Under the pieces are notes generated by a model. That model did no database searches and was not told the DNA's origin. It saw only the letters and a program-made list of their open reading frames with translations. From assembly GCF_000196895.1 (NCBI RefSeq), contig NC_014299.1:1-64000 (forward strand): a stretch of 64,000 nt of DNA, in the 5' to 3' direction. Position 1 is the first letter of the stretch; each line of letters opens with the position of its first letter. This DNA is from Halalkalicoccus jeotgali B3 (GTDB lineage Archaea; Halobacteriota; Halobacteria; Halobacteriales; Halalkalicoccaceae). Position numbers and translations under genes: made by a program. Below are positions 1 through 64,000 of this stretch, piece by piece.

Positions 1-16
1 TACCCGGGGATCCCAC
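1..16. other. Possible cloning-vector polylinker residue at the window edge
   Basis: Bases 1-13 read TACCCGGGGATCC, identical to the KpnI-SmaI-BamHI part of a pUC-type polylinker. The next three bases are followed directly by AATTC, which is what an EcoRI-cut end looks like. This could be leftover vector at a contig end; chance is possible but a 13-base match at the very edge is suspicious. Confidence 0.45.
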
Positions 17-229
17 AATTCAGTCGGAATGATAGACGGCGGGGTGACCTTTTGTAGTCTCCATGTAGCTATACAACCAAAATAATCTATCTCTGATAAG
101 ATCCTCAGCGATATGTTTGCATCCCTACTGAGCGGCTGTTTCACCGTAGATAGTATTTGACCAATAGAATTTCCACAGAGGTATGTTTCCTAATTGGTGG
201 TTTGTAGAAATCCAAACGCCGAATCTGTG
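17..229. repeat. 213-bp perfect direct repeat, copy 1
   Basis: Compared base by base with 44476-44688, I found no difference over 213 bp. The left limit is an AATTC; in the other copy this lies inside a GAATTC site at the 3' end of a zinc-finger micro-gene. Past the right limit the two copies diverge, but short shared words stay in register (GTTTATA at 266 and 44726, CACTTTTGATTA about 73 bp further in both), so a longer, older homology seems to surround the identical core. No convincing gene lies inside. It may be an attachment-site duplication, a recent gene-conversion tract or a cloning/assembly duplication. Confidence 0.9.
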
Positions 230-523
230 CAACGAGGGGTAGCACAAAATATACAGTCGAATACGGTTTATAGAACGAGAAGCAGAGGGTACGGAGGTCA
301 TATCCCTTGTTATCGGACGAATTGAGTATTTCCCAATCCACTTTTGATTAGGCCAATAATCAATAGTGGAAACAAGAGGGTCGTCGCTGTCTCCGAAGCG
401 CAACCGCTATACCTCAGAAAAATCGGCTGTACTCAGCTCTCATCAGAAGTTAGTATGAGGTCCATTTAATCTGAAGCGAGCTATAAAGATGGGAAGGTAA
501 GCGTCGCTTAGGTAGTCTGGGAA
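230..523. other. Non-coding or decayed stretch
   Basis: No credible gene was seen. Short minus-strand frames running through this stretch and the repeat are hydrophobic and basic, unlike haloarchaeal proteins. It probably holds decayed sequence homologous to that after the second repeat copy. Confidence 0.4.
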
Positions 524-928
524 CTACTCTGCCGCTGTAGTTTCTGTGTCGACCCAGAACTCCCAACGTCCAATGCTATCTACAACGCCGTTGGCGATGT
601 TAGCACTGATGTAGTCCCGTATCTCCGTCGTCGGCTTCCCTTTCACATTTGGATAATGTGAAGACGCATACGCCTTTACAATCTTCAAGAGACGATCTTT
701 GTTGTCCGGAAGAACAACATAGTCGCCCTTGATATTGTATGCAGGGACGGAACTACTTTTTTCACCTTCGATCTGGCCACTTTTTGCCATTCGTTTGGCA
801 ACATGTCTCACGTGGCCGTTCGAGTAGCCGATCCCGGTCGCTATTTCGTGTACCGTTGATTTTCCATTCTGGTCCAGGAACCCCAGAATTTGCGGTTCAG
901 CGGTTGGGTCTGTTGATTTTGAGCTCAT
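524..928 (-). CDS. Winged-helix DNA-binding protein
   Basis: A 134-aa acidic protein. Residues ~12-60 form a winged helix: a segment ending in FLDQNGKSTVHEIATGIG, a recognition-helix stretch with HVRHVAKRMAKSG, and a wing ending in YNIKGDY. The C-terminal half (~70-134) has no recognised domain. Proteins of this size and layout are common on haloarchaeal plasmids and proviruses and usually act as transcriptional regulators; its target is unknown. The start is supported by an unusually perfect Shine-Dalgarno sequence just upstream. It sits alone on the minus strand, divergent from the CARF-type gene. Confidence 0.75.
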   Translation of the reverse strand: MSSKSTDPTAEPQILGFLDQNGKSTVHEIATGIGYSNGHVRHVAKRMAKSGQIEGEKSSSVPAYNIKGDYVVLPDNKDRLLKIVKAYASSHYPNVKGKPTTEIRDYISANIANGVVDSIGRWEFWVDTETTAAE

Positions 929-933
929 TGATT

Positions 934-942
934 ATCACCTCC
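934..942 (-). promoter_or_regulatory. Strong Shine-Dalgarno site
   Basis: On the minus strand GGAGGTGAT lies 5 nt before the ATG at 928. It matches the anti-Shine-Dalgarno end of 16S rRNA perfectly. Most haloarchaeal genes are leaderless, so such a site is notable and fixes the start of the winged-helix gene. Confidence 0.75.
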
Positions 943-1195
943 TTTAGTCGAGCTCAAGCCAAAGAGTTGATTTACACCTACTGTGTTGACCCAGTTGGAG
1001 ACGATCCATCCGGGTGCGTCAACCCGTGGCTTGATGCGATTCAGCCTCGTTGCCCGCATTCCCTAGTAAAGTCCTGCGGGCGTACAGCGCTCGATTCTGG
1101 CACCCGGTTCGACGATTCTTGAGACCCCTGTATAAGAAGCCTCTCTCGCCACGCGTGCTCTATCAACTCATAAGGGATAATTGATTATATATGTT

Positions 1196-1222
1196 ATGGC
1201 ATAGATGGCATAGATAGCATAC
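1196..1222. repeat. Three tandem 9-bp repeats upstream of the CARF gene
   Basis: ATGGCATAG, ATGGCATAG and ATAGCATAC follow one another, next to an A/T-rich segment (TTATATATG) at about 1185-1194. They could be regulator binding sites or slippage repeats. The rest of 943-1286 shows no gene; it includes a GC hairpin near 1048-1082 (GCCCGCA / TGCGGGC). Confidence 0.5.
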
Positions 1223-1286
1223 ATACCATCACAATAATCGAGACATCGTAAACCATACGCGGAACTGGTTCCATTGACTGATAACG

Positions 1287-2012
1287 ATGAATCTACAAGT
1301 TCCAGAGAGGATCCATATTGCTCCATTAGGGTATGACGATTTGCGAATATACCAATCAGCGCAGAAATTGAAGGCAGATCACGTTGTGTTAGTTCACCAT
1401 GATGACCCAACTGATACCGGTCGAGAACACTATGAAAATACGAAAAAAGGTCTGGAAAAGATAGAGATTGATCCAGATATAAGAACCGGAAATATATTCG
1501 ACATGTATGAAATGATGGGTATTTTTGGTAACATTGTCAACGAATTTGAAGAAGATGATGTTTTTATAAATTTATCCACAGGGAGTAAGATCACCTCTAT
1601 TGCGGGGATGCTCACTACAATGGCAAATACAGGAATAACTCCTTTTTATACAAATGCGATATACGATGATGATGGGAAAGTAATTAATGTGACAGGTGTC
1701 ACAGAACTCCCTGTTTACCCTATAGATCCGCCAGAACCCCAACATGTAAAGATACTTAAGTACCTCACAGAGAATGGAAAGTCAAAGAAACAAGAGCTTA
1801 TTCGCTATGCAGAGGAAGAGGGGTTACCGTTTATAGGAGAATACAATATCAAAGAAGACCGGGCTAAGTATAGGCTTTTAGACACACATATTATGTCCTA
1901 TTTACTTGATAACAGGTACGTTCATGTGAGGAGCGTTGGGAGAGAAAAGCAAGTCGAGATCACTAACCATGGTAAAGACACTGTTCGAGCATTTGAGTAT
2001 CTCATAGAGTAG
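1287..2012 (+). CDS. CARF-domain winged-helix regulator (DUF6293 / HFX_2341-like)
   Basis: A 241-aa protein. The N-terminal ~150 residues resemble a Rossmann-like CARF sensor: an opening strand with IHIAPLGYDDLRIYQSA, a VVLVHHDD strand, and the diagnostic NLSTGSKITS turn (residues ~95-104). In CARF proteins this type of turn contacts a cyclic oligonucleotide or related ligand. The C-terminal ~90 residues look like a winged helix (VKILKYLTENGKSKKQELIRYA, then LLDNRYVHVRSVG). The Haloferax HFX_2341 / DUF6293 family has this layout and is annotated as transcriptional regulators. No cas gene or CRISPR array is visible, so this is an orphan. Codon usage is more A/T-rich than its neighbours, suggesting transfer. 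Confidence 0.75.
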   Translation: MNLQVPERIHIAPLGYDDLRIYQSAQKLKADHVVLVHHDDPTDTGREHYENTKKGLEKIEIDPDIRTGNIFDMYEMMGIFGNIVNEFEEDDVFINLSTGSKITSIAGMLTTMANTGITPFYTNAIYDDDGKVINVTGVTELPVYPIDPPEPQHVKILKYLTENGKSKKQELIRYAEEEGLPFIGEYNIKEDRAKYRLLDTHIMSYLLDNRYVHVRSVGREKQVEITNHGKDTVRAFEYLIE

Positions 2013-2170
2013 TAAGCAATTTCTACCTCCTGCCAAGCAGCAATCCTCCCAGACCGTCGCTACACGATCCTACACGATCATTATTCAGCACGCCGCCTTC
2101 GAGTAATCTGTGTTCAACAGAGTATACTCAGTTCAGAAACGTTTCCAGCATCCGAATCCACATCGTGGAA

Positions 2171-2210
2171 TAATTATATGTATCTTGTATCTGTATACTG
2201 GATACAGATA
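2171..2210 (+). promoter_or_regulatory. Promoter and palindromic operator of parA
   Basis: A TATA-type box (TAATTATATG, 2171-2180) sits about 30 bp before the ATG. Between them is a palindrome with 9-bp arms, TATCTGTAT (2188-2196) and ATACAGATA (2202-2210), with a 5-bp spacer. The right arm runs into the start codon, so a bound protein would cover the transcription start. Related GATAC words follow the operon, suggesting autoregulation or a partition site. Confidence 0.65.
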
Positions 2211-3055
2211 TGGTAAACGCTATACAACGGGCGACGACGTACGTCCCAAAAGGTGGCGTGGGGAAAACGACATCAACGGCGCACATCGCAGTATCGGCAC
2301 ACAACGACCACGGCCTCGATACACTCCTCATTGATCTCGCGGGGACCCAGAATGACCTCGCAACTCAGTTCGGGCTAGCCGACGATGTACGCGATCCTGA
2401 CGCGCCTATTTCTGCAGTATTCAGCGAAAATTGGTCGTTCATCCGTGAGAACATCGACAACGTATTCGAGCGCATGGTTTTTGAAACGGATGAAGGACCA
2501 GACCTCATCCCCGCTGACAACGGTCTCGGAGCTGAGGATAACAACCTCGCAAACGTTCCACGGGAGAACCGCTATGACCGCCTCGAGAGGTTCATCACTG
2601 ATGAAGTAGCACCACGGTATGATCTAGTATTACTCGACTTGCCCGGCAAGGAGGACAACATCACGATCAACGGTCTGTTTGCCGCTGAAAACGTAATCGC
2701 ACCGCTAAAACCAGGCGAGTTCGAGCGGAAGCAGCTCGAAAATCTCCAGCGCGAGCTGGCGGCGATTCGAGACGACGGCGACCATGACGCACAACCGATG
2801 TTGCAGCTCGTCTTCGCGACGATGGTCGATTCAACGACGAACCTTGCAGACGAGTTTACGAACGTACTCGCCGAGGAATATCCTAAGATTTCTGGCCCGC
2901 CTATCTCAGAGTCAGCGAATATTGGAAACGAACAGGCGAACGGACGAACGCTGTTTGCCTTGTCCGACGACGAACTCTATGACACGGGACGGCGCGCACG
3001 CGAGGCGTACCGACAGCTCACGACCAGTCTACTTGAGCGATTGGAGGCCAGATAA
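2210..3055 (+). CDS. parA: ParA-family partition ATPase
   Basis: A 281-aa ParA/MinD-type ATPase. Residues 13-21 (PKGGVGKTT) form the deviant Walker A motif with its signature lysine. An ADLAGTQND-like switch (LIDLAGTQND, ~41-50) and the LLDLPG motif (~142-147) complete the active site. Such ATPases segregate low-copy replicons or position cargo in the cytoplasm. The start is set by the promoter palindrome overlapping the ATG. A small acidic gene follows 1 bp after the stop, in the usual place of the centromere-binding partner. The GATAC-type repeats on both sides are natural candidates for the cognate DNA site. A second, unrelated ParA lies at 46865-47794. Confidence 0.92.
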   Translation: MVNAIQRATTYVPKGGVGKTTSTAHIAVSAHNDHGLDTLLIDLAGTQNDLATQFGLADDVRDPDAPISAVFSENWSFIRENIDNVFERMVFETDEGPDLIPADNGLGAEDNNLANVPRENRYDRLERFITDEVAPRYDLVLLDLPGKEDNITINGLFAAENVIAPLKPGEFERKQLENLQRELAAIRDDGDHDAQPMLQLVFATMVDSTTNLADEFTNVLAEEYPKISGPPISESANIGNEQANGRTLFALSDDELYDTGRRAREAYRQLTTSLLERLEAR

Positions 3056-3056
3056 T

Positions 3057-3449
3057 ATGAGCAACGACAAGGACAAAGCTGAAAAACTACTCCAAGAATC
3101 GAAAGGCCAGTCCCGACACAAGACCGAACCCGAGAGTGCAGGGACGCCAACGCTTGAGGACGCGGTGGCCGACGCCTACCGACGACTTGAAAACAACGAG
3201 TTGCCATCAAACATCACTCTTCGAGACGATAATCTCGCAGCACTGTTCGTCGGACTCGAGAAGTCTGACGAACTCTCTCCACTTGGGGAAGCGACTGCTG
3301 ATGCACTCGGACGTGAGGCCACGATCGACACGCGGGCCGATGTCCTCCGGTTGTTACTCCGATATGCTATCTCGGAGATAGACGGCTCGATACTCGAACG
3401 TGGAAAAGCTGGGAGAACACAGTATCTGACAGAAGATGACGATTTTTAG
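3057..3449 (+). CDS. ParB-like small partner of ParA
   Basis: A 130-aa acidic protein just after parA, without intergenic space. The N-terminus (~1-35) is charged and probably disordered; the middle and C-terminal parts are helical and contain TIDTRADVLRLLLRYAISEID. I see no classical ParB helix-turn-helix. Haloarchaeal parA genes are often followed by small non-homologous proteins that act as adaptors, and that role is inferred from position only. Confidence 0.6.
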   Translation: MSNDKDKAEKLLQESKGQSRHKTEPESAGTPTLEDAVADAYRRLENNELPSNITLRDDNLAALFVGLEKSDELSPLGEATADALGREATIDTRADVLRLLLRYAISEIDGSILERGKAGRTQYLTEDDDF

Positions 3450-3459
3450 ATTCGAATAT

Positions 3460-3495
3460 TGTATCCAGATACTAGATACAGATATCAGATACAAG
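3460..3495. repeat. GATAC-type repeat cluster after the parA operon
   Basis: The stretch contains the palindrome GTATCCAGATAC, then GATACAGATATC and CAGATACAAG, all variants of the GTATC/GATAC words in the parA promoter palindrome. Flanking clusters of one motif are typical of partition loci; this is a candidate centromere-like site. Confidence 0.5.
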
Positions 3496-3585
3496 AATCC
3501 AAGTAGTAGACTGACACCGCATTCGAGCCTGAAGTAGATCGGAAGAGAGTGAATTGGAGAGAAAAAGAGTCAAAATGACTTATTT

Positions 3586-3630
3586 CCTTGTGCAACATTT
3601 TATGGAATATCCGCCTGATGTTGCACAAGG
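3586..3630. repeat. CCTTGTGCAACA palindromic element, copy A
   Basis: Inverted repeat with arms CCTTGTGCAACAT (3586-3598) and ATGTTGCACAAGG (3618-3630), perfect over 13 bp, with a 19-bp loop. Three more copies occur at 28796, 32265 and 53512. No T-tract follows, so it is not an ordinary intrinsic terminator. Confidence 0.85.
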
Positions 3631-3634
3631 TCAA

Positions 3635-3758
3635 ATGGCCCCGATCCCATCGACGCTCCTACAGTACATCGTCGACGGGCTCCCAAAGCAGGACGACGAG
3701 ATGGATCATCAATAAGTTAGAGCAACTCGTCGTCCTTCCGGAGCACGTTGCCGAGTGA
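3635..3758 (+). pseudogene. Remnant of a small antitoxin-like gene
   Basis: An ATG opens a 26-residue frame (begins MAPIPSTLLQYIVDGLPKQD, stop at 3713-3715). The reading continues in another frame with NKLEQLVVLPEHVAE to a stop at 3756-3758. The opening resembles short haloarchaeal proteins found near toxin genes, here seemingly cut by a frameshift. It lies beside a hairpin element and a VapC-like gene. Assignment is by resemblance only. Confidence 0.35.
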
Positions 3759-3796
3759 GAGCTATTCGCCGGTGAACTCAATCATTCTGCTCAGAC

Positions 3797-4192
3797 TCAG
3801 TATCGTTTGACATCGAGACCGTCGACATTCGCGAAATGGCTATCACGAGTGACAATCGTCCCGCTCGCCTCGCGAACGGTTCCAGCGATCAGGACGTCCC
3901 CGAGGTTGATTTTCTGACCAGACGTTTCGAGCTCACCGTCGACAAGCACGGCCTCGCGAGCAGCGGGCGGAGTGAGTGGAAGATGATCGGCCCAATCCAG
4001 TTGCTCAATCAGATCGGCGACGCCAGCCGCGCCACGGAGACGAGCGCCACCCCGGAGGACCTCAAACAAAGCGACCGAGGGGATTCGGTACGCTCGATCT
4101 GGATTCGATTCGAGGAGCGCTTTCGCGTCCTCTGATGCCTCGCGCTCTGTGTCGACATAGTCGATAAGGAAATTCGTATCAGGACAGTACAC
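3797..4192 (-). CDS. vapC: VapC-like PIN-domain toxin
   Basis: A 131-aa PIN-domain RNase. Acidic catalytic residues are recognisable: D5 in CPDTNFLIDY, E44 in ALFEVLRGG, D99 in INLGDVLIAGT, and D116 in VTRDSHF. The length is normal for VapC. These toxins cleave tRNA or rRNA when freed from the antitoxin. The start overlaps the end of the upstream winged-helix gene by 14 bp, the coupled layout of a toxin-antitoxin operon. All key residues appear present, so it should be active. Confidence 0.88.
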   Translation of the reverse strand: MYCPDTNFLIDYVDTEREASEDAKALLESNPDRAYRIPSVALFEVLRGGARLRGAAGVADLIEQLDWADHLPLTPPAAREAVLVDGELETSGQKINLGDVLIAGTVREASGTIVTRDSHFANVDGLDVKRY

Positions 4193-4529
4193 GCTCGTCC
4201 TCTCGCAGATCCTCGTCTAGCTGCTTGCGTGTCTCTTCGACAGCTGCCCCAAGGTCGGTTCCCGTCCATGACCCGTAGCCTTTCAGCAAGTCGCGGTCGA
4301 ACTCGGTCGGTGGGAGCCACCACACTCGAGATCTGCCGCCGACCTTCTTCGAGACGACGTCGCCTCTCTCGGCAAGCTCGCGAAGCCTGTTGAGTGCGGT
4401 CGTTCGCGAACAGCCGAGCCGGTCGGCGATCTCGGGAGCGGTGAGCGGTTCGTTAGGATCATCCCGCGAGCGGAACTCCTCAAGGACGTCCTCGGGCGTT
4501 ACCGTCGGTGATGGACCTGGCTTTGCCAT
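4179..4529 (-). CDS. Winged-helix antitoxin or regulator paired with VapC
   Basis: A 116-aa protein. Residues ~10-70 are an HTH/winged helix (APEIADRLGCSRTTALNRLR, then VVSKKVGGRSRVWWLP as the wing). The acidic tail (~75-116) probably wraps the toxin. It precedes and overlaps the PIN toxin, so it likely neutralises VapC and represses the operon. This differs from the usual AbrB- or RHH-type VapB but is a common haloarchaeal pairing. TATA-like sequence (ATATATATC) lies just upstream of the ATG at 4529, consistent with a tightly regulated leaderless promoter. Confidence 0.8.
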   Translation of the reverse strand: MAKPGPSPTVTPEDVLEEFRSRDDPNEPLTAPEIADRLGCSRTTALNRLRELAERGDVVSKKVGGRSRVWWLPPTEFDRDLLKGYGSWTGTDLGAAVEETRKQLDEDLREDERVLS

Positions 4530-4909
4530 ATATATCTATGATATAAGGAACGCTATAACCCTTTCTACGTGAATTGAGATATAGCAGATATTGCTCTATT
4601 ATGGGATATACGCCGTTATTATCTGTATCTACCTAAGTATGGATAGGGACAGCCAGTTTTCGGAGTGTATCAGAAACGCCCGCCTGGAACGATATGAGCT
4701 GGTCTGTCCTAGCACATAGACCATGTTGACGAAAACCACAAGCGGATAACAGCGTCGCCGTAACGCTCCAGAACTACACTGAAGCTGACCCCAATCGAAC
4801 GCTCTCCGTCAGACAGGTATTGGTAAGTTGTCACTGGGCTTTAAGACGACCGCCTGTGAGATGATACGCAAAGCTACGGAAAACAACCGAAAGGGCGGCA
4901 CCGCGCCGA

Positions 4910-4951
4910 CCCCGACAAGGAACGGATTAGGACACCTGTTCTTTGTCGGGG
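4910..4951 (+). promoter_or_regulatory. Long inverted repeat before a coiled-coil gene
   Basis: CCCCGACAAGGAAC (4910-4923) faces GTTCTTTGTCGGGG (4938-4951), 13 of 14 bp paired, loop 14 bp. A TATA-type segment (GCTTATAGTTT, ~4957-4967) follows, 36 bp before the ATG at 5003. It could be an operator, an upstream terminator or a replication hairpin. I see no gene in the rest of 4530-5002. Confidence 0.6.
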
Positions 4952-5002
4952 TTGGTGCTTATAGTTTGCCCCTTGGTGAGCCGTGGCTTTGCTCAGCCAA
5001 CC

Positions 5003-5668
5003 ATGACCGCAACAGCCGACGCTACGGGCAGTAGCACCGTTGAAGCACTCGCTCAGACCGTTGAAGAGCTTCAAGAAACTGTGAACGAACAAGCCGAGCG
5101 CATTGAGCAGCAGGCAGAGAAGATCGAGAGATTAGAAACGGAAATTGAAGTCCAATCATCGAACGTCGGTGGGTGTCACTTGCGCGTCTCGGATTTGACC
5201 GAGCGGGTTGACGATCTCGAAGACAGCCACACGCAACCCGATCCAACGGGCACGACAGCGGGTGACGGTAGAGAAACCAGTGCCCAGAGTGATCAAACAC
5301 CGCTGGAGCGAATTTGTGGACTCCCCGAACACATTGTCGATCGCGAACTCACAGCCAACCAGAAGCGCGCGCGATTCATCGCGAAGGACGTTCGTGACTA
5401 CGCCGAGAAGGTTCCCGCTGGTCTCTTCATGGATAGTCAAACGATTACGAAAGTGATCGCCGCCGCAGAAAGCAAGAAGCCACACACGCAAACCGTTGCA
5501 CGTGTCATGGACTTTCTTGATGAACTCGGGAAAGACGACATCAAGGTGAAGAAACGCCAAGGGAAGAAGTTCGTTGTCGTCGATCCGGAAGCGGCCAATA
5601 GATATCACAGCCGTTGTGATCGGGGGGACGGTGAAACCCCTGGCGAGAGAGTGATCGGAACAGTCTGA
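5003..5668 (+). CDS. Coiled-coil protein of unknown function
   Basis: A 221-aa protein. Residues ~10-75 form a heptad coiled coil (EELQETVNEQAERIEQQAEK and beyond). A polar linker (~76-105) follows, then a basic globular region (~110-205) with LTANQKRARFIAKDVRDYA, a possible HTH-like helix pair, and a KVKKRQGKKFVVVDPEAANRY end. Similar proteins occur on haloarchaeal plasmids and proviruses without a known role; DNA binding is plausible from the basic C-terminus. The ATG at 5003 was chosen over the in-frame one at 4943 because the TATA-type box lies between them. Confidence 0.7.
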   Translation: MTATADATGSSTVEALAQTVEELQETVNEQAERIEQQAEKIERLETEIEVQSSNVGGCHLRVSDLTERVDDLEDSHTQPDPTGTTAGDGRETSAQSDQTPLERICGLPEHIVDRELTANQKRARFIAKDVRDYAEKVPAGLFMDSQTITKVIAAAESKKPHTQTVARVMDFLDELGKDDIKVKKRQGKKFVVVDPEAANRYHSRCDRGDGETPGERVIGTV

Positions 5669-6007
5669 CCGCTCACCGACGAGAATAGTCCGCGAGAGCG
5701 AACCACGTAAGCAAGGCCGTTCTAGTAACAACTACGAACAAACCTAGTTTAGTACAGTAGTAGTGTAGATAGTAGAAACGGTTTTGGCTGTTCTGGCATC
5801 GCGAGGATATCACACCACGGTGTGATTAGAGACAGACGGTTCGTCTATTGCTCTCCTTCTTGTTCTTCATCAATGCAGTCGTCTGTTAACCCACCTTCTC
5901 AATCTCGAAGAGAATCTATTAGACGCTACATGATGAACTCTCGATAATTCAGACATAGTCTAATGAAAGACTATATGCTCTGGTTGAAAGCATCTCAAAC
6001 AGTACTA
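5669..6007. other. Intergenic stretch without recognised gene
   Basis: 339 bp. The only structure noticed is the short palindrome CACACCACGGTGTG near 5811-5824. A promoter for the defence cassette should lie toward the right end (A/T-rich ACTATATGC, ~5970-5978). Confidence 0.4.
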
Positions 6008-6199
6008 ATGGTTCGCAAGCAAGTCGGACGGAATACCGGACACTCCGGTCGCGTCAATCTTTCCGGATCCGAACTTACCGACCTTGATCTCGACATTGGT
6101 GACACAATCGAGATCGATGTCGCTGATACCAAAGAGATCGCCCACGCACTGATCAACAGCAAAGAGTCCGATCAGTTCCTCATCGTCACTCCAGTTTGA
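6008..6199 (+). CDS. AbrB/SpoVT-like small protein heading the defence cassette
   Basis: A 63-aa protein with a swapped-hairpin-like pattern: GRVNLSGSELTDLDLDIGDTIE resembles the conserved L-x-x-L-x-L-x-x-G-D core of AbrB-type DNA-binding domains. It ends 5 bp before the methyltransferase ATG (or overlaps its TTG), so it is almost surely co-transcribed. A role as autoregulator of the cassette, or as an antitoxin-like brake, is inferred. The ATG at 6008 was chosen over 5963 because homology-like sequence starts there and the upstream part is not acidic. Confidence 0.6.
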   Translation: MVRKQVGRNTGHSGRVNLSGSELTDLDLDIGDTIEIDVADTKEIAHALINSKESDQFLIVTPV

Positions 6200-6204
6200 C
6201 CACC

Positions 6205-9200
6205 ATGGAAACAGCACTCAGTTACCGAACGAATCGAGGCCTCTTCTCTAATTACTATCTCGACGAGCATCTCCCCGAAACCGAAGAATGGGACGAGATT
6301 AGCGAGGCCGAACTCCGCGAGGCATACGAGGAGATCAGCGAGCTCTGGAATCGCGAAAAAGAGCTGGCACCAGATCGCAATGAATCGCAGCTTGAACAGA
6401 AATTCATCCGGCCGATGTTCCAGAGGCTGGGTATTCCATTCGAAGTTGAAGAAACCGTTGAGCAGGGGCAACGCAGACCGGACTACGGCTTTTTTGAATC
6501 TGATAAGGCAGCAGAAAATGCGTTTAAACGCCGCAATGAAGGCGGTGATTTTTACGAGTATGCTATTGCAGTTGCGGATGCTAAACGCTGGGGACGGAAG
6601 CTTGACACCCGTGGGAAAAAGAAACGCGATTATGAGAACCCTAGTCACCAAATTGACCAATATCTGCGAAAGACATCTACTCGCTGGGGAGTTTTAACAA
6701 ACGGGCAAAAGTGGAGACTCTATTACCGTCCAACGAGTCATAAACTCGATTCATATTACGAGATCGACCTTCCAACCATTCTAGAAAAGGGCGATCTTGA
6801 GGACTTCAAATACTTCTACCTGTTTTTCCACCACGAAGCGTTTCTTGAGGACGCGAGCGGCGATAGCTTCCTTGACGACGTCTTCCACGAATCCAACGTC
6901 TTTGCACAAGAATTGGGCGAGGATCTCCAAGACAACATCTACGACGCGATCAAGGTCCTCTCCGAAGGATTCCTGCAGTATCCAGAGAATGACCTCAACG
7001 AGGATGATCTCGACCTGATTCATGATAGTTCACTCATCTATCTCTATCGACTCATCTTCGTCCTCTACGCAGAGAGCGAGGGGCGTGATCTGCTCAATAC
7101 AGATAACGAGTTCTACGAGCAGTTCTATAGTCTGAACTCACTCAAACAGGAAATCGCTGAGGAATTCGACAGCGGGAATTCGAAGTATCGAAACTGGCAA
7201 GACAACCTCTGGTCCCAATTGAAGGAGTTATTCGAACTCATTGATCAAGGAAGTAAGTCACATGATATTCCACCAGCGGACCTCTATATTCCGGCATATA
7301 ACGGCGGTCTATTTCGAACACATCCAGATACAGGCGATAGCCGCGAAGCACGCTTTCTTGCCACATATAAAGTTGGTGATGCATACCTCGCTCGCGTGAT
7401 CGAACTCCTCACTCGAAGTCAGGATAGCAATGGCGGGGGGAAGATTTTCGTTGACTACTCATCGCTTGATGTGCGCCACCTCGGAAGTATCTATGAAGGT
7501 CTGCTAGAGTATCAACTCAACGTAGCCGACGAGCCATTAGCACTCAGCGACGGTGAGTATGTGATTCCTGACGAAGGTGGTAATATCGTCGTGGAAGAGG
7601 GTGAGATCTACCTAACCACGGACTCCGGTGAGCGGAAGGCTACTGGCTCCTACTATACTCCGGAGTATGTCGTTGAGTACATCGTTGAGAACACTCTTGG
7701 TCCCCTTATTGACGACATCTATGAAGATCTCTTGGCCCGCGATCCCTTCGATAAGGAAGGAGGTGGTCAATTTGCTCAAGACTTCGCAGAACGTGTGTTT
7801 AATCTAAAAATATTAGATCCTGCAATGGGTAGTGGACATTTCCTCACAAACTCTGTGAACTATCTTGCTCGTCAGATCATTGAGGCCCAGCAACGTCAAG
7901 ATGAGCAAATGGACGAGAAGACAACCGACGAACACCGGGACATCAATTGGGCACGCCGGAAGGTCGCCCAACGTTGCATCTACGGTGTGGACCTGAATCC
8001 GCTTGCAACGGAACTCGCAAAAGTATCATTGTGGCTGCGGACGCTCGCAGCCGAGCAACCGCTTGCGTTCCTCGACCATCACTTGAAGACCGGGAACTCG
8101 TTGGTCGGTAGCGACATTGAGAACGTACTCGCCAACAGCAACGACGAACCTATTGACGGGCAGTTAACGCTAGAGCAGTCATTTGCGCATACGCGACAGC
8201 AGGCCTTGGAGCATGTGATGGACCGGTTTCAGGATTTACTCTCGATTGACAATGAGACGCTTGAAGACGCCAAGAAGATGGAAGACGTCTACGACGAGGT
8301 CCGCGATGATCCCTTATACCAGCACCTCTTGGCGATGGTAAACGTTCACACGGCCAAGCAGTATGGGCTTGACGTTCCTTCTGATGCTGATAAACGGATG
8401 GCTGAGGCGCTGCGGAGCGACTCGTGGGACAACATCGAAGGCCAAGATTGGTTTAAAAGCGCGCAATCGATGGCGGCTGAGGAATCGTTCTTCCATTGGG
8501 AGCTAGAATTCCCTGTCGCGTTCTACAAGACAGATGGGACACGGATTGAAGGTAGTGGATTCGATGCGATAATCGGAAATCCTCCTTATGGAGATATACT
8601 TGATGAGACGGCAAAGAGATACTGCCGCAAACAAGGAATTGGATTTGAAAGCGAGCGTGCTGACGTATTCACTGCATTCGTTGCTCTGCCTGAACACATT
8701 CTCAGTATCGGAGGCGCATGGAGTTACATCATTCCAAATACTCCGCTAAAAGGGAAACAATATCAAGAGTTTCGGAGGTCAAATTCCCAAAGGTACACCA
8801 TTCAGGAGATCGTGGACTTCGGGGATAGTTACGTCTTTGATGAGGAAGTGTTCACCATGATCGTATCAGCCCTCAATGAGGAACCGATGGACACGTATGC
8901 AGGATCTCTCGTAGAGGGAGACTCATCCAGTATATACGACCAACCACTATCCTTGTCAATAGAGCCTGCTACCGCTAACCCATGGCGTGTGATAGATAAA
9001 ATTGAAGCAAAGATTACAGGATCAGAGACGACACTCGAACTTGAACCTGCGATATGTACCTGTCACGATGCGGGTATAGATTACAAAGTGAGTGGACAGG
9101 GTTGGCAGAACCGGGGTAAAGGAACCAGTATTTCGGATCTCATCATGTATGAAGGCGAAAAAGAATCCGAAATGGATCATAGATATGTTGGCGGTGGTGA

Positions 9201-10356
9201 AATAGAGCGATATCAGATATCGCCCGAGAATAAATGGCTACGTCATGATTACGAATCATTCGTAGAAGGTGATATCGTAATCCAAGTGTATCCTAATTAT
9301 ACGGAAGTTGATGAGAAGATACTCACTCGACAAACTGCAGACACACTTGTTGGAGCAATTGATACGAATGAACTCTATACGGCAAAATCTGTTCACACAA
9401 CGCTTCTGAACCACGACAAATACAACCTCTGGTTTGTTCTGTCGTTAATGAACAGTAGTGTTCTCCGCTACGTCTACCGCTCACGATCAGGTGAAGAGGG
9501 ACGCACCTTTGCACAGGTTCGGATTCATGAACTTCGCGACCTGCCAATTAGACGAATCGATTTCGAATTAGCTCCAGACGATCGACAGAACCAACTCTCT
9601 GAACTATATGAAAAATTCGATTCAAATATTTCTAAGGAAAATACTCTCCAGATACGAACTCAACGGATCAATCAAGTTGTACTACATGACTTCTTGAGTC
9701 TTCTCGCACGAAAGCGATCGACATATACAGACCGTCGCTACGGATACAATCTCAATCTTCTCGACTACCTCGGTAACTATGCCGACGGCCCAGCGCTTCC
9801 CGACATCGGCCTCTTCCAACCCACCGGCGAGAACGTCCTCGACGCCACTACCGAGGATTATGAGAAGTTCCAAATGTTCCAGATCGACGAGAAGCTCCAG
9901 GTCGAACGCGCCCGCGTGAAACGCGACGGGTCGACCGTCACCATCGAGGCGACAGCGCGCTACAAGCCCGTGGATGAAGACACGTTCGAGACAGGATCCT
10001 ATGGCTACACAGAGACAGACTTCCTTGAGGCATTCACGCTTACAGACCTGAGTGATAAGGAGGCGGCGCTCATTGAGGCGTTCGTTCCTATTGCTGTCGA
10101 CGAGGAGATTGGAGGGTTCCGGGACAACGCGACGAAGAACAATTCCCTCGTGGACCGGTTGAAGGCGATGATCCTACCGGATCCGGACGCAGTCGCAGAC
10201 GACCTTGACCGCTACGTAGAGACAAAAAAACGCGCCGACGAACTCGACGCAAAGATCGAGAAGACCGACAGGCTCATCGACGAGATCGTCTACGACCTCT
10301 ACGACCTGACCGACGAGGAGATTGAAATTGTCGAGTCCGCAGTCGCTGATGACTGA
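6205..10356 (+). CDS. Nuclease-methyltransferase of a restriction/DISARM/BREX-like system
   Basis: A 1383-aa protein with the layout of PglX, DrmMI and type IIG enzymes. Residues ~60-190 carry a PD-(D/E)xK-like nuclease signature, PD at 92-93 and D125-A-K127 in AVADAKRW. The centre has an N6-adenine methyltransferase: SAM motif DPAMGSGHF (538-546), a downstream DLNPLATELAKVSLWL, and the catalytic NPPY (792-795). The C-terminal third should include target recognition, ending in a coiled helix bundle. The product would methylate self DNA and, with the downstream SNF2 motor, attack unmodified DNA. An in-frame TTG at 6196 is an alternative start. No PglZ, DrmA, DrmB or PLD gene is visible, so it is not a full BREX or DISARM set. 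Confidence 0.88.
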   Translation: METALSYRTNRGLFSNYYLDEHLPETEEWDEISEAELREAYEEISELWNREKELAPDRNESQLEQKFIRPMFQRLGIPFEVEETVEQGQRRPDYGFFESDKAAENAFKRRNEGGDFYEYAIAVADAKRWGRKLDTRGKKKRDYENPSHQIDQYLRKTSTRWGVLTNGQKWRLYYRPTSHKLDSYYEIDLPTILEKGDLEDFKYFYLFFHHEAFLEDASGDSFLDDVFHESNVFAQELGEDLQDNIYDAIKVLSEGFLQYPENDLNEDDLDLIHDSSLIYLYRLIFVLYAESEGRDLLNTDNEFYEQFYSLNSLKQEIAEEFDSGNSKYRNWQDNLWSQLKELFELIDQGSKSHDIPPADLYIPAYNGGLFRTHPDTGDSREARFLATYKVGDAYLARVIELLTRSQDSNGGGKIFVDYSSLDVRHLGSIYEGLLEYQLNVADEPLALSDGEYVIPDEGGNIVVEEGEIYLTTDSGERKATGSYYTPEYVVEYIVENTLGPLIDDIYEDLLARDPFDKEGGGQFAQDFAERVFNLKILDPAMGSGHFLTNSVNYLARQIIEAQQRQDEQMDEKTTDEHRDINWARRKVAQRCIYGVDLNPLATELAKVSLWLRTLAAEQPLAFLDHHLKTGNSLVGSDIENVLANSNDEPIDGQLTLEQSFAHTRQQALEHVMDRFQDLLSIDNETLEDAKKMEDVYDEVRDDPLYQHLLAMVNVHTAKQYGLDVPSDADKRMAEALRSDSWDNIEGQDWFKSAQSMAAEESFFHWELEFPVAFYKTDGTRIEGSGFDAIIGNPPYGDILDETAKRYCRKQGIGFESERADVFTAFVALPEHILSIGGAWSYIIPNTPLKGKQYQEFRRSNSQRYTIQEIVDFGDSYVFDEEVFTMIVSALNEEPMDTYAGSLVEGDSSSIYDQPLSLSIEPATANPWRVIDKIEAKITGSETTLELEPAICTCHDAGIDYKVSGQGWQNRGKGTSISDLIMYEGEKESEMDHRYVGGGEIERYQISPENKWLRHDYESFVEGDIVIQVYPNYTEVDEKILTRQTADTLVGAIDTNELYTAKSVHTTLLNHDKYNLWFVLSLMNSSVLRYVYRSRSGEEGRTFAQVRIHELRDLPIRRIDFELAPDDRQNQLSELYEKFDSNISKENTLQIRTQRINQVVLHDFLSLLARKRSTYTDRRYGYNLNLLDYLGNYADGPALPDIGLFQPTGENVLDATTEDYEKFQMFQIDEKLQVERARVKRDGSTVTIEATARYKPVDEDTFETGSYGYTETDFLEAFTLTDLSDKEAALIEAFVPIAVDEEIGGFRDNATKNNSLVDRLKAMILPDPDAVADDLDRYVETKKRADELDAKIEKTDRLIDEIVYDLYDLTDEEIEIVESAVADD

Positions 10357-13291
10357 TTACGCAGTCGGCGACCACGTCAAGTTCGCCGGCGGACAGGGCG
10401 AAATCACGAAAATCGAGGACCGCCCGAATGGAGGTCAACTCCTCCATGTCTATACCACAGAGGGACAGCTCCGAAAACTCCCGGGTGGCTTACCCCATAT
10501 CGAACGAATCGACTCCATCGTTGACCGACTCGCAGCCAAGCAGGTTGACGACCCGCTCCACCACGATCTCCGAGAGCATGCGACTCGTCTCGACCTTGCC
10601 TATCGATACGACCGCTTCCTCTCCCTGACAAACAACCGTATCGAGATCGAGCCCTATCAGGTCCAAGCCGCCTACGAGATCCTGAACTCCTACGACCACC
10701 GCTATCTCGTCGGCGACGAGGTCGGCCTCGGAAAGACTATCGAGGCCGGGATCGTTATCGAGGAGCTCATCGCCCGAGGACGTGCTGAACGGGTACTTAT
10801 CGTTGCCCCCGCACCGCTGGCCGTCCAGTGGCAAGAGGAACTCCGCGAGAAGTTCGACCGGAATTTCGTCCTTTATGATCGTAACACCGTTCAGGCGTAT
10901 CGTCAGTCACATCCGAACCAGAACGTCTGGCAACAGGAAGACCGTATCATCACGTCGATCGACTTCGCCAAACAGGACGACGTACTTGAGGCTCTACGAA
11001 ATCTCGAAGAGGAGTGGGACATCGCTGTGTTCGATGAGGCGCACCATCTGACGGCTCGCCGGTCGAGCGACGACTCAACTGAGCGCACACAACGCTATAT
11101 GGTCGGCGAGGCCGTCGCGAACAATTCCGATGCACTCCTGTTGCTTACCGGGACGCCACACAAAGGAAAATCCGACCAGTTCTATCACCTTGTTAGCCTC
11201 CTCGATCCGTATCGGTTCAGCCACGAATCCCAGATCACCCCCGAAGGCTTGGAGGACCTGATGATTCGCCGACTCAAAGACGATATGTACGAGACCGATG
11301 GGACTCGGATGTTCCCTGAGAAGAACATCGAAGCACTTCCTGTCGAAATGACTCCCGAGGAGCGTGAGCTCTACAACAACGTTACAGAGTACATCCGCGA
11401 GTACTACAACCTCGCACAAAACGAGGAGAACCAGGCCGCCGGCTTCACGATGGTCATCTATCAGAAACGGCTCGTCTCGAGCATTCACGCTATCCGGAAA
11501 TCACTCGAAAATCGGATGCGTGCGATTCAAAACGACGCTGTCGCCGAGGATCTGCCGGACGACGTACAGGAACTCATCCCGCGCTACAGTACGGAGCCCG
11601 AGACGCTCACCGACGCCGAACGTGCTCGCGTTGAGGAGGCCCTTGAACACGTTACGATCACGCTCAATCGATCACAGATAGATGCGGAACTCGGACGCGT
11701 CAAGCAGCTCTGGCGGCAGGCAAAGGCGATCGAGACCGATTCCAAGGCGGAACTTCTCCGGGAATTTGTCGAGCGTATCCTCGCCGAGGACCCCGACGAG
11801 AAGATCCTGATCTTCACTGAGTACACGGATACGCTCAAATATCTGCGTGATACCGTCTTCCCAGAGCACGATATCGCGCAGGTGTACGGCGATCTCGAAC
11901 AAGAGCGTCGGCGTCGAGAGATGGAGAAGTTCGAGAACGAAGCGAACCTAATGTTAGCAACCGACGCCGCACAGGAGGGTCTCAACCTCCAGTTCGCCCA
12001 CATCATGGTGAACTACGACCTACCATGGAATCCGATTCGGATCGATCAGCGAATGGGTCGACTCCATCGCTATGGGCAGGATCGGACCGTTGAGATACGC
12101 AACCTCTTCTTCGATAACACGCGAGAAAGCGATATTCTCGAACTCCTCCTCGAGAAGACCGATCAGATTGAGGCCGATCTCGGGATGCGATCGGACGTGC
12201 TTGGCCGGATTCTCGAGAATGTCGACCTCGACGAGACGATCATGGCCGCTATCGCCGAAGGCCGACCGACTGAAGAGGTAGTTGCCGACATCGAAGCAAC
12301 GATCGAAGAGCGAAAGGAAGCGCTCGAAACGGTCGAAAACGACTTTCTCATCCGCGATCGGTTCGATCTCTCTGATGAAGATCGAGAAATCTTAGAAATC
12401 ATCGAGCGAAGTCGCCACGGCGAGGTAGGTGAAGCTGATATTGAAGCGCTCGTCCGGGAATTCTTCGACGAGTTCGGTGGGACGATCAAAGGAGTACGTC
12501 CAGGACCTGCTCGATCGAGTGGTGATATCTTCCGACTTGAGGTCCCAAACGTCCTCACCGGAGACCAAATCAAGAGCCACTACGACACGGCAACGTTCAC
12601 GAAAGACGTCGCGATGGAAGAAGACGAGGTCGACTTCATCGCACTCGATCATCCGCTAGTCCAGTCACTCATCGACTACTGTCTCGATTCGAACCGTGTC
12701 CAGGGCCAAATCGCCGTGAAAGTAGCGTCGAACCCCGAGGTGACATCGGGGATTCTGTTCAACTATCGGCTTGGATACGTTTCGGGTACAGGTGATGCGA
12801 TCACTGAAAAGTTCGTTAGGCTGTATGCGACGCGTGAAGGGACGATCACAGCAGAGATACCAGAATTCGTAGAAACGCTGTCGCCGAACGATAGCGTCGT
12901 TAATTCGTGCACAACCCTTGATCAACTTGCATCGAAAGCATCTCAACTCCACGATGTAGCCGAAGCGAGAGCGTGGGACGAGGTCGAATCGTTTGCGGAT
13001 GAAGCTCGAACCGAGCGGGAACGAGAGATCGGTATCAAACGCGAGCACGCCGAGCGTTACTTTACTGATCAGATTGAGGAGTGGGAAGAGCGCCTTGAGA
13101 CATATCAGCAGCGTGCTGAGCAGGGAACCGATATGAGTGCGCCGATCGGGAACGCCCAGCGTGAACTCGAACAGCTCCGACGACAACGAGACAAGGAATT
13201 GAGCCAGCTCGAAGAGGAGCAGCACGTCACACCAGAAGAGCCAGAGTTAGTCACCGCTGCGTTTGTAATTTCTCCAGAAATGAGATGGTAA
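10349..13291 (+). CDS. SNF2-family helicase of the defence cassette (DrmD/HepA-like)
   Basis: A 980-aa superfamily-2 ATPase whose ATG overlaps the methyltransferase stop by 8 bp. Walker A is GDEVGLGKT (122-130), Walker B DEAHH (229-233), followed by LLTGTPHKG. The second RecA lobe carries TDAAQEGLNLQ (~538-548) and the arginine-finger motif QRMGRLHRYGQ (~567-577). The last 300 residues are charged and coiled. HepA/RapA-like and DrmD proteins share this plan and translocate on double-stranded DNA without strand separation. Overlap implies a fixed ratio with the methyltransferase; the pair resembles a split type ISP enzyme in which motor and nuclease-methylase are separate chains. Confidence 0.9.
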   Translation: MTDYAVGDHVKFAGGQGEITKIEDRPNGGQLLHVYTTEGQLRKLPGGLPHIERIDSIVDRLAAKQVDDPLHHDLREHATRLDLAYRYDRFLSLTNNRIEIEPYQVQAAYEILNSYDHRYLVGDEVGLGKTIEAGIVIEELIARGRAERVLIVAPAPLAVQWQEELREKFDRNFVLYDRNTVQAYRQSHPNQNVWQQEDRIITSIDFAKQDDVLEALRNLEEEWDIAVFDEAHHLTARRSSDDSTERTQRYMVGEAVANNSDALLLLTGTPHKGKSDQFYHLVSLLDPYRFSHESQITPEGLEDLMIRRLKDDMYETDGTRMFPEKNIEALPVEMTPEERELYNNVTEYIREYYNLAQNEENQAAGFTMVIYQKRLVSSIHAIRKSLENRMRAIQNDAVAEDLPDDVQELIPRYSTEPETLTDAERARVEEALEHVTITLNRSQIDAELGRVKQLWRQAKAIETDSKAELLREFVERILAEDPDEKILIFTEYTDTLKYLRDTVFPEHDIAQVYGDLEQERRRREMEKFENEANLMLATDAAQEGLNLQFAHIMVNYDLPWNPIRIDQRMGRLHRYGQDRTVEIRNLFFDNTRESDILELLLEKTDQIEADLGMRSDVLGRILENVDLDETIMAAIAEGRPTEEVVADIEATIEERKEALETVENDFLIRDRFDLSDEDREILEIIERSRHGEVGEADIEALVREFFDEFGGTIKGVRPGPARSSGDIFRLEVPNVLTGDQIKSHYDTATFTKDVAMEEDEVDFIALDHPLVQSLIDYCLDSNRVQGQIAVKVASNPEVTSGILFNYRLGYVSGTGDAITEKFVRLYATREGTITAEIPEFVETLSPNDSVVNSCTTLDQLASKASQLHDVAEARAWDEVESFADEARTEREREIGIKREHAERYFTDQIEEWEERLETYQQRAEQGTDMSAPIGNAQRELEQLRRQRDKELSQLEEEQHVTPEEPELVTAAFVISPEMRW

Positions 13292-13512
13292 GGAGGAGAC
13301 GACCCTAGGCCAGACGTAGGCCCGAATCAAAATATCGCGACAAGAAGCCTATTAGTCAGTCACTCCGCTTTGCCTCGTTGTTACACTCCCGACAGTCCGA
13401 GTTAGTTAACGCCATTAAAGAGGAGTGTTTGTTCATTGTGTTTCTCTTCCTCTTTCCCTTCTAAATGGGGAGAAATATTAAGTATAACGAGCGTATGTGT
13501 CCACGTGGAACG

Positions 13513-13971
13513 ATGACACCGACGATCAACCTGGATGAGGAATTGCACAGAGAGCTCGCTAGTTATGGGAATAGAGATGAATCGTACAACACTATCCTAG
13601 CACGCATTCTCAATCATGTTGACGAAGAAGAAGCGCAAAGAGACAGAATGAATCGAAATACTACGTTTGAAACCGACGAGGAAGAGGAGAGTTCGAGTAA
13701 CCCTGCTGTTGAACAATTAGACGACGGGACGGAAGTCCGATTCAAGATTGAGCGCGGAGAGTACGCAGGAGAAGAAAGAACGGGGATCGTAAGAGGAGGG
13801 CGGATTGAATATAATGGGAGTACGTGGAGCCCTACAGGCATGGCCCGCGAAGCGGATCACGATATTCGCGGTTCTGACGCTCGTAATAGTGGGTCGTATA
13901 GCGGCCCACGAGAGGTTAAGTATCAGGACGCGAACGGACAATGGGTGCCCATCCAAACAGCGTTGGAGTAA
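13513..13971 (+). CDS. RHH-type protein with a RAMA-like domain
   Basis: A 152-aa protein. Residues 1-35 resemble short RHH-type haloarchaeal domains (TINLDEELHRELASYGNRDE). After an acidic linker, residues ~75-150 have a RAMA-like pattern: RFKIERGEYAGEERTGIV, then a GRIEYNGSTWSPTGMARE core, and a terminal NGQWVPI. RAMA domains occur with restriction-modification genes and are proposed readers of modified DNA. It follows the helicase by 221 bp with its own TATA-type box (AATATTAAGTATA, ~13476-13488). An in-frame ATG at 13498 is also possible. A modification-sensing role in the same defence unit is inferred. Confidence 0.6.
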   Translation: MTPTINLDEELHRELASYGNRDESYNTILARILNHVDEEEAQRDRMNRNTTFETDEEEESSSNPAVEQLDDGTEVRFKIERGEYAGEERTGIVRGGRIEYNGSTWSPTGMAREADHDIRGSDARNSGSYSGPREVKYQDANGQWVPIQTALE

Positions 13972-13979
13972 CTTCAACG

Positions 13980-14108
13980 TCAGCGCTTGACGATTCGGCG
14001 AATCGTCGAGTAGAGAACGCTGGTCTGGTTCTCGATCGTCCGATACGAGTGGCCCGCGTCGCGTAGGTCGATCCCCTCTAAAACTGTTGAGAACTCCTCG
14101 CCGGGGAC
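13980..14108 (-). pseudogene. HTH fragment resembling a resolvase or transposase tail
   Basis: Between in-frame stops lies an open stretch reading EEFSTVLEGIDLRDAGHS, then YRTIENQTSVLYSTIRRIVK. This looks like the C-terminal helix-turn-helix of resolvase or transposase proteins. It has no start codon and is cut by a TGA at 14109-14111, so it is probably the relic of an old mobile element just after the defence cassette. Confidence 0.35.
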
Positions 14109-14161
14109 TCAGTATTGACCAGTGCTGTATCGCTCCTTTATAATCAAGAACGAGTATAGAG

Positions 14162-14527
14162 TTAGGACTCAACCTCTACTGGATACCAAAGTTGGGTAGC
14201 ATTGTCCACGTAGCCGAGTTCTTTGAGGTCCCACATCTTTGATCGAATGTCGACCCGCTCGTCGTTCCACCCATCAGGTTGCTGAAAATTATCGTACGGG
14301 GTTTCATTGTCTTCCGCTAGCGTCTCATGATAGACTCGAAGAGCGTGACGAGGATTCGCTTTTACCGCCTCGTACACCATTCTGTGTTCCTCTGAGGGCA
14401 TTGGGGGACGCCCCTCGTCTCCGTGATCTTCCTCACGTTGTTCCTCATGGTCTAGCTCGGATATGGTTCGCATGAACGCTTCACGGTCTGATTCTACCTC
14501 CAGATCGTACGTTACTGTTACTTCCAT
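14162..14527 (-). CDS. Hypothetical acidic protein
   Basis: A 121-aa acidic protein of no recognised family. The first ~15 residues form a strand-like segment (MEVTVTYDLEVES), followed by a charged linker with HDGDEGRPP-like composition. A helical region with EEHRMVYEAVKANP and a final DLKELGYVDNATQLWYPVEV, which could be a winged-helix tail, complete it. It is transcribed from an A/T-rich promoter region (14528-14600). Function unknown. Confidence 0.6.
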   Translation of the reverse strand: MEVTVTYDLEVESDREAFMRTISELDHEEQREEDHGDEGRPPMPSEEHRMVYEAVKANPRHALRVYHETLAEDNETPYDNFQQPDGWNDERVDIRSKMWDLKELGYVDNATQLWYPVEVES

Positions 14528-14762
14528 TATCGTCTATTACCTACTGTAGTCTATTGTAGAGTCTATAGACATTAATACTTTCCTAGTATCTACTGTAGCT
14601 TCCTATGTGATCTAGAAGCTGCTTCTGTAGACGCTGTGGTGGGAAATAATAGTTGTAGCTTGGCAATTGTCGGCTGTATCTGCTTCTCATCGATAAAATA
14701 TCCCCCGACGCTTTGCTGCGTTGCTCAAGAACGATACTCGCTACTCTATCGAAGGATGATCT

Positions 14763-15320
14763 TCATCGGAGCGCGCACCCCTCGGCGTGGAACTCCGAGC
14801 GCTCTACGTCTCCACGGCGGAGCGACTCCCGGCCACAGTCCTCGCACCTGTAGTACGTTGCGCCACCCTGTTCCGGCGGCTCGAGGTGCGGGCCGGTGAT
14901 TCGAGCCTCCTCACCAGCGTCGTCTTGTGTGGCGCTCTCGATCGCAACACCGCCGTCGGTCACGACCACGGCATCGTCGGCCGGTCGGTGCTCAACCGTC
15001 GAATCACCCAGCCCACGATACTGCTCGCGAGCGGCGATCATCAGCTCGACGTCCGTCTCCTCGTCGAGCTCGGGCACGTCGCGCTGGCCGAGTGCCATTT
15101 CGACGCGGCGCTGGTGCTTGCACGCGCCGTCCTGATACGTGTCGCTGGGACAGTCGCACGTCTCGGTGATTAGGCACACGCGGTACACTGAGCCGCTCTC
15201 GCTGTAGACGTCATACTCGCCGGGCTCGCCGGCGTGGCGGTCGATGCTCATGCTCTCGGTGGCGGCGCGGATCGTTCGCTTGTCGATACCTTCTTTCGTT
15301 GGCGTCGTGTTCGTGTTCAT
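14763..15320 (-). CDS. SWIM zinc-finger protein
   Basis: A 185-aa protein. A SWIM zinc finger (CxCx-n-CxH) is visible at ~54-70: CDCPSDTYQDGACKHQRRVE. A second zinc site near the C-terminus (CEDCGRESLRR...EFHAEGC, ~160-183) resembles a C2HC or ribbon module. SWIM proteins bind nucleic acids or protein partners and are common on haloarchaeal mobile DNA. The role here is unknown. It is preceded by an unusual structured leader (15335-15401), so translation may be controlled. Confidence 0.8.
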   Translation of the reverse strand: MNTNTTPTKEGIDKRTIRAATESMSIDRHAGEPGEYDVYSESGSVYRVCLITETCDCPSDTYQDGACKHQRRVEMALGQRDVPELDEETDVELMIAAREQYRGLGDSTVEHRPADDAVVVTDGGVAIESATQDDAGEEARITGPHLEPPEQGGATYYRCEDCGRESLRRGDVERSEFHAEGCALR

Positions 15321-15334
15321 GGGTTTCCTGATCC

Positions 15335-15401
15335 AGAGAAACCCGGCCTCGGTGCTGATGACACCGGGGCGACTTTTCGCCCGATAGCACCGGGTTTCTC
15401 T
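15335..15401 (-). promoter_or_regulatory. Structured 5' leader upstream of the SWIM gene
   Basis: On the minus strand the leader can fold into one long hairpin: arms 15386-15401 and 15335-15356 pair over 16 bp, with extra bases CCTC plus neighbours bulged in the second arm. A nested hairpin (GGGCG 15367-15371 with CGCCC 15378-15382) fills the loop. A TATA-rich segment (15401-15425) lies just upstream, so this would be near the RNA 5' end, ending 14 nt before the ATG at 15320. Long leaders are rare in haloarchaea. It may be a translational switch or protein-binding site, or a DNA operator. Confidence 0.6.
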
Positions 15402-15501
15402 ATCTATACTTACTATCTATAAACCCATAAACCTATGCATTAATGTTTGAGTGCTTGTATGTATACATAGATTTATGTAGATGAGAATAGTATAGAAGTA
15501 T

Positions 15502-15645
15502 ATGGCACAGAGCCAAACGGCCAGTATGGCCCGGACCAGTATCAGCGTCTCCGAAAAGCTCGCCGACGAACTCTATGACCGCAAGAAGCGTGGCGAGAGC
15601 TACGAAGACGTAATTTGGCGACTCATCGAGGAGAGCGAAGAATGA
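15502..15645 (+). CDS. RHH/antitoxin-like small protein
   Basis: A 47-aa protein with TSISVSEKLADELYDRKKRG, a strand then helix, and SYEDVIWRLIEE, typical of haloarchaeal short VapB/DUF7557-like or RHH proteins. A TATA-like segment (GATTTATGTAG) lies about 30 bp upstream. Its stop overlaps the next ATG (ATGA), so the following small frame is probably co-translated. It may be an antitoxin that lost its toxin, or a regulator. Confidence 0.7.
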   Translation: MAQSQTASMARTSISVSEKLADELYDRKKRGESYEDVIWRLIEESEE

Positions 15646-15848
15646 CCCCCGAGACCGACGGCCAGAACGGGCACGTTGTGCGTTCCATCCACGATGTTGT
15701 GAATGTAGATGTTCACAGGCTCGACGAGATGACCGGGGAGATGGAGCTTGGTGAGGATGCGTTACCGCGACGTCTCCGTACTGGACAATGGCTGGGTTCG
15801 GTGTGCTGGCGACGTAGACGATCCGGCAGATGGTGGGGCCGCCGTTGA
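15642..15848 (+). CDS. Small hypothetical protein, coupled start
   Basis: A 68-aa frame whose ATG overlaps the previous stop by 4 bp. The first ~45 residues (TPETDGQNGHVVRSIHDVVN, then a MTGEMELGED stretch) are acidic and natural, but the last 20 residues are arginine- and tryptophan-rich, suggesting a frame change near 15755. The continuation may be the 43-aa frame at 15757-15888. Confidence 0.4.
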   Translation: MTPETDGQNGHVVRSIHDVVNVDVHRLDEMTGEMELGEDALPRRLRTGQWLGSVCWRRRRSGRWWGRR

Positions 15849-15888
15849 TTACTACCCCCAGATTGGGTTGGAGCCGTGTACGCTGTAG
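15757..15888 (+). CDS. Small hypothetical protein in an overlapping frame
   Basis: A 43-aa frame beginning MRYRDVSVLDNGWVRCAGD and ending in YYPQIGLEPCTL. Its composition is typical for a halophile, unlike the overlapping end of the previous gene. GGTGAGG lies directly before the ATG. It may be a real downstream gene or the frameshifted end of the previous one. Confidence 0.45.
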   Translation: MRYRDVSVLDNGWVRCAGDVDDPADGGAAVDYYPQIGLEPCTL

Positions 15889-15909
15889 AACCGGAAAACG
15901 AAGGGTGAG

Positions 15910-16479
15910 CTACTCGGACGCCCCGAGTATCGCCTCAGCATATTCTTCGCGAGAGATAAACCCCGCCGAGCGGAGTTGGTCTAACTCATCGTCCGAGAGC
16001 GTCATTAGGTCCTGCTCGGCGAGCTCCTCCAGGGGATCGCCACGGTCGACAACGACCGAGAGATCCGTCCAACTCTCGCCGAGCATCTCGAGTGCGTTCA
16101 TGATCCCGGCGCGGACCATCAACTCAGCACGTCGTTCGGGGCGGCCTTGCTGGCTTTTGGCACCCGTTTCGAGGTATGGTAACTGCGATTCGATCACGAA
16201 CGCGAGAGTCACAAGATCGGAGAGACTGAGCGACTGCGTGTCCTCTTGGGCTGCAAATGAAGAGTCGTATTCGACGGCCTCTTTCAAGTCCTCGATCGGC
16301 AGCTCCTCAAGGATCAACGAAATGTCGGGGAGCCCGACATGCAACCGTTTGAGGATGTTACGCTTGTGGTACGACCTGAGCTGTTTCGTGAACTCCTCTT
16401 CGCGTTCGGCCTCAGACATACGTAGGAACTCGCGTTGAGTATCTGTCAAGAGCGAGTTCTGATCCGCGGATACGTCCAT
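15910..16479 (-). CDS. Hypothetical haloarchaeal protein
   Basis: A 189-aa acidic, mostly helical protein with no recognised family. Visible parts are an N-terminal SLLTDTQREFLRMSEAEREE helix, a central LILEELPIEDLKEAVEY segment, and a C-terminal SDDELDQLRSAGFISREEYA. The start at 16479 (MDVSADQ) is preferred to 16509 because the TATA-like sequence lies between them. It is convergent with the small genes at 15502-15888 and divergent from that at 16549. Confidence 0.65.
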   Translation of the reverse strand: MDVSADQNSLLTDTQREFLRMSEAEREEEFTKQLRSYHKRNILKRLHVGLPDISLILEELPIEDLKEAVEYDSSFAAQEDTQSLSLSDLVTLAFVIESQLPYLETGAKSQQGRPERRAELMVRAGIMNALEMLGESWTDLSVVVDRGDPLEELAEQDLMTLSDDELDQLRSAGFISREEYAEAILGASE

Positions 16480-16548
16480 CGTAAAAGAAAATACTTGACC
16501 CACATACAAAACATTAATGGTGGTGGCTGTATAACAATATCATGTATA

Positions 16549-16701
16549 GTGGAGATTACTACAATCGCAGTCTCGCCCGAAAACGCCGACGGGCTCCGAG
16601 CGGTTCGCGACGAGCGCAACCTCCGATCAATGGACGCCGCGCTTGAACAGCTGCTCGAGAAGGCATACGGTGAGACCCCGACCGCGGAGAGTACCAACTG
16701 A
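16549..16701 (+). CDS. VapB-like small protein, GTG start
   Basis: A 50-aa protein: ITTIAVSPENADGLRAVRDE is followed by a helix SMDAALEQLLEKAYGE, the usual strand-helix-helix of short haloarchaeal antitoxins/RHH proteins. The GTG start follows an A/T-rich promoter-like segment (CTGTATAACAATATC). Its stop overlaps the next ATG by 1 bp. Confidence 0.65.
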   Translation: MEITTIAVSPENADGLRAVRDERNLRSMDAALEQLLEKAYGETPTAESTN

Positions 16702-16928
16702 TGGCTCTCGCGGAAAAGGAACTGTGGCACGCACGAACGCGCTTTCCCTGGCAGGACCGCGTTCGTACGTCGAAGTTCGGCCCCGGAGCGAGGGCGATGA
16801 GTATTGAATGTGCTCCTACACTCTCCATGGTGATGAAGAGTAAAAGGTTTTCCTGTACTCATTTCCCGGGTCGTCAGATCGCCCTCTATCTGTATGAGTA
16901 CACACGACACGACCCCAACAACGACTGA
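16701..16928 (+). CDS. Small hypothetical protein after the VapB-like gene
   Basis: A 75-aa frame, started by TGATG coupling. It begins ALAEKELWHARTRFPWQD; composition is basic and unusual, and the last ~12 residues overlap the start of the next gene. The coupled position fits a toxin gene, but no toxin fold is visible and it may be decayed. Confidence 0.35.
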   Translation: MALAEKELWHARTRFPWQDRVRTSKFGPGARAMSIECAPTLSMVMKSKRFSCTHFPGRQIALYLYEYTRHDPNND

Positions 16929-17346
16929 ACTCAGTAACGCCAGCGACAACGACACCGACGGCAACGAGGCCGCCGAGACCGTTACGAAACGGCGCGTCGG
17001 CAAACTGCTCGGCGAGCAGCGCCGGCGGCTCTCGGACGATGTTATCCGCGATTACGATAAGATCAATTCCGACGGCCACAAGGTCAAGACGGTAAAGAAG
17101 CGCGACGCCGATGGGAAAAAATACGAGGCTGAGATCAACCTCTCACAGTTGTACAACCCGACACCGAGCACGACCTCGGACATCGACATTCTCGTGATTG
17201 AGGCGCGGATCAACGACGAAGCCGACGAGGGTGAGGTGCCGATCGAGAACCCGCACATCCCCGTGCATGACGGTGTCCTCGAGCGGGCCGAGAAGCGGCT
17301 CGACGACGAGGGCCTTACCCCGGCCTGGGGGGTGGTCACCGAATGA
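16894..17346 (+). CDS. Hypothetical acidic protein heading a small operon
   Basis: A 150-aa acidic protein with no recognised family. It has a Thr/Asp-rich tail (~1-28), a basic helical part with RRVGKLLGEQRRRLSDDVI, and a strand-rich C-terminal half (INLSQLYNPTPSTTSDIDIL and VIEARINDEADEG). Its stop overlaps the next ATG (ATGA). Position before an RHH coiled-coil gene and upstream of the conjugation-like module suggests a plasmid maintenance or transfer role, not demonstrated. Confidence 0.65.
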   Translation: MSTHDTTPTTTELSNASDNDTDGNEAAETVTKRRVGKLLGEQRRRLSDDVIRDYDKINSDGHKVKTVKKRDADGKKYEAEINLSQLYNPTPSTTSDIDILVIEARINDEADEGEVPIENPHIPVHDGVLERAEKRLDDEGLTPAWGVVTE

Positions 17347-17441
17347 TCTCCGCTCCCGAAGACTACACCGAGCGCCGCGAGTGCGTGCTCGCACGAATCG
17401 GCCACCCGCTGGCCGACGGGGACGGGGTGATCGCCCGATGA
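17343..17441 (+). CDS. 32-aa coupled micro-protein
   Basis: The frame begins ISAPEDYTERRECVLARIG after Met and is linked by ATGA overlaps at both ends, to the genes at 16894 and 17438. Double coupling and halophile-like composition support translation. No domain is recognised. Confidence 0.5.
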   Translation: MISAPEDYTERRECVLARIGHPLADGDGVIAR

Positions 17442-18109
17442 ACGAGACTAGCGACGAGGAAATGAATATCCCCGACACAGAGGAGCGAATGGTCCAAGTC
17501 GCCGTCGAAGTCCCCGAGTCCGTTCGCGACGGGGCAAAGGCCAAACTCCCTTATGGGGGAATGAGTCAAGTAATTCGAGAGGAATTGAACCGTGTGGCCT
17601 TCGGCGAAGAAATGGGACAGCGTTCGCGGCTTGAATCCCGGCTCGAGGACGTTCGGGAAGAACGGGATAAGCTACAGCGAGAACGCCGGGAGTTGAACGC
17701 GAAGCTAGAGAATCTCGAGGACCAAGCCAAAGACATCGAGCGGAAGTTAGACGACCTCACGACCCAAGAGGACCGGTATGAGGCCAAACTCGAGAGTCTC
17801 GAATACAACATCCGTATCGAAGGGAGGAATCTCTTCGCCGACCACGGCCAAGTTGAGAGTATCGCAGCAGAAGCCGGGAAAAGCCCCGAAGGCGTTATTA
17901 AGGACTTGAAACACCGCAACCCAGACGTCCCCGACGAAGCCTTTCTTAGTGGCTTGGACGGTGGCGGTGGATTCTCGCCACCGGACAAAAACCCCAAGAG
18001 CTCACTGAAGAGTGCTAAGAACATCGGCTACGGCAAGGACGGCGAGATGCGACCACTCGAGGAGAGGGAAGAGAAGTACCGTCCACGAGACCCCGACGCG
18101 GACAACTAA
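17438..18109 (+). CDS. RHH-like protein with long coiled coil
   Basis: A 223-aa protein. Residues ~17-50 resemble an RHH-type DNA-binding start (VQVAVEVPESVRDGAKAKLP then GGMSQVIREELNRV). Residues ~55-135 are a continuous coiled coil rich in Glu, Arg and Lys. The C-terminal ~85 residues are polar, with a GLDGGGGFSPPDKNPKSS linker. The plan is that of haloarchaeal plasmid regulators or accessory partition/mobilisation proteins. It is the third gene of a coupled operon (16894-17346, 17343-17441, this). Confidence 0.65.
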   Translation: MNETSDEEMNIPDTEERMVQVAVEVPESVRDGAKAKLPYGGMSQVIREELNRVAFGEEMGQRSRLESRLEDVREERDKLQRERRELNAKLENLEDQAKDIERKLDDLTTQEDRYEAKLESLEYNIRIEGRNLFADHGQVESIAAEAGKSPEGVIKDLKHRNPDVPDEAFLSGLDGGGGFSPPDKNPKSSLKSAKNIGYGKDGEMRPLEEREEKYRPRDPDADN

Positions 18110-18998
18110 CACGACCGGGCGGTTCGTCCTTTTACTATTTGATTGACACGGATGGGAGAGAGGTCAGCACGACTTCTTCTACTTCTAGATCTAGATTTGA
18201 GATCTAGATCTAGATCTACTCTACTACTACTACTACTACTACTAGACTACAACAACAACAACAACGCAACAGCAACGCACCGCGTGGGTTGTTGGGGCCG
18301 CTCCCGCGTGGTTTCACCGGTTCTGTCGTGGTTGGGTGGTTCTTTCCCGCCCCCGTCCTGTCGTGGTTCATTCGGTTCTGTCGACACGTCTTGTTTCTGT
18401 GGCGGGCCGTTTTCATATTCATATTCTTCAATTCGTGTTTTTCATTCCAAATTCGCCCACCGAATCGCAAGGCTGCGGTCGAACGGCGATGTGAGTAGTC
18501 CCGCATCGAGGGTCAGGACGAGCGGACACCGCGAAATAGAGCCCACCGACGGGTGGGTTTGCATGGGTTTGTTTTGTTCCACCGCCATCGTCCTTTGGCA
18601 TGATGAGGGTCGAGCGCACGCGCGCCTGAACTGACAGCGCGAAGGGGGAGAATGAGGGACGGCGTCGGGGTGGCGCTGTCAGTAACGGGTCAGTCGTCCG
18701 CTTCGTGTCTCGATTCCAAGAGTCGATTTCTTTGGTGGCTCATCCCTTCGGCAGGCGGTCCTCTCGTACTTGCGGTTGGTGTAAGCGTCCGCCGGCCGGG
18801 AGGATGGTCGCAGCCGCCGACTGAGCGCAGCGAAGGAGGCGGTGAGGACAGGCGCGCAGCGCAGCGAGCACCGCCTCGTTCCGGACAGGCCGGCGGTTCC
18901 GATAACGGTGGTTTCACCACGTCTCAGAACCGACTGTTTGTAGTGCCTGATTGCGGTGGCCAAGATTTGAGCGAACACAGTCGAATGAACAGAGAACG
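18110..18998. other. 889-bp non-coding region with hairpins (possible origin or transfer region)
   Basis: No halophile-like gene is seen; all frames have wrong composition. It holds a simple-repeat tract (18182-18270), an 11-bp perfect inverted repeat ACTGACAGCGC (18630-18640) / GCGCTGTCAGT (18673-18683), a second hairpin near 18836-18877 (GAGGCGGT / ACCGCCTC), and repeated CTGTCGTGGTT words near 18322 and 18359. Such a region before a conjugation-like module could be an origin of replication or transfer. Confidence 0.5.
18182..18270. repeat. Simple-sequence tract (AGATCT/TCTAGA, CTA and CAA repeats)
   Basis: Repeated TCTAGA/AGATCT hexamers at ~18185-18216 are followed by seven or more CTA trinucleotides (~18222-18245) and then CAA repeats (~18247-18264). 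The change from CTA to CAA units makes an unusual purine/pyrimidine-asymmetric tract. Confidence 0.9.
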
Positions 18999-19580
18999 AT
19001 GAAACGGAGAGGCATGACCGCTGGAATAGCGACGACAGTTGGCGTGGCCGTAACGGGTGCAACGACATGGGTACTCATGGGCGAGGACGGCAACAATGAG
19101 AAGGGATCTGAGTCCACTCCTAAGAGCGATCACAATACGACGGGGAATGATATCGACGAGGACGGGGAGGCACCGGAGGCCAGCAAGGAGGACGTGCAGA
19201 ATCAAAGCGAACAGTCGAAGGCAGCGAACCCAGAACCGGACCCGCAGGGACCGGAGACAAACGAATCAGCGATCAACGAGAGTGCGGCGACCGAAGAACC
19301 AACGAGCGACGACGTGGCGATCTCGGGAACGGAGCTTACAACGGAAACGAACGCAGCGACAGTGACCGGAACAGCGACGAATGAGGCCGACGAGCCGCTC
19401 ACGCTAGACCTTGAGGTTCAGTTCCTCCAGGAGGGCGAGCAACTCGGGAGGCCCGCACTTGGTGGGACGACAGGATTAGCGCCGGGCGACGAATGGGATT
19501 TCTCGATTACGGCGAGGGGGAGCGGGGCTGGCGAGGCCACGGATTACGAGATCGCGACGTATGTCCGAACTCAGGGCTGA
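18999..19580 (+). CDS. Exported FxLYD-like protein
   Basis: A 193-aa protein. It starts KRRGMTAGIATTVGVAVTGA, a signal or membrane anchor segment (~7-27). A very acidic Asp/Glu/Asn/Ser-rich spacer (~30-105) follows, then a beta-sandwich-like domain (~105-190) of FxLYD type with TVTGTATNEADEPLTLDLEV. Such proteins sit on the outer cell face. It stands at the head of the conjugation-like region and is convergent with the Tat-lipoprotein gene, overlapping its end by 10 bp. A cell-contact role is possible but only inferred. Confidence 0.65.
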   Translation: MKRRGMTAGIATTVGVAVTGATTWVLMGEDGNNEKGSESTPKSDHNTTGNDIDEDGEAPEASKEDVQNQSEQSKAANPEPDPQGPETNESAINESAATEEPTSDDVAISGTELTTETNAATVTGTATNEADEPLTLDLEVQFLQEGEQLGRPALGGTTGLAPGDEWDFSITARGSGAGEATDYEIATYVRTQG

Positions 19581-20857
19581 CCGACAGGGAAGTTCGCGGT
19601 AAGTCCGAACTGATTGTTCTTGCTCTCCCAGCGGGCGAGTCCGAACTGATTAGTCTCGGCGTGGCGTGGGAGGAGTCCCTGCGAGAACGCACTGTCCGGC
19701 GAATCATGGACGAATCGACAGCCGGCGACTTGCACGCCTTGAGCCGGCAGCCCGCCGATTGAGATCGCGGAGGTCTGCTCTCCGGCGAACGGATTCCCTC
19801 CCGCTGACAGCGAGCCACTTTCCGTACTGGCGATGTCGATTACATGGGAGAACGCGACCGTGCAGTTGAGTACCCGCATGAGACCGCCTGAGCGGTAGCG
19901 ATACTCGTAGTCGTCGGGGTTAGTTGTCCCGCCGATATTCTCGGCGAGATTGTGCATATCGATGGGAAAGAGCGAGCCTGCGGGCCCGAAAAAGCAGCCT
20001 GAGAGGGTATATCCACAATCCGGATACCCCTCGCCAGCGACCATATGTCGGCAGCCGTTGAAGTAACTCCGTTCACAAACGGGATGGCCTGTGTTGACTT
20101 CAAGTCCGTAGCCGTAGCCACTGAGACCACAGTCATGGATTGAAGAGTTCTGGATTCGAGGATGGGATTGGTCCCGCTCTCGACCCCAGCTGCGGGGGCA
20201 GTTGACTGAGATCGCTTGCGTGCTCCAGCCGAAGATCTCGCAGTTGTCGATCCGAACGTTCCCCGAGGTGATACTGATCCCGCGAGAGTGGCGTTGTGAG
20301 CGATACTCCTCACGATCCGGGGCCGGTCCGCTCCCGAACGGGATGTAGCCCGGATAGAGTGGGTGCTCCCATGTCGCGCTTGTGGGACCGCGATAGCGTA
20401 CGCCAGTCATGCGACTGTTCGCGCCGAGCTCGAGGACGCCGTCGACGGGACCGCCACGGTAGGCTTCTGAGGTCCCGCCCATCGTGTTACTGTAGATGAG
20501 GCCGCCGGGATGGTTGACTGATCGACTGGATGCTATCACGGCATTAGTGACGACCCGAGACCGGCCAGAGTAGTTGATAGCAGCGTCTGCGGGGATCCAC
20601 ACGATCGAGGGGTTCTCGTGGGTGGCCTCGTCGAGAGCAGCATCGAATTGGTCGGGTGAGCGTACGACATGAGTGGCGTCTTCGCGGGAGACGTCCGGTT
20701 GCTCGTAGGCGAAGCCCGACCCGACGCCACCGGAGCTAACGTTTCCGCTGTCTGATCCACTCGTCGAGTAGTAACACCCGGCGAGTGAGCCGGCGACGGC
20801 GAGCCCGGCGGTACCGCGAAGAAAGCCACGTCTCGAAAGGGTAGATAAATCGGTCAT
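19571..20857 (-). CDS. Tat-exported lipoprotein with right-handed beta-helix
   Basis: A 428-aa protein. The twin-arginine signal SRRGFLRG (residues 8-15) is followed by a hydrophobic stretch and the lipobox LAGC with Cys at ~28, so it is exported folded and lipid-anchored. The mature part resembles parallel beta-helix repeats (GISITSGNVRIDNCEIFG, then IQNSSIHDCGLSGYGYGLEV), seen in polysaccharide-binding or tail-spike-like proteins. It is third in a minus-strand operon behind a winged-helix and a membrane protein and may be surface-displayed during cell contact. The start at 20857 puts the RR motif at its normal place. Confidence 0.8.
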   Translation of the reverse strand: MTDLSTLSRRGFLRGTAGLAVAGSLAGCYYSTSGSDSGNVSSGGVGSGFAYEQPDVSREDATHVVRSPDQFDAALDEATHENPSIVWIPADAAINYSGRSRVVTNAVIASSRSVNHPGGLIYSNTMGGTSEAYRGGPVDGVLELGANSRMTGVRYRGPTSATWEHPLYPGYIPFGSGPAPDREEYRSQRHSRGISITSGNVRIDNCEIFGWSTQAISVNCPRSWGRERDQSHPRIQNSSIHDCGLSGYGYGLEVNTGHPVCERSYFNGCRHMVAGEGYPDCGYTLSGCFFGPAGSLFPIDMHNLAENIGGTTNPDDYEYRYRSGGLMRVLNCTVAFSHVIDIASTESGSLSAGGNPFAGEQTSAISIGGLPAQGVQVAGCRFVHDSPDSAFSQGLLPRHAETNQFGLARWESKNNQFGLTANFPVGQP

Positions 20858-20871
20858 GAATAGAGGTGTGC

Positions 20872-21081
20872 TTATTTGATCGCGGCGATGATTCCAAGGG
20901 TCGCGAGTACCCACGCGCCGAAGATAGCAGTGAATGTCCCGCTGCTGGAGGCGGCAATGATGGGGCCGCGGAGACCCATCAGGATCGCCATGCTCACAAC
21001 GTAGATGATCAGCCCCACAACGACAAACCGCGCGAGGTTGAACAGTCGCCGGAGCAGGCCGGGGTTGCTCTCAGTGCTCAT
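20872..21081 (-). CDS. Small two-helix membrane protein
   Basis: A 69-aa protein with two predicted membrane helices (~17-37, VVVGLIIYVVSMAILMG, and ~47-67, TAIFGAWVLATLGIIAAI). It overlaps the upstream winged-helix gene by 11 bp and lies 14 bp before the lipoprotein gene, so the three form an operon. Function unknown. Confidence 0.7.
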   Translation of the reverse strand: MSTESNPGLLRRLFNLARFVVVGLIIYVVSMAILMGLRGPIIAASSSGTFTAIFGAWVLATLGIIAAIK

Positions 21082-21319
21082 CTGACTCCTCCCGCGGATC
21101 TGAGACGAATTTGTAGAATCCCCGTGTGACCTTCTTGAGCCAACCAGCGGACGTCAGTTGTCGGAGATAATACTCAATATTGCCCTTCTTAGTTTCTGTC
21201 ACCTCTCGGAGGTGGCGTGGGGTTGCGTACCCCCATGGACTGCCCTCATCCCGTCCCTCCTTGAACACATCAAGGATCCGGTCTTCCTCTTCTGAGGGTG
21301 TGTAATTTTCATTTACCAT
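21071..21319 (-). CDS. Winged-helix regulator
   Basis: An 82-aa protein; residues ~10-70 form a winged helix (DRILDVFKEGRDEG, ATPRHLREVTETKKGNIEYY, LTSAGWLKKVTRGFYKF). The start at 21319 is preferred over upstream in-frame ATGs because the TATA-type box (CTTATATG, ~21346-21353) sits 27 bp before it. It heads the minus-strand operon and lies opposite the pilin/VirB6/VirB4 operon, so it may control both. Confidence 0.75.
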   Translation of the reverse strand: MVNENYTPSEEEDRILDVFKEGRDEGSPWGYATPRHLREVTETKKGNIEYYLRQLTSAGWLKKVTRGFYKFVSDPREESDEH

Positions 21320-21478
21320 TGCGCTTTTTGTTTGCATCCGGACTAACATATAAGATTCTTCTGCTATTGTGTTATGAGATTCACTATTGTATCGCATGTC
21401 TATTCCGACTGCTATTCAACATACGTATTTACTATTCAATACAAAGTAGTTAAGTGCTTGGGTTTAATTGATGTAATC

Positions 21479-21961
21479 ATGGTACCACGCCAGCGAAATG
21501 ACGGTGAAAATCGACTGTACGATACCATCCGCGAGAACGTCTTACCATCCTCTGAGACCCCCATTCGGTCGGCACTCGAGGAGACGTCAATAGTCCTCTC
21601 GACGACCGCCGTGGTGATGACGATGCTTGCGAGCCCTGCCGCGGCACAGACCCAAGAACTCGGAAACGCCCTCTGTGGGTCCGGCGCGGGCTGGGTCGTA
21701 ACGGCGGCTGGGATCCTCGCAGCGGTGTATCTCACCGGCAAAGGGATGATCCGCGGGATTGGGGCGATCGACGACGCGGGTTCGATCGACGACAGCAAGC
21801 GCGATATGGCTCGTCAGGAGGCGAAGGGGGCAGGCGCGTCGATGTTCGGCGGCCTCGTCGGCGTCCCATTCGTCGGGGCAATGCTTGGTCAACTGCTTCC
21901 CGAGAGCTTCGGTTGCATCGGCTTCGAGCTGAACCTTCTGATCGTCACGCTCCCGTTCTAA
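21479..21961 (+). CDS. VirB2/TrbC-like pilin candidate
   Basis: A 160-aa protein with a cytoplasmic lead (~1-38), a hydrophobic signal (~39-53), and a cleavage-like site ASPAAAQTQ. Two more membrane segments follow (GWVVTAAGILAAVYLTGKGM and GASMFGGLVGVPFVGAMLGQ). Signal plus two helices separated by a short polar loop is the plan of VirB2/TrbC pilins, although 160 aa is on the long side. It opens the operon that continues with VirB6-like and VirB4-like genes, which supports the call more than its own sequence does. Confidence 0.6.
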   Translation: MVPRQRNDGENRLYDTIRENVLPSSETPIRSALEETSIVLSTTAVVMTMLASPAAAQTQELGNALCGSGAGWVVTAAGILAAVYLTGKGMIRGIGAIDDAGSIDDSKRDMARQEAKGAGASMFGGLVGVPFVGAMLGQLLPESFGCIGFELNLLIVTLPF

Positions 21962-21981
21962 GCCTCACGAGGGTCTGATTC

Positions 21982-23415
21982 GTGAGAAATTGGGTTCGGG
22001 TTGCTATTGTCGCCGTTCTCGTCCTTTCGAGTGTTGGGGCTCCAGCACTCGGCCAGCCGATCATCGGCAATGAGACGGATAATAGCACGAGTGAGACGCC
22101 GAATAGTACAGACATTAACGGCTCAGTCGGTAATAGTACCACCGGCAACGGTACGACCGCGAGCGACGGATCCGGTGGCGGCATACTCGGTGGTGGCGGG
22201 CTCATGCCGTCGGTCCCCGGTCCGGGTGATTGGCTTGAGGGGGCAATTGAATGGATTTGGGCGGATATCCAAGATGGCGTCGCGGGCTACGCTGACGAAC
22301 TCAACGCCGCTTTCGTCGGGATCGCGGCGCCTGGAGAACCGACCTCGCCGAGCTCGTGGATCATGCCGACGGGCATGTGGAACGTCCCGGCGGCGTTCTA
22401 CGTAGCCGCCACGTCCATGTCCGCCCCGTTGTGGGCCGCTGGCCTGATCTACATGTTCGACATCAAGAGTCGGCAGAAGCAGCGGGAGATCCTTCGGACG
22501 CTCATTTACTCCGCGTTCGCGACGCTGACCGGGATGGTCCTACTCGGCCTGTACTTCAATGGGATCAACACCATCTCGACGGCGATCGCGCCGGGTGGTA
22601 ACGAGTTCGTCCAGAATGGGAGCGGGATCGTCCAGCTGGGGCTCGGTCACATCGTCGTTCTCGTCCTTATGGCGATCAACGCGGGTGTGGTGATCGTCGG
22701 CGGGCTCATCATGTACGGGATCTACATGCTCCCGCTCGTCTTGTTCGCGTTCTTCCCCTTTATCGTAGCGAGCAAGGCCGTCCCGGTCAAACCCCTGCAG
22801 TCGACGGCGAACCTTGGACTGACAGCGCTGGGTATGCTTCCGCTGCTCAGGATCATTCAGTCGCTTCTCCTGCGGCTCGCGGACATGATGATATGGGACG
22901 CAGTGGGACTTGGCACCCAGATTGCGAGCCTCCTGGGAACGGCGATCATTCTCGCGTTCGCGTTGCTCGGCCTTCCGTGGATCTTTTTTAAAAATATTGA
23001 GACGGCGTCGGGGCTCGCTCTCTCAACGATCACGGTCAAGAAGGCCAACCGTGGGGCGTCGACAGCGAACAATGCGGCCACGTCCGCCGGTTCGCGCGCA
23101 AAGAGTCGCCTCAAGTCGGCCGCTGCTCCCTACGCGACCAAGGCGCGGTCGACGGCGAACCAGACGGCAGCGAACGCGAAGCAACGAGCAGGGAGCCGGA
23201 TGGGCGGGGCAATGCTAACGGCGAAGTTCGGCCGCCCCGGCTCCTCTTGTTCCAAGCGGTCTACGGGCACATCTCCGTCGTCCACATCTCAGGGTTCGGC
23301 GTCGAAGACGACCAATAGTGAGGCGAACTCCTCGAGGACGGCCCGGAATCGAGCGATCAATCGGCAGCGCAGAGATGCGGTCAAACGACGACGCAGATCG
23401 CGGAGTGATGACTAA
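21982..23415 (+). CDS. VirB6/TrbL-like polytopic membrane protein
   Basis: A 477-aa protein from a GTG start. It has a signal peptide (~5-24), a Gly/Ser/Thr/Asn-rich extracellular stretch with many N-x-S/T sites (~25-70), and at least six hydrophobic helices (~135-340), including HIVVLVLMAINAGVVIVGGL and TAIILAFALLGLPWIFF. A basic Ser/Ala/Arg-rich cytoplasmic tail (~350-477) ends it. This matches VirB6/TrbL channel proteins of type IV secretion systems, which form the inner-membrane pore. It sits between the pilin and VirB4-like genes with small gaps. Confidence 0.7.
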   Translation: MRNWVRVAIVAVLVLSSVGAPALGQPIIGNETDNSTSETPNSTDINGSVGNSTTGNGTTASDGSGGGILGGGGLMPSVPGPGDWLEGAIEWIWADIQDGVAGYADELNAAFVGIAAPGEPTSPSSWIMPTGMWNVPAAFYVAATSMSAPLWAAGLIYMFDIKSRQKQREILRTLIYSAFATLTGMVLLGLYFNGINTISTAIAPGGNEFVQNGSGIVQLGLGHIVVLVLMAINAGVVIVGGLIMYGIYMLPLVLFAFFPFIVASKAVPVKPLQSTANLGLTALGMLPLLRIIQSLLLRLADMMIWDAVGLGTQIASLLGTAIILAFALLGLPWIFFKNIETASGLALSTITVKKANRGASTANNAATSAGSRAKSRLKSAAAPYATKARSTANQTAANAKQRAGSRMGGAMLTAKFGRPGSSCSKRSTGTSPSSTSQGSASKTTNSEANSSRTARNRAINRQRRDAVKRRRRSRSDD

Positions 23416-23417
23416 CA

Positions 23418-26400
23418 ATGGCTGACACGAACGACATTCGAGGCGAACAGACTCGAGAGAAAGACCCGACGCAACTGTCCTTGCCGGACATCGACGCGAG
23501 CATCCCGATCGTGAGCCGGTTCACGCTCGACGATATTCTCTTCCTCGCCCCGGCGTTCGGCGTGACCGCCTTCGGTGGCGTTCTCGTCGCGCTCGGCGCA
23601 CCACTAGCGGTCATGATCCCGACGACTATTATTGGCCTCGTTGCTGGGCTCGGCGGGGCTGGCGTGGTCCTGCTCACCCACGAATACACATCGCCATCAG
23701 AGCGCCTCACCGAGTGGCGGCGATACCTCGGTATGCGCCGCCAGATGCCTGTTAGCGACACCGTGGCCGAGCGGTTCGACCACCACGGTGTCCGCCGTAT
23801 CTTCGACGACGGGACCGCTGAAATGGATGATGGGACACTTGTCGGCCTCGTTCGCGTCGACCCGCGGACCACGGCGAACATGACCTACGGCGAGCTCGAT
23901 TCGCTCGTCGCGACCCTCTCGCGGAACATCGACCAGCGGGTCAAAGACTTCGACTTTAGCTACTACTCGACGACGCGAGACCACGATCTGGAGGAGACGA
24001 TCGGCACATACAACGAGCGGGCCTACAGTGGCGTTCTCGACCGGGCGGCGGGCTACATGGGTGAGTTCATGCGCGGAGTTGTCGAGTGGTTCGAGGAGGT
24101 TGATGAGCCGGCAGAGGACCCCCGAGAGATGCATCACTACGTCACGACGTGCGTTGCTCCCGACGACGTTCACGTTCGCGATTCGGACGACGATTCGGGC
24201 TTCCAGCGTCGGAAGGCCCAGCAGCGCGAGATGTACGACCGGCTCGACACGCTCGAATCCAAGATGTTCGCGGGCGTGACAGGCGTCGCGACGGAGTGTG
24301 TGAGCGCCGAAGAACACGCGGAGGTTCTCCTCGCGTACTGGACCGGCGAGCAGCACGAGCCGGATGAACGCCTTGAGCGGAAGTTCAACCGCAGTGAGGA
24401 CGGCCCGAGTGTGTGGCCCGATGCCCGGTTGTTCAAGGCCGGCGACGAGGAGAGTGGGACCGTCGACGACCTCGGAAGCGAGGCGGCCCGTGACCGACTC
24501 CAGACGGGTCTCTCTCAGGATCGCGAGGAGTTCGTCGGATCGGATATGGCACTCGCCGGGTCGCACTTCGACGCGAAGAAAAGCTACGTTGAGGTCGGCG
24601 AGCAGTACGCGGCGACCCTCTGGATCGCGGACTACCCGACGGACATCGAGAGCAACTTTCTGAAGCCGCTGTACGCGATGGACCGCGTCGACGGCGTGGA
24701 TCTCGACATTACGATCGACGCGACAGCAGTCGACAAGAAGCAAGCACAAGAGGAACTCCAGGACGGCGAGGCGAACATCAACGCTAAGTCGGGCGAGCAG
24801 TCCCGGATCGAATCGCGGGGGACCCGAGAAGGTGGGAACGTCTACGAGGATGCCGGAGAGTTGCTTCGCAACACGAACGCACAAGCGTGGGACATCTCGA
24901 TGTACGTCACGGTTCGTGCCGGTCCACGGGCCGCTCTCGGCCTCGCAGAGAGTGAGCATCGAGACTTCGACAGTTGGGACGCAGCGAAGATGGGCGCGCT
25001 CCAAGAGGGGATCGCCGACGTGAAAGAGATCCTCGAATCCTCGCCGGTCGAGGCGACTGTCCTTCGCCCGTCGCGGATGCAACGCGAGTTGTTCGCTTCG
25101 TGCTCGCCGAACAAGGGCAACGTGTTCAACGACGTCCTGAGCGACGATTCGGATCCCGGCATGGTCGAGAGGCGACTCTCGACGCTCCTCGGGGACGCGG
25201 GAACCAGTGGACCGAAGCAAAAGCGCGTTCTCGGTGGGTTCCTCGGTGCGGCGTTCCCGCCGTGTACGGCGACGATCAACGAGGACGGCGGGCTCAACTG
25301 GGGCCGGGACGTTGAGACGGGGCTCCCGTTCCGAACGAATCCGGCGGAGCGTGGCTCCTCGCCGCACATGATCACGCTTGGGATCACCCGGTCGGGCAAA
25401 ACCTACGGTGCAAGCTCGGCAGCGAGCGCGTGGTACGCTGAGAGCGACGACCGGACGCTGATAGTCTGTGATACGCAGGGTGGCTTTACGGGGCTCACAC
25501 AGATGCTCGGCGGCGAGCACATCGTGATTGAGGGCGACAAGACGATCAATCCGCTCGACGTCCAAGCCCCGCCGGAAGGGAATCAAGACATCGACGCCTA
25601 CCGGATGAGTGTCGACCTCGCGACGAACTTCTTTAAGAGTATCCTCGAATCTCAGGGCGTCGACGCCTCGGAGTATCACACGATCATCGAGGACGGCATC
25701 GAGCGGACGTATCGCGACCACGGAATTTCACCGGGCAACGTCGAAAGCGACGAGAATCCAACCGTGAGCGACCTCTTGACGACGTGGGAAGACATGGGGG
25801 AGAACCCCGGTGACTACACTGTTAGTAGTGCGGACTCCGAGAGCGATGTTCGGGAAGACCGTGCGGCGGAACTCCTCGCGAAACTCTCGGGATTTTCCGA
25901 GAACGGAAAGTACCACAACTTGCTTGGCGAGACGTCGCTCGGGTTGATTGATACTGACGTGAGCATGGCCTATCTCGACCTCTCGCAGTTCAATAGCGAC
26001 ACCGACGCCGAGGAGTCGGCAATGATGAGTCTCGCCCAGTCGCAGGTCACGCAAAAGATCCGTCGGACGGAGGGGGAGGTCATGTTCCTCATCGACGAGG
26101 CTCACCAACTCCTCCACAATGACGCTCAGGTGTCATGGCTGCAAAAACAGTTCCGCGAGGTCGCTCGCTACGATGCGATAATGTGGCTGATGAGCCAGCA
26201 CCCGTCGGAGTTCGTCTCGAGCAACTCGTCGGATAGTAACGCCGACAAGAAACAGGCGCTCCTCGATCAGACGAGCTTCAAGCAGATCTACAACATGCCG
26301 ATGTCCACTACGGAGACTGAGGAGGCGATCCGGGAGATGGTCCCGAACGAGGCGATCGTCGATACGATCAAAAACGACCTCACTCCTGCTCGTGCGAACG

Positions 26401-26696
26401 CAGGGTATACGGAGTTCGTCTGTGGGGTCACGGACAACGATATCCCCGGCTGGCACCGGGTCCGTGCCGAGGCGTCGCCGCTTGAGGACTACGTGCTCAA
26501 CTACGACGCCGACGACCACGGCGAGTTCGATCGCTACATGAGCCGGTTCCTCAACGGGAGCGCGCTCGCGCCCGTTGAACAGCAATTCCACGAGGAGGAT
26601 GAACAGTCCGGCGAGCTCGAGGACGAGGACACGGCCGACGCGATCGCCGCTTCGCCCCTCACTGAAATGTACGCGAACGCGGAGGCTGACGACTGA
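23418..26696 (+). CDS. VirB4-like conjugation ATPase with N-terminal PrgI-like membrane segment
   Basis: A 1092-aa protein. Two membrane helices near the N-terminus (~41-59 and ~61-86) resemble a VirB3/PrgI module fused to the ATPase. The VirB4/TraC core follows: Walker A GITRSGKTYG (655-664) and Walker B FLIDEAHQLL (D893, E894), with MWLMSQHPSEF as the sensor segment. VirB4 ATPases are the hallmark motor of type IV secretion, driving pilus assembly and transfer. It starts 2 bp after the VirB6-like stop, so the three genes form one operon. The tail (~1065-1092) is acidic. Confidence 0.88.
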   Translation: MADTNDIRGEQTREKDPTQLSLPDIDASIPIVSRFTLDDILFLAPAFGVTAFGGVLVALGAPLAVMIPTTIIGLVAGLGGAGVVLLTHEYTSPSERLTEWRRYLGMRRQMPVSDTVAERFDHHGVRRIFDDGTAEMDDGTLVGLVRVDPRTTANMTYGELDSLVATLSRNIDQRVKDFDFSYYSTTRDHDLEETIGTYNERAYSGVLDRAAGYMGEFMRGVVEWFEEVDEPAEDPREMHHYVTTCVAPDDVHVRDSDDDSGFQRRKAQQREMYDRLDTLESKMFAGVTGVATECVSAEEHAEVLLAYWTGEQHEPDERLERKFNRSEDGPSVWPDARLFKAGDEESGTVDDLGSEAARDRLQTGLSQDREEFVGSDMALAGSHFDAKKSYVEVGEQYAATLWIADYPTDIESNFLKPLYAMDRVDGVDLDITIDATAVDKKQAQEELQDGEANINAKSGEQSRIESRGTREGGNVYEDAGELLRNTNAQAWDISMYVTVRAGPRAALGLAESEHRDFDSWDAAKMGALQEGIADVKEILESSPVEATVLRPSRMQRELFASCSPNKGNVFNDVLSDDSDPGMVERRLSTLLGDAGTSGPKQKRVLGGFLGAAFPPCTATINEDGGLNWGRDVETGLPFRTNPAERGSSPHMITLGITRSGKTYGASSAASAWYAESDDRTLIVCDTQGGFTGLTQMLGGEHIVIEGDKTINPLDVQAPPEGNQDIDAYRMSVDLATNFFKSILESQGVDASEYHTIIEDGIERTYRDHGISPGNVESDENPTVSDLLTTWEDMGENPGDYTVSSADSESDVREDRAAELLAKLSGFSENGKYHNLLGETSLGLIDTDVSMAYLDLSQFNSDTDAEESAMMSLAQSQVTQKIRRTEGEVMFLIDEAHQLLHNDAQVSWLQKQFREVARYDAIMWLMSQHPSEFVSSNSSDSNADKKQALLDQTSFKQIYNMPMSTTETEEAIREMVPNEAIVDTIKNDLTPARANAGYTEFVCGVTDNDIPGWHRVRAEASPLEDYVLNYDADDHGEFDRYMSRFLNGSALAPVEQQFHEEDEQSGELEDEDTADAIAASPLTEMYANAEADD

Positions 26697-27662
26697 TGCC
26701 CACACATACGGTCTTTTTCGCCTCTGCCCTTGGGCACCCCTCTTAAGGGGATATTGACACCCCGTGTCGAAACCGGGCCACCCCCTCACTATGAGGCGGT
26801 GGGGTTCATCCCGCTGTGGTGGGGGAAGCGGGGCTGGTATCTTATCCCGCCAGCGCGCCGGAGGCGCGACGGCAGGGGCGGTGCGGTGGCCGGGACGGTG
26901 TAAAGGTAATATGGCTCTCTGAGTTTTCGACACAAGGAATATGCAGTCCTCATCGAATGAGTGGAATTCGGCCAGGCGAACAACCCCGACATTTCACCCA
27001 GGGGCTATGTCGAGGCAGCACTTCCCCTACTTCAGAGCGTTCAGGGAAGGGTCCTCCCGCCTGCTGCGACCGTTAGGGATCAGCTGACAGTCCGCTTCGC
27101 GAGCAGCCACCCGACCGCACCCAACGGAAGCACCATAAGCCCCGTTGTGGTCTTTTTCACGAGATATCTCGCGTTCACATTGCGGAGGGTACCTATCCCC
27201 AGGCCAAAGGTTTGACCCTAGGGCCCTTCGTCAAGGTCTTCCCTCCACAATCAAAATAAATGTCTACTGTGATAAGTATTACTGTATTTCCATTTATCCA
27301 ATACGAATGCAGCTGCTGGACCGCGAGATATGCACATCCGGAAGTGAAACCCAGACCAAATTCTACTGATTCCCCTACGACTTCGAAACTTATCGGTGAC
27401 TAGGTGCCGAGAAGACTCTCTATATGTGATACTGATTTCGCATCGAAAACCTCTCCGAATCGGAGAGGTTCAACATGATCGACGGGGTGTATCCGTCGTG
27501 GCAGCTATTGTGAGCCTGCCAACAAGTCAAACAATGTCAATATACTTAAAATTTGGGTAGCTGTCACTATCGAATTATGTGGTCTTGGGCTGGGGATTTT
27601 CCCCAGTCGGGAAAGCGGCGGCACTCAGTACTACGCTCCCGCTAGAAACGAGGCATCGGTGG
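26697..27662. other. Long intergenic region after the VirB4-like gene
   Basis: No strongly supported gene. GC-rich hairpins follow the VirB4 stop (TGACAC / GTGTCG near 26753-26770; CCACC...GGTGG near 26779-26804; GCGCC blocks at 26850-26875), consistent with termination. On the minus strand a 32-residue GTG-started membrane peptide (27080-27178, TGLMVLPLGAVGWLLAKR) is possible. The rest looks like decayed sequence. Confidence 0.4.
27448..27470. terminator. Near-perfect palindrome, possible terminator
   Basis: AACCTCTCCGA (27448-27458) and TCGGAGAGGTT (27460-27470) are perfect reverse complements around a single central base. No T-tract follows closely, so a binding site is also possible. Confidence 0.45.
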
Positions 27663-27776
27663 CTACGCCTCAAAGTGTGTCCGAAGGATACACTTGGAAC
27701 AAAGCGTCGCCCGCACGGCGGTGGTGACGGGCTCGACTTCGCGCCCGCACCGGTCGCACACGGTCATGTCGTTCAT
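27663..27776 (-). CDS. CxxC zinc-finger micro-protein
   Basis: A 37-aa protein with two cysteine pairs, CDRCG (7-11) and CSKC (26-29), spaced as in a zinc ribbon. It is coupled to the upstream membrane protein by an ATGA overlap. Such micro-proteins are abundant in haloarchaea and a few are regulators, but this one is uncharacterised. Confidence 0.65.
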   Translation of the reverse strand: MNDMTVCDRCGREVEPVTTAVRATLCSKCILRTHFEA

Positions 27777-27997
27777 ATCACACCCCCGACAAGGTAGGCA
27801 CCCGCAATAACTCCCCCGACGAGCGCGACTGCGAGCGACAGGACGTGCCGACGGATCACCCCTCTCGAGCTTGGCGGTATGACGACTGTCCCGAGCGAGC
27901 GAGGAATCCCCGTCTCGGAACGGAGCGAAGAGACGTGAGAATACGGCGTTACTTGCTCGTGAGTGAGGGTTCTGGTAGCCAGCTGCGCCAGAGACAT
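27773..27997 (-). CDS. Small membrane protein
   Basis: A 74-aa frame whose C-terminal ~25 residues (VLSLAVALVGGVIAGAYLVG) form one membrane helix. The N-terminal part is basic and less typical, so translation could start at an internal GTG. It is coupled to the zinc-finger micro-gene. A shorter sequence of similar ending (32364-32447, minus) may be a relic of the same family. Confidence 0.45.
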   Translation of the reverse strand: MSLAQLATRTLTHEQVTPYSHVSSLRSETGIPRSLGTVVIPPSSRGVIRRHVLSLAVALVGGVIAGAYLVGGVI

Positions 27998-28186
27998 GGA
28001 TAGTTCACATCTGTTGATCGTACTTGGAGAACCGATTTACACAGGAAATACACACAGTGATTAGCCTATAAACCCATCCAGAAATTGTCAATGATTGCGT
28101 GTAAGATATAGAGCGTGAATCACGCAAATCGGGAGGATATAGGTTAACCTCAAATTCTAAGGGACTGTGAAGGATCTCATCGCTCA

Positions 28187-28693
28187 ATGAGGCCTGAGAT
28201 TCGGAGACGGGATACGTGGTCGTTCAACGAGGGTAGAGAAATCGTCGAGAAAAAGGGTTTGAAAGAGGAGTTACCAGCAATTGCAGAGGCATATATCGAC
28301 TATGGTGGGGGGAATCAGTATTTGAGTGACCGGCGTGAACTACTTGATCCGCTGGGATGGGAGCAGGAGGTCTCAGTGAAGTTTGAGACGACCACCGATT
28401 ACGACGTAGTCTCTCGTCGAGCGAGTTTTGATGCCTATAATGATGGAGTTGTAGTCGAACACGAGAGCGGTGAGCAAATGCGTGTGAACTGGCATTTGAT
28501 GAAAATGGAGATCGCTCATCGCGATCCCAACGTGTTCTCGATGGGTCGCACCGCTGATGCGGGTGTACTGTTGATTCCTTCGTACGTTAATTTCCCTACT
28601 CTCGGAAGAACTGAGAACGATGTTCAAGCAGTGTTAGAGCAGTATTTTGATTTCTCTATACCGCTGTTTGTCTGGGAGTACCCTACAGAGTGA
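28187..28693 (+). CDS. BglII/BstYI-like restriction endonuclease, orphan
   Basis: A 168-aa protein. The stretch FDAYNDGVVVEHESGEQMRV (~91-110) followed by NWHLMKMEIA and AGVLLIPS matches the active-site pattern of the BglII family, in which D and E-x-E/Q residues replace the usual PD-(D/E)xK lysine. Here D92 and E101/E103 are candidates. BglII-like enzymes cut short palindromic sites as dimers. No partner methyltransferase is adjacent, so it may be a solitary remnant, or use another methylase such as that at 6205-10356. It lies between the VirB4-like gene and the relaxase genes. Confidence 0.6.
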   Translation: MRPEIRRRDTWSFNEGREIVEKKGLKEELPAIAEAYIDYGGGNQYLSDRRELLDPLGWEQEVSVKFETTTDYDVVSRRASFDAYNDGVVVEHESGEQMRVNWHLMKMEIAHRDPNVFSMGRTADAGVLLIPSYVNFPTLGRTENDVQAVLEQYFDFSIPLFVWEYPTE

Positions 28694-28795
28694 GATACGC
28701 GCTGTCTATTCAGCAGACCAGCGAAAACACTATCGATAAATAGCAATATCTCTAGCGGCCAGTTCGCTTCATTCAGATCATTCTCTGACACCTTC

Positions 28796-28843
28796 CCTTG
28801 TGCAACAATCACCTTCGTGAGAAGGAGGATGTGTTACACAAGG
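28796..28843. repeat. CCTTGTGCAACA palindromic element, copy B
   Basis: Arms CCTTGTGCAACA (28796-28807) and TGTTACACAAGG (28832-28843), one mismatch, with a nested hairpin CCTTC / GAAGG in the loop (28812-28825). Copy C has the same nested loop with a T-A pair replacing C-G, suggesting the structure is conserved. Confidence 0.8.
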
Positions 28844-28954
28844 TAAGACGAATCAAAAATATCAGAATCTAAGACACGATTGGTAGGCCCGCGTTCTCAG
28901 ACTGGCCGGGTATACCCACGTTTTTATCGCGCTCAATGGGTAAAATACTAGGAT

Positions 28955-29031
28955 ATTGACCACAGTGCTATTACTGTGTACCACAGTAGACGAAATCGGC
29001 AGATGGCAGCGGTATGTGGGCTTGCCCACAT
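28955..29031. other. Candidate oriT: inverted repeats before the mobilisation genes
   Basis: Two inverted repeats lie 85-155 bp before the MobC-like gene. One is CACAGT (28961-28966) / ACTGTG (28973-28978). The other is ATGTGGGC (29014-29021) / GCCCACAT (29024-29031), perfect over 8 bp with a 2-bp loop. Origins of transfer usually sit next to relaxase genes and hold such repeats. No nick site can be assigned. Confidence 0.4.
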
Positions 29032-29115
29032 CAGGTCTTTAACCTGCCTTTCTCTCAAATTGCCCACCAAACAGCGCAGTTCCGCCCCGCCAGCATACCC
29101 CACGGACGAAAATAC

Positions 29116-29634
29116 ATGACTGGTGATAATGACAGCGGACGGACCAAGCGGGTCACATTCTACGTCTCGGAAAACGAACAAAACGCACTCAAACGAGAAG
29201 CCCAAGAACAGGACAAATCTCTGAGTGCCTACTGCCTCCAGCTCATTCGACGCCAACGCCAACTCGATGCTGAAGAACAACTCGCCGAGGACCTCAACGT
29301 CGAACAACGCCTCGAGGAAATTACCCAGCAAGCCATTGACCGGATCAACGACTCTGTCGGGGACGTCGAAGAAACGGCCGAGGACCTCCGCGATATTCAC
29401 GCCAGATCCGCGAACTACCCCCTCGTGAACTTCCGCCTGCTCATGCGCCAGCACAGCCCTCCCGAAACGTGGATCGACGACCAATTCACATGGTCACGCA
29501 ACCGGCTTCGCGAACCACTCGCCGAACACGACCCCCTCGACGGCCTCATGACTGACGATAGCAGCGACGACAGTAGTGACGAAAGTGAGGACAGAGACGA
29601 TGGTAAAGTGACCGACATTGACGACCTGATCTAA
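29116..29634 (+). CDS. MobC-like RHH mobilisation accessory protein
   Basis: A 172-aa protein. Residues ~8-40 are an RHH-type or MobC-like start (KRVTFYVSENEQNALKREAQ then KSLSAYCLQLIRRQ). A helical section (~45-105) with EEITQQAIDRINDSVGDVEE follows, and the C-terminus (~138-172) is Asp/Ser-rich. Relaxosome accessory proteins (MobC, NikA) have this pattern and bind oriT beside the relaxase. The start at 29116 puts the strand directly at the N-terminus. The next gene, the relaxase candidate, begins 2 bp after its stop. Confidence 0.7.
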   Translation: MTGDNDSGRTKRVTFYVSENEQNALKREAQEQDKSLSAYCLQLIRRQRQLDAEEQLAEDLNVEQRLEEITQQAIDRINDSVGDVEETAEDLRDIHARSANYPLVNFRLLMRQHSPPETWIDDQFTWSRNRLREPLAEHDPLDGLMTDDSSDDSSDESEDRDDGKVTDIDDLI

Positions 29635-29636
29635 CT

Positions 29637-30161
29637 ATGCACGGAGACGATCGGGACACGATCTACAAGACGAATTATAGGGACGATGAAGGCACTGAGA
29701 AGCTCACGAACTACCTCCAGCATGACAATCAGAAGGTCCGCGACCGGACGGGACGAGCCATGTCCGATCGCGAGATCGAACAGTTCAACGACAAGGCTGC
29801 CGGCCGGCGAAACCGACACATCATCATTTCACCCCGAGATCACGAGGACCTCTCAGATCGCGAATTAGATCGGGCGACTCGCGAGTACATGAGCGAGATG
29901 ATCGAGGACCGCCCAACCGCGGACTACGCCTACGCCGTCCACGACGACAAAGAGCACGGCAAGGACGTTCATATCGCCATGACAGCAGGCGACAAGCAGG
30001 ACTTAGAGATGTACCCAGACGACATCCGACGCGAGCGAAAGCAAGCGCACGAGGCGTATCTCGAGTACGGACGCGACCGAACTCAGGAGCAAGAACAAGA
30101 GCAGGAACAGGAACAACAGAACGACCGTGGGCGCGATCTCGGAGGCGGGAGGGGCCGATAA
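29637..30161 (+). CDS. Candidate MOB-type relaxase (short)
   Basis: A 174-aa protein. The signature is at residues 102-113: H102, D104, H107 and H112 in HDDKEHGKDVHI. This is the three-histidine metal-binding motif (HxDxxHxHxH-like) that relaxases use to position the nick site. RHIIISPRDHEDLSDRELDR (60-79) fits the preceding strand-helix. Tyr10, Tyr14 and Tyr26 are candidates for the nucleophile. The C-terminus is Glu/Gln-rich. It is much shorter than typical relaxases because only the catalytic domain is present. MobC-like and VirD4-like genes flank it without gaps, which strongly supports a mobilisation role. Archaeal relaxases are rarely reported. Confidence 0.7.
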   Translation: MHGDDRDTIYKTNYRDDEGTEKLTNYLQHDNQKVRDRTGRAMSDREIEQFNDKAAGRRNRHIIISPRDHEDLSDRELDRATREYMSEMIEDRPTADYAYAVHDDKEHGKDVHIAMTAGDKQDLEMYPDDIRRERKQAHEAYLEYGRDRTQEQEQEQEQEQQNDRGRDLGGGRGR

Positions 30162-31483
30162 TGGTGGTCGAGACCCTTCTTCCGGTGGCCGCTGTTGGTA
30201 GCACGGCTGGGCTCGCATACGCCGCAAAGCGGAAAGTGTACCCGGCCATGCCGACGCCCGATGAAGACACATTCGTCCTCCCGATCAAGGTCACATCTGC
30301 CGACGCCGAGGATATCAACAGCTGGTTTGTCAGAGGCATGCGGATCCCCAGGCGGTCACTCCTCACACTCGGTGCCAGTGGGGCAGGGAAGAGCGAGACG
30401 CTGAAACACTTCGTCGATCAGCTCCAGAACGAGCCAAACGAGCCCGTCGTCGTCTACGATCACAAAACGGACTATCAGGAGTTCCTTGAGGAGCGAGGGG
30501 TGGACATGATCCGACTCTCATCCGGGGGTTCGACCGGGGGAGATGGGTCCGAAATCGCGTGGAATATCTTTGAGGAAATCGAGCACGAGGAGGATGCCGA
30601 TGAACTCGCGCGAGCACTGTTCCCCGAGCAGAACGGGGACTTCTGGAATGCCGCTGGTCGGCAACTGTTCGCGGCGACTCTCAAGTACATCCGCCGGGAG
30701 GTGGTGGGTCCGGATAACGCCGACCTCGTTCGCTACTGGGAACGCACGGTCCCCGAGAAAATGCACGAGAAGCTGACGAGAGACGGCCACGAGGACCTCG
30801 CGGCTGCCGCAAGCGCGATTAACCCCGAGACGGAACGCCAGGCCGGCTCCGTGTTCGCGACCGCCCAGCAGCAGGTCACGGACCTCTTCGTCGGTGACTT
30901 CGCCAAGAGCGGCGAGTTCTCGATCCGCGAGTACATGCAGAACCCGGACGGCCGGGTCTTAGTACTCGACTACCCGACACGACAGTCCGGCACGATCGCG
31001 CCCGTGTTCCGCTACCTGATTGACCAGGCCATCATGCACGGGATGGACGATCCTGGTCGATCGGCGTACTACCTACTCGACGAGATCGAACACCTGGACG
31101 CGACGATCAAGCGCCTCGGTGAGCTGATCAACGTCGGTCGAGGCGTCAACTGCCAAGCGATCCTCTCGCTCCAGTCGATCGCCCAGCTCGAGGACACCTA
31201 CGGAAAGGAACGAGCGCATGCGCTGCTGTCGGGCATGGTCACGGTAATTGGTCTTCGGACGGCCGACGAGGAAAGCGTGGACTTTCTCCGCGAGACAATT
31301 GGGACGTCCTTTGAGCAGTATACTCGCAACGCGGGGAGTGATCGGACGCCACGCGAAAACGAGGAGAAAGAAGAGTATCAGTTCGCGAAGGGCGACCTCC
31401 GGAACTTCGACCCTGGTGAAGCGGTGATCTGCCGGCAGGGTAGTGGATGGGTTCACGGCCAGATCCAGTTGCTCGAGGAGTGA
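30161..31483 (+). CDS. VirD4/TraD-like coupling ATPase
   Basis: A 440-aa protein. A short hydrophobic N-terminus (~4-21) may anchor it to the membrane. Walker A is GASGAGKSE (71-79), an EIAWNIFEEIE segment follows, and Walker B is YYLLDEIEHL (D307, E308). The motif AILSLQSIAQLEDTYGKE (~331-348) is typical of TraD/VirD4 proteins. Coupling proteins take the relaxase-bound DNA to the VirB4/VirB6 channel. The ATG overlaps the relaxase stop by 1 bp, so the two are translationally coupled. It lacks the large all-alpha domain of some homologues. Confidence 0.85.
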   Translation: MVVETLLPVAAVGSTAGLAYAAKRKVYPAMPTPDEDTFVLPIKVTSADAEDINSWFVRGMRIPRRSLLTLGASGAGKSETLKHFVDQLQNEPNEPVVVYDHKTDYQEFLEERGVDMIRLSSGGSTGGDGSEIAWNIFEEIEHEEDADELARALFPEQNGDFWNAAGRQLFAATLKYIRREVVGPDNADLVRYWERTVPEKMHEKLTRDGHEDLAAAASAINPETERQAGSVFATAQQQVTDLFVGDFAKSGEFSIREYMQNPDGRVLVLDYPTRQSGTIAPVFRYLIDQAIMHGMDDPGRSAYYLLDEIEHLDATIKRLGELINVGRGVNCQAILSLQSIAQLEDTYGKERAHALLSGMVTVIGLRTADEESVDFLRETIGTSFEQYTRNAGSDRTPRENEEKEEYQFAKGDLRNFDPGEAVICRQGSGWVHGQIQLLEE

Positions 31484-31484
31484 T

Positions 31485-31832
31485 CTAACTCCAGTCGTGG
31501 GTATCAATCCCCTCATAGTGTTTTAATCGCGTGTCGATGATGTAGGGCTCCCACTCACATTCATAGTACAGCACATCAGCGAGCTCGCCGAAATGGCTGT
31601 TATCGAGTCCAATACGATCCCCGTAGTTGTTGATGTAGTTCTCGCTTCGTAATTCATCGACGCACTCTCGCGCCTTGGGATATTCCTGGTTATCCAGTGG
31701 TGAAAGTCGTAAGAGTTCATCTACCCCGATCGGAGTCCCCCACCGGTGTTTGGCAATCATCGTAGACAGAAGGCTGCATTTCACAGTCGGCTTTCGCATG
31801 GATGTCCACCTACACATCTCTTTCACAGCCAT
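31485..31832 (-). CDS. Hypothetical winged-helix-like protein
   Basis: A 115-aa protein, convergent with the coupling ATPase. The central part (IAKHRWGTPIGVDELLRLSP, then ARECVDELRSENYINNYGDR) looks like a winged helix. The first 11 residues are doubtful and Met12 may be the start. Its 5' end carries the palindrome TTAACGTTAA, shared with the divergent gene at 31902. Confidence 0.55.
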   Translation of the reverse strand: MAVKEMCRWTSMRKPTVKCSLLSTMIAKHRWGTPIGVDELLRLSPLDNQEYPKARECVDELRSENYINNYGDRIGLDNSHFGELADVLYYECEWEPYIIDTRLKHYEGIDTHDWS

Positions 31833-31853
31833 TTAACGTTAACGGGAATTAAC
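31833..31853. promoter_or_regulatory. TTAAC-type operator in a divergent promoter
   Basis: TTAACGTTAA (31833-31842) is a perfect palindrome that ends at the start codon of the minus-strand gene, and a further ATTAAC word follows (31848-31853). It lies between two divergent winged-helix genes, a natural place for a shared operator. Confidence 0.45.
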
Positions 31854-31901
31854 ATAGATGGGAACAGTTAAGAACATCCATGTATACCAGTAAAGCAGAG
31901 G

Positions 31902-32246
31902 ATGTCCAAAACACAGTATGAAGAGCCAAACGGTGATTCCAAGAAGGAACTCCGATTCAATCACCCCAGCGGATGGCTTTATCTGACGCAGCATGAAAGC
32001 GTTCCAGTGCTCATCGACGCATTGCTTGATCTCCCGCCACACCGGGAGTTCAATCAGAAAGAGTTCGCCGATCACGCGGGGGTCACGCGGCAGACCGTCG
32101 CGAACTATCTCCCACTGCTCCTTGAAGTGGAAATTATCGAGGAGGTTTCGAACACTAGCCCCACTCGATACCAGTTGGCCGATAGTGCCGTAGTCGAAGA
32201 ACTCTTCGCTTTGAATGGTGCGCTCAACAATGTTGAGCCGCGATAG
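31902..32246 (+). CDS. Winged-helix DNA-binding protein
   Basis: A 114-aa protein. Residues ~45-95 form an HTH: REFNQKEFADHAGVTRQTVA, then YLPLLLEVEIIEEVSN and the wing PTRYQLADS. The segment VPVLIDALLDLP before it is helical. Such proteins are common regulators of haloarchaeal mobile elements. It diverges from 31832 and is followed by palindromic element copy C. Confidence 0.75.
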   Translation: MSKTQYEEPNGDSKKELRFNHPSGWLYLTQHESVPVLIDALLDLPPHREFNQKEFADHAGVTRQTVANYLPLLLEVEIIEEVSNTSPTRYQLADSAVVEELFALNGALNNVEPR

Positions 32247-32264
32247 CTTCGGCTTCTTTTCTTG

Positions 32265-32311
32265 CCTTGTGCAACACTCGCCTTTGTGAGAAAGGATGAT
32301 GTTGCACAAGG
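32265..32311. repeat. CCTTGTGCAACA palindromic element, copy C
   Basis: Arms CCTTGTGCAACA (32265-32276) and TGTTGCACAAGG (32300-32311), perfect. The loop holds CCTTT / AAAGG around GTGAG. It lies 18 bp after a gene end. Confidence 0.85.
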
Positions 32312-32363
32312 TTTGGGCCATTATCGAAAGCCTTCGATAAACAGACTCCGTTTCCTATGCTCG

Positions 32364-32447
32364 TCAGTGTGTGTAAATCACGCCGATTGAGCTCGTCGGC
32401 CCGCCGATCACGCCGCCCACCGGGACGATACTGAGGACTATCGTCAT
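32364..32447 (-). pseudogene. Possible relic of a small membrane protein
   Basis: A 27-residue frame reads TIVLSIVPVGGVIGGP after Met, like the end of the membrane protein at 27773-27997. It is probably a degraded copy. Nothing else is seen in 32312-32561. Confidence 0.3.
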
Positions 32448-32561
32448 TAATCGGTTCTCAAGTGAGGCCAGAAACAGTACGTTTTGAGACCGATGTGTAA
32501 AATGGAGCGACCTCGAGACCGCTGATTGACTACCCGATCTCGATTTCTAGCATGAGAAGGA

Positions 32562-33008
32562 CTACTCGTCTTTACGGTCGACAGGGACGCCAGTGAGCTT
32601 CCATTTCCACCGCCGAAGAATATTTGCCTCATCAAGCAGCCGCTGTCGGCGTTCCTGATACTGTGTGAGTTCACGCTGTTCCTCAACATATTCGACAAGC
32701 TCGGTATTCTCCTCGCGTTGCTCAAGGATGAGCCGCTTCTCATTGTGGATCCGTTCGTTTTCCGTTTCTAGATCCGTGATCCGTTCCTCGTAGTCACGAA
32801 TTTGCTCTTCGTAGTCGCGGATCTTCTCTTCGTAGTCAGTGATCTGGCGTTCGTAGTCAGCACGTAGTCGATCATGTAGTCGGTCGTCTTCATGGCGCTC
32901 ACGAATAATTTCACGAATGTACTCAGATCGTGACAATCCTCTCTCATCGGCTTCATCTGCGAGAGTATCGAGTGTACTCTCTGAGAGCCGGAGTGTAGTC
33001 GGATTCAT
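32562..33008 (-). CDS. RHH protein with repetitive coiled coil
   Basis: A 148-aa protein. Residues ~1-38 form an RHH or CopG-like domain (TTLRLSESTLDTLADEADER, SRSEYIREIIRE). Residues ~50-80 are a repeated heptad built of DYEE-x-I units, four to five copies, then a further coiled coil to ~125. The basic end WKWKLTGVPVDRKDE may touch a partner. The ATG at 33008 gives the natural RHH start. Probably a DNA-binding accessory protein of the element. Confidence 0.7.
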   Translation of the reverse strand: MNPTTLRLSESTLDTLADEADERGLSRSEYIREIIRERHEDDRLHDRLRADYERQITDYEEKIRDYEEQIRDYEERITDLETENERIHNEKRLILEQREENTELVEYVEEQRELTQYQERRQRLLDEANILRRWKWKLTGVPVDRKDE

Positions 33009-33329
33009 TACCACCGTAGTCAGACCGTAGTCGCTTAGTAACTAGTCAGCCACGCGTCTGACAATTGAGGGTCTATTGTCACTGGGCGTGCTCACGTGGG
33101 GGAAGTGGTGGCTTGTAGAGATGGCCAACGACACATTCTTCGCGTCCTTTTAAGGCTACAAATGAGACTGGAAATACTGGGAGCTGGTGAGTCCACAATC
33201 GGCGCGAACACAGAACAGGATCGACTTAGCGAGTGACTATCACTTGAACTACTGACAGATACCGTGAAAATGAGCGGAAATGGACAGAGCAGCCGCTATC
33301 GAATCGGAGAACCCGGAGTGAGAAAAGTG

Positions 33330-35063
33330 TTACCCGAACTCCCGGAGAAAGTCGCCTAACGCCCGCACGAACGTCTTCGCCGTAATCACTGGCGGCGACC
33401 GAATCGGCTTATCGAGCGCGACCTTGATCAGATAGTCTGTGAGCCGCCACAGGTTATAGATCAGCGTCGACAGCGCGAAGTTACACAACCGAAGCCGGTA
33501 GTCCGTCGACGACGTCTTCGGCAGAAAGTCCTTGATTGACTTGTACTGGTTTTCGATGTCCCACCGCCGACTGTAGCCGTTCACCACGCTCGCAATCTCC
33601 TCCGGCTCAACGTGGTCCTGGTTCGTCACGAACACCGCATACTTCCCGTCAGCATCATCGCTCGTACTCGGCGTGTAGAGGAACTCCGCCTTGTGATGGA
33701 CGTCGCCATCAATTCCGAACGGGACGTCGTGCTTGACAGCTGCGTCCGCCGTCGGATGCTTCTGAATGTCCTGAATTGCTGCCAAGTCATCCTCGTACGT
33801 CGGTACTGGAGAGAGATACGTGAGCCCACGCTCGTCGACATCTGCGTACACGCGATTGGCGTAGAACCCACGGTCGAACATCACCATGTCCAGGTCGACG
33901 AACTGCTCCGCTCGGTCGAGCAATCGACTCACCAGGTCAGCTTTCGAGTACGACGGCGAACAGTCGCGCTCCCACGTAGAGTCTTCTTTGACCGGTTCAA
34001 TACCGAGGACGATTGGTGCGTGATCCCCCACTAGCGTGATCGTCGCGTACTTGTAGCCGCGTTCGTACTCGCCGTCCTTTTTGTAGCCACTCACCATCTT
34101 CGGGTAGTCCGGCTTCGCAACTCCCGCTTCTTTGTCTTCCCACGGCCAGACGTGGAACTGCTCGTGGGTGATGTCGATGGCTGCAACGGTCTCCCGTGAG
34201 TCGAAGGGATCGTCGCCACGAATTGAGTTGATGATGTTCTCCGTGGCGGCGTTGAATGCCGTCATAACCGCGTCTCGAATCTGGTCGATCTCGGGCATCG
34301 AATCATCATCCTCGAAATCCTCGAACGTGAGCTGGTCGTCCGAGTCTTCGGGTGTCGCGATTTTCTTGATTGCCCGCAGGAACGTTGAGTCGTCGCAGGT
34401 GAGGTCGTCGTCAGTGAGCCAGCCGTACTCGGCTTCCGAATGAGCACTCCCGTTGTTCGCACAAATACTCGCGAACATATCCAGCATTACCTCGTCGGAG
34501 TACGTCTTGTGGGCTGCTCGGTGCGTGTCGAATTCGGGGATAACGTGTTTGCGAGCGAGCGTCAGCGTCTTCTGGGCTTTCTCCTTCTTGTACTCGCTCG
34601 TGCTCTGTGACACCTCTTCCTCGGTTTCAGTTGGGACGGACGGCACAAGAGCTTCTGTGACGACATCATTGTCGAGCGCAACTTGCCGGACGCCAGCTAC
34701 AGTCCGGTTGAGGACTTCTTGGGTGTCCTCGCTGAATTGTGCGTGCGTGTACGAGAGTTGCTGTTGGGTCGGCGTCTTCTTGAGGTCAGTAATATCGAAG
34801 TGGAAGCTCTTGACGAGGGTTGGCTTCCGACCGAGCTGTTGCGCTAATTCATTCTGTGAAATCCCGCGAATTCCTTTGAACAGGAGCGTGCGAAACATTT
34901 CGTCGGTCTCGAAGTCGACGCGGTTCTGGTCGCGGGCATCCTCGAGATCGTCAACTGGGATCGAAAGCTGGCAAATGACATCCCAGAGGTGGTCTTCACG
35001 CTCACAGAGCGTCTCCGCGTGAACGACGATTGACTGGGCGACCGCCGACGGGTCACTCGTCAT
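33330..35063 (-). mobile_element. DDE-type transposase gene (IS4-like superfamily)
   Basis: A 577-aa transposase gene. Residues ~60-85 contain an HTH-like lead (RGISQNELAQQLGRKP). The DDE catalytic fold is spread over AIDITHEQFHVW (~297-308), MVMFDRGFYANRVYA (~395-409) and WDIENQYKSIKDFLP (~520-534), the last resembling the Y-(2)-R-(3)-E-(6)-K signature of IS4-type enzymes. The length suggests a haloarchaea-specific group, which I cannot name with certainty. Terminal inverted repeats could not be identified in 33015-33329 or 35064-35360. The gene is intact and may be active. Confidence 0.8.
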
Positions 35064-35360
35064 TATCTCGCCTCCAAGCCGCGCTACTGCACTGGTGGCG
35101 TGACGCTAGCCAGATTGTGGAGTGATTCAGCGGTAGTGTGGTTCCGCTGGGATGGCGAATATCGGTATAGAATAGAGTAAAGTTAGAGTCAGTCATCAGC
35201 GTTGGTTGTCTGCCTGAGGCTTGTTACTGCGGATGTATGAAGGGGTATGCGTGCTGTAGTTGGAGAATTGGTTGTGGCTGAAATACGGTATAGTCCAAAA
35301 ATCGGTATGGGTTATCTATTGGTTGGATTTATAGTGCGTGGTGGCGAATGCGTGGATACG

Positions 35361-35897
35361 ATGGGATTAGACGACCTAGAGGGTTTTCTCCGGCAGAAGG
35401 GCGCACCGGAACTCGTCACGGAGATCGGGACGGGAACAGCGACGTTTAACGCACTCGTCGACGCGGTTGCGGTGAGTTCCTCGACGGTGTCTTCACGGTT
35501 ATCCGAGGGTGTTGAACGTGATATTTTTACTGTAAGCCATAGGCCGACTGAGCATGGGACAGAAAAGCGGTATGAGCTGACGCTGCTTGGACGGCGGATC
35601 TATGATTGGGCAGAAAAGACGGAGTTCGAGCGGCAGGTTCGAGAACTGCGTCGGCTGCGTCACGAGCGTGATACGTCGTTCGAGCAGCTGATCGGGAAGC
35701 TCAACCGAGATATGGAGATCCGCAAGATGGTCGCGGATTCAGACCCCCTGGAAGGCAAGGATGTTGACCTACCAGAGGACGCATCGCTCGTACCGAAAGC
35801 TCCGTCAGAGGAAGAGCTTCGTGAAGCCAAATTCGAACGCATGGAAGAATCACTCGAGCCAATTGCTGACGATCAAGCCGAGGGAAGTAGTGAGTGA
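35361..35897 (+). CDS. Winged-helix regulator with coiled-coil tail
   Basis: A 178-aa protein. Residues ~8-70 form a winged helix (KGAPELVTEIGTGTATFNAL, VSSSTVSSRLSEGV, wing to ~68). Residues ~75-115 are a basic/acidic helix with FERQVRELRRLRHERD, and the tail is acidic. The start at 35361 is set by TTTATAG (~35329-35335), which lies 26-32 bp upstream; the ORF can be read back to 35247 but this part is untypical. It lies between the transposase and a convergent trkH, so a link to potassium is uncertain. Confidence 0.75.
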   Translation: MGLDDLEGFLRQKGAPELVTEIGTGTATFNALVDAVAVSSSTVSSRLSEGVERDIFTVSHRPTEHGTEKRYELTLLGRRIYDWAEKTEFERQVRELRRLRHERDTSFEQLIGKLNRDMEIRKMVADSDPLEGKDVDLPEDASLVPKAPSEEELREAKFERMEESLEPIADDQAEGSSE

Positions 35898-36002
35898 AGA
35901 CGAACTCCTGAACGCTAAGTACAGGTGAATGAAGTAGCACTCAATAATGGAGGTGTTGCCTGCCAAGTGCATTATTTCCCAAATTCATTCAGTTGCTCCG
36001 TC

Positions 36003-37559
36003 TCACCGGTACAGATTGAGTCGCTGGAAAATCGAGCCAAGCAGTACCGCAACTGGAATGATTTCGAGCCGCCCGACCCACATGTTGATTATCAACATCG
36101 CCTTGGCAGTGTCGGGCATTGTCGGGCCTGTAATCCCGGAGTCTAGACCGACGTTACTCTGTGCACTCATCACGTCGAAGATAACGTACTCCAGCGGATG
36201 ACCCGGTGACAGCACGCGCAAGAGCACGGCAACACCGATTATGAGGAACAAGATCCAGAGGATGAACACGACCGTCGCTTCGGTGTACTCGCGCTGAGCC
36301 TGCTCTTCGCTGAGCCGTCGGTCACCGATCTTGAGATACCGGATTGCGCTCGACGGTTCGAAGACATCTCGTATCTGCCAGGCCGTCCCCTTGAACAGCG
36401 TAACCATCCGGATGATTTTGAGCCCACTGGTCGTCGATCCAGCCGCTCCACCGGTGAGCATTCCGAGACACATGAAGAGTGTTGCACCAGTATCCCATAC
36501 TCGATCGGTCCCACCGCCGATCGTCTCGGTACCGAACCCGGTATTCGAGACCGCCGAAACGAACTGGAAGACGCTCGCTCGGAACGTATGTTCGAGCGTG
36601 TCGTACTGGCCGTTCGCATACAGGATCGCCGCCAGCGCGAGTGAGCCGGCCGTGAACCAGATGAACACCCATCGTGTTTGCAGGTCAGCGTAGAAGTTCC
36701 GCAATTCACCCTTGAAGATCAGGTAGTGGATCGGGAATGCGATACTACCAGCAAACATGACGGGCACAACAGCGTACTCGATCAGCGGGCTGTCGTAGTG
36801 CCCGATTGAAGCACCGTGGACAGAGAATCCCCCGGTCGCAATCCCCGTCATGCCGTGGTTAATCGCGTCCCACAACGGCATTCCGACCAGCAAAAACAGG
36901 ATGATCGACCCGATCGTGAGTCCGACGAAGATTTTCCAGATTTCCTGGACCGTCGTCACGATACTTGGGTGGATCTTCTCCGAGCGGGCTTCACTTTCGT
37001 AGAGTGTGTACGAGCCACTGCTTCCGCCACCGCGGTGGAGAATCGCTACGGTGAGAACGATCACGCCGACGCCGCCGACCCATTCGATGAACGACCGCCA
37101 CCAGTGGATCGACCGCGGCAGCTTGTCTTCGACAGCGGCCATCGTCAGTCCGGTCCCGGTGAATCCACTCATACTTTCGAAGACCGCGTCCAGCGGATTG
37201 AGGAAGATGACCGTCGTGTCGTCCATCGGCGGCGTGTTCATCCAGACGGGAAACGGGTCGATCTGGATCGTCCAGGCGACGAGTAAGAACGGTAGTCCAC
37301 CGAGAAAACCGATCACAGCCCATGCAGTGGCCGCGGTAACCATCGCGTCGCGTTTCTCCGGCGGGTCAGCATCCCGGTACCACCGGACGAGTCCAGTTCC
37401 GAATCCGCCCAAGGTGACCGCAGTGACAGCAAACGCAGGCGTCGCGTAGAACTCACCATTAACGACTGCCACGATGATCGAAACCGCCGACATCAGGGCA
37501 ACGGCCTGTACAATGCGACCGGTGTCGTGTCCGACAGCCCTCGTATTTACGTTCAGCAT
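36003..37559 (-). CDS. trkH: TrkH-type potassium transporter, membrane subunit
   Basis: A 518-aa polytopic protein with about ten hydrophobic helices. Selectivity-filter-type loops are visible as ESMSGFTGTGLTM (~130-142), NHGMTGIATGGFSVH, VSNTGFGTE and AQSNVGLDSGITG. These four P-loops are the hallmark of Trk/Ktr channels that take up K+ in exchange for membrane potential, central to salt-in osmoadaptation. The TrkA (RCK) partners are in the same cluster. It is the last gene of a minus-strand run starting near 42716. Confidence 0.93.
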   Translation of the reverse strand: MLNVNTRAVGHDTGRIVQAVALMSAVSIIVAVVNGEFYATPAFAVTAVTLGGFGTGLVRWYRDADPPEKRDAMVTAATAWAVIGFLGGLPFLLVAWTIQIDPFPVWMNTPPMDDTTVIFLNPLDAVFESMSGFTGTGLTMAAVEDKLPRSIHWWRSFIEWVGGVGVIVLTVAILHRGGGSSGSYTLYESEARSEKIHPSIVTTVQEIWKIFVGLTIGSIILFLLVGMPLWDAINHGMTGIATGGFSVHGASIGHYDSPLIEYAVVPVMFAGSIAFPIHYLIFKGELRNFYADLQTRWVFIWFTAGSLALAAILYANGQYDTLEHTFRASVFQFVSAVSNTGFGTETIGGGTDRVWDTGATLFMCLGMLTGGAAGSTTSGLKIIRMVTLFKGTAWQIRDVFEPSSAIRYLKIGDRRLSEEQAQREYTEATVVFILWILFLIIGVAVLLRVLSPGHPLEYVIFDVMSAQSNVGLDSGITGPTMPDTAKAMLIINMWVGRLEIIPVAVLLGSIFQRLNLYR

Positions 37560-37590
37560 GAAAGTCGTTTAGTTAATCAAATACCCGCTC

Positions 37591-38733
37591 TCAGTTTTTA
37601 TCGTTATCATCATCCTCTATAGCTTCGATGCCTCGTTTCCAACGGTAGTACAGCGAACGCGCAGTTCGGTCACTGTCACGTGACATAAGAACGGTCGCCT
37701 CATTAAGCTCTGAAACGGTTTCTTGTACCGATTCATAGACGATCTTCTTCAACCGAGATTTCTGTTCCGGAGCCCCGATCGATACAAAATCGTGGTCCTT
37801 CGCTTGCTGCACGATAACATCGGCTGTATCAGAAGCTGTTTTCAGTTCCGTTTCGGTCGTCACATCGGAACCGAGGACGTAGTCGGCGAACTTCAGCAGG
37901 TCTTCACCTTCACCTGTCGCTTCTGCAGATGCATCAGGTGAGATAACGTGAAGAACGGTAACTGATGCATTAGCATGGCGTGCTACTGCGCGCGCTGCTT
38001 CTGCAGCAAGAGCAGCGTGTGGTCCTGCCCCAACAGGTAACAGTATTGAATCTATTGTCTCTGCCTCAGATTCGGCGAGAGAGGCGACAGTGTGTCCTTC
38101 GATATCCGGAACGTATAGCGTATTCTCTCCACTTTTAACGCCCATGTTTTCGACGAACACGTCACACTCGGCCTCAGCCAAGATCGTATCGACCGTGCTC
38201 CGATTGAGTAACCAGCCCTCGTCAAGTCCGGTCCCACGTAGCAACAAGACAGCCGTCTCGTTCCCGCCGTTGACGACGCTGAGGATTCCGCTCGTGATGT
38301 CCGATACAGCACGAACGCTTGCAGTAACCGAAACGCCCGGATCAAGTTCTTGCGCCACGTCGGCCATCTCAGCTAACTGTGTTTGCCGGTCCTCGATGGC
38401 CTCAACCACCTTCGGTTTATCAGATGCCGCCGGGTCTTCTGATTGAACGTACTCTCGAACGGGTTCGAGTGCAGACTCGTCCTGAACAGCCTCCATCCCG
38501 ACCAAGAGTACCCGGCCGTCGTTGTCCGCCGCGAGCGCAACCGCTGTTCGGAGAAACCGCCGGACGTTGATCCCCGTGTACGTATCGAGCAGCGTCCCGG
38601 TGACTGGAACAACGACGAGATAATCGGGTGTCTGAATCCGCGGGCCACTGCGGAGATACGAGTTATCATCCGAGTCGGACGTGTCGCGTGGAACGGTGAT
38701 TCGAACGTCTGGAGGCTCAGAGTCGTCTGACAT
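37591..38733 (-). CDS. Universal stress protein with two UspA-like parts
   Basis: A 380-aa protein. The C-terminal half (~215-360) is a UspA domain: IDSILLPVGAGPHAALAAEA and VTVLHVISPDA; the loop FVSIGAPEQKSRLKKIVYES has the shape of the nucleotide-binding end (G-2x-G-9x-G-S/T) in altered form. The N-terminal half (~35-190) also begins like UspA (YLVVVPVTGTLLDTYTGINV), so it is probably a tandem. It starts 2 bp after the TrkA stop. Tandem Usp proteins with K+ transporters are usual in haloarchaea and may gate transport by nucleotide. Confidence 0.85.
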   Translation of the reverse strand: MSDDSEPPDVRITVPRDTSDSDDNSYLRSGPRIQTPDYLVVVPVTGTLLDTYTGINVRRFLRTAVALAADNDGRVLLVGMEAVQDESALEPVREYVQSEDPAASDKPKVVEAIEDRQTQLAEMADVAQELDPGVSVTASVRAVSDITSGILSVVNGGNETAVLLLRGTGLDEGWLLNRSTVDTILAEAECDVFVENMGVKSGENTLYVPDIEGHTVASLAESEAETIDSILLPVGAGPHAALAAEAARAVARHANASVTVLHVISPDASAEATGEGEDLLKFADYVLGSDVTTETELKTASDTADVIVQQAKDHDFVSIGAPEQKSRLKKIVYESVQETVSELNEATVLMSRDSDRTARSLYYRWKRGIEAIEDDDNDKN

Positions 38734-38735
38734 GG

Positions 38736-39401
38736 CTAGGTCCTCGTGAAGATGTCTGTTATCTGTCTGTCTGCACCGTTCCCGGCGAAAATCGTCACGA
38801 CATCGCCCGGCTCGATCTCAGTCTCGCCCTTTGGGATGTGTAGTTCATCGTCTCGAACGATAGCGACGATAATCGTCTCCTCTGGCAACAGATCTTCCCT
38901 GTCAGCGTCGATCAGGCTGAGACCCGCGATCGGAGCGCCATCTTCGACCGTGGCCTCGAAGATTTCGGCTTCACCGGCGATCGGCATGAAGTCCTGAATC
39001 GCAGGGTGTTGGACGGCCCGATAGAGGTACTGACCGTTGAGTTGGTGCGGGCTTTCGACGATGTTCACACCGAGGTCCTCGAATAATTCCATGTGGGCAG
39101 GGTCGTTGATCGAACTCACGAGCGTCTCGACCTCGTACTGCTTCCCGAACATGGTAACCATGAGGTTCACCGAATCGCTCTCCGTCGTCGAGATGAGCGC
39201 ATCCGCTTCCTCGACACCGGCTTCGAGCATGATGTCTTTCGACGCTGCATCCGCATTGATGACCATACAGTCGTAGGTTGCACTCACCTCCTCTGCGATC
39301 TCCGTGTCGCGTTCGATGACGACCACCTCGTGGTCGTCTTGGGTTGCGAGGTCGATGACTGTGCGTCCGGTACGGCCTGCGCCGATGATGATTACGTACA
39401 T
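38736..39401 (-). CDS. trkA: TrkA-type RCK regulatory subunit
   Basis: A 221-aa protein. The N-terminal Rossmann fold starts MYVIIIGAGRTGRTVIDLAT with GxGxxG and an acidic residue ending the second strand (VVVIERD), so it should bind NAD(H) or ATP. Residues ~140-221 are the TrkA_C/RCK_C domain (EAEIFEATVEDGAPIAGLSL, then KGETEIEPGDVVTIFAG). It forms a gating ring under TrkH. It is co-transcribed with the Usp gene and probably serves the adjacent TrkH. Confidence 0.92.
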   Translation of the reverse strand: MYVIIIGAGRTGRTVIDLATQDDHEVVVIERDTEIAEEVSATYDCMVINADAASKDIMLEAGVEEADALISTTESDSVNLMVTMFGKQYEVETLVSSINDPAHMELFEDLGVNIVESPHQLNGQYLYRAVQHPAIQDFMPIAGEAEIFEATVEDGAPIAGLSLIDADREDLLPEETIIVAIVRDDELHIPKGETEIEPGDVVTIFAGNGADRQITDIFTRT

Positions 39402-39523
39402 TGGTGGGTGGATCGGGACGGTGGTAGTCGGTTAGCGATGCAATCGAATGGGAACGACGCGGGATGGTGGGCCGGGGACGTCGAGTATGGGATTCGTGGA
39501 TTTCGTCTGGTGAATCATACTGG

Positions 39524-41149
39524 TCACCTCCTGAAGAGACTAGTAATCAGGACGAGTACGGGGATTATTTCGAGCCGTCCCATCCACATCTGGATGATGA
39601 ACAGTATCTCCGCGATGACCGGCATACCTGGACCGGTAATCCCTGACGACAGTCCGACAGTCCCCTGTGCGGTCGCTACCTCGAAGATCGCGTCCGCGAG
39701 CGTGAACTCCGATGGGAGGACAGCCAACAGCACGAACAGTGACAGTGCCAGCACGATGAGGTAGGCAGCCGCCATCGTCCCCGCGGCGCGAATTTCGTCG
39801 TTGGCCTCATCGGCCTTGAATATCCGCTGTCCGATCCGCAGGTCGTCGATGGCATGGTCGGGGAGAAACACCCGTGAGACCTCCCAACTGATCCCGCGAG
39901 CGACGATGTAGCCACGCAGGATCTTGATCCCCCCGACCGTCGCTCCTGCAGACCCGCCGAGCAACATCGCCCCAAAGACGATGAACATGACCGCGCCGTT
40001 GTTCCAGTCGCCGATCGCAGACGTCTGCCAGCCGGTGGTTGTCTGCGCACTGATGAACTGGAAGAGCCCCTCGCGGAACGCCTGACTGGTCGCCACCCTG
40101 CCGACGTACCCAAGCGGGTCGCCGTTGTACGGGACGCCGACCCACCGTGCGAGAAACGCCGTCAGACCGACCACACCGACGATGAACAGGCCGAACAGCG
40201 CTCTGACCTGCGGATCACGCGTGAACTCCCGGATGTCACGCTCGGAGGCCGCAGCGTAGTATACCGGGATCGAGATCGCTCCGGTGATCATCGCGGGGAT
40301 ATGGACGATATCCATCGCATAGGAGTTGTAGCCCGCGATGGAGTTGTCGAGCGTGCTGAACCCGCCGGTGGACTGGCCGGTCATCGCGTGGTTGAGCGCG
40401 TCGAAGATCGTCTGTTCGATACCGTAGCCGGGAAGGACAATGAACGTCGCTACAGCGAGGTAGACGGCCACCAATGCGGTGATACCGACGTATATCTTCC
40501 AGATCGCACGCGCAGTGCCCGCGATACTCGGTCGTAGCTTCTCGCTCCGCCCTTCCGACTGGTAAAGCGAGATGCCTGCGATCCCGTGTGGTTGTCGAAG
40601 AATCGCAAGCGAGAGTACGATCATCCCCGCGCCACCGACCCACTGCATCTGTGAGCGATACCAGAGGAATCCGTGGCCTACTGACGGTTCGTGGACGCTC
40701 ATCGTCAGGCCCGTGGTCGTGTACCCGCTCATACTCTCGAAGAACGCATGGAGTGGGTTCTGGAAGTTGAGAAGGCTCGATTGATAGCTCGCCCCCGCCG
40801 GCACGAAGGATTCGAGCACGGCCGATGGTGTGATGTACGCCGCGATGACAAACGGGATGGCACCGAACGCAGCCGTAGCGAGCCACCCGAGTGCCGCGAC
40901 GATCATCGCGTGGTGGCGTTGCGGCTCGGGGGCGTCTTCACAGAGCTTGTACATGGCCCCACCAGCGATCGCAGTGACTCCTGCAGCAATCAGGAAAGCT
41001 AACGCACTGTACCACTCCTGGTACAGCAGCGAGACAATTAGCGGGACTAGCATCAATCCACCGATGAGGACTTGCAGGGCACCGATGTCTCTGATCACGG
41101 TCTTCGAAGCAGTCACGAAACCAGGGCGGCCTACAGGTGAGTTAGACAT
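39524..41149 (-). CDS. trkH: TrkH-type potassium transporter, second copy
   Basis: A 541-aa homologue of the protein at 36003-37559, with about ten hydrophobic helices and the same four P-loop signatures: ESMSGYTTTGLTM, NHAMTGQSTGGFST, AQTTTGWQT and AQGTVGLSSGITGPGMP. The second and third differ from the first TrkH, so the pair may have different ion affinity. It lies between two trkA genes. Duplication within a cluster is common in haloarchaea. Confidence 0.92.
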   Translation of the reverse strand: MSNSPVGRPGFVTASKTVIRDIGALQVLIGGLMLVPLIVSLLYQEWYSALAFLIAAGVTAIAGGAMYKLCEDAPEPQRHHAMIVAALGWLATAAFGAIPFVIAAYITPSAVLESFVPAGASYQSSLLNFQNPLHAFFESMSGYTTTGLTMSVHEPSVGHGFLWYRSQMQWVGGAGMIVLSLAILRQPHGIAGISLYQSEGRSEKLRPSIAGTARAIWKIYVGITALVAVYLAVATFIVLPGYGIEQTIFDALNHAMTGQSTGGFSTLDNSIAGYNSYAMDIVHIPAMITGAISIPVYYAAASERDIREFTRDPQVRALFGLFIVGVVGLTAFLARWVGVPYNGDPLGYVGRVATSQAFREGLFQFISAQTTTGWQTSAIGDWNNGAVMFIVFGAMLLGGSAGATVGGIKILRGYIVARGISWEVSRVFLPDHAIDDLRIGQRIFKADEANDEIRAAGTMAAAYLIVLALSLFVLLAVLPSEFTLADAIFEVATAQGTVGLSSGITGPGMPVIAEILFIIQMWMGRLEIIPVLVLITSLFRR

Positions 41150-41176
41150 GTTTGTGAATCCTCCTTTGAAAACCGA

Positions 41177-41863
41177 TCAGATCGTTCGATCTTCGTAATG
41201 GCCGAAGATGTCCGTGATCTCTGGATCTGCTCCAGAACCAGAATAGACCGTCAATAGATCGTTCGCCTTGATTCGGGTATTCCCTCGTGGAGTCAGTGGC
41301 TTTTCTTCGCTCTCACGTCCGACAGCCACGATCAAGATATCGTCCGAAAGCAGACCCTCTTCACCTGCTTCGGTGAGTGTCTTTCCAGCGATCGGTGCGT
41401 CCTCTGTGACCGTTATTTCGAAGACTTCAGCCTCCTCGCCGATACGCATGTAATCGACGATAGCTGGCCTGGCAACTGCCCGGTAGAGGTGCCCGGCGAT
41501 GAGCTGTTGCGGATTTTCGATCGTGTTGACCCCAATCTGCCGAAACAGGTTCATATGCTCGGGGTTGTGGACGACTGAAACGATGGCGGGAATTTCGAGT
41601 TCCTGTGCGAGCAACGCGACCATCACGTTCGTCGCGTCCTGGTCGGTCGTCGAAATGATGCCGTCTGCCCGTTCAGCCCCGGCATCGTTGAGCGTATCTT
41701 TCAGGGTTGCATCCGCATTGAGTACTAAACAGTCGTACTCGCTGGCGACCGCGTCAGCTCTTTGTTTGTCTCTCTCGATGACCACGACTTCGTTTCCGGA
41801 CCGAGTTGCGATGTCGATCAGTGGCGTTCCGATGTCGCCTGCTCCAACGATGATGATGTACAT
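41177..41863 (-). CDS. trkA: TrkA-type RCK regulatory subunit, second copy
   Basis: A 228-aa protein: MYIIIVGAGDIGTPLIDIAT with GxGxxG, VVVIERDKQRADAVASEYDC after the second strand, and an RCK_C domain (~140-225, EAEVFEITVTEDAPIAGKTL). Same plan as 38736-39401. It lies 27 bp upstream of trkH and is likely its gate. Confidence 0.92.
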   Translation of the reverse strand: MYIIIVGAGDIGTPLIDIATRSGNEVVVIERDKQRADAVASEYDCLVLNADATLKDTLNDAGAERADGIISTTDQDATNVMVALLAQELEIPAIVSVVHNPEHMNLFRQIGVNTIENPQQLIAGHLYRAVARPAIVDYMRIGEEAEVFEITVTEDAPIAGKTLTEAGEEGLLSDDILIVAVGRESEEKPLTPRGNTRIKANDLLTVYSGSGADPEITDIFGHYEDRTI

Positions 41864-41919
41864 AGGTAGCGTATTCTATTCGCTTGTTGTCTGTGCGTAC
41901 GATCGATATCCGGTCACAC

Positions 41920-42363
41920 TCATTGTTCGTTCACCTCACCGTCGCTGAGAACCAGAATCGGCACGTCGGTCTTGTTGACGAGATTGTGGGTCACGTCACC
42001 AGTCAACAATTTCCGCCAGCGACTCCCGCCACGGGGAGTGAACGCGATGGCACTTGCATCAAGCTCGTGAGCCGCATCGATGACCGTTGAGGCGATATCA
42101 GTTCCGTAGAGGATCTTTGTTTCGAGGGCAATCCCGGTATCGGAGAGGCCATCGGAAATAGCGGCGAACATGTCCTGCGCCCACTGTTCACGCTGCTCCA
42201 CAGAGGCTTTATCAGGCGCTCCACCCGCTTTCTCGATGACGTGGACCGCAATCACTGTGGAGTCCGTCCCCTCGACGTACGGGACGAGCGTGGCAGCTGT
42301 CGCTTCGGCGTCATCGGGGTTTGCGACGGGAACGACCACTTGTCTGAAGAATGACTCCGTCAT
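41920..42363 (-). CDS. UspA-family universal stress protein
   Basis: A 147-aa single UspA domain: QVVVPVANPDDAEATAATLV, VIAVHVIEKAGGAP, and a C-terminal AIAFTPRGGSRWRKLLTGDV that carries the nucleotide-binding G-2x-G-9x-G pattern in altered form. The start overlaps the preceding gene by 4 bp. It probably senses energy or salt state with the Trk system. Confidence 0.88.
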   Translation of the reverse strand: MTESFFRQVVVPVANPDDAEATAATLVPYVEGTDSTVIAVHVIEKAGGAPDKASVEQREQWAQDMFAAISDGLSDTGIALETKILYGTDIASTVIDAAHELDASAIAFTPRGGSRWRKLLTGDVTHNLVNKTDVPILVLSDGEVNEQ

Positions 42364-42716
42364 CTCAGTCGCCCCCCGGTGTCACCGTGGACCTTTCCGA
42401 GGTAATGCCATTTGTACTGACCGTCCCCGTCATCGATATCGGGTTCCCATTTGACCCTGTAGGCGAATGGCCCGCGTGCCTCGCCTGTTTCATCCGGGCG
42501 CTCTACGATGACGACCGTGTATGCGCCGTGGTCTTCCATGCGAACGAGTTCTTCCCCCTCTCGTGCTTCGATCGCATCGGTGAGTGGCGGATGGTCCCGA
42601 AGGAGTTGCTGCGCGTAATGGATGATCTCCCTGAGTTGACTGTCACTGCTGCCTTCGAGTGCAGTCGTAACTTCCTCGGAGACATCTTCGGGAGAGTCGA
42701 TTTTGGATGGAGTCAT
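42360..42716 (-). CDS. Small acidic protein heading the Trk operon
   Basis: A 118-aa acidic protein, not assigned to a family. Its N-terminal half is helical (SQLREIIHYAQQLLRDHP) and the C-terminal half strand-rich, with GAYTVVIVERPDE, FAYRVKWEPDIDDG and YKWHYLGKV, often seen as a conserved haloarchaeal protein. It is the first gene of the minus-strand potassium run and is coupled to uspA by ATGA. Confidence 0.65.
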   Translation of the reverse strand: MTPSKIDSPEDVSEEVTTALEGSSDSQLREIIHYAQQLLRDHPPLTDAIEAREGEELVRMEDHGAYTVVIVERPDETGEARGPFAYRVKWEPDIDDGDGQYKWHYLGKVHGDTGGRLR

Positions 42717-42942
42717 GAGTTGTAATTGCTCACTGCCGTTTCCAGTCTGACTACACGGACCAGGAGGCCCGGCGAGCCAACGTTTCGAACGGCGTGATTG
42801 CTGTCACGGAATCTCTCTACCCACCCTAGAATTTCCGGGTAGCAATAAATCTTAGCCTTTGATTTTTGATAGAGAGAATATATGGCGATCAAATTTTCCG
42901 GACCGAAAATCCATCAACCTGGCGTACAGAAGTAAGTGTTAA

Positions 42943-43368
42943 ATGGGTGGATCGACCGAACCCGACGAGTTCGATGGACCTACTCAAACACTACGCGGGC
43001 GAGCCGCAGAAACCATCGAACGGGTCTGTGTAATTACTGCTCGATGGTCACTACCGCTGATTCTGCCCGTTGGCTGTTTGTTCTGCGTGTACCTGATCGG
43101 AGGATACGTAGCCGTCTCCTTCGGTCTGTGGTCACCATCGTATGCCTTCCTGTCGCTGTCAGAAGACGTGTACTTTGCGTGGCTTGGGTTTCTCTCGGGA
43201 ACCGTTATCTGCCTTGGAACAGGCTCCTTGATTGGGCTCGCATTCCTGACGGAAGGGGACAGTCGGATTCACAACGAGCTCTCGATTCTATTTTCTTTCA
43301 TCGGGTTCGGATTTGGTGCAGGACTGCTTCGGATGACCTATCCGACCGTTCTTTCATCGTTACTCTGA
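42943..43368 (+). CDS. Membrane protein of unknown function
   Basis: A 141-aa protein with three predicted membrane helices (~35-58, ~78-102, ~110-133). Examples are LPLILPVGCLFCVYLIGGYV and AWLGFLSGTVICLGTGSLIG. It diverges from the Trk operon, and 42717-42942 carries A/T-rich promoter sequence and an inverted repeat CTACCC / GGGTAG near 42816-42840. A relation to K+ transport is only positional. Confidence 0.65.
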   Translation: MGGSTEPDEFDGPTQTLRGRAAETIERVCVITARWSLPLILPVGCLFCVYLIGGYVAVSFGLWSPSYAFLSLSEDVYFAWLGFLSGTVICLGTGSLIGLAFLTEGDSRIHNELSILFSFIGFGFGAGLLRMTYPTVLSSLL

Positions 43369-43576
43369 GCGTTGTGTGAGACGTTGTCATGATGGGTTTG
43401 TGTGATTCTGCCGAGGGCGTTGAGCAGAGAAGGACCCATTGCAAAATGCCGTACTACGTCAGTTAAACGAATCTGAATACATAGCACAGATCACGTACAG
43501 ATTCAGGAACTGGCATCGGTGGGGCACTGCTGGACGACAGGGAAGACCCTTTATCGGCCCTGATCGTAGTTTCTGT

Positions 43577-44320
43577 ATGGGCTACCACATTGATGAGATC
43601 GACAAACGCATCCTCTATTATTTAGCACTGGACGCACGGAACACCTCCACATCAGATATCGCTGACGAAATGGAAGTGACTGCGGCGACCATCCGAAACC
43701 GGATCAACCAGCTCGAAGAAGAGGGGATCCTTCGAGGGTACCTTGCCGACATTCATTATAAGGCTATCAACGGACTTGTCACCTATCAGCTCCGGTGTAC
43801 AGCGTCCATCCCGGATCGGTCCCGACTCGCTCAGGCGGCCCGGGAAATTTCCGGAGTCATAACAGTTCGAGAGTTAATGGCGGGGTCTGCGAATCTGGTA
43901 GTTACGGTTGTCGGGTCAGACACCGCGCACATCAACCAAGCTGCGGGAGAACTCGCCGATCTGGGGTTAGAAATTGAGGAAGAAAACGTTATCGAAGGCG
44001 AGTACCACACTCCATACAATCCGTTTGGTCCGGAAAACGTGCCGAAGGGGCCGTCATTAACGGATTTCATGAGTCTTGCCGGGGACGCGGAAGTCGTGGA
44101 GTTTACTGTCTCGGAGGGAGCCGAAGTCGCCGGGCTGACCATCGAGCAAGCAGTTGAGGAAGGGTTGTTGGCTGACGAGATGTTAGTCGTTGGTATTGAG
44201 CGGGAGGGTGACGTGCTTACGCCAAAGGGGGAAACAACTATTCAGAAGGGAGATGTCATTTCCCTGTTCTCAAAAACAGGGTTAGAGAAAGACGCATTAC
44301 AAGTGTTTGGTACACAATGA
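43577..44320 (+). CDS. Lrp/AsnC-type regulator fused to a TrkA_C (RCK_C) domain
   Basis: A 247-aa protein. Residues ~1-60 are an Lrp/AsnC winged helix (IDKRILYYLALDARNTSTSD, VTAATIRNRINQLEEEGILR). Residues ~75-145 form the RAM-like ligand domain, and ~165-245 the TrkA_C domain (EVVEFTVSEGAEVAGLTIEQ, TPKGETTIQKGDVISLFSK). RCK_C domains bind small effectors such as ions or nucleotides, so this would be a transcription factor with a channel-type sensor. The neighbouring Trk operon is the obvious target. The ATG at 43577 was chosen over 43439. Confidence 0.85.
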   Translation: MGYHIDEIDKRILYYLALDARNTSTSDIADEMEVTAATIRNRINQLEEEGILRGYLADIHYKAINGLVTYQLRCTASIPDRSRLAQAAREISGVITVRELMAGSANLVVTVVGSDTAHINQAAGELADLGLEIEEENVIEGEYHTPYNPFGPENVPKGPSLTDFMSLAGDAEVVEFTVSEGAEVAGLTIEQAVEEGLLADEMLVVGIEREGDVLTPKGETTIQKGDVISLFSKTGLEKDALQVFGTQ

Positions 44321-44374
44321 GGGCGGAAGAATTGAACATAGCAGGGACACTACGGAAGTCAGAGGGGTAAGTTG

Positions 44375-44491
44375 ATGAAATGTGATCGGTGTGGAGCGGA
44401 TGCATCTGTTGAGCGGTATGATGTAGACGAATTCACGGGCCTCCTCTGTGAGGACTGTGTTGAAGTGTGGGACCGAATTCAGTCGGAATGA
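44375..44491 (+). CDS. CxxC zinc-finger micro-protein at the repeat boundary
   Basis: A 38-aa protein with CDRC (3-6) and CEDC (26-29), a compact zinc-ribbon. It is 54 bp after the Lrp/TrkA_C gene in the same direction. Its last five codons (IQSE and stop) are the first bases of the 213-bp repeat, so the repeat begins inside the gene's 3' end. Small zinc-finger genes of this kind are uncharacterised. Confidence 0.65.
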   Translation: MKCDRCGADASVERYDVDEFTGLLCEDCVEVWDRIQSE

Positions 44492-44688
44492 TAGACGGCG
44501 GGGTGACCTTTTGTAGTCTCCATGTAGCTATACAACCAAAATAATCTATCTCTGATAAGATCCTCAGCGATATGTTTGCATCCCTACTGAGCGGCTGTTT
44601 CACCGTAGATAGTATTTGACCAATAGAATTTCCACAGAGGTATGTTTCCTAATTGGTGGTTTGTAGAAATCCAAACGCCGAATCTGTG
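44476..44688. repeat. 213-bp perfect direct repeat, copy 2
   Basis: Identical to 17-229. It begins within the 3' end of the zinc-finger micro-gene (inside GAATTC) and ends exactly with the left arm of an 11-bp hairpin. The distance between copies is 44.46 kb. An insertion into a gene's 3' end with restoration of the end is typical of site-specific integration, but no intact integrase is seen. Confidence 0.9.
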
Positions 44689-44704
44689 GACTGCACAGAT
44701 TCGG
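44678..44704 (+). terminator. Hairpin with downstream T-run
   Basis: CCGAATCTGTG (44678-44688) and CACAGATTCGG (44694-44704) form a perfect 11-bp stem with a 5-nt loop, followed by ATTTTTATG. It could terminate the upstream plus-strand genes. Copy 1 of the repeat has only the left arm. Confidence 0.6.
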
Positions 44705-44803
44705 ATTTTTATGTAGCATCATAAAGTTTATAAAATACTATTATCGAGATAGCAGGTTCGTATCTGCTCAATTCAGCCGATACGGCAGTATTCTAAGTCA
44801 CTT

Positions 44804-45103
44804 TTGATTAACTCACAAGTCACAAGTAAATTTACCACCCCCCGCGCCCTCCATACATCCATCTTCATACCAAATCCCAAAACCCAGGGTTCAACCACTA
44901 CAGCAGGCCCTCCAACAGTCCAGGAAGGGGTCACGCAGTTTCTCGAGGCGAAAGGCAAGGGCGACGACTCAGGTAGATGCCGATAGCACCACATTCGAAC
45001 TCTCGGGCTTGCCGTTGGCAAACGAGACCGTGGCCGAGCTGGCTGGTCTGCAGCTAACGGATGACTCTCCTCGCTCTGGATACGTTGCCATCAACCTCTA
45101 CTA
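44804..45103 (+). pseudogene. Decayed gene, possibly integrase N-terminus
   Basis: One frame holds VQEGVTQFLEAKGKGDDSG up to a stop at 44984-44986, which resembles the N-terminal part of haloarchaeal tyrosine recombinases. Another frame continues with DADSTTFELSGLPLANETVA to LQLTDDSPRSGYVAINLY and a stop at 45101-45103. It looks like two pieces of decayed coding sequence. The integrase resemblance is weak; position next to the repeat makes it worth noting. The rest of 44705-45166 shows no gene. Confidence 0.3.
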
Positions 45104-45166
45104 AGGATTTAGGCGAGCAGCTGTTTACGTATAAAGTTCTTATACTAGTGGTCCGTATCACGGCAT

Positions 45167-45862
45167 ATGAACCACGAGACGGAGACTAGGAGTTATTCCG
45201 GATCTTCTATTTCGCTCTCTATACCGACTCACGACCCAGATCTATTCAAGCACAAAGCAACCAGCGATGTGCTCCTCTTTTTAACCAACCACCGATTTGG
45301 CGGCTTTTCACTTCGAGAGATCGCAAGCCAGACTGGTCATTCACACCAGTCTGTGCGACGAGCGGTGAATGTCCTCGGCTCGAATGGACTAGTCGTTGAA
45401 TCACTGGAGAGCAACCAGCGACTCGTTCAGATCAACCGCGATCGGCTCTGTGTCCCAGACGATCCGATTCTCCGAATCCCGCAACCAGAATACCACCGAC
45501 CCGTAAAAGCGGCGGTAGAAGAGCTTCGCGAGAAGATCAGTGACGTAGTCGGTGTTATCCTCTACGGGAGTGTGGCTCGGGGAGAGGCTGACCGACGGAG
45601 CGATATCGATCTCTGGGTGCTTACTCGGTCTGGACGGGCTGAAGGTCAACGGGAGGCGAACGCTGTTGCTCGTGATCTTGAGGAGGTGTCATTCGATGGG
45701 GATCGGTATGCATATGATATTGACGTCGAGGCTGTCCAAGCAATTCCAACTTACACTGAGGATATCCGGGAGATTGTCGTCTCGGGAATCCCGATCTACA
45801 AAACGAGTGACTTCGAAACCGTCGAAAACCTCCTGTTGGAGGAAGGAGGCAACGATGAGTAG
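45167..45862 (+). CDS. Winged-helix MNT nucleotidyltransferase (antitoxin)
   Basis: A 231-aa protein. Residues ~30-90 are a winged helix (LREIASQTGHSHQSVRRAVN). Residues ~115-200 are a minimal nucleotidyltransferase with GSVARG (134-139) and DIDLWVL (D146, D148), the metal-binding residues. MNT antitoxins pair with HEPN RNases and can inactivate them by adding AMP. The start overlaps no other gene; a promoter-like TATACTAG (45141-45148) is near. The next gene, a HEPN-like protein, overlaps it by 8 bp. Confidence 0.85.
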   Translation: MNHETETRSYSGSSISLSIPTHDPDLFKHKATSDVLLFLTNHRFGGFSLREIASQTGHSHQSVRRAVNVLGSNGLVVESLESNQRLVQINRDRLCVPDDPILRIPQPEYHRPVKAAVEELREKISDVVGVILYGSVARGEADRRSDIDLWVLTRSGRAEGQREANAVARDLEEVSFDGDRYAYDIDVEAVQAIPTYTEDIREIVVSGIPIYKTSDFETVENLLLEEGGNDE

Positions 45863-46364
45863 TGGTTCAGATCCGAACGCTATCCTCACAGCACTTGAAC
45901 GTGCTCAGGATGCCTTCGAGATGGTTGGACGAGGTCGGACAGAGTTCGAGGAAGGGATTAGTGCCGATACGGACTGGAAGACACAGTTGACAAAAGCATG
46001 CCGGCTCCTCGAAGTCGTCGAAATAATCCAACTACAGGACGGGTATTATATTGCCGTCATCGAGCTCTGTTTTGGGGCTATCGAACGCTCGATCGAGGCG
46101 TATGCGCTCTCGATGACGGATGATACACTCCAAGACTTCCAGGATCATCAGTTCAGTTACGACCGCGCACACCAGATCGGACTGTTCGAGAGAGATACCG
46201 CAGAAGCGATGAAAGCACTCTATAGCGACAATCGGACTGAGAGTTACTACGGAGGGAGCCGACCGACAGCAGAGCAAGCGGAGGCAATGACCGAATTAGC
46301 GATCGCTGTCCACGAGTTCTCGGTGAGTCAAATCCGGGAAGGTGGCGTCTGTCTCTGTGACTGA
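45855..46364 (+). CDS. HEPN-like toxin partner
   Basis: A 169-aa all-helical protein coupled to the MNT gene (8-bp overlap). It has helices with LTALERAQDAFEMVGRGRTE and YYIAVIELCFGAIERSIEAY. The R-x(4-6)-H motif of active HEPN RNases is not clear; the corresponding place reads NRTESYYGG, where Tyr stands in place of His. Either activity is changed or the motif is elsewhere. The pair probably works as toxin-antitoxin or anti-phage module. Confidence 0.7.
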   Translation: MSSGSDPNAILTALERAQDAFEMVGRGRTEFEEGISADTDWKTQLTKACRLLEVVEIIQLQDGYYIAVIELCFGAIERSIEAYALSMTDDTLQDFQDHQFSYDRAHQIGLFERDTAEAMKALYSDNRTESYYGGSRPTAEQAEAMTELAIAVHEFSVSQIREGGVCLCD

Positions 46365-46451
46365 CGATCGAATTCCGTATAGAACGCGCAAATGAGGTAG
46401 ATATTTGGCACGATAGAGTGTCTCTATAGTCATTCTGACTGGGTTTGATTC

Positions 46452-46865
46452 TTAATCGAAATAGCCGTACCCAATGTGTCGCATCTCGTTCAGGAAGCTG
46501 TCGTCACTGAGGTCGGAACGGAACGCTGCCAAGTACACGTCCAGTCGGTGGACGGTTTCCTCAAACTCGGTTTCGGCCAGTGACTGCAGCTCTCGGAGCC
46601 GAGATAGATCCTCGTCCGTATCAAGGTAGAATGTTTTCGCCTTCCGCCCATCCTTGGGACTATCATACCGAACTCGATGGGGGATAGTGGCAGGTCGTTC
46701 TGGTTCGTGTTGCGGCTCGGTGGTTGCAGGATTAGACGGTGTATCAGTCTCTGATTCAGTGTCTGGTTCGGAGCCGTCTGGTCGCGTGTCGGCAGCAGAA
46801 GCGGACGTATCGGTGTCGAACGAGTCGTCAGCACCGTCGAAATTGTATCGGTCCTGTTTGCCCAT
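46452..46865 (-). CDS. ParB-like partner of the second ParA
   Basis: A 137-aa protein. The N-terminal ~65 residues are disordered, Thr/Asp/Pro-rich. The C-terminal ~70 residues are helical (KTFYLDTDEDLSRLRELQSL, then VHRLDVYLAAFRSDL), resembling an RHH-like dimer. It starts at the last base of parA. Function is inferred from the position. Confidence 0.65.
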   Translation of the reverse strand: MGKQDRYNFDGADDSFDTDTSASAADTRPDGSEPDTESETDTPSNPATTEPQHEPERPATIPHRVRYDSPKDGRKAKTFYLDTDEDLSRLRELQSLAETEFEETVHRLDVYLAAFRSDLSDDSFLNEMRHIGYGYFD

Positions 46866-47794
46866 CAGGCGTTCACCTCCTGTTCACGGTCGCCCAGCAG
46901 CTTCTCTGGCGTGGCATCACCCATTTCCATGTCCTTGACAGCATCCCACTGTGCCACCGCTTCATCGTACGTGTAGTCGCCAGTCATCCACCGGCCGATC
47001 ACCTTGAATGCGAGCGGAACGTGCTCCTCGTAGCTGCGAAGGTCACGCGTCTTATTGGACTCGATAAAGGAGAAGAGATCCATCTGTTGATCCCATGTGT
47101 ACCGCAGTAGGGAGTGCTCTGGGATGGAGAACGGACTAAGTGGGACGCCACGGTCAGACATGGAATCGCGGTACTGTTCGAAGATTTTGGCGTTCCCGAC
47201 GCGACTGGGGACGGTGCCTTTGATCACAATGTCGACGCCCATCTTGGAAAATCCGGAATCCATAGCACCGACTGTGGATTCCAGCCCTTGTTGAGAGGCA
47301 TCACCTTTCGGTGTGAGTTCGATGGGGACCATGATGTTACGGGCGGCGATAATGGCATTGTCTACGAGGTCGTTCAATGTGGCCTGAACGTCAAGGATGA
47401 ACACGTCGTACTGGTCGCTGAGTTGCTCGAGCTGTTCGCGGATTACCCAGTATTCGTCGACGCCACGGCGGTCTGAGCTGTTGAGTGCGGATTCGAAGTT
47501 TGAGAGGTCTTCGTGGCCGGGCACGAGGTCAAAGTGTGGTGTGGAGACGATGATATCCTCGAGATCGGTGTTGCCGAAGAAGGTGTCCATGACGGTCGGT
47601 TCAACCGTCTTGTCGGGTGTGTCGTGGTCAAGGTGATCGTAGCCGGCGTAATGGGTGAGTGCGCCGCGTTGTGGGTCAAGGTCCAGTGCGAGCACGTCAT
47701 AGCCGTCGCGGCCGATGGCAGCGGCGGTTTGCATTGTGTTTGTGGTTTTGCCGGGGCCGCCTGATTCTGACCACCAGACAAATGCTTGGGTCAT
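46865..47794 (-). CDS. parA: ParA-family partition ATPase (second system)
   Basis: A 309-aa ATPase. The Walker A loop reads SESGGPGKTT (residues 9-18), without the signature lysine at its start; this may alter ATP-dependent dimerisation. The switch motif LALDLDPQRGALTHY (~35-49) and IAARNIMVPIELTPKGDASQ fit ParA. It belongs to a different subgroup from 2210-3055. The upstream 4 x 12-bp repeats (47875-47922) are the likely centromere. Confidence 0.9.
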   Translation of the reverse strand: MTQAFVWWSESGGPGKTTNTMQTAAAIGRDGYDVLALDLDPQRGALTHYAGYDHLDHDTPDKTVEPTVMDTFFGNTDLEDIIVSTPHFDLVPGHEDLSNFESALNSSDRRGVDEYWVIREQLEQLSDQYDVFILDVQATLNDLVDNAIIAARNIMVPIELTPKGDASQQGLESTVGAMDSGFSKMGVDIVIKGTVPSRVGNAKIFEQYRDSMSDRGVPLSPFSIPEHSLLRYTWDQQMDLFSFIESNKTRDLRSYEEHVPLAFKVIGRWMTGDYTYDEAVAQWDAVKDMEMGDATPEKLLGDREQEVNA

Positions 47795-47874
47795 CTACTG
47801 AGTGTCCACGGAGTAGGCTGTCTTGAAGGTTTGTCAGACATGTGGCTGACTAGCTGTCTTGTGGGCTTACCAGC

Positions 47875-47922
47875 GAGTTTACTGGACGGTTTGCTAGCTG
47901 GTTTACTGGCTGATTTGCTGGT
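47875..47922. repeat. Four tandem 12-bp repeats (candidate parS)
   Basis: GAGTTTACTGGA, CGGTTTGCTAGC, TGGTTTACTGGC and TGATTTGCTGGT lie head to tail, sharing TTT(A/G)CT(G/A)G. They sit 81 bp upstream of parA. Regular iterons just upstream of parA are the usual centromere layout. Nearby bases contain further relaxed copies. Confidence 0.75.
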
Positions 47923-48020
47923 AAACTGAATAGATTGCTAGATAGTAGACTGTCCAGCAAACAAGGATGTGAACCGAAATCAAAGAAGAGGCTGCGGGAA
48001 ACTGATCATAGGTGCGGGGA

Positions 48021-48047
48021 GGGACACAGGGGTGACTTCACATGTTT
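48021..48047. promoter_or_regulatory. ORB-like box between orc1 and the partition genes
   Basis: GGGACACA, a GTGAC spacer and TTCACATGTT partly match the inverted form of the ORB boxes on the other side of orc1 (49363-49661). It would place Orc1-binding sites on both sides of the gene. Confidence 0.4.
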
Positions 48048-48077
48048 CATCTGTTCTGTGCACCGCAGAGAGTGGAG

Positions 48078-49283
48078 CTACTTGTCGAATAGGTCGCCGA
48101 TCCGATGCTGCTTTTCCAACGCATCCCGGATGATCGCGGTATCTACGTTGAAATCGTACAGGTAGTAGTTCCCACCCTTGATACCTTCATTGCGTTCGGC
48201 GACATCGAGAATCCCTTTCAATGTGAGTTGAGAAAGCTGGTCGTGGATGGTACGTGCCGTTTTCACATCAGCGTCGATCTGGTCTGCGAGTAGTTTGTAC
48301 CGTTGATAGATCTGTTTACGCCGGACTGGTGTTTCGTCTTCAAGCGCGTAGGAGAGAATGGCGTACAGGGTGATATGGTTTTGAACCGGGAGGCTTTCCA
48401 ATTCGGCCTTAGTTTTGCCTTCTTCAACAACACGGTCGGCTTCACGGACGTCGGCCTCGGTAATAGTGGACCGGTCGGTTTGCCGGGCGAGATCGCCAGC
48501 CTTGTACAGGATGCGGAGTGCACGACGAGCGCTTCCGGATTCTTGGGCAGCAAAGGCAGCGCATAAAGGGATGATGTCAGAGGTGAGCACATCGTTGCGG
48601 AACGCCGGCTGGGCGCGTGTTTCGAGGATATGCCGGAGCTGTTCAGCGTCGTAAGGCGGGAAGTGAATTTCTTCATCGCAGAGGCTATCCTTGACGCGCG
48701 CCGAAAGGTTGTCCCGGAATTGAAAATTATTTGAGATGCCGATAACACCGATATAGGTGTCGTCGACGTTGCCATTAGCGTTGCAACGTGGAAGTTCATA
48801 GAGGATATCGTCGTCAGTACCTATGGAGTCGATCTCGTCAAGCACAAAGAGGACATGGGTGGCATCAAGCTGGTTGAGCTCGGTCCAGAGCATATCGTAG
48901 ACGTCACCGCTGCCGTGTCCACGGAGCGCAATCTGGTCATCTGGAGCGCGGAGTTCGTTGACGAGACGGATGGAGACTTGGTAAGAGGAGGAGAGGCTTT
49001 TGCAGATGACATTGACGATCTCAATGGAGAGGTCGTCGTACGTGTTGGCGTCTTGAGTGAGTTTTTCGAGAACGAGATCAGTGGAGAGGGTTTTGCCGAC
49101 ACCGGTCTGGCCGTAGACGAAGATATTTTTCGGAGGTGCGTTGTTGATAACAGGGCGGAGGGCGTTCTGATAATCGGCGAGTTGGGGGTCGCGTTCGATG
49201 AGGGTGTCTGGCTGGTAGGTGTCGCGGAGGACAGACTCGTCGGTGAAGATGGGGTCCTCGCGTGTGAAGTCCTTCAGTCCCAT
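48078..49283 (-). CDS. orc1: Orc1/Cdc6 replication initiator
   Basis: A 401-aa AAA+ protein. Walker A is GQTGVGKT (58-65), Walker B LFVLDEIDSI (~145-154), with sensor ISNNFQFRDNL, an arginine-finger area near SGSARRALRILY (~250-261), and a C-terminal winged helix (~305-400) ending in LFDK. It loads the replicative helicase at ORB boxes. The start at 49283 (MGLKDFTRED) is typical of the family and a TATA-type box (TTTATACT, ~49309-49316) lies 26 bp upstream. Confidence 0.94.
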   Translation of the reverse strand: MGLKDFTREDPIFTDESVLRDTYQPDTLIERDPQLADYQNALRPVINNAPPKNIFVYGQTGVGKTLSTDLVLEKLTQDANTYDDLSIEIVNVICKSLSSSYQVSIRLVNELRAPDDQIALRGHGSGDVYDMLWTELNQLDATHVLFVLDEIDSIGTDDDILYELPRCNANGNVDDTYIGVIGISNNFQFRDNLSARVKDSLCDEEIHFPPYDAEQLRHILETRAQPAFRNDVLTSDIIPLCAAFAAQESGSARRALRILYKAGDLARQTDRSTITEADVREADRVVEEGKTKAELESLPVQNHITLYAILSYALEDETPVRRKQIYQRYKLLADQIDADVKTARTIHDQLSQLTLKGILDVAERNEGIKGGNYYLYDFNVDTAIIRDALEKQHRIGDLFDK

Positions 49284-49362
49284 CAATATGTGATATGTTG
49301 GGGATAGACAGTATAAAACCACCGCTTCACGTGTTTCATCTGTTTAGAGTATTTAAAACAGA

Positions 49363-49661
49363 GGGGGACCCGTGATTTCATGTGTTCTCCGGTAATGATT
49401 CGGGTGGAGATTGCGGAAGTCTCTATGACTAGCGGTAGTTTTAATACCTCATATAATGAAATGGTCCGTAGCGTCGCAGTGCTATATTAGTTAAAGTAGG
49501 AGTTAGTAACTAGGGTAGTTGTAGTCGGCGGTCTCTTGCAAGAATAGAACACATGAAATCTGGTGTGTCCCTCTTGGTTTCCCTCCCTCTTTGATGTTGA
49601 CAGCATCTTCTCTTGACTGGGCCGTCTATTTGCGAAGAACACATGAAATCTGGTGTGTCCC
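49363..49661. other. Predicted replication origin with ORB-like boxes
   Basis: Two identical 25-bp boxes (49547-49571 and 49637-49661, core ACATGAAATCTGGTGTGT, ending in GTCCC) are direct repeats 90 bp apart. A related inverted box (49363-49388, GATTTCATGTGTTC core) precedes them. An A/T-rich stretch with ATATTAG lies between. Inverted ORB-like boxes around an A/T-rich region next to orc1 are the standard haloarchaeal origin layout. I see no gene in 49284-49856. Confidence 0.82.
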
Positions 49662-49856
49662 TACCTGGATTGTTGCGCTATCCTCAATCTCGAAGTCGAT
49701 GAGGAGAGCTTAGCTCCCGGTTCATTCCCATTGACGTGTTCGATGTCTCGTTGGACCATTCTGCCAAATGATTTGGTCCAGAAACTCGCGGTGACTATTG
49801 GTGTCGACTGGAAACGTCACTGTCTCGACGATCCATTAGGCAGCTACTGGTCGCTG

Positions 49857-51779
49857 CTAGATCTCTGAGACACGCTGATACTTGTTATCGAGTGCATCGG
49901 CGTCTTCCGGCAGAAGGGCGACCACGATATAGGAGGCATACTCTTCAAGATACTCGACCAACTGTGCGATGCGCGCGGAATCAATTGCCTCCAATGAGTC
50001 CAGCAGAATGAAGGGCATTTCCTCGTGCACATCGTGAACGAGATAGCCCGCCAATGCCAGCACTAAACCAGTGACTTCACGTTCGCTCTCACTAAGGTGT
50101 GTGACTGAATCTTCGTAGGTCGCATCGTCGTCCGTTTTGCGCGTCACGTGCAGTTCGAAGGTCGCGTCCTTGCTTGTATTCGGATTCCGGTATTCGAGCC
50201 AAATTCGTGCGAGATTCCCGTACTCAAGCAGTTCGACGACAGTCTCCATATGCCCGTTGAACGCTTCAATCGCTTCGCGCTCGATCCGTTCAATGCGCGT
50301 CCGGAGCTCCTCAAGTTCTGTGTTGATCTCCTCACGCCGGGCTTCGAGTTGCTCTTGCTCGTCGAGTTGTGATTCGAGACTTTCGATATCCTCTGCGAGA
50401 GCGTTTTGTTTGCGCTCGAGACGATCGCGCTTGAGTTCGAGCTGGGTGACCTCCTTTTGAGCCGCGAGGAGATCTTCGTCATCCTCGTCAGCTTCGACGG
50501 CCGATTCGAGATCCTCGGTTTCTGCGAGGAGTTCTTCACGCCGTGCTTCGAGTTCACTAATTCGGTCAGTCCGATCCGCAAGCTCTGTTTCGGCCGTTTC
50601 AAGCGCTCGTTCGAGCTCGGCACGCTCGTCTCTCGTACTGGTGTACTCCTTCCGTTGGGCGGTGAGCTCTTCGAGTTTTCGAGAGAGTTCATTACGTCGT
50701 TCGACTTTCTCTTGGCGGAGGTCTTGGAGGCGAGAGACCGTCGACTCGATCTGTTCGGTACCTACTTGCGAGCCACACGTCCAGCACGTGACGTCGTCCG
50801 ATTGGTCCGCGAGCAGTTGATCCGTGATCGCACCCCCGTCTGCTTCCGTCTCGGATGGACCCTCTTTACCAAGCAGATTGGTGACACCGTCTTCAGTGAT
50901 CTGCTCGTTGAACTGGATGACCGTCTGTAGTTGGGCGATGATCTCGTCGAGTTCTCGCTTTTGGCCACGAATCTGCTCGATTTGACTCGCGAGATCATCC
51001 AATTCGTCCTCATCGATAGCCGAGAGCTCCTCAAGTTCGGCTTCGAGTTCAGACTGTTCGGCTTCGAGCGAGGCGACGCTTTCCTGCTCGGTCTCGAGAT
51101 CGTAGGTAGTGTCCTCAAGCTGGGATTGTGCGTCACGGAGCGAATCGAGTTGGTCAGACCCCGTACTTTCGGAGTCGGACGTAGATTGTTGGGCCGTCTC
51201 CAAGGAGTTGCGAGCCTCCTCAAGGTCTGCCTCGGCGGTCTCGAGTTGGTTGGTAACGCGTGCGTATTCTTCTTCGAAGGAATCACGCTCACGGCTAGCT
51301 TCCGAGAGTTCGCTGAGTTGAGTGTCAATCCCGCGTTTTTCGGCTTGCAATTGGCTGATTCGGGCTTCGATCTCTTCGACGTCGACTGGTCGAAGGATGA
51401 GCTCCCGAAGGTCTTCGTTGCGAACGACAGCACGTCGAGCGGGGTTTGATTCAAGCAGGAATGCGAATAGATCGGCTAATTGTGGCTCTTCGAGATAGGG
51501 ATCGCCAGCGAATGCGACGCCGTCGGGAGACCGTGTGAGTTCGCGCGTATAGGTCTCATCGTCGAGGGAAAGGGTAACGCTCCCCTGGTCGGCATCGCCC
51601 TTGAGTGATGCTCGGTCGCTGCCGAGAGCAGCCATCAGCGCTTGCAGGAAGGAGGTTCGATTTGTTGCGTTCCTGCCGGCGAGGATGGTCACGCCAGGTG
51701 TGAATTCGACTGAGGTCGAGTCAATGCCGCCGATATGTTCGACGTCGACGGCGGCAGGTGTGTTCTGAAGCGAGGGCAT
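49857..51779 (-). CDS. Archaea-specific SMC-related ATPase
   Basis: A 640-aa protein. The N-terminal half of the ABC head shows GRNATNRTS (35-43) in place of a standard GxxGxGKS Walker A. Two long coiled coils (~140-320 and ~345-510) flank a zinc hook CWTC (C332, C335). The C-terminal head has LSESEREVTGLVLALA and the D-loop-like Walker B ILLDSLEAID. This is the known archaea-specific SMC-related family, with the lysine-free Walker A being usual. Related Sph1/Rad50-like proteins act in chromosome organisation. Its neighbours (zinc finger 51851, origin) suggest DNA maintenance. Confidence 0.85.
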   Translation of the reverse strand: MPSLQNTPAAVDVEHIGGIDSTSVEFTPGVTILAGRNATNRTSFLQALMAALGSDRASLKGDADQGSVTLSLDDETYTRELTRSPDGVAFAGDPYLEEPQLADLFAFLLESNPARRAVVRNEDLRELILRPVDVEEIEARISQLQAEKRGIDTQLSELSEASRERDSFEEEYARVTNQLETAEADLEEARNSLETAQQSTSDSESTGSDQLDSLRDAQSQLEDTTYDLETEQESVASLEAEQSELEAELEELSAIDEDELDDLASQIEQIRGQKRELDEIIAQLQTVIQFNEQITEDGVTNLLGKEGPSETEADGGAITDQLLADQSDDVTCWTCGSQVGTEQIESTVSRLQDLRQEKVERRNELSRKLEELTAQRKEYTSTRDERAELERALETAETELADRTDRISELEARREELLAETEDLESAVEADEDDEDLLAAQKEVTQLELKRDRLERKQNALAEDIESLESQLDEQEQLEARREEINTELEELRTRIERIEREAIEAFNGHMETVVELLEYGNLARIWLEYRNPNTSKDATFELHVTRKTDDDATYEDSVTHLSESEREVTGLVLALAGYLVHDVHEEMPFILLDSLEAIDSARIAQLVEYLEEYASYIVVALLPEDADALDNKYQRVSEI

Positions 51780-51850
51780 TCTGTGGTCTGTCTTACGACG
51801 GGGTCTTCAATAAGCATTCAGATATACTCTCGTCACCGATGAGGGGCTGA

Positions 51851-52012
51851 TTAGACCTCTGATGGATCTGTCTCAGTACTCCAGCGTCCGTGAGAGGAGG
51901 GGTACCAATCGTCTGGAACGACGCGATCGGAATTCTCCGGGCACATCGCTCGATGTCCGTTGGCGGCGTCTGTGGTGAGAAACTGTTTTCCACACTGAGG
52001 ACAGTCGTTCAT
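51851..52012 (-). CDS. Zinc-finger micro-protein
   Basis: A 53-aa protein beginning NDCPQCGKQFLTTDAANGH after Met, with a second cysteine in AMCPEN: a C2HC-type finger (C4, C7, H20, C25). It lies 71 bp upstream of the SMC-like gene in the same direction, where rdfA-type factors often sit. It may be a truncated or minimal partner. No other domain is seen. Confidence 0.65.
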   Translation of the reverse strand: MNDCPQCGKQFLTTDAANGHRAMCPENSDRVVPDDWYPSSHGRWSTETDPSEV

Positions 52013-52076
52013 TACTCTATACTGCTGGTTCTACAATTGTAATCCTTCTGTAACTAATCGCAACCTGAATATTGTT

Positions 52077-52190
52077 TCAATTACTGAGATTCAGCGCGGT
52101 CTTTAGAATCTCAGCACAGTCACGGATCTCGCCAGAGGACAGCTTGGCATGTATTGCAAGGCTTCGAGAACCCAGAGCGATCGCTCTCAT
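52077..52190 (-). CDS. Small frame of uncertain reality
   Basis: A 37-aa frame starting RAIALGSRSLAIHAKLSSGE after Met. An overlapping frame (52118-52219 region) reads RTDDELQAAHESDRSGF and CNTCQAVLW, resembling a zinc-finger fragment. At most one can be right; the stretch is probably decayed. Nothing else is visible in 52013-52345. Confidence 0.3.
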   Translation of the reverse strand: MRAIALGSRSLAIHAKLSSGEIRDCAEILKTALNLSN

Positions 52191-52345
52191 GGGCAGCCTG
52201 CAGTTCGTCGTCAGTACGCAGCTTTTCAATACATTAGTATTAGGACTAGTCTGGTAAAATAATAGTATTACGGTCCAACGTAACCTTTCTGTTGAGTAGT
52301 TTCAAATTCCGTTATCACCATGTTACTAGGCAAAACACGACCCAG

Positions 52346-53362
52346 TTATAGCCGCAGAACGAGTTCGTCTTCGACTCGACGACATGCTGTTGTGCAGTGC
52401 TCAAGTACTGTCGTTGCATCCACTAATACAGGATAGGTAACATCCAGTGAACAGTACAAGTATTCTTGCAGATCCACAATCCCATCCGTGCGTGCTTCAG
52501 CCGTATACCCGTCTGTTCGCTGCGTTTGACGCTCTTCGATGAGCTGTTCACACGTCTTGAGACACGTAGTGAGTTCCTGATGAGTTTCTTGGAGGTCCTC
52601 AATTGATTGTTGATGGCGGGGGCGTTCAGTAACCTGTTTAAACCGTTTAATAGTGGTTGTCAGGGTCTGCTCTACGTCAGTGAGTGTCGCTATTTCGTCG
52701 TCCAATCGGTTGCTGAATCTTGCTCGGCGGATGCTGGCTGCTGTGGCTGACTGTATGACGGCCTGTTGTAGCGAGGGATTGAGTTGAGAGTGTGTCGTGA
52801 TCGCGGTAGTGAGATTTTCTCCAAACTCTATTGTCATATTCTGCACGAGTGATTCATTATATTCTTCCTCGTAATGGGTAGTATTCAGAACAGTGTCTCG
52901 ATAGGCCTGCTGAATAACATCGATCTCGTTCGTTGTCGATGGTGACGAGGGGTGTGGATCAAGAGAACGGGTGAGTTCGTAATCAGAAGGGAGAGTAGTC
53001 GAGGATGGGGATGGTGGCTCAAGTGCACTAACCCGGTTGCCAAAGTGTTCGAAGGCATCCCGCTCAGCGCGTGTGCGCTTTTGTTCTGTCTGCACGATGT
53101 CTTTGGCGCGAGGAATCCAGGTAATAAGCGTGGACGTAAGTCCACTGGTTGCAACGCTCCTTGAATGGAGTAGTTCGATTGGCCGTATCATGTAAAGATC
53201 AGTAGGTGCACCCACAAAAACACCAACTTTAGAGAGGTCTGATGGCAAAATCCATCCTATTAGCACTGACTCACCGATATAGCTAGCTGATCCAACAGCA
53301 AGGATACCAATGAAACTAGCACTCAGTATAGTAGTCGGATACGATACAGAGACTATTCTCAT
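52346..53362 (-). CDS. Haloarchaeal membrane-anchored coiled-coil protein (DUF7260-like)
   Basis: A 338-aa protein. One or two hydrophobic helices (~8-42, containing TILSASFIGILAVGSASY) precede a long helical region (~95-330) rich in Thr, Gln and Glu. Repeated coiled segments include DVEQTLTTTIKRFKQVTERP and EDLQETHQELTTCLKTCEQL. It resembles the haloarchaea-specific DUF7260 group, function unknown. The start at 53362 (MRIVSVSYP) is preferred, as the upstream extension lacks a halophile-like composition. Confidence 0.6.
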   Translation of the reverse strand: MRIVSVSYPTTILSASFIGILAVGSASYIGESVLIGWILPSDLSKVGVFVGAPTDLYMIRPIELLHSRSVATSGLTSTLITWIPRAKDIVQTEQKRTRAERDAFEHFGNRVSALEPPSPSSTTLPSDYELTRSLDPHPSSPSTTNEIDVIQQAYRDTVLNTTHYEEEYNESLVQNMTIEFGENLTTAITTHSQLNPSLQQAVIQSATAASIRRARFSNRLDDEIATLTDVEQTLTTTIKRFKQVTERPRHQQSIEDLQETHQELTTCLKTCEQLIEERQTQRTDGYTAEARTDGIVDLQEYLYCSLDVTYPVLVDATTVLEHCTTACRRVEDELVLRL

Positions 53363-53511
53363 GCAAGACCATATGCGACACGAGAAAATAACTCTCCTGC
53401 CGAAATTAGGGAACCTGTGGAGGCCGATACGAATCACCGATCGAATTCATTAATTGTATCTGAGTGATTCCGGCAACTACAAATTGCAGATGAAAGCTGC
53501 ATGAGTAGAAG

Positions 53512-53557
53512 CCTTGTGCAACATTAGATTCATTCTATCGGTTGATGTTGTACAAGG
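53512..53557. repeat. CCTTGTGCAACA palindromic element, copy D
   Basis: Arms CCTTGTGCAACA (53512-53523) and TGTTGTACAAGG (53546-53557), one mismatch. The rest of 53363-53891 is A/T-rich, with no gene seen; it separates the replication module from the GC-richer metabolic region. Confidence 0.8.
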
Positions 53558-53891
53558 TGATAATCCATCACCCTCTGGTATCGCGTAGGTACTGTTGTTC
53601 TCAGTCTTACGCGCCTCAAACTCTTGTGGCTACATGTAGTGAGTATGTGTATATTCATTTGTTGATTTATTTATGATATATTGACAAGCGTATTGAGACT
53701 AGGATACAGCCACTATGGTTAATTTCGCTACTATAGTACGCTTCCAAATCATATTGATACCAATTAACAATAGTCTGATTATGTTTACTGTCTAGTTCGG
53801 CACGCTTTACGTTGTTTCGACCCATAGTGCTCGGTCAAGATTTCAACTCTGACAGATTAGTTTGACATGTGCGACAATATACTGAATTATT

Positions 53892-56030
53892 TCACTTTGT
53901 CTCAACAGCCTCGATCAGCAGCTCGGCCACGTCGACGACCTCGATATCGTCCTCGTAGCCACCGGTCTTCCGGCCGTCTTCGTACATCGTCATGCACATC
54001 GGGCAGGCAACGACGAACTTCTCGACCCCTCCGCCGGCCGCCGTGTCCTCGAGCGCCTCCCGCAGGCGCTCCTCACTAGGTTTTGGCTCCTCGTCGAACT
54101 CCATCCAGATCCCACCCCCGCCGCCGCCACAGCAAAAGGAATCTGCGCGGTTGCGCGGCATCTCCGACAGCTCACAGCCCGTCGCCCGCACCAGCTCGCG
54201 CGGGGCCTCGTACTCGTCGTTGTACCGCCCCAGATGGCAGGGGTCGTGATACGTGACCGTGTAGTCGAGTTCGTCCCCTGAGAGCCCCAGTCGCCCCTCC
54301 CGGACGAGGTTTTCCACCGCTTGGGTCCAGTGGAGCACCTCGATCTCACCCTCGGTGTTCCACCGCTCGTCGTACTCGAAGGGCATCATCGGATCGTCGG
54401 CGAACTCCGCGAAGTCGACCTCGGGATACTCGTTCTTCATCGTGTTATAGGAGTGAGGATCGGTGCAGACGATCCGCTCGAACACACAGTCCTCGAACGT
54501 CTCGACGTGGTGGCCCGCGAGTTCGAGATAGAGGAACTCCTCGCCGACCCGCCGGACGTCGTTGCCATCGTAGCGCTCGTCGTCGAAGAGGATCCCAAAG
54601 GAGACGCCGGCTTGATCGAACAGCCTCGCGAGCGAGCGCGCGACCCGCTTGTTGCGGTCATCGAAGCTCGGGTAGTCCCCGACGTACCAGAGGTACTCGA
54701 CGCCCTCCTCGCGAGCGTCGGTGAGCTCGAACTCGAGATCGTCGGCCCAGTCGGCCCGCTTTCGCTGGGGCTCCCCAAACGTGTTGCCCTTCTGCATCAC
54801 GTTCTGGAAGACGTCCTGGACGTTCGCGTCGACGTCGCCCTGGTCGGTGAGCTGGCGGTTCATTCTGGTGAACGAGCTGAGATGCTCGATCTCGACGGGA
54901 CAGGCGTCCATGCAGGCCATGCAAGCCATACACGACTCCATGGTCTCGCTGTCGATCACCGACGCGCCGCCGTCGGCGATGATCGGCTTGTTTCCTGCTC
55001 CGGCGTCGACCTCCGCCCGATAGCCCTTGAGATCGAGAATCACGTCGCGGGGATCGAGCGGCCTGCCCGAGGCTTTCGCCGGACAGACCGCAGAACACCG
55101 CCCGCACTTGGTGCAGGCGTCTTGGTCGAGCAGTTCCTTCCAGGTGAAATCGTCGATGGACTCGGCGTTGGTCGCGTCCAGATCCGCCGGGACGTTCGGC
55201 AGGACTCTACCCGCCTTCTCGTCGCGGGCCGCGACGTTCGCAAAGGACGAGAGCATGTGAAACGGTTTCGCATAGGGGATCCAGGCGACGAAGACCAGCG
55301 CGAGGATCGAGTGGTGCCACCAGACGATGGGGTAGATCACCGCCGCACCCGCGGGGGTCAGCCCGCCCGCTTCGAGCAGCGTGGCGGTGAAGACGCCGAC
55401 GAAGCTCACGGTCTCGGCGGCGCGGGCCTCCTGGCCGACCATCCCGATTCCCTGGACGAGAAAGCCGCCGACGCCCAGTAGGAAGAGCACCCAGACGAAC
55501 GCGTCGTCCTCGATGCTCGTGTGGGGGCCAAAGAGGCGCTCGTTGCGCACGACGTATCTCCTGTACATCGCCATTCCGAGGCCGACGACGAAGAGCAGGC
55601 CGAAGGCGTCGAGGACGAGCGCGTAGGCCAGATAGAAGTCGCCCACCCAGAACGACTCGCCAGTGAGGGGACGGTAGAAGTCCATGTCGACGAAGAGGAT
55701 CGTCGTCCCGATCAGAAGCACGAGAAATCCCCACATGACGAAGGTGTGCATCAGTCCGCCGTACAGATCACGATTGAACTGCTTCTCGTTCGAGCCGACG
55801 ATCCGTACCGCATTCACGACCCGGGAGGCGAAGCCATCGAGCCGGTTGCGGGGATCGGGCTCGCCCTCGGTATAGCGCGCGAGGCGTTCGTAGACGCCGT
55901 AGATAAACACGAGGAGGGCGACGACCGAGAGGAAGTAGAACATCCCTTTTGCGAGGGGACCGATCTGCCAGAACGTCTCGCGGGTGATCTCCCCGCCGGT
56001 CTGAACGATCATTATAAGCGACTCATTCAT
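53892..56030 (-). CDS. ETF:quinone oxidoreductase-type iron-sulphur membrane protein
   Basis: A 712-aa protein. Six hydrophobic helices (~25-50, 90-112, 130-155, 175-200, 215-245, 255-275) are followed by two 4Fe-4S motifs, CTKCGRCSAVCP (~313-324) and CMACMACMDACP (~367-378). Two CCG-type domains then include YHDPCHLGRYNDEY and SFCCGGGGG, with CPMCMTMYED near the end. This is the HdrD/FadF-like plan of the membrane ETF:(mena)quinone oxidoreductase, taking electrons from ETF to menaquinone. The etfA and etfB genes directly precede it with an ATGA overlap. The gene is GC-rich and looks chromosomal. Confidence 0.85.
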   Translation of the reverse strand: MNESLIMIVQTGGEITRETFWQIGPLAKGMFYFLSVVALLVFIYGVYERLARYTEGEPDPRNRLDGFASRVVNAVRIVGSNEKQFNRDLYGGLMHTFVMWGFLVLLIGTTILFVDMDFYRPLTGESFWVGDFYLAYALVLDAFGLLFVVGLGMAMYRRYVVRNERLFGPHTSIEDDAFVWVLFLLGVGGFLVQGIGMVGQEARAAETVSFVGVFTATLLEAGGLTPAGAAVIYPIVWWHHSILALVFVAWIPYAKPFHMLSSFANVAARDEKAGRVLPNVPADLDATNAESIDDFTWKELLDQDACTKCGRCSAVCPAKASGRPLDPRDVILDLKGYRAEVDAGAGNKPIIADGGASVIDSETMESCMACMACMDACPVEIEHLSSFTRMNRQLTDQGDVDANVQDVFQNVMQKGNTFGEPQRKRADWADDLEFELTDAREEGVEYLWYVGDYPSFDDRNKRVARSLARLFDQAGVSFGILFDDERYDGNDVRRVGEEFLYLELAGHHVETFEDCVFERIVCTDPHSYNTMKNEYPEVDFAEFADDPMMPFEYDERWNTEGEIEVLHWTQAVENLVREGRLGLSGDELDYTVTYHDPCHLGRYNDEYEAPRELVRATGCELSEMPRNRADSFCCGGGGGGIWMEFDEEPKPSEERLREALEDTAAGGGVEKFVVACPMCMTMYEDGRKTGGYEDDIEVVDVAELLIEAVETK

Positions 56031-56980
56031 TCGAACTCGGCGATCAGCGCCGGAACGACGTCGAAGAGATCATCGACGATGCCGTAGTCGGCGATGTCGA
56101 AGATCGGCGCGTTCGGGTCGGTGTTGATTGCGACGATGGTCTCCGAGCCTTTCATCCCGGCGACGTGCTGGACCGCCCCGGAGATGCCGATGGCGATGTA
56201 GACCTCGGGCGTGACAGTCTTTCCCGACTGGCCGACCTGCCTGTTTTTGGGCAGCCAGCCGTTATCAACGATGGGCCGCGAGGACGACAGGGTTGCGTCT
56301 AGCGCGTCGGCCAACTCCTCGATCAGTTCGATGTTTGCCTCCTCCTCGATACCCCGCCCGACCGAGACGAGCACCTCAGCGTCGCTAATGTCGACGTCGC
56401 CCCCGCCGACCTCCTCGAAGCCGGTGACGGTCGTGTGGACCGCCGACTCGTCGATCTCGATCTCCGTTTCGCGGATTTCGGTGTCGCCGTTACCGCTCGC
56501 ACCGGGCCACTCGCCCCCGCGGATCATCACTGTGACCCGCTCGGCATCGACCTCGACGGTCGTCTCGACTTTCGAACCGTACATCTCGCGGGTCGCGACG
56601 AATCCGTCCTCGAAGGAGGCTCCCACCACGTCGGTCACCAGTGGGCGATCCAATCGGTTTGCGACCGCGGGCCCGTAATCCAGCCCGTTGACGGAGTTAG
56701 GCATGAGTACGACCGACGGATCGAGCTCAGCGGTAAGCCTCTCGACGGCCTGCACGTAGATGTCATGGTTGAACTCCGAGCCGGCGGCTACGGTATGGAC
56801 GACGTCGACGCCCTCCCTCGAGAGCGTGCGAGCGAACTCCTCGACCTGCCCGCTAATAACTGCAATGTGGAGCTCTCCGCTGAGGTCGTCGGCCAGCTCC
56901 CGACCCGCGCTGATTAGCTCGTCGCTCACATCCCGCAGTTCGCCCCGTCGGTGTTCGGCAATCGCCAGAACACTGGTCAT
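56027..56980 (-). CDS. etfA: Electron transfer flavoprotein alpha subunit
   Basis: A 317-aa protein. The FAD signature near residues ~250-275 is [20 protein letters not shown], and ~290-300 has [36 protein letters not shown] (~90-110) is the conserved N-terminal domain. Together with EtfB it carries electrons from acyl-CoA or other dehydrogenases to the membrane oxidoreductase. The start is coupled with a tiny ORF (56980-57039). Confidence 0.93.
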
Positions 56981-57039
56981 TAGCTCTCACCGTCCGTGAA
57001 AACGCAGACCTTGTGTGCCGAGCGTACACTGGTGGTCAT
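56980..57039 (-). CDS. Possible 19-aa coupling ORF between etfB and etfA
   Basis: A 19-residue frame (begins TTSVRSAHKVC after Met) starts with an ATGA overlap on the etfB stop and ends with TAATG on the etfA start. It would keep ribosomes moving from etfB to etfA. Composition is not strongly coding, so it may be only translational coupling. Confidence 0.3.
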   Translation of the reverse strand: MTTSVRSAHKVCVFTDGES

Positions 57040-57812
57040 TGTGCGCCCACCCCCTTCTCGCGGAGGACGCCCGCAAGCTGGACGGCGGTGTCCTCGGCGC
57101 TCCCCTCGAAGACCGTCGCGTCGCTTTCGACCTCCGGCTCGTACATCTCTGTCAGCCGAAGCTTACTGTCGAGCCCGTCAAGGGCGAGGTCGGCGAGGTC
57201 CTCCACTGCGATCTCCTTGCTTTGGGCCTGTCGGATCCCTCTGAGGCTCGCGTAGCGCGGCTCATTGATCCCGGTCTGGATGGTCAGGACGGCGGGCGTC
57301 TCGACGTCGGTCAGCTCTTCGACGCCGCCTTCAAGTTCACGGTGGACGCTCGTGGTCTCGCCGTCGAACTCTAGATCGTTGACGACGGCGGCCCACGAGT
57401 AGTCGACCGCCGCGGCGAGCGAGACGCCGGTCGCGCCGAACATCGCGTCGCCGGTCTGGACGCCCGTGAGGATTAGATCGGGTTTCTCCTCAGCGACGAC
57501 TGCCCGCAGTATTTCCGTTTTGGCGGCCACGTCGAGCAACTCTTCGAGGGAGCTGTCCCAGACGCGGATCGCACGGTCGGCACCCTTCGCGAGCGCCATG
57601 CGGATCGTTTCCTCGACGCGCTCGGGGCCGATTGTCACCGTGACGACTTCGTCTGCGAGTCCCTCCTCTGTGAGCCGGACAGCCTCCTCGATGGCGTAGT
57701 CGTCCCACTCGTTCAGGTCGTACTCGAGGTACCGTTCGTCGATAGCGGTGCCGTCGATCTCGAAGTCCTCCTCGACGGTAGCTACTTCTGCTACTGTGGT
57801 GAGAATTTTCAT
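57036..57812 (-). CDS. etfB: Electron transfer flavoprotein beta subunit
   Basis: A 258-aa protein. It has LNEWDDYAIEEAVRLTEEG (~34-52), the AMP-binding region, and DLILTGVQTGDAMFGATGVS (~111-130), the family signature, plus TVLTIQTGINEPRYASLRGI near ~195-214. It is the adenine-nucleotide-binding partner of EtfA. Placed first in a three-gene operon (etfB, etfA, iron-sulphur oxidoreductase). Confidence 0.93.
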   Translation of the reverse strand: MKILTTVAEVATVEEDFEIDGTAIDERYLEYDLNEWDDYAIEEAVRLTEEGLADEVVTVTIGPERVEETIRMALAKGADRAIRVWDSSLEELLDVAAKTEILRAVVAEEKPDLILTGVQTGDAMFGATGVSLAAAVDYSWAAVVNDLEFDGETTSVHRELEGGVEELTDVETPAVLTIQTGINEPRYASLRGIRQAQSKEIAVEDLADLALDGLDSKLRLTEMYEPEVESDATVFEGSAEDTAVQLAGVLREKGVGAQ

Positions 57813-58169
57813 GGAGTGGTATCACTTGAGTACCATCCCGATTAAGTGTTTGGCAGAGATATCTCTATTTAGTTCAGTCAGTGAACAGTCATTGCACCCA
57901 AAAAATGCCGTGTCACTATCTCAGGAAGCCACTGACAAGATCACTCGAATGATGTTATGTAGCAACAGTAAAGAGACTCTTGGGAAGAGTCAAGTCAACC
58001 CCTCAGTATCGATAATGTGGCGCCGGCTCATTCAATGGCTTGACGGGATGGAAATCATCGTGATAATGGTCGCCATTCTTCCCAGACATTCTATCGGTGG
58101 GGTTCTCGCCGGAATTCACTCCAGAGTAGTTGTGGAAACCTTCATCTGCCGACGTGCTGTGCAGGACGT
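57813..58169. other. Divergent promoter region, no gene seen
   Basis: 357 bp between the divergent etf operon and the crotonase gene. A/T content is higher than in the genes. No recognised operator; short inverted words such as TTCAGTCAGTGAAC (57873-57886) occur near the etf start. Confidence 0.4.
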
Positions 58170-58949
58170 ATGGCAGTTACACTCACACAACGAGACAATC
58201 ACGAACATGTGGCGACGCTCCGTATCGACGGTAGTGAATTGAATCTCTTCGGGACAGATACCATTGCAACGATTCGAGAGAAAATCGAGGCTGTTCCGGT
58301 GAACGTGTCTGTATTAGTAATTCGTGGCACAGATGATGACGGCAAGGGAGGGTTGACAGCGGGTATCCCACTCGATAAGGTGAAAGACCTCTCGACAACG
58401 GAAGCCCGACAGATGCTGATGGGGCTTCATAGGATGATAGATGCCGTTCGGAACCTCGACGCCGTCACAGTATGTTGTTGTGGCGAGTATGCCCTTGGTG
58501 CGGGACTGGAGTTGGCGATGTCGTGTGACTTCCGGGTCGCGACCGCTGAGGCGAAACTCGGACTTCCTGAAATCAACATCGGACTCGTTACGGGGATTCA
58601 AGGTAACCTTCTCGTCCGACTTGTGGGCCTGCAGAAAGCAAAGGAACTCGTTTACACTGGCAAGGTAATATCGGGAACAGAAGCTGAGAACATCGGGCTA
58701 ATCAACGTAGCCGTCTCACCCGGCAACTACGAGGCCAGCATCGACGCACTCGTGGGGCGATTGGCCGAAAAGAGCCCCTTAATCATACAGATGCAGACAC
58801 GGGTGTTCCGGGGATTACGCTCAAACGGTATCGAGTCCGGCATCGACGCTAGCCTTGAAACCATAGCGGCCTGTTTCGATACTCACGACCAGACGGAGGC
58901 GATGGACGCCTTCCTTGAATCACGCGACCCGTCTTTCGTGGGCCAATGA
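58170..58949 (+). CDS. Enoyl-CoA hydratase/isomerase (crotonase) family protein
   Basis: A 259-aa protein. The oxyanion-hole and core motifs are LGAGLELAMSCDFRVATAEA (~109-128), KLGLPEINIGLVTGIQGN (~129-146), then VGLQKAKELVYTGKVISGTE (~152-171). The first catalytic Glu position is PEI (E134); the second Glu of classical hydratases, usually in the G-G-T/S-x-R loop, is not evident (GIQGN), so it may be an isomerase, hydrolase or related crotonase. It is downstream of the divergent etf promoter and may feed ETF in acyl-CoA breakdown. Confidence 0.8.
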   Translation: MAVTLTQRDNHEHVATLRIDGSELNLFGTDTIATIREKIEAVPVNVSVLVIRGTDDDGKGGLTAGIPLDKVKDLSTTEARQMLMGLHRMIDAVRNLDAVTVCCCGEYALGAGLELAMSCDFRVATAEAKLGLPEINIGLVTGIQGNLLVRLVGLQKAKELVYTGKVISGTEAENIGLINVAVSPGNYEASIDALVGRLAEKSPLIIQMQTRVFRGLRSNGIESGIDASLETIAACFDTHDQTEAMDAFLESRDPSFVGQ

Positions 58950-58952
58950 ATT

Positions 58953-59546
58953 TCAGAACTCCCGAGTCAGTTCCATTCGGTTGACGCTAGTGTAGTAGGG
59001 GCCGCCGAGGCGCCCGACAGTATCGAGGTGATCCATCTCCACCTTACCGTTGACGAGCACCTCATCGTCGATATGGAATGTCTCGACTTCACCGAAAAAC
59101 ACCGCTCGATCGTGGATATCTAGTGACTCAATGTTCGTGCATTCCAAACTGATGAGTGCGTCGGCGACTCGCGGCGGCGTTACGTGCGTTGAGTCAGCGC
59201 GCTCGAGTCTCGCGAAGTCGAACTCGCTTTCATCGGCGGGTAGTTCGGCAGACGTCTGGTCCATCTGTTCGGCGAGTCGTTCGGTTACTACGTTGACAAC
59301 GAATTCGCCGGTATTGGCAACGTTCCATGCGGTATCTTTCGGCTTTCCTCCTTGCTTAACTTTTGAACTGAACATCACGACAGGGTAATCAGAACTGATG
59401 TAGTTGTAGCAACTAAACGGCGCGAGATTATCGACCCCGTCGGCACTCGTTGTACTAATCCACCCGATGGGTCGAGGTGTGACTGCAGATTTGATGATGC
59501 GGCTGCTCACCTGTGTATCAATATCGCTAACTCGAAACTCCTTCAT
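58953..59546 (-). CDS. Flavin reductase-like FMN-binding protein
   Basis: A 197-aa split-barrel protein. The motif TPRPIGWISTTSADGVDNLAP (shown from TPRP at residue ~23) and SYPVVMFSSK-like DYPVVMFSSKVKQGGKPKDT (~53-72) are typical of the flavin reductase family; NTGEFVVNVVTERLAEQMDQ (~79-98) follows. It may supply reduced flavin for the LLM-type monooxygenase at 62175. The start at 59546 is set by a TATA-like ACTATTTATCC 27 bp upstream. It is convergent with the crotonase gene. Confidence 0.82.
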   Translation of the reverse strand: MKEFRVSDIDTQVSSRIIKSAVTPRPIGWISTTSADGVDNLAPFSCYNYISSDYPVVMFSSKVKQGGKPKDTAWNVANTGEFVVNVVTERLAEQMDQTSAELPADESEFDFARLERADSTHVTPPRVADALISLECTNIESLDIHDRAVFFGEVETFHIDDEVLVNGKVEMDHLDTVGRLGGPYYTSVNRMELTREF

Positions 59547-59677
59547 TACTATTAATTCTCTCGCATCCGAGGATAAATAGTTTGAGAGTTCGGTCATGAC
59601 AGGCCGCTCAGTGGTGTTAGAACCGGTGCGGACGTTTACGTCAAAGTATAGTCAAGTTTCTCGCCGGCTTTTTCCTC

Positions 59678-59857
59678 ATGGGTGGGCTCTACGGATTCAT
59701 CATTTCGGAACAGCCCGTCAACCGGGGAATAGAATCGGTCTCGATAAGTATCCTGATAATGATTAATATGCTGCAAGAATCGCAGTCGTATCTCTCCAAA
59801 CTACGTCAAACGGCAGCCTCTCGTGCCCCAAATGACATCGAAGCATCTGTGCACTAA
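59678..59857 (+). pseudogene. Decayed membrane-protein fragment
   Basis: A 59-residue frame begins GGLYGFIISEQPVNRGIESV after Met and contains VSISILIMINMLQESQ. The upstream codons VKFLAGFF continue the frame without a start. It looks like the 3' end of a truncated membrane-protein gene. Nothing else is seen in 59547-60099. Confidence 0.3.
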
Positions 59858-60099
59858 TAACAAAGTTCTGATAATACGGGCGTTCACGCGTCTTAGCGTC
59901 GATGAGCAGTTCCGAGATGAACAGCCCGATGTCGAGTGCTGAACCACGCTGCCAACGGAAACCAAATCACATCACGGTCTTGGACGACCCGCCGCTCGGT
60001 CACGGTAGCGCGCTTCGCGAGGGGATGGTAAGCGTTGGGATATGTCGTCACTCGGCGGCCGTCAGCGAGCCCAGCTACAACTAATAGGAGTGCCTTCGT

Positions 60100-60322
60100 T
60101 TAGACGGAGACCTTGTACCGGTAGTTAGTGGCACTCCAGAGCCATGAGACGACGGGATGTTTCTCCACTGAAAGTGCAGTTTCGATACCACTGGGAACGA
60201 TCATAGTGTCGTAGTCCTCCAGCGATTTGGACACTACGGTCGTCTCGGAGGTGAGCTCACCCGTCGCAGTCACTTGGGGGGCGATCATACATATCCCACT
60301 CAACCTCATTGCGGAAGTCCAT
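60100..60322 (-). pseudogene. DJ-1/PfpI-family gene remnant
   Basis: The first frame gives MDFRNEVEWD, then a frameshift near 60293 leads to ICMIAPQVTATGELTSETTV and LEDYDTMIVPSGIETALS, the class I glutamine-amidotransferase-like fold. It stops after YRYKVSV, just before the place of the nucleophile elbow (usually C-T/A-G). The N-terminal frame and the catalytic end are thus broken or lost. Confidence 0.6.
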
Positions 60323-60409
60323 CGTTCCGGCGCGTGAGGATGGAATCATATGCGCTGACGAAATTGAGTGCCGTGAGACCGTCGTAGACGGCTAAAGCTA
60401 TTCACATCG

Positions 60410-61186
60410 CTATCGCACCTGAAACGGTGGGAAACAATCGAGGAGCAGTCCCAGTTGTTCTGTTTCGTCGGCCGCAGCAGTGCTCGGCTTCACGAAAGAA
60501 CCCTCAGCGAGGAACGCCGCAAACGACTTACGGGCGTCGTGGACAGCATGAATGTTCGGATGACACAGCAACAACGACCCGCCCTCAGCCGTTTCGGCCA
60601 TCCGTTCGGTGACTGCTGGACCGGCGTTGCCCCGCTCAAACAGTTGAAGGTCGTAGGGAGACTCCGGCTGGAGGAACGATATTGAGGTATCAACATCTGA
60701 CGGTTCGGTGCCGACAATCCACTCGATTCCGTGTTCCTCGGCCGCTTGGACCGTTCCCCGACTACACCGCATGAAAGGGACGTGAAACCCCGCTGGCTGA
60801 ACGCCAAGCCTCGAATCGAAGCAGCTGATGATGGCGGTAAGTTCCGCGTTGGCTGTTTCGTAGGGCGTCTCCATGTAAGAGGTGTGTCGGTAGCCGTGGA
60901 CGACGACTTCGTTGCCCGTATTGACGAGTCGCCGAATCCCATCACGAACGGTCTTGTCTGTTTCAAGGTGACTTGCAGGTATGGAGACGCCGGCCGAGAC
61001 CCCGGCTTTCACCAGAGCATCGACGAGCCAGTCGATTCCGTCTTCGAAGATGTCGTAGGCGACGTGTTCGATGCGCGTTTTGAGACTCGTCTCAGAATCA
61101 AGGTTCCGGACGAACTTGAGATACGGGCTGAGCGCTCGTCGTTTCTGTTCGTGAACAACCGTCGGGTTATCGATTGGTAGTGTCAA
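60410..61186 (-). CDS. Polysaccharide deacetylase-like protein (NodB fold)
   Basis: A 258-aa protein. EVVVHGYRHTSYMETPYETA (~93-112) contains H-x-x-H metal-binding residues, and GFHVPFMRCSRGTVQAAEEH (~133-152) is the NodB motif 3. The first catalytic D-D motif is not evident; the N-terminus reads FEDGIDWLVDALVKAGVSAG, so one metal ligand may be altered. SLLLCHPNIHA near ~213 is the last motif. It is the last gene of a minus-strand operon of four. It may remove acyl groups from an amide or sugar substrate rather than chitin. Confidence 0.75.
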   Translation of the reverse strand: MTLPIDNPTVVHEQKRRALSPYLKFVRNLDSETSLKTRIEHVAYDIFEDGIDWLVDALVKAGVSAGVSIPASHLETDKTVRDGIRRLVNTGNEVVVHGYRHTSYMETPYETANAELTAIISCFDSRLGVQPAGFHVPFMRCSRGTVQAAEEHGIEWIVGTEPSDVDTSISFLQPESPYDLQLFERGNAGPAVTERMAETAEGGSLLLCHPNIHAVHDARKSFAAFLAEGSFVKPSTAAADETEQLGLLLDCFPPFQVR

Positions 61187-62133
61187 TGGGATCGTATCTC
61201 GGAGAAATCGACGCTGCTGAACTCTACATTGAGATCGTCGGCGAACGCCTCGGCATACTCAATGTAGCGGCGAGCGGTCTCAATGTTGGCGATGTCTATC
61301 ATATCGCCCTCGTATCGGACGGCGCTTTTTCCCTCGTTTTCGGCCTCCAGCAGTGTCTCCATCGCCCCAACCCAATACTCAATGGTCTCGGTGTCGGGCA
61401 GGAAGATTTCGTTGGCGTGTTCGACGTGAGAAGGATGGATGACGAGGTAACCGGTGTAGCCCATCTCCTGTGAGAATTGCATGTCCTTTCGAAGCCCTTC
61501 AATGTCGTCTACGTCGATGTACGTGCCTGCAAGTGGGAACTCAATTTCGGCAGCGCGGGCGTCCATCAACGCCTGCTCGCGAAGGTGTAGCGTCTCCAGT
61601 CCCTCCCGGCCGGGACCGGTCCACTCGAAGCCGAGCGCGCGGTTGGTGTCGGTACCTTTCACCGCGCCACAACCGATAGTACCGACCCGGTCGGCGGCTT
61701 CACAGAGGTCGTATACTTGTCGCATCGCTTGGGCGGTTTCGATGCTGACAGTCAGTTCGATACCGCCGACCGGCAGACCCTCTCGGCGTTCAATGTGGGT
61801 CAGTACCGTGTCGAGCCGTTCGATATCGTTCGGTTCCTGAACCTTCGGGACGGTAACCGCCTCTAGTTGTTCACAGGCGATGGCCTCAAAGTCGTGTTCG
61901 GCAAACCCCTTACTGGCGTTTGGATGGGCGTTAACACGGACGTGGACGCGTTGGCCCTTGGCGTGGAGCTTCGGAAGGTATTTAGCGACGGTCTTACGGG
62001 CAGCTTCCTTCTCGTCGGGTGGGACCGAATCCTCTAGGTCGAGGATAATGACGTCAGCGTCGTTTTCATGGGCGTTTGCGACCCAACTCTCACGATTTCC
62101 TGGGATGAACAGTACAGAGCGAGCGGGTTCCAT
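61183..62133 (-). CDS. HpcH/HpaI aldolase - CitE-like lyase
   Basis: A 316-aa protein. It starts with RSVLFIPGNRESWVANAHEN and DVIILDLEDSVPPDEKEAAR (~29-48), which are typical of CitE-type C-C lyases. VHVRVNAHPN (~62-71), VTVPKVQEPNDIERLD (~92-107) and VSIETAQAMRQVY (~127-139), with the catalytic Arg and Glu residues, are visible. It likely cleaves or forms a malyl- or citramalyl-CoA-type substrate. The stop overlaps the deacetylase start by 4 bp, so they are translationally coupled. Confidence 0.85.
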   Translation of the reverse strand: MEPARSVLFIPGNRESWVANAHENDADVIILDLEDSVPPDEKEAARKTVAKYLPKLHAKGQRVHVRVNAHPNASKGFAEHDFEAIACEQLEAVTVPKVQEPNDIERLDTVLTHIERREGLPVGGIELTVSIETAQAMRQVYDLCEAADRVGTIGCGAVKGTDTNRALGFEWTGPGREGLETLHLREQALMDARAAEIEFPLAGTYIDVDDIEGLRKDMQFSQEMGYTGYLVIHPSHVEHANEIFLPDTETIEYWVGAMETLLEAENEGKSAVRYEGDMIDIANIETARRYIEYAEAFADDLNVEFSSVDFSEIRSH

Positions 62134-62174
62134 GTATCAAACTCGTCGAAGGAGTGCTTATACCTTGCCCCGAA

Positions 62175-63173
62175 TCATAGCTCGGCAACGCGCGGGCCGA
62201 CCTCGCTACCAAGGAGTTCGATAGCATCGAGTGCGCGTTCGTGATCCATTCCGGGCCACTGAACACGAGCAATGAGGTGGTTGACATTAAGCGTCTCGCT
62301 GAGGAATTCGAGTTCGCCGGCCACCTTCTCGGGCGTACCGATGAGATACCGACCTTCGCTAACTCGCTCGAAGCGCTCGCGACGGCTCAATTCCTCTGCG
62401 TCGTCATCGATGATGCCCCATTCCGAGAGGGAGTCGAATTTATCGAGGATGTACGGCGCGGCGATATCAATTGCCTCCTCGGTCGTCTCGGCGACATACA
62501 CGTCGCGGCGAATCGGTCGACACGTTGGCTCTTCGGTCAGCTCACGTTCGTAGAGCCCAACCGCCTTCTTCAGTTTTGAGACGGGCGAGACTGGGTCAAT
62601 GAGCCACGCGTCACCGATTTCGGCCGCTCGCTTGACAGCTGCGGGTGCCGACCCCCCGAGCCATATCGGCGGTCTCGATTCTTGAATCGGTTGGGGACGG
62701 GTTGTCACGTTCTCGAAGACGTAGTAGTCGCCATCGTAAGAGACGTTGTTCTTACTCCACAGTGCCCGGATAATTTCGATGCCTTCAGTAATTCGCCCGG
62801 CGCGTTCGGCCTTGTCGACGCCGACAGTGTCGAACTCGGCATCGCGATAGCCGGCGGCCGCACCGAAAACGACGTTACCATTGGAGATCACGTCCAGCGT
62901 GGCAATTCGCTCGGCTACCAGTGCAGGGTTGTGCAGCGGCAGCAGGCAGACGCTCGTGCCAATATTCATTTCGTTACCAAGTTCGCCAGCCATGCGGGCG
63001 AGCGTCTGGAAGTTATCGAAGTAGATGTCGTCGGTGAAGTGGTGTTCGCCAACGAACAATCCCTTGAAACCGCTGGCCTCGGCGATTCGAGCCTGTTCGA
63101 GCAACTCGGCGAAACACGTCTTGGGGTCGCGGTCGGCGGGATGTTGGGTGAGTCCCATTAGGCTGAGTTCCAT
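62175..63173 (-). CDS. LLM-class flavin-dependent oxidoreductase (luciferase-like)
   Basis: A 332-aa TIM-barrel protein. It begins MELSLMGLTQHPADRDPK and has LFVGEHHFTDDIYFDNFQTL (~39-58), the active-site EHH motif, then IGTSVCLLPLHNPALVAERI (~71-90) and GAAAGYRDAEF (~105-115). Such enzymes use reduced FMN or F420. The flavin reductase at 58953 could provide FMNH2. It begins 2 bp before the next gene's stop. Confidence 0.88.
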   Translation of the reverse strand: MELSLMGLTQHPADRDPKTCFAELLEQARIAEASGFKGLFVGEHHFTDDIYFDNFQTLARMAGELGNEMNIGTSVCLLPLHNPALVAERIATLDVISNGNVVFGAAAGYRDAEFDTVGVDKAERAGRITEGIEIIRALWSKNNVSYDGDYYVFENVTTRPQPIQESRPPIWLGGSAPAAVKRAAEIGDAWLIDPVSPVSKLKKAVGLYERELTEEPTCRPIRRDVYVAETTEEAIDIAAPYILDKFDSLSEWGIIDDDAEELSRRERFERVSEGRYLIGTPEKVAGELEFLSETLNVNHLIARVQWPGMDHERALDAIELLGSEVGPRVAEL

Positions 63174-63175
63174 GC

Positions 63176-64000
63176 TTAGACTCCTCCAAACAATGTCTCA
63201 GGATTGTCACGTGCCATCTGCTCGATGTCCGCACGGGAGATGCCGGCGGTTTCGAGGTCTGCATGGAAGGCTGCTAAGGCATCCGGTGGCGACATCCGGC
63301 CCGGCTGGCCGTAGTCTGTCGACAAGAGGTTATGTTTGGCGCCAGTAGCCTCGATACCGGCGACGATTTCCTTGAACATTGCGCCGTCTGCGAAGGTGTC
63401 ATGAGCCGACTGCGGTGCGTTCGGTAGGAACAACTCGCGAACCGTTTCATCGGCGACGATAAAGCATCGCTCGAAGTAGACGCCGTCTTTGGCCAAGTGC
63501 GCTTGCGACTCAAGGGTGAGACCGACACCATCGCGGGCTGCGTGGAACTCAGGATGCGTGACGATGACCTCACCGTCGGCCTCGGTGACCGCATCGATGA
63601 CGGCTTCGACTTCCTCGACACCGATATGACCGGTTCCAATGACCAGCCCATGGTTTATCGCTTCGGTGAGGACGGACCAGACAGCATCTTTTAATCCACC
63701 GTTCTCATTTAGGAGGTCGATAGTCTTCGGCTCCCCCTGTTCGAGCATGTTCCGTTTCGCGGTCATGGTCGGAAGTTCGACGCGACTCGCGCCCATATTG
63801 GCGGCGGCGACAACGGCGTCGATGTTGATACCGCCGACCGAGCGGTTCAGAACAACTGTCGACGCGAGGTTGATATCGGAGTCACAGGCTCGCCCGACGA
63901 GCTCTGTGGCCATCGTCGTCGGTGCGTAGTGGTTCTTCAGGACCAATCCACCCATGCCGGCGTCGGCCGCGCGGCGAGCGAGTTCGACGATATCGTGCTT
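63176..64000 (-). CDS. DUF6282-like metal-dependent hydrolase, partial at window edge
   Basis: At least 275 residues are visible; the reading frame continues beyond base 64000 (first residues seen KHDIVELARRAADAGMGG). Motifs include GLVLKNHYAPTT, ASRVELPTMTAKRN, EVIVTHPEFHAARDGVG (His ligand area) and LLSTDYGQPGRMSPPDALAA (~215), as in amidohydrolase-like proteins annotated DUF6282. The first gene of a minus-strand operon (this, LLM oxidoreductase, CitE-like lyase, deacetylase). Its N-terminus lies outside, so length and first motifs cannot be judged. Confidence 0.75.
   Translation of the reverse strand, partial: KHDIVELARRAADAGMGGLVLKNHYAPTTMATELVGRACDSDINLASTVVLNRSVGGINIDAVVAAANMGASRVELPTMTAKRNMLEQGEPKTIDLLNENGGLKDAVWSVLTEAINHGLVIGTGHIGVEEVEAVIDAVTEADGEVIVTHPEFHAARDGVGLTLESQAHLAKDGVYFERCFIVADETVRELFLPNAPQSAHDTFADGAMFKEIVAGIEATGAKHNLLSTDYGQPGRMSPPDALAAFHADLETAGISRADIEQMARDNPETLFGGV

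Follow-up and report, generated by a model that had tools for sequence, protein, structure and literature searches.

A probable stand-alone MOBP-like HUH relaxase and a candidate origin of transfer on a 44.5-kb element of Halalkalicoccus jeotgali

Results

The window, i. e. the whole stretch of 64,000 nucleotides analysed here, contains a gene for a minimal relaxase of 174 aa (29637..30161, + strand), recognised by its match to Pfam PF03432, by a structure model with its PDB matches, and by conservation. This protein is very probably a stand-alone, MOBP-like HUH relaxase that is nearest to MobP1 and initiates conjugative transfer of its own 44.5-kb element. What the data show is the family to which the protein belongs, its predicted fold and its conservation, the order of the neighbouring genes, purifying selection on the relaxase, and a cis element that recurs across the family; nicking and transfer are what we infer.

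The protein and its predicted fold

The 174-aa protein matched PF03432 (Relaxase, the MobA/VirD2-like nuclease domain) with 37.6 bits and an E-value of 3.2e-9 over residues 22-139 and thus exceeds the curated gathering cut-off of 24.6 bits. Compared with four relatives of its clade (76-85% identical, dS unsaturated), dN/dS was 0.07-0.15. Together with the PF03432 score above the cut-off this marks a real, selected gene. The ORF is intact at 29637-30161 and carries H102, D104, H107 and H112, as had been read in the first-pass annotation; from about residue 145 on, the C-terminal tail is acidic and Gln-rich.

Among 25 relatives included in a profile search, 23 matched PF03432 and 16 matched MobP1, the named NCBIfam family that matched most of them; a Rep family was matched by one. 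The window protein itself reached 27.7 bits with MobP1 (E 1.6e-6), where the curated cut-off is 200 bits. Because it stays below this score and also lacks a complete three-histidine site (see below), we do not file it strictly under MOBP/MobP1; judged by its sequence it is a relative, not a strict member, of this family.

A structure model was built from the window protein and 12 homologues. Its mean pLDDT was moderate (68.8), with block means of 70-91 across residues 21-120. The best PDB match in Foldseek was 2NS6, the minimal relaxase domain of MobA from R1162, with a weak E-value of 0.048. VIA-align likewise put this structure first (Z 8.2 over 134 aligned residues); a geminivirus HUH Rep (7kik) came second, and F TraI, NES, TrwC, pCU1 TraI and MobM came next. 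All of the top 14 were HUH proteins (Z 6.3-8.2), and all but one HUH Rep were relaxases. As the typical VIA-align background is Z 7-8, the top value lies only slightly above it and was judged together with this consistent set; in such a model-based comparison, a list of relaxases plus one Rep is not a chance outcome, though the Z values are middling. When PDB chains were searched by sequence, the only relaxase was 9qq7, a weak match (E 0.53); all others were at chance level. According to the relaxase-led structure ranking the predicted fold is HUH, and with the Pfam score this bears out the relaxase identity proposed from the sequence in the first place.

Active site

The pattern HxDxxHxxxxH had been proposed as the catalytic motif. 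This did not hold in an alignment of 39 distinct relatives: H107 is a histidine in only 13/39 and varies between H, S, N and D even within the window clade, hence the pattern is not the catalytic motif. Y26, P66, R82, Y99 and H102 are invariant. Y26 (39/39), in an N-terminal NYLQHD-type motif, provides the N-terminal tyrosine expected of an HUH relaxase and presumably acts as the nucleophile. The common motif III of the relatives reads HRDTEHPHAH and that of the window clade HDDKEHGKDVH, with the second metal histidine of the relatives aligned to D110. Position 110 is His in 33/39 and Asp in 6/39, the latter all from the window clade; position 112 is His in 35/39 and Gln in 4/39. Most relatives thus have the canonical three-histidine metal site, whereas the window protein has H102 and H112 with D110 as the putative middle ligand. 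From the alignment, its metal triad is probably H102/D110/H112, with Y26 as the nucleophile. Given the dN/dS of 0.07-0.15, the Asp110 variant is under purifying selection.

It is conceivable that this substitution (H110D) has weakened catalysis in the window clade, so that its relaxase would be mainly an oriT-binding repressor or would depend on a paralogue. D110 stands where 33/39 relatives have histidine, and two 40% identical paralogues are encoded in the same genome (C3:169626, C3:188393). Yet Y26, H102 and H112 are intact, the clade comparison gave the low dN/dS quoted above, and the window has its own conserved nic-like site. Aspartate is able to bind Mg or Mn, and another natural variant, Gln at position 112, persists in the family too. 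We therefore regard a weakened relaxase as very unlikely and retain the view of an active one.

Gene order

The relaxase is the middle gene of a three-gene cassette that encodes a NikA-like ribbon-helix-helix (RHH) protein, the relaxase and a TrwB/TraD-like coupling protein, 2.9 kb downstream of the gene for a VirB4 ATPase. The first gene (29116..29634, +) encodes a NikA/MobC-like relaxosome accessory protein of 172 aa (Pfam NikA-like, E 1.4e-5, just under the cut-off). Its start is placed at 29116 and not at 29014, where the ORF finder had set it, because 29014-29115 is non-coding DNA conserved in the relatives. The tight spacing noted in the first-pass annotation was confirmed: the relaxase gene starts 2 bp past the RHH gene, and its stop overlaps by one base the start of the gene for a type IV coupling protein (T4CP) of 440 aa (30161..31483, +; PF10412, E 1.8e-36; TraD_Ftype, E 3.6e-26). 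The VirB4-like conjugation ATPase (1092 aa; 23418..26696, +) matched two NCBIfam VirB4-like models with 4.4e-28 and 4.6e-24, below their curated cut-offs. Directly upstream lies the gene for a putative mating-channel protein (21982..23415, +), which has no Pfam match and has homologues near VirB4 in the loci L125 and L099. Relaxase, T4CP and VirB4 are all present on contig C5, which thus has the gene set of a conjugative element.

Across the relaxase clusters the order RHH, relaxase, T4CP is maintained, and the coupling protein adjoins the relaxase in nearly all of them. VirB4 is found near the cassette in the window, in pNG500-type plasmids and in others. In the pNG500-type plasmids of Haloarcula the cassette directly follows the VirB4 gene, with a pilin-like gene upstream in pNG500 itself; small plasmids (16-21 kb) carry the cassette without VirB4. 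In one relative (L076:1474-3414 / L117, G097:C33) a single 647-aa protein joins a relaxase domain (25.2 bits) through a hydrophobic linker to a coupling-protein ATPase (7.2e-38), each domain above its cut-off; in its relaxase part the third metal histidine is replaced by glutamine. Such a fusion argues strongly that relaxase and coupling protein work together.

The gene order also bears on the question whether the protein could be an HUH endonuclease for rolling-circle plasmid replication instead of transfer. HUH Reps share the fold, 7kik being second in the structure ranking, and some family members reside on the small plasmids of 16-21 kb. However, the families matched are Relaxase and MobP1, with Rep in 1/25 members, and the gene forms an operon-like run with those for the RHH and coupling proteins, the latter being fused to the relaxase in one relative. 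Moreover, the cassette follows VirB4 in pNG500-type plasmids. A replication function is thus highly improbable, and a transfer relaxase remains the preferred reading.

Candidate origin of transfer

A conserved non-coding block upstream of the RHH gene (28945..29062, +) was recognised as a candidate oriT when the upstream regions in the window clade were aligned, and with a leave-one-out matrix. On the same strand it contains a block of high information content, AAATCGGCAGATGGCAGCGGTAT (28992..29017), which may be a binding site of the relaxase or the RHH protein; a hairpin ATGTGGG-CTTG-CCCACAT (29014..29031), which precedes the predicted nic; and the nic core CAGGTCTTTAACCTG/CC (29032..29048; the slash marks the nick). 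The predicted nick falls between 29046 and 29047 in the context CTTTAACCTG/CC. In the alignment, TTTAACCTGCC is invariant in the upstream regions of the window clade. The conserved block includes the oriT proposed before (28955-29031); nic, however, is predicted 15 bp past the end of that stretch.

In more distant relatives the motif TTTANCYTGYC is shared, but its place differs: cassette-type loci have it 5' of the RHH gene, and pNG500-type loci 3' of the T4CP gene. The family consensus, TTTANCYTG/YC, resembles the bacterial MOBP nick sequence. With one locus per 70%-identity cluster and two regions searched, it was present on the cassette strand in 14/20 relaxase clusters, where 0.06 were expected from first-order Markov sequences, and on the opposite strand in none; two of the 20 clusters (L099, L110) have no site. 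The bacterial nick consensus taken as (C/T)ANCCTG(C/T) had matched the window clade only, and the relaxed form, which came from aligning a second clade, fitted family-wide. Since the form of the motif was chosen post hoc, it was checked against Markov sequences and the opposite strand, with leave-one-out matrices, and on plasmids that the matrix did not include. A second block, about AAAnCGC..GACGGCAGCCGGAT, lies 30-55 bases upstream of the motif at fixed spacing (16 aligned sites). It played no part in site selection and reached 9.5 bits in the interval -50..-30, as against a random mean of 2.75 and a maximum of 5.1 in 2000 trials.

With a weight matrix made without the window, 29046/29047 ranked first in the 64 kb (13.1 bits; next, 3.1). 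As 1/60 random sequences of 16 kb scored as high as 23.5 bits with the matrix, the 13.1 bits are convincing only in combination with position and rank. The best match in the own locus was the site in 14/16 clusters that have one (exceptions L050 and L106). Of the plasmids not used for the matrix, four whose relaxases share 73-97% identity with the training ones scored 37-53 bits at the expected position, and L139 (99% identical) scored 14.1 bits at the usual position of its clade. A Halorussus plasmid (79% identical) had no such score at the expected position, and the best match in the held-out plasmid L140 was 5.9 kb away. This plasmid test is only partly independent, as most of the relaxases are at least 90% identical to a training one. 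In the whole genome there are nine exact motif matches, and four of them are found on the same strand as the genome's four relaxase genes, 550-600 bp ahead of these; the four cassettes are two pairs of mutual copies. A lone motif on the small contig C7 was also considered as an oriT and was dropped, having no score with the full matrix.

The nic core of the window, AACCTG, is one base from the MOBP core ATCCTG, with the hairpin 5' of it. The corresponding hairpin in L124/L126, ATGTGGC-CTTG-GCCACAT, shows a compensatory change relative to the window. Stems near the site were longer than in shuffled sequences (mean 2.6 vs 1.3). We do not claim a family-wide hairpin, however, because more than half of the clusters lack a perfect stem of at least 5.

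Could the upstream motif, instead of being an oriT, serve the mob operon as promoter or operator? In the window clade the motif precedes the RHH gene by 70 bp, its TTTAA is TATA-like, and autoregulation is frequent among RHH proteins, all of which would fit. In pNG500-type loci, however, the motif follows the coupling-protein gene, 3.2-3.9 kb beyond the start of the relaxase gene, and no annotated gene start follows closely on the motif strand. In addition, the motif closely resembles the MOBP nick sequence, and hairpins lie 5' of it in several clusters. A purely regulatory role is thus unlikely, and a candidate oriT is the interpretation kept here.

Carrier element

Contig C5 (44,459 bp) is a circular permutation of window positions 17-44475. 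On contig C3 the 44.5-kb copy of the element is bounded by a 213-bp direct repeat (window 17-229 and 44476-44688); this copy is either a cointegrate or an assembly duplicate. The view that the window copy was integrated by way of 213-bp att repeats is unproven and was given up, since both ends of C3 read like a cloning-vector polylinker: TACCCGGGGATCC and GGATCCTCTAGAGTCGACCT, at window 1-16 and in the last bases of the contig (end of L054). Because of these sequences at both ends, contamination of the public record of C3 is possible, and the replicon may not really be closed. At its right end (L054 19726-19977), C3 repeats with 99.6% identity 253 bp from beside the transposase gene of the window (33132-33384).

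Palindromic, related repeats of about 48 bp (CCTTGTGCAAC...GTTGCACAAGG) flank the mob cassette at 28792-28835 and 32261-32311; there is another copy near C3:156.4 kb, and more of them occur upstream of relatives. The same element encodes an Eco57I/MmeI-type methylase and an SNF2-like helicase (6196-13291), likely a restriction or DISARM-like defence module. Translations from 36003-44320 include a Trk-type K+ transporter-like membrane protein, TrkA-like NAD-binding proteins and UspA-like proteins, and the cluster ends in an HTH/TrkA_C protein.

Relatives in other genomes and plasmids

A first scan of genome contigs with the window protein alone as the query gave no match. In the protein search, relatives were found in 32/391 genomes of the class, belonging to 12/86 genera. 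Scans of phages and viral contigs gave no relative. PLSDB contains 20 matching plasmids, all of them haloarchaeal and 20/20 typed as non-mobilizable; some of their copies are annotated as relaxase, many as hypothetical protein. In a sample of 393 genomes of the phylum, two genomes had a Relaxase match outside the order that holds the other matches, one of them above the family cut-off. These PF03432 matches (L146, G657:C129:4179-4421; L147, G408:C35:2387-2632) lie in open frames of 533 and 319 aa and could be other archaeal relaxases or contamination. In the genome of the window itself, a 15.6-kb direct duplication (99.97% identical) in G000:C3 carries both copies of the second relaxase cassette (169626, 188393). 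The Halomarina sp. BND7 plasmid L052 (16.7 kb) combines the relaxase cassette with terminase and phage minor head genes; it is possibly a phage-plasmid or a satellite that uses conjugation genes.

Discussion

A possible sequence of events at the cassette is as follows. The RHH protein and the relaxase would bind the hairpin and the conserved block (28992-29031). Y26 would then attack the phosphate between G29046 and C29047, presumably on the + strand and with the polarity given here, while H102, D110 and H112, the putative triad, would hold the metal during cleavage. The relaxase would remain covalently attached to the 5' end, and the adjacent coupling protein would hand the complex of relaxase and ssDNA to the VirB4-powered channel.

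In a wider sense, it seems likely that haloarchaea own a widespread, self-contained relaxosome made of minimal HUH relaxases (with HDH and HHQ variants of the metal site and a T4CP fusion), a NikA-like RHH protein and a shared MOBP-type oriT, by which plasmids typed as non-mobilizable undergo bacterial-style conjugation of ssDNA. If this is true, plasmid mobility typing would change, as 20/20 matching PLSDB plasmids carry the label non-mobilizable. With a relaxase family in haloarchaea and a nick predicted to the base, archaeal conjugation becomes directly testable by cleavage and mating assays. A catalytic core of 145 residues that works at high salt could, moreover, serve as a small HUH tag.

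The best fold match, MobA of R1162 (PDB 2NS6; Z 8.2, 134 residues aligned to a target of 183), is likewise a catalytic domain of stand-alone size. The minimal relaxase domain of R1162 is a truncated part of a larger protein, whereas the window protein, 12% identical to it, is complete at 174 aa and adjoins its own T4CP.

In the MOBP relaxases RP4 TraI, VirD2 and VirD2 of Helicobacter Tfs4, a nick core with a 5' inverted repeat resembles the haloarchaeal site. The MOBP nick consensus is (C/T)ATCCTG(C/T) with an inverted repeat 5' of the nick sequence (PMC3772185), and other nick sites end in CTTG/C (PMC7755788). By sequence comparison, the haloarchaeal CTTTAnCYTG/YC is intermediate between the two. 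Differences from the MOBP relaxases are the haloarchaeal core TTTANCYTG/YC, the Asp in place of the second metal His in the window clade, and the MobP1 score of 27.7 as against 200.

That haloarchaea have relaxases has already been touched by automatic annotation and by three surveys. In the survey of Guglielmini et al. (2011, PMC3158045), pNG500 was listed among the conjugative plasmids, and otherwise very few relaxases turned up in archaea; a relaxase with TraD was noted in Haloarcula in 2019 (PMC6333295); and a plasmidome study of 2021 reported 18 MOBP1 profile hits in a halophile lake (PMC8563766). An analysis of the haloarchaeal relaxase family or of a haloarchaeal oriT was not found in the open-access literature searched. 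The scarcity of descriptions of archaeal relaxases, remarked on in the first-pass annotation, is in line with Beltran et al. (2023, PMC9905601) and with a review of 2025 (PMC12857230), according to which archaeal conjugative plasmids have no recognisable relaxase and may use a mechanism different from that of bacteria. The conjugative plasmids of Sulfolobales and Thermococcus (pNOB8, pT33-3) are archaeal too and encode homologues of VirB4 and VirD4 (PMC12857230). However, no relaxase has been recognised in them (PMC9905601, PMC12857230), in contrast to the window.

The relaxase of Haloarcula pNG500 (NC_006393), annotated as hypothetical, belongs to the same family (35% identity) and has the same nic-like motif and the order RHH, relaxase, T4CP beside VirB4 and a pilin. 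It differs from the window protein in its length of 251 aa and its canonical PHAH triad, and its locus has two RHH genes, with the motif lying 3' of the T4CP gene and not 5' of the RHH gene as in the window.
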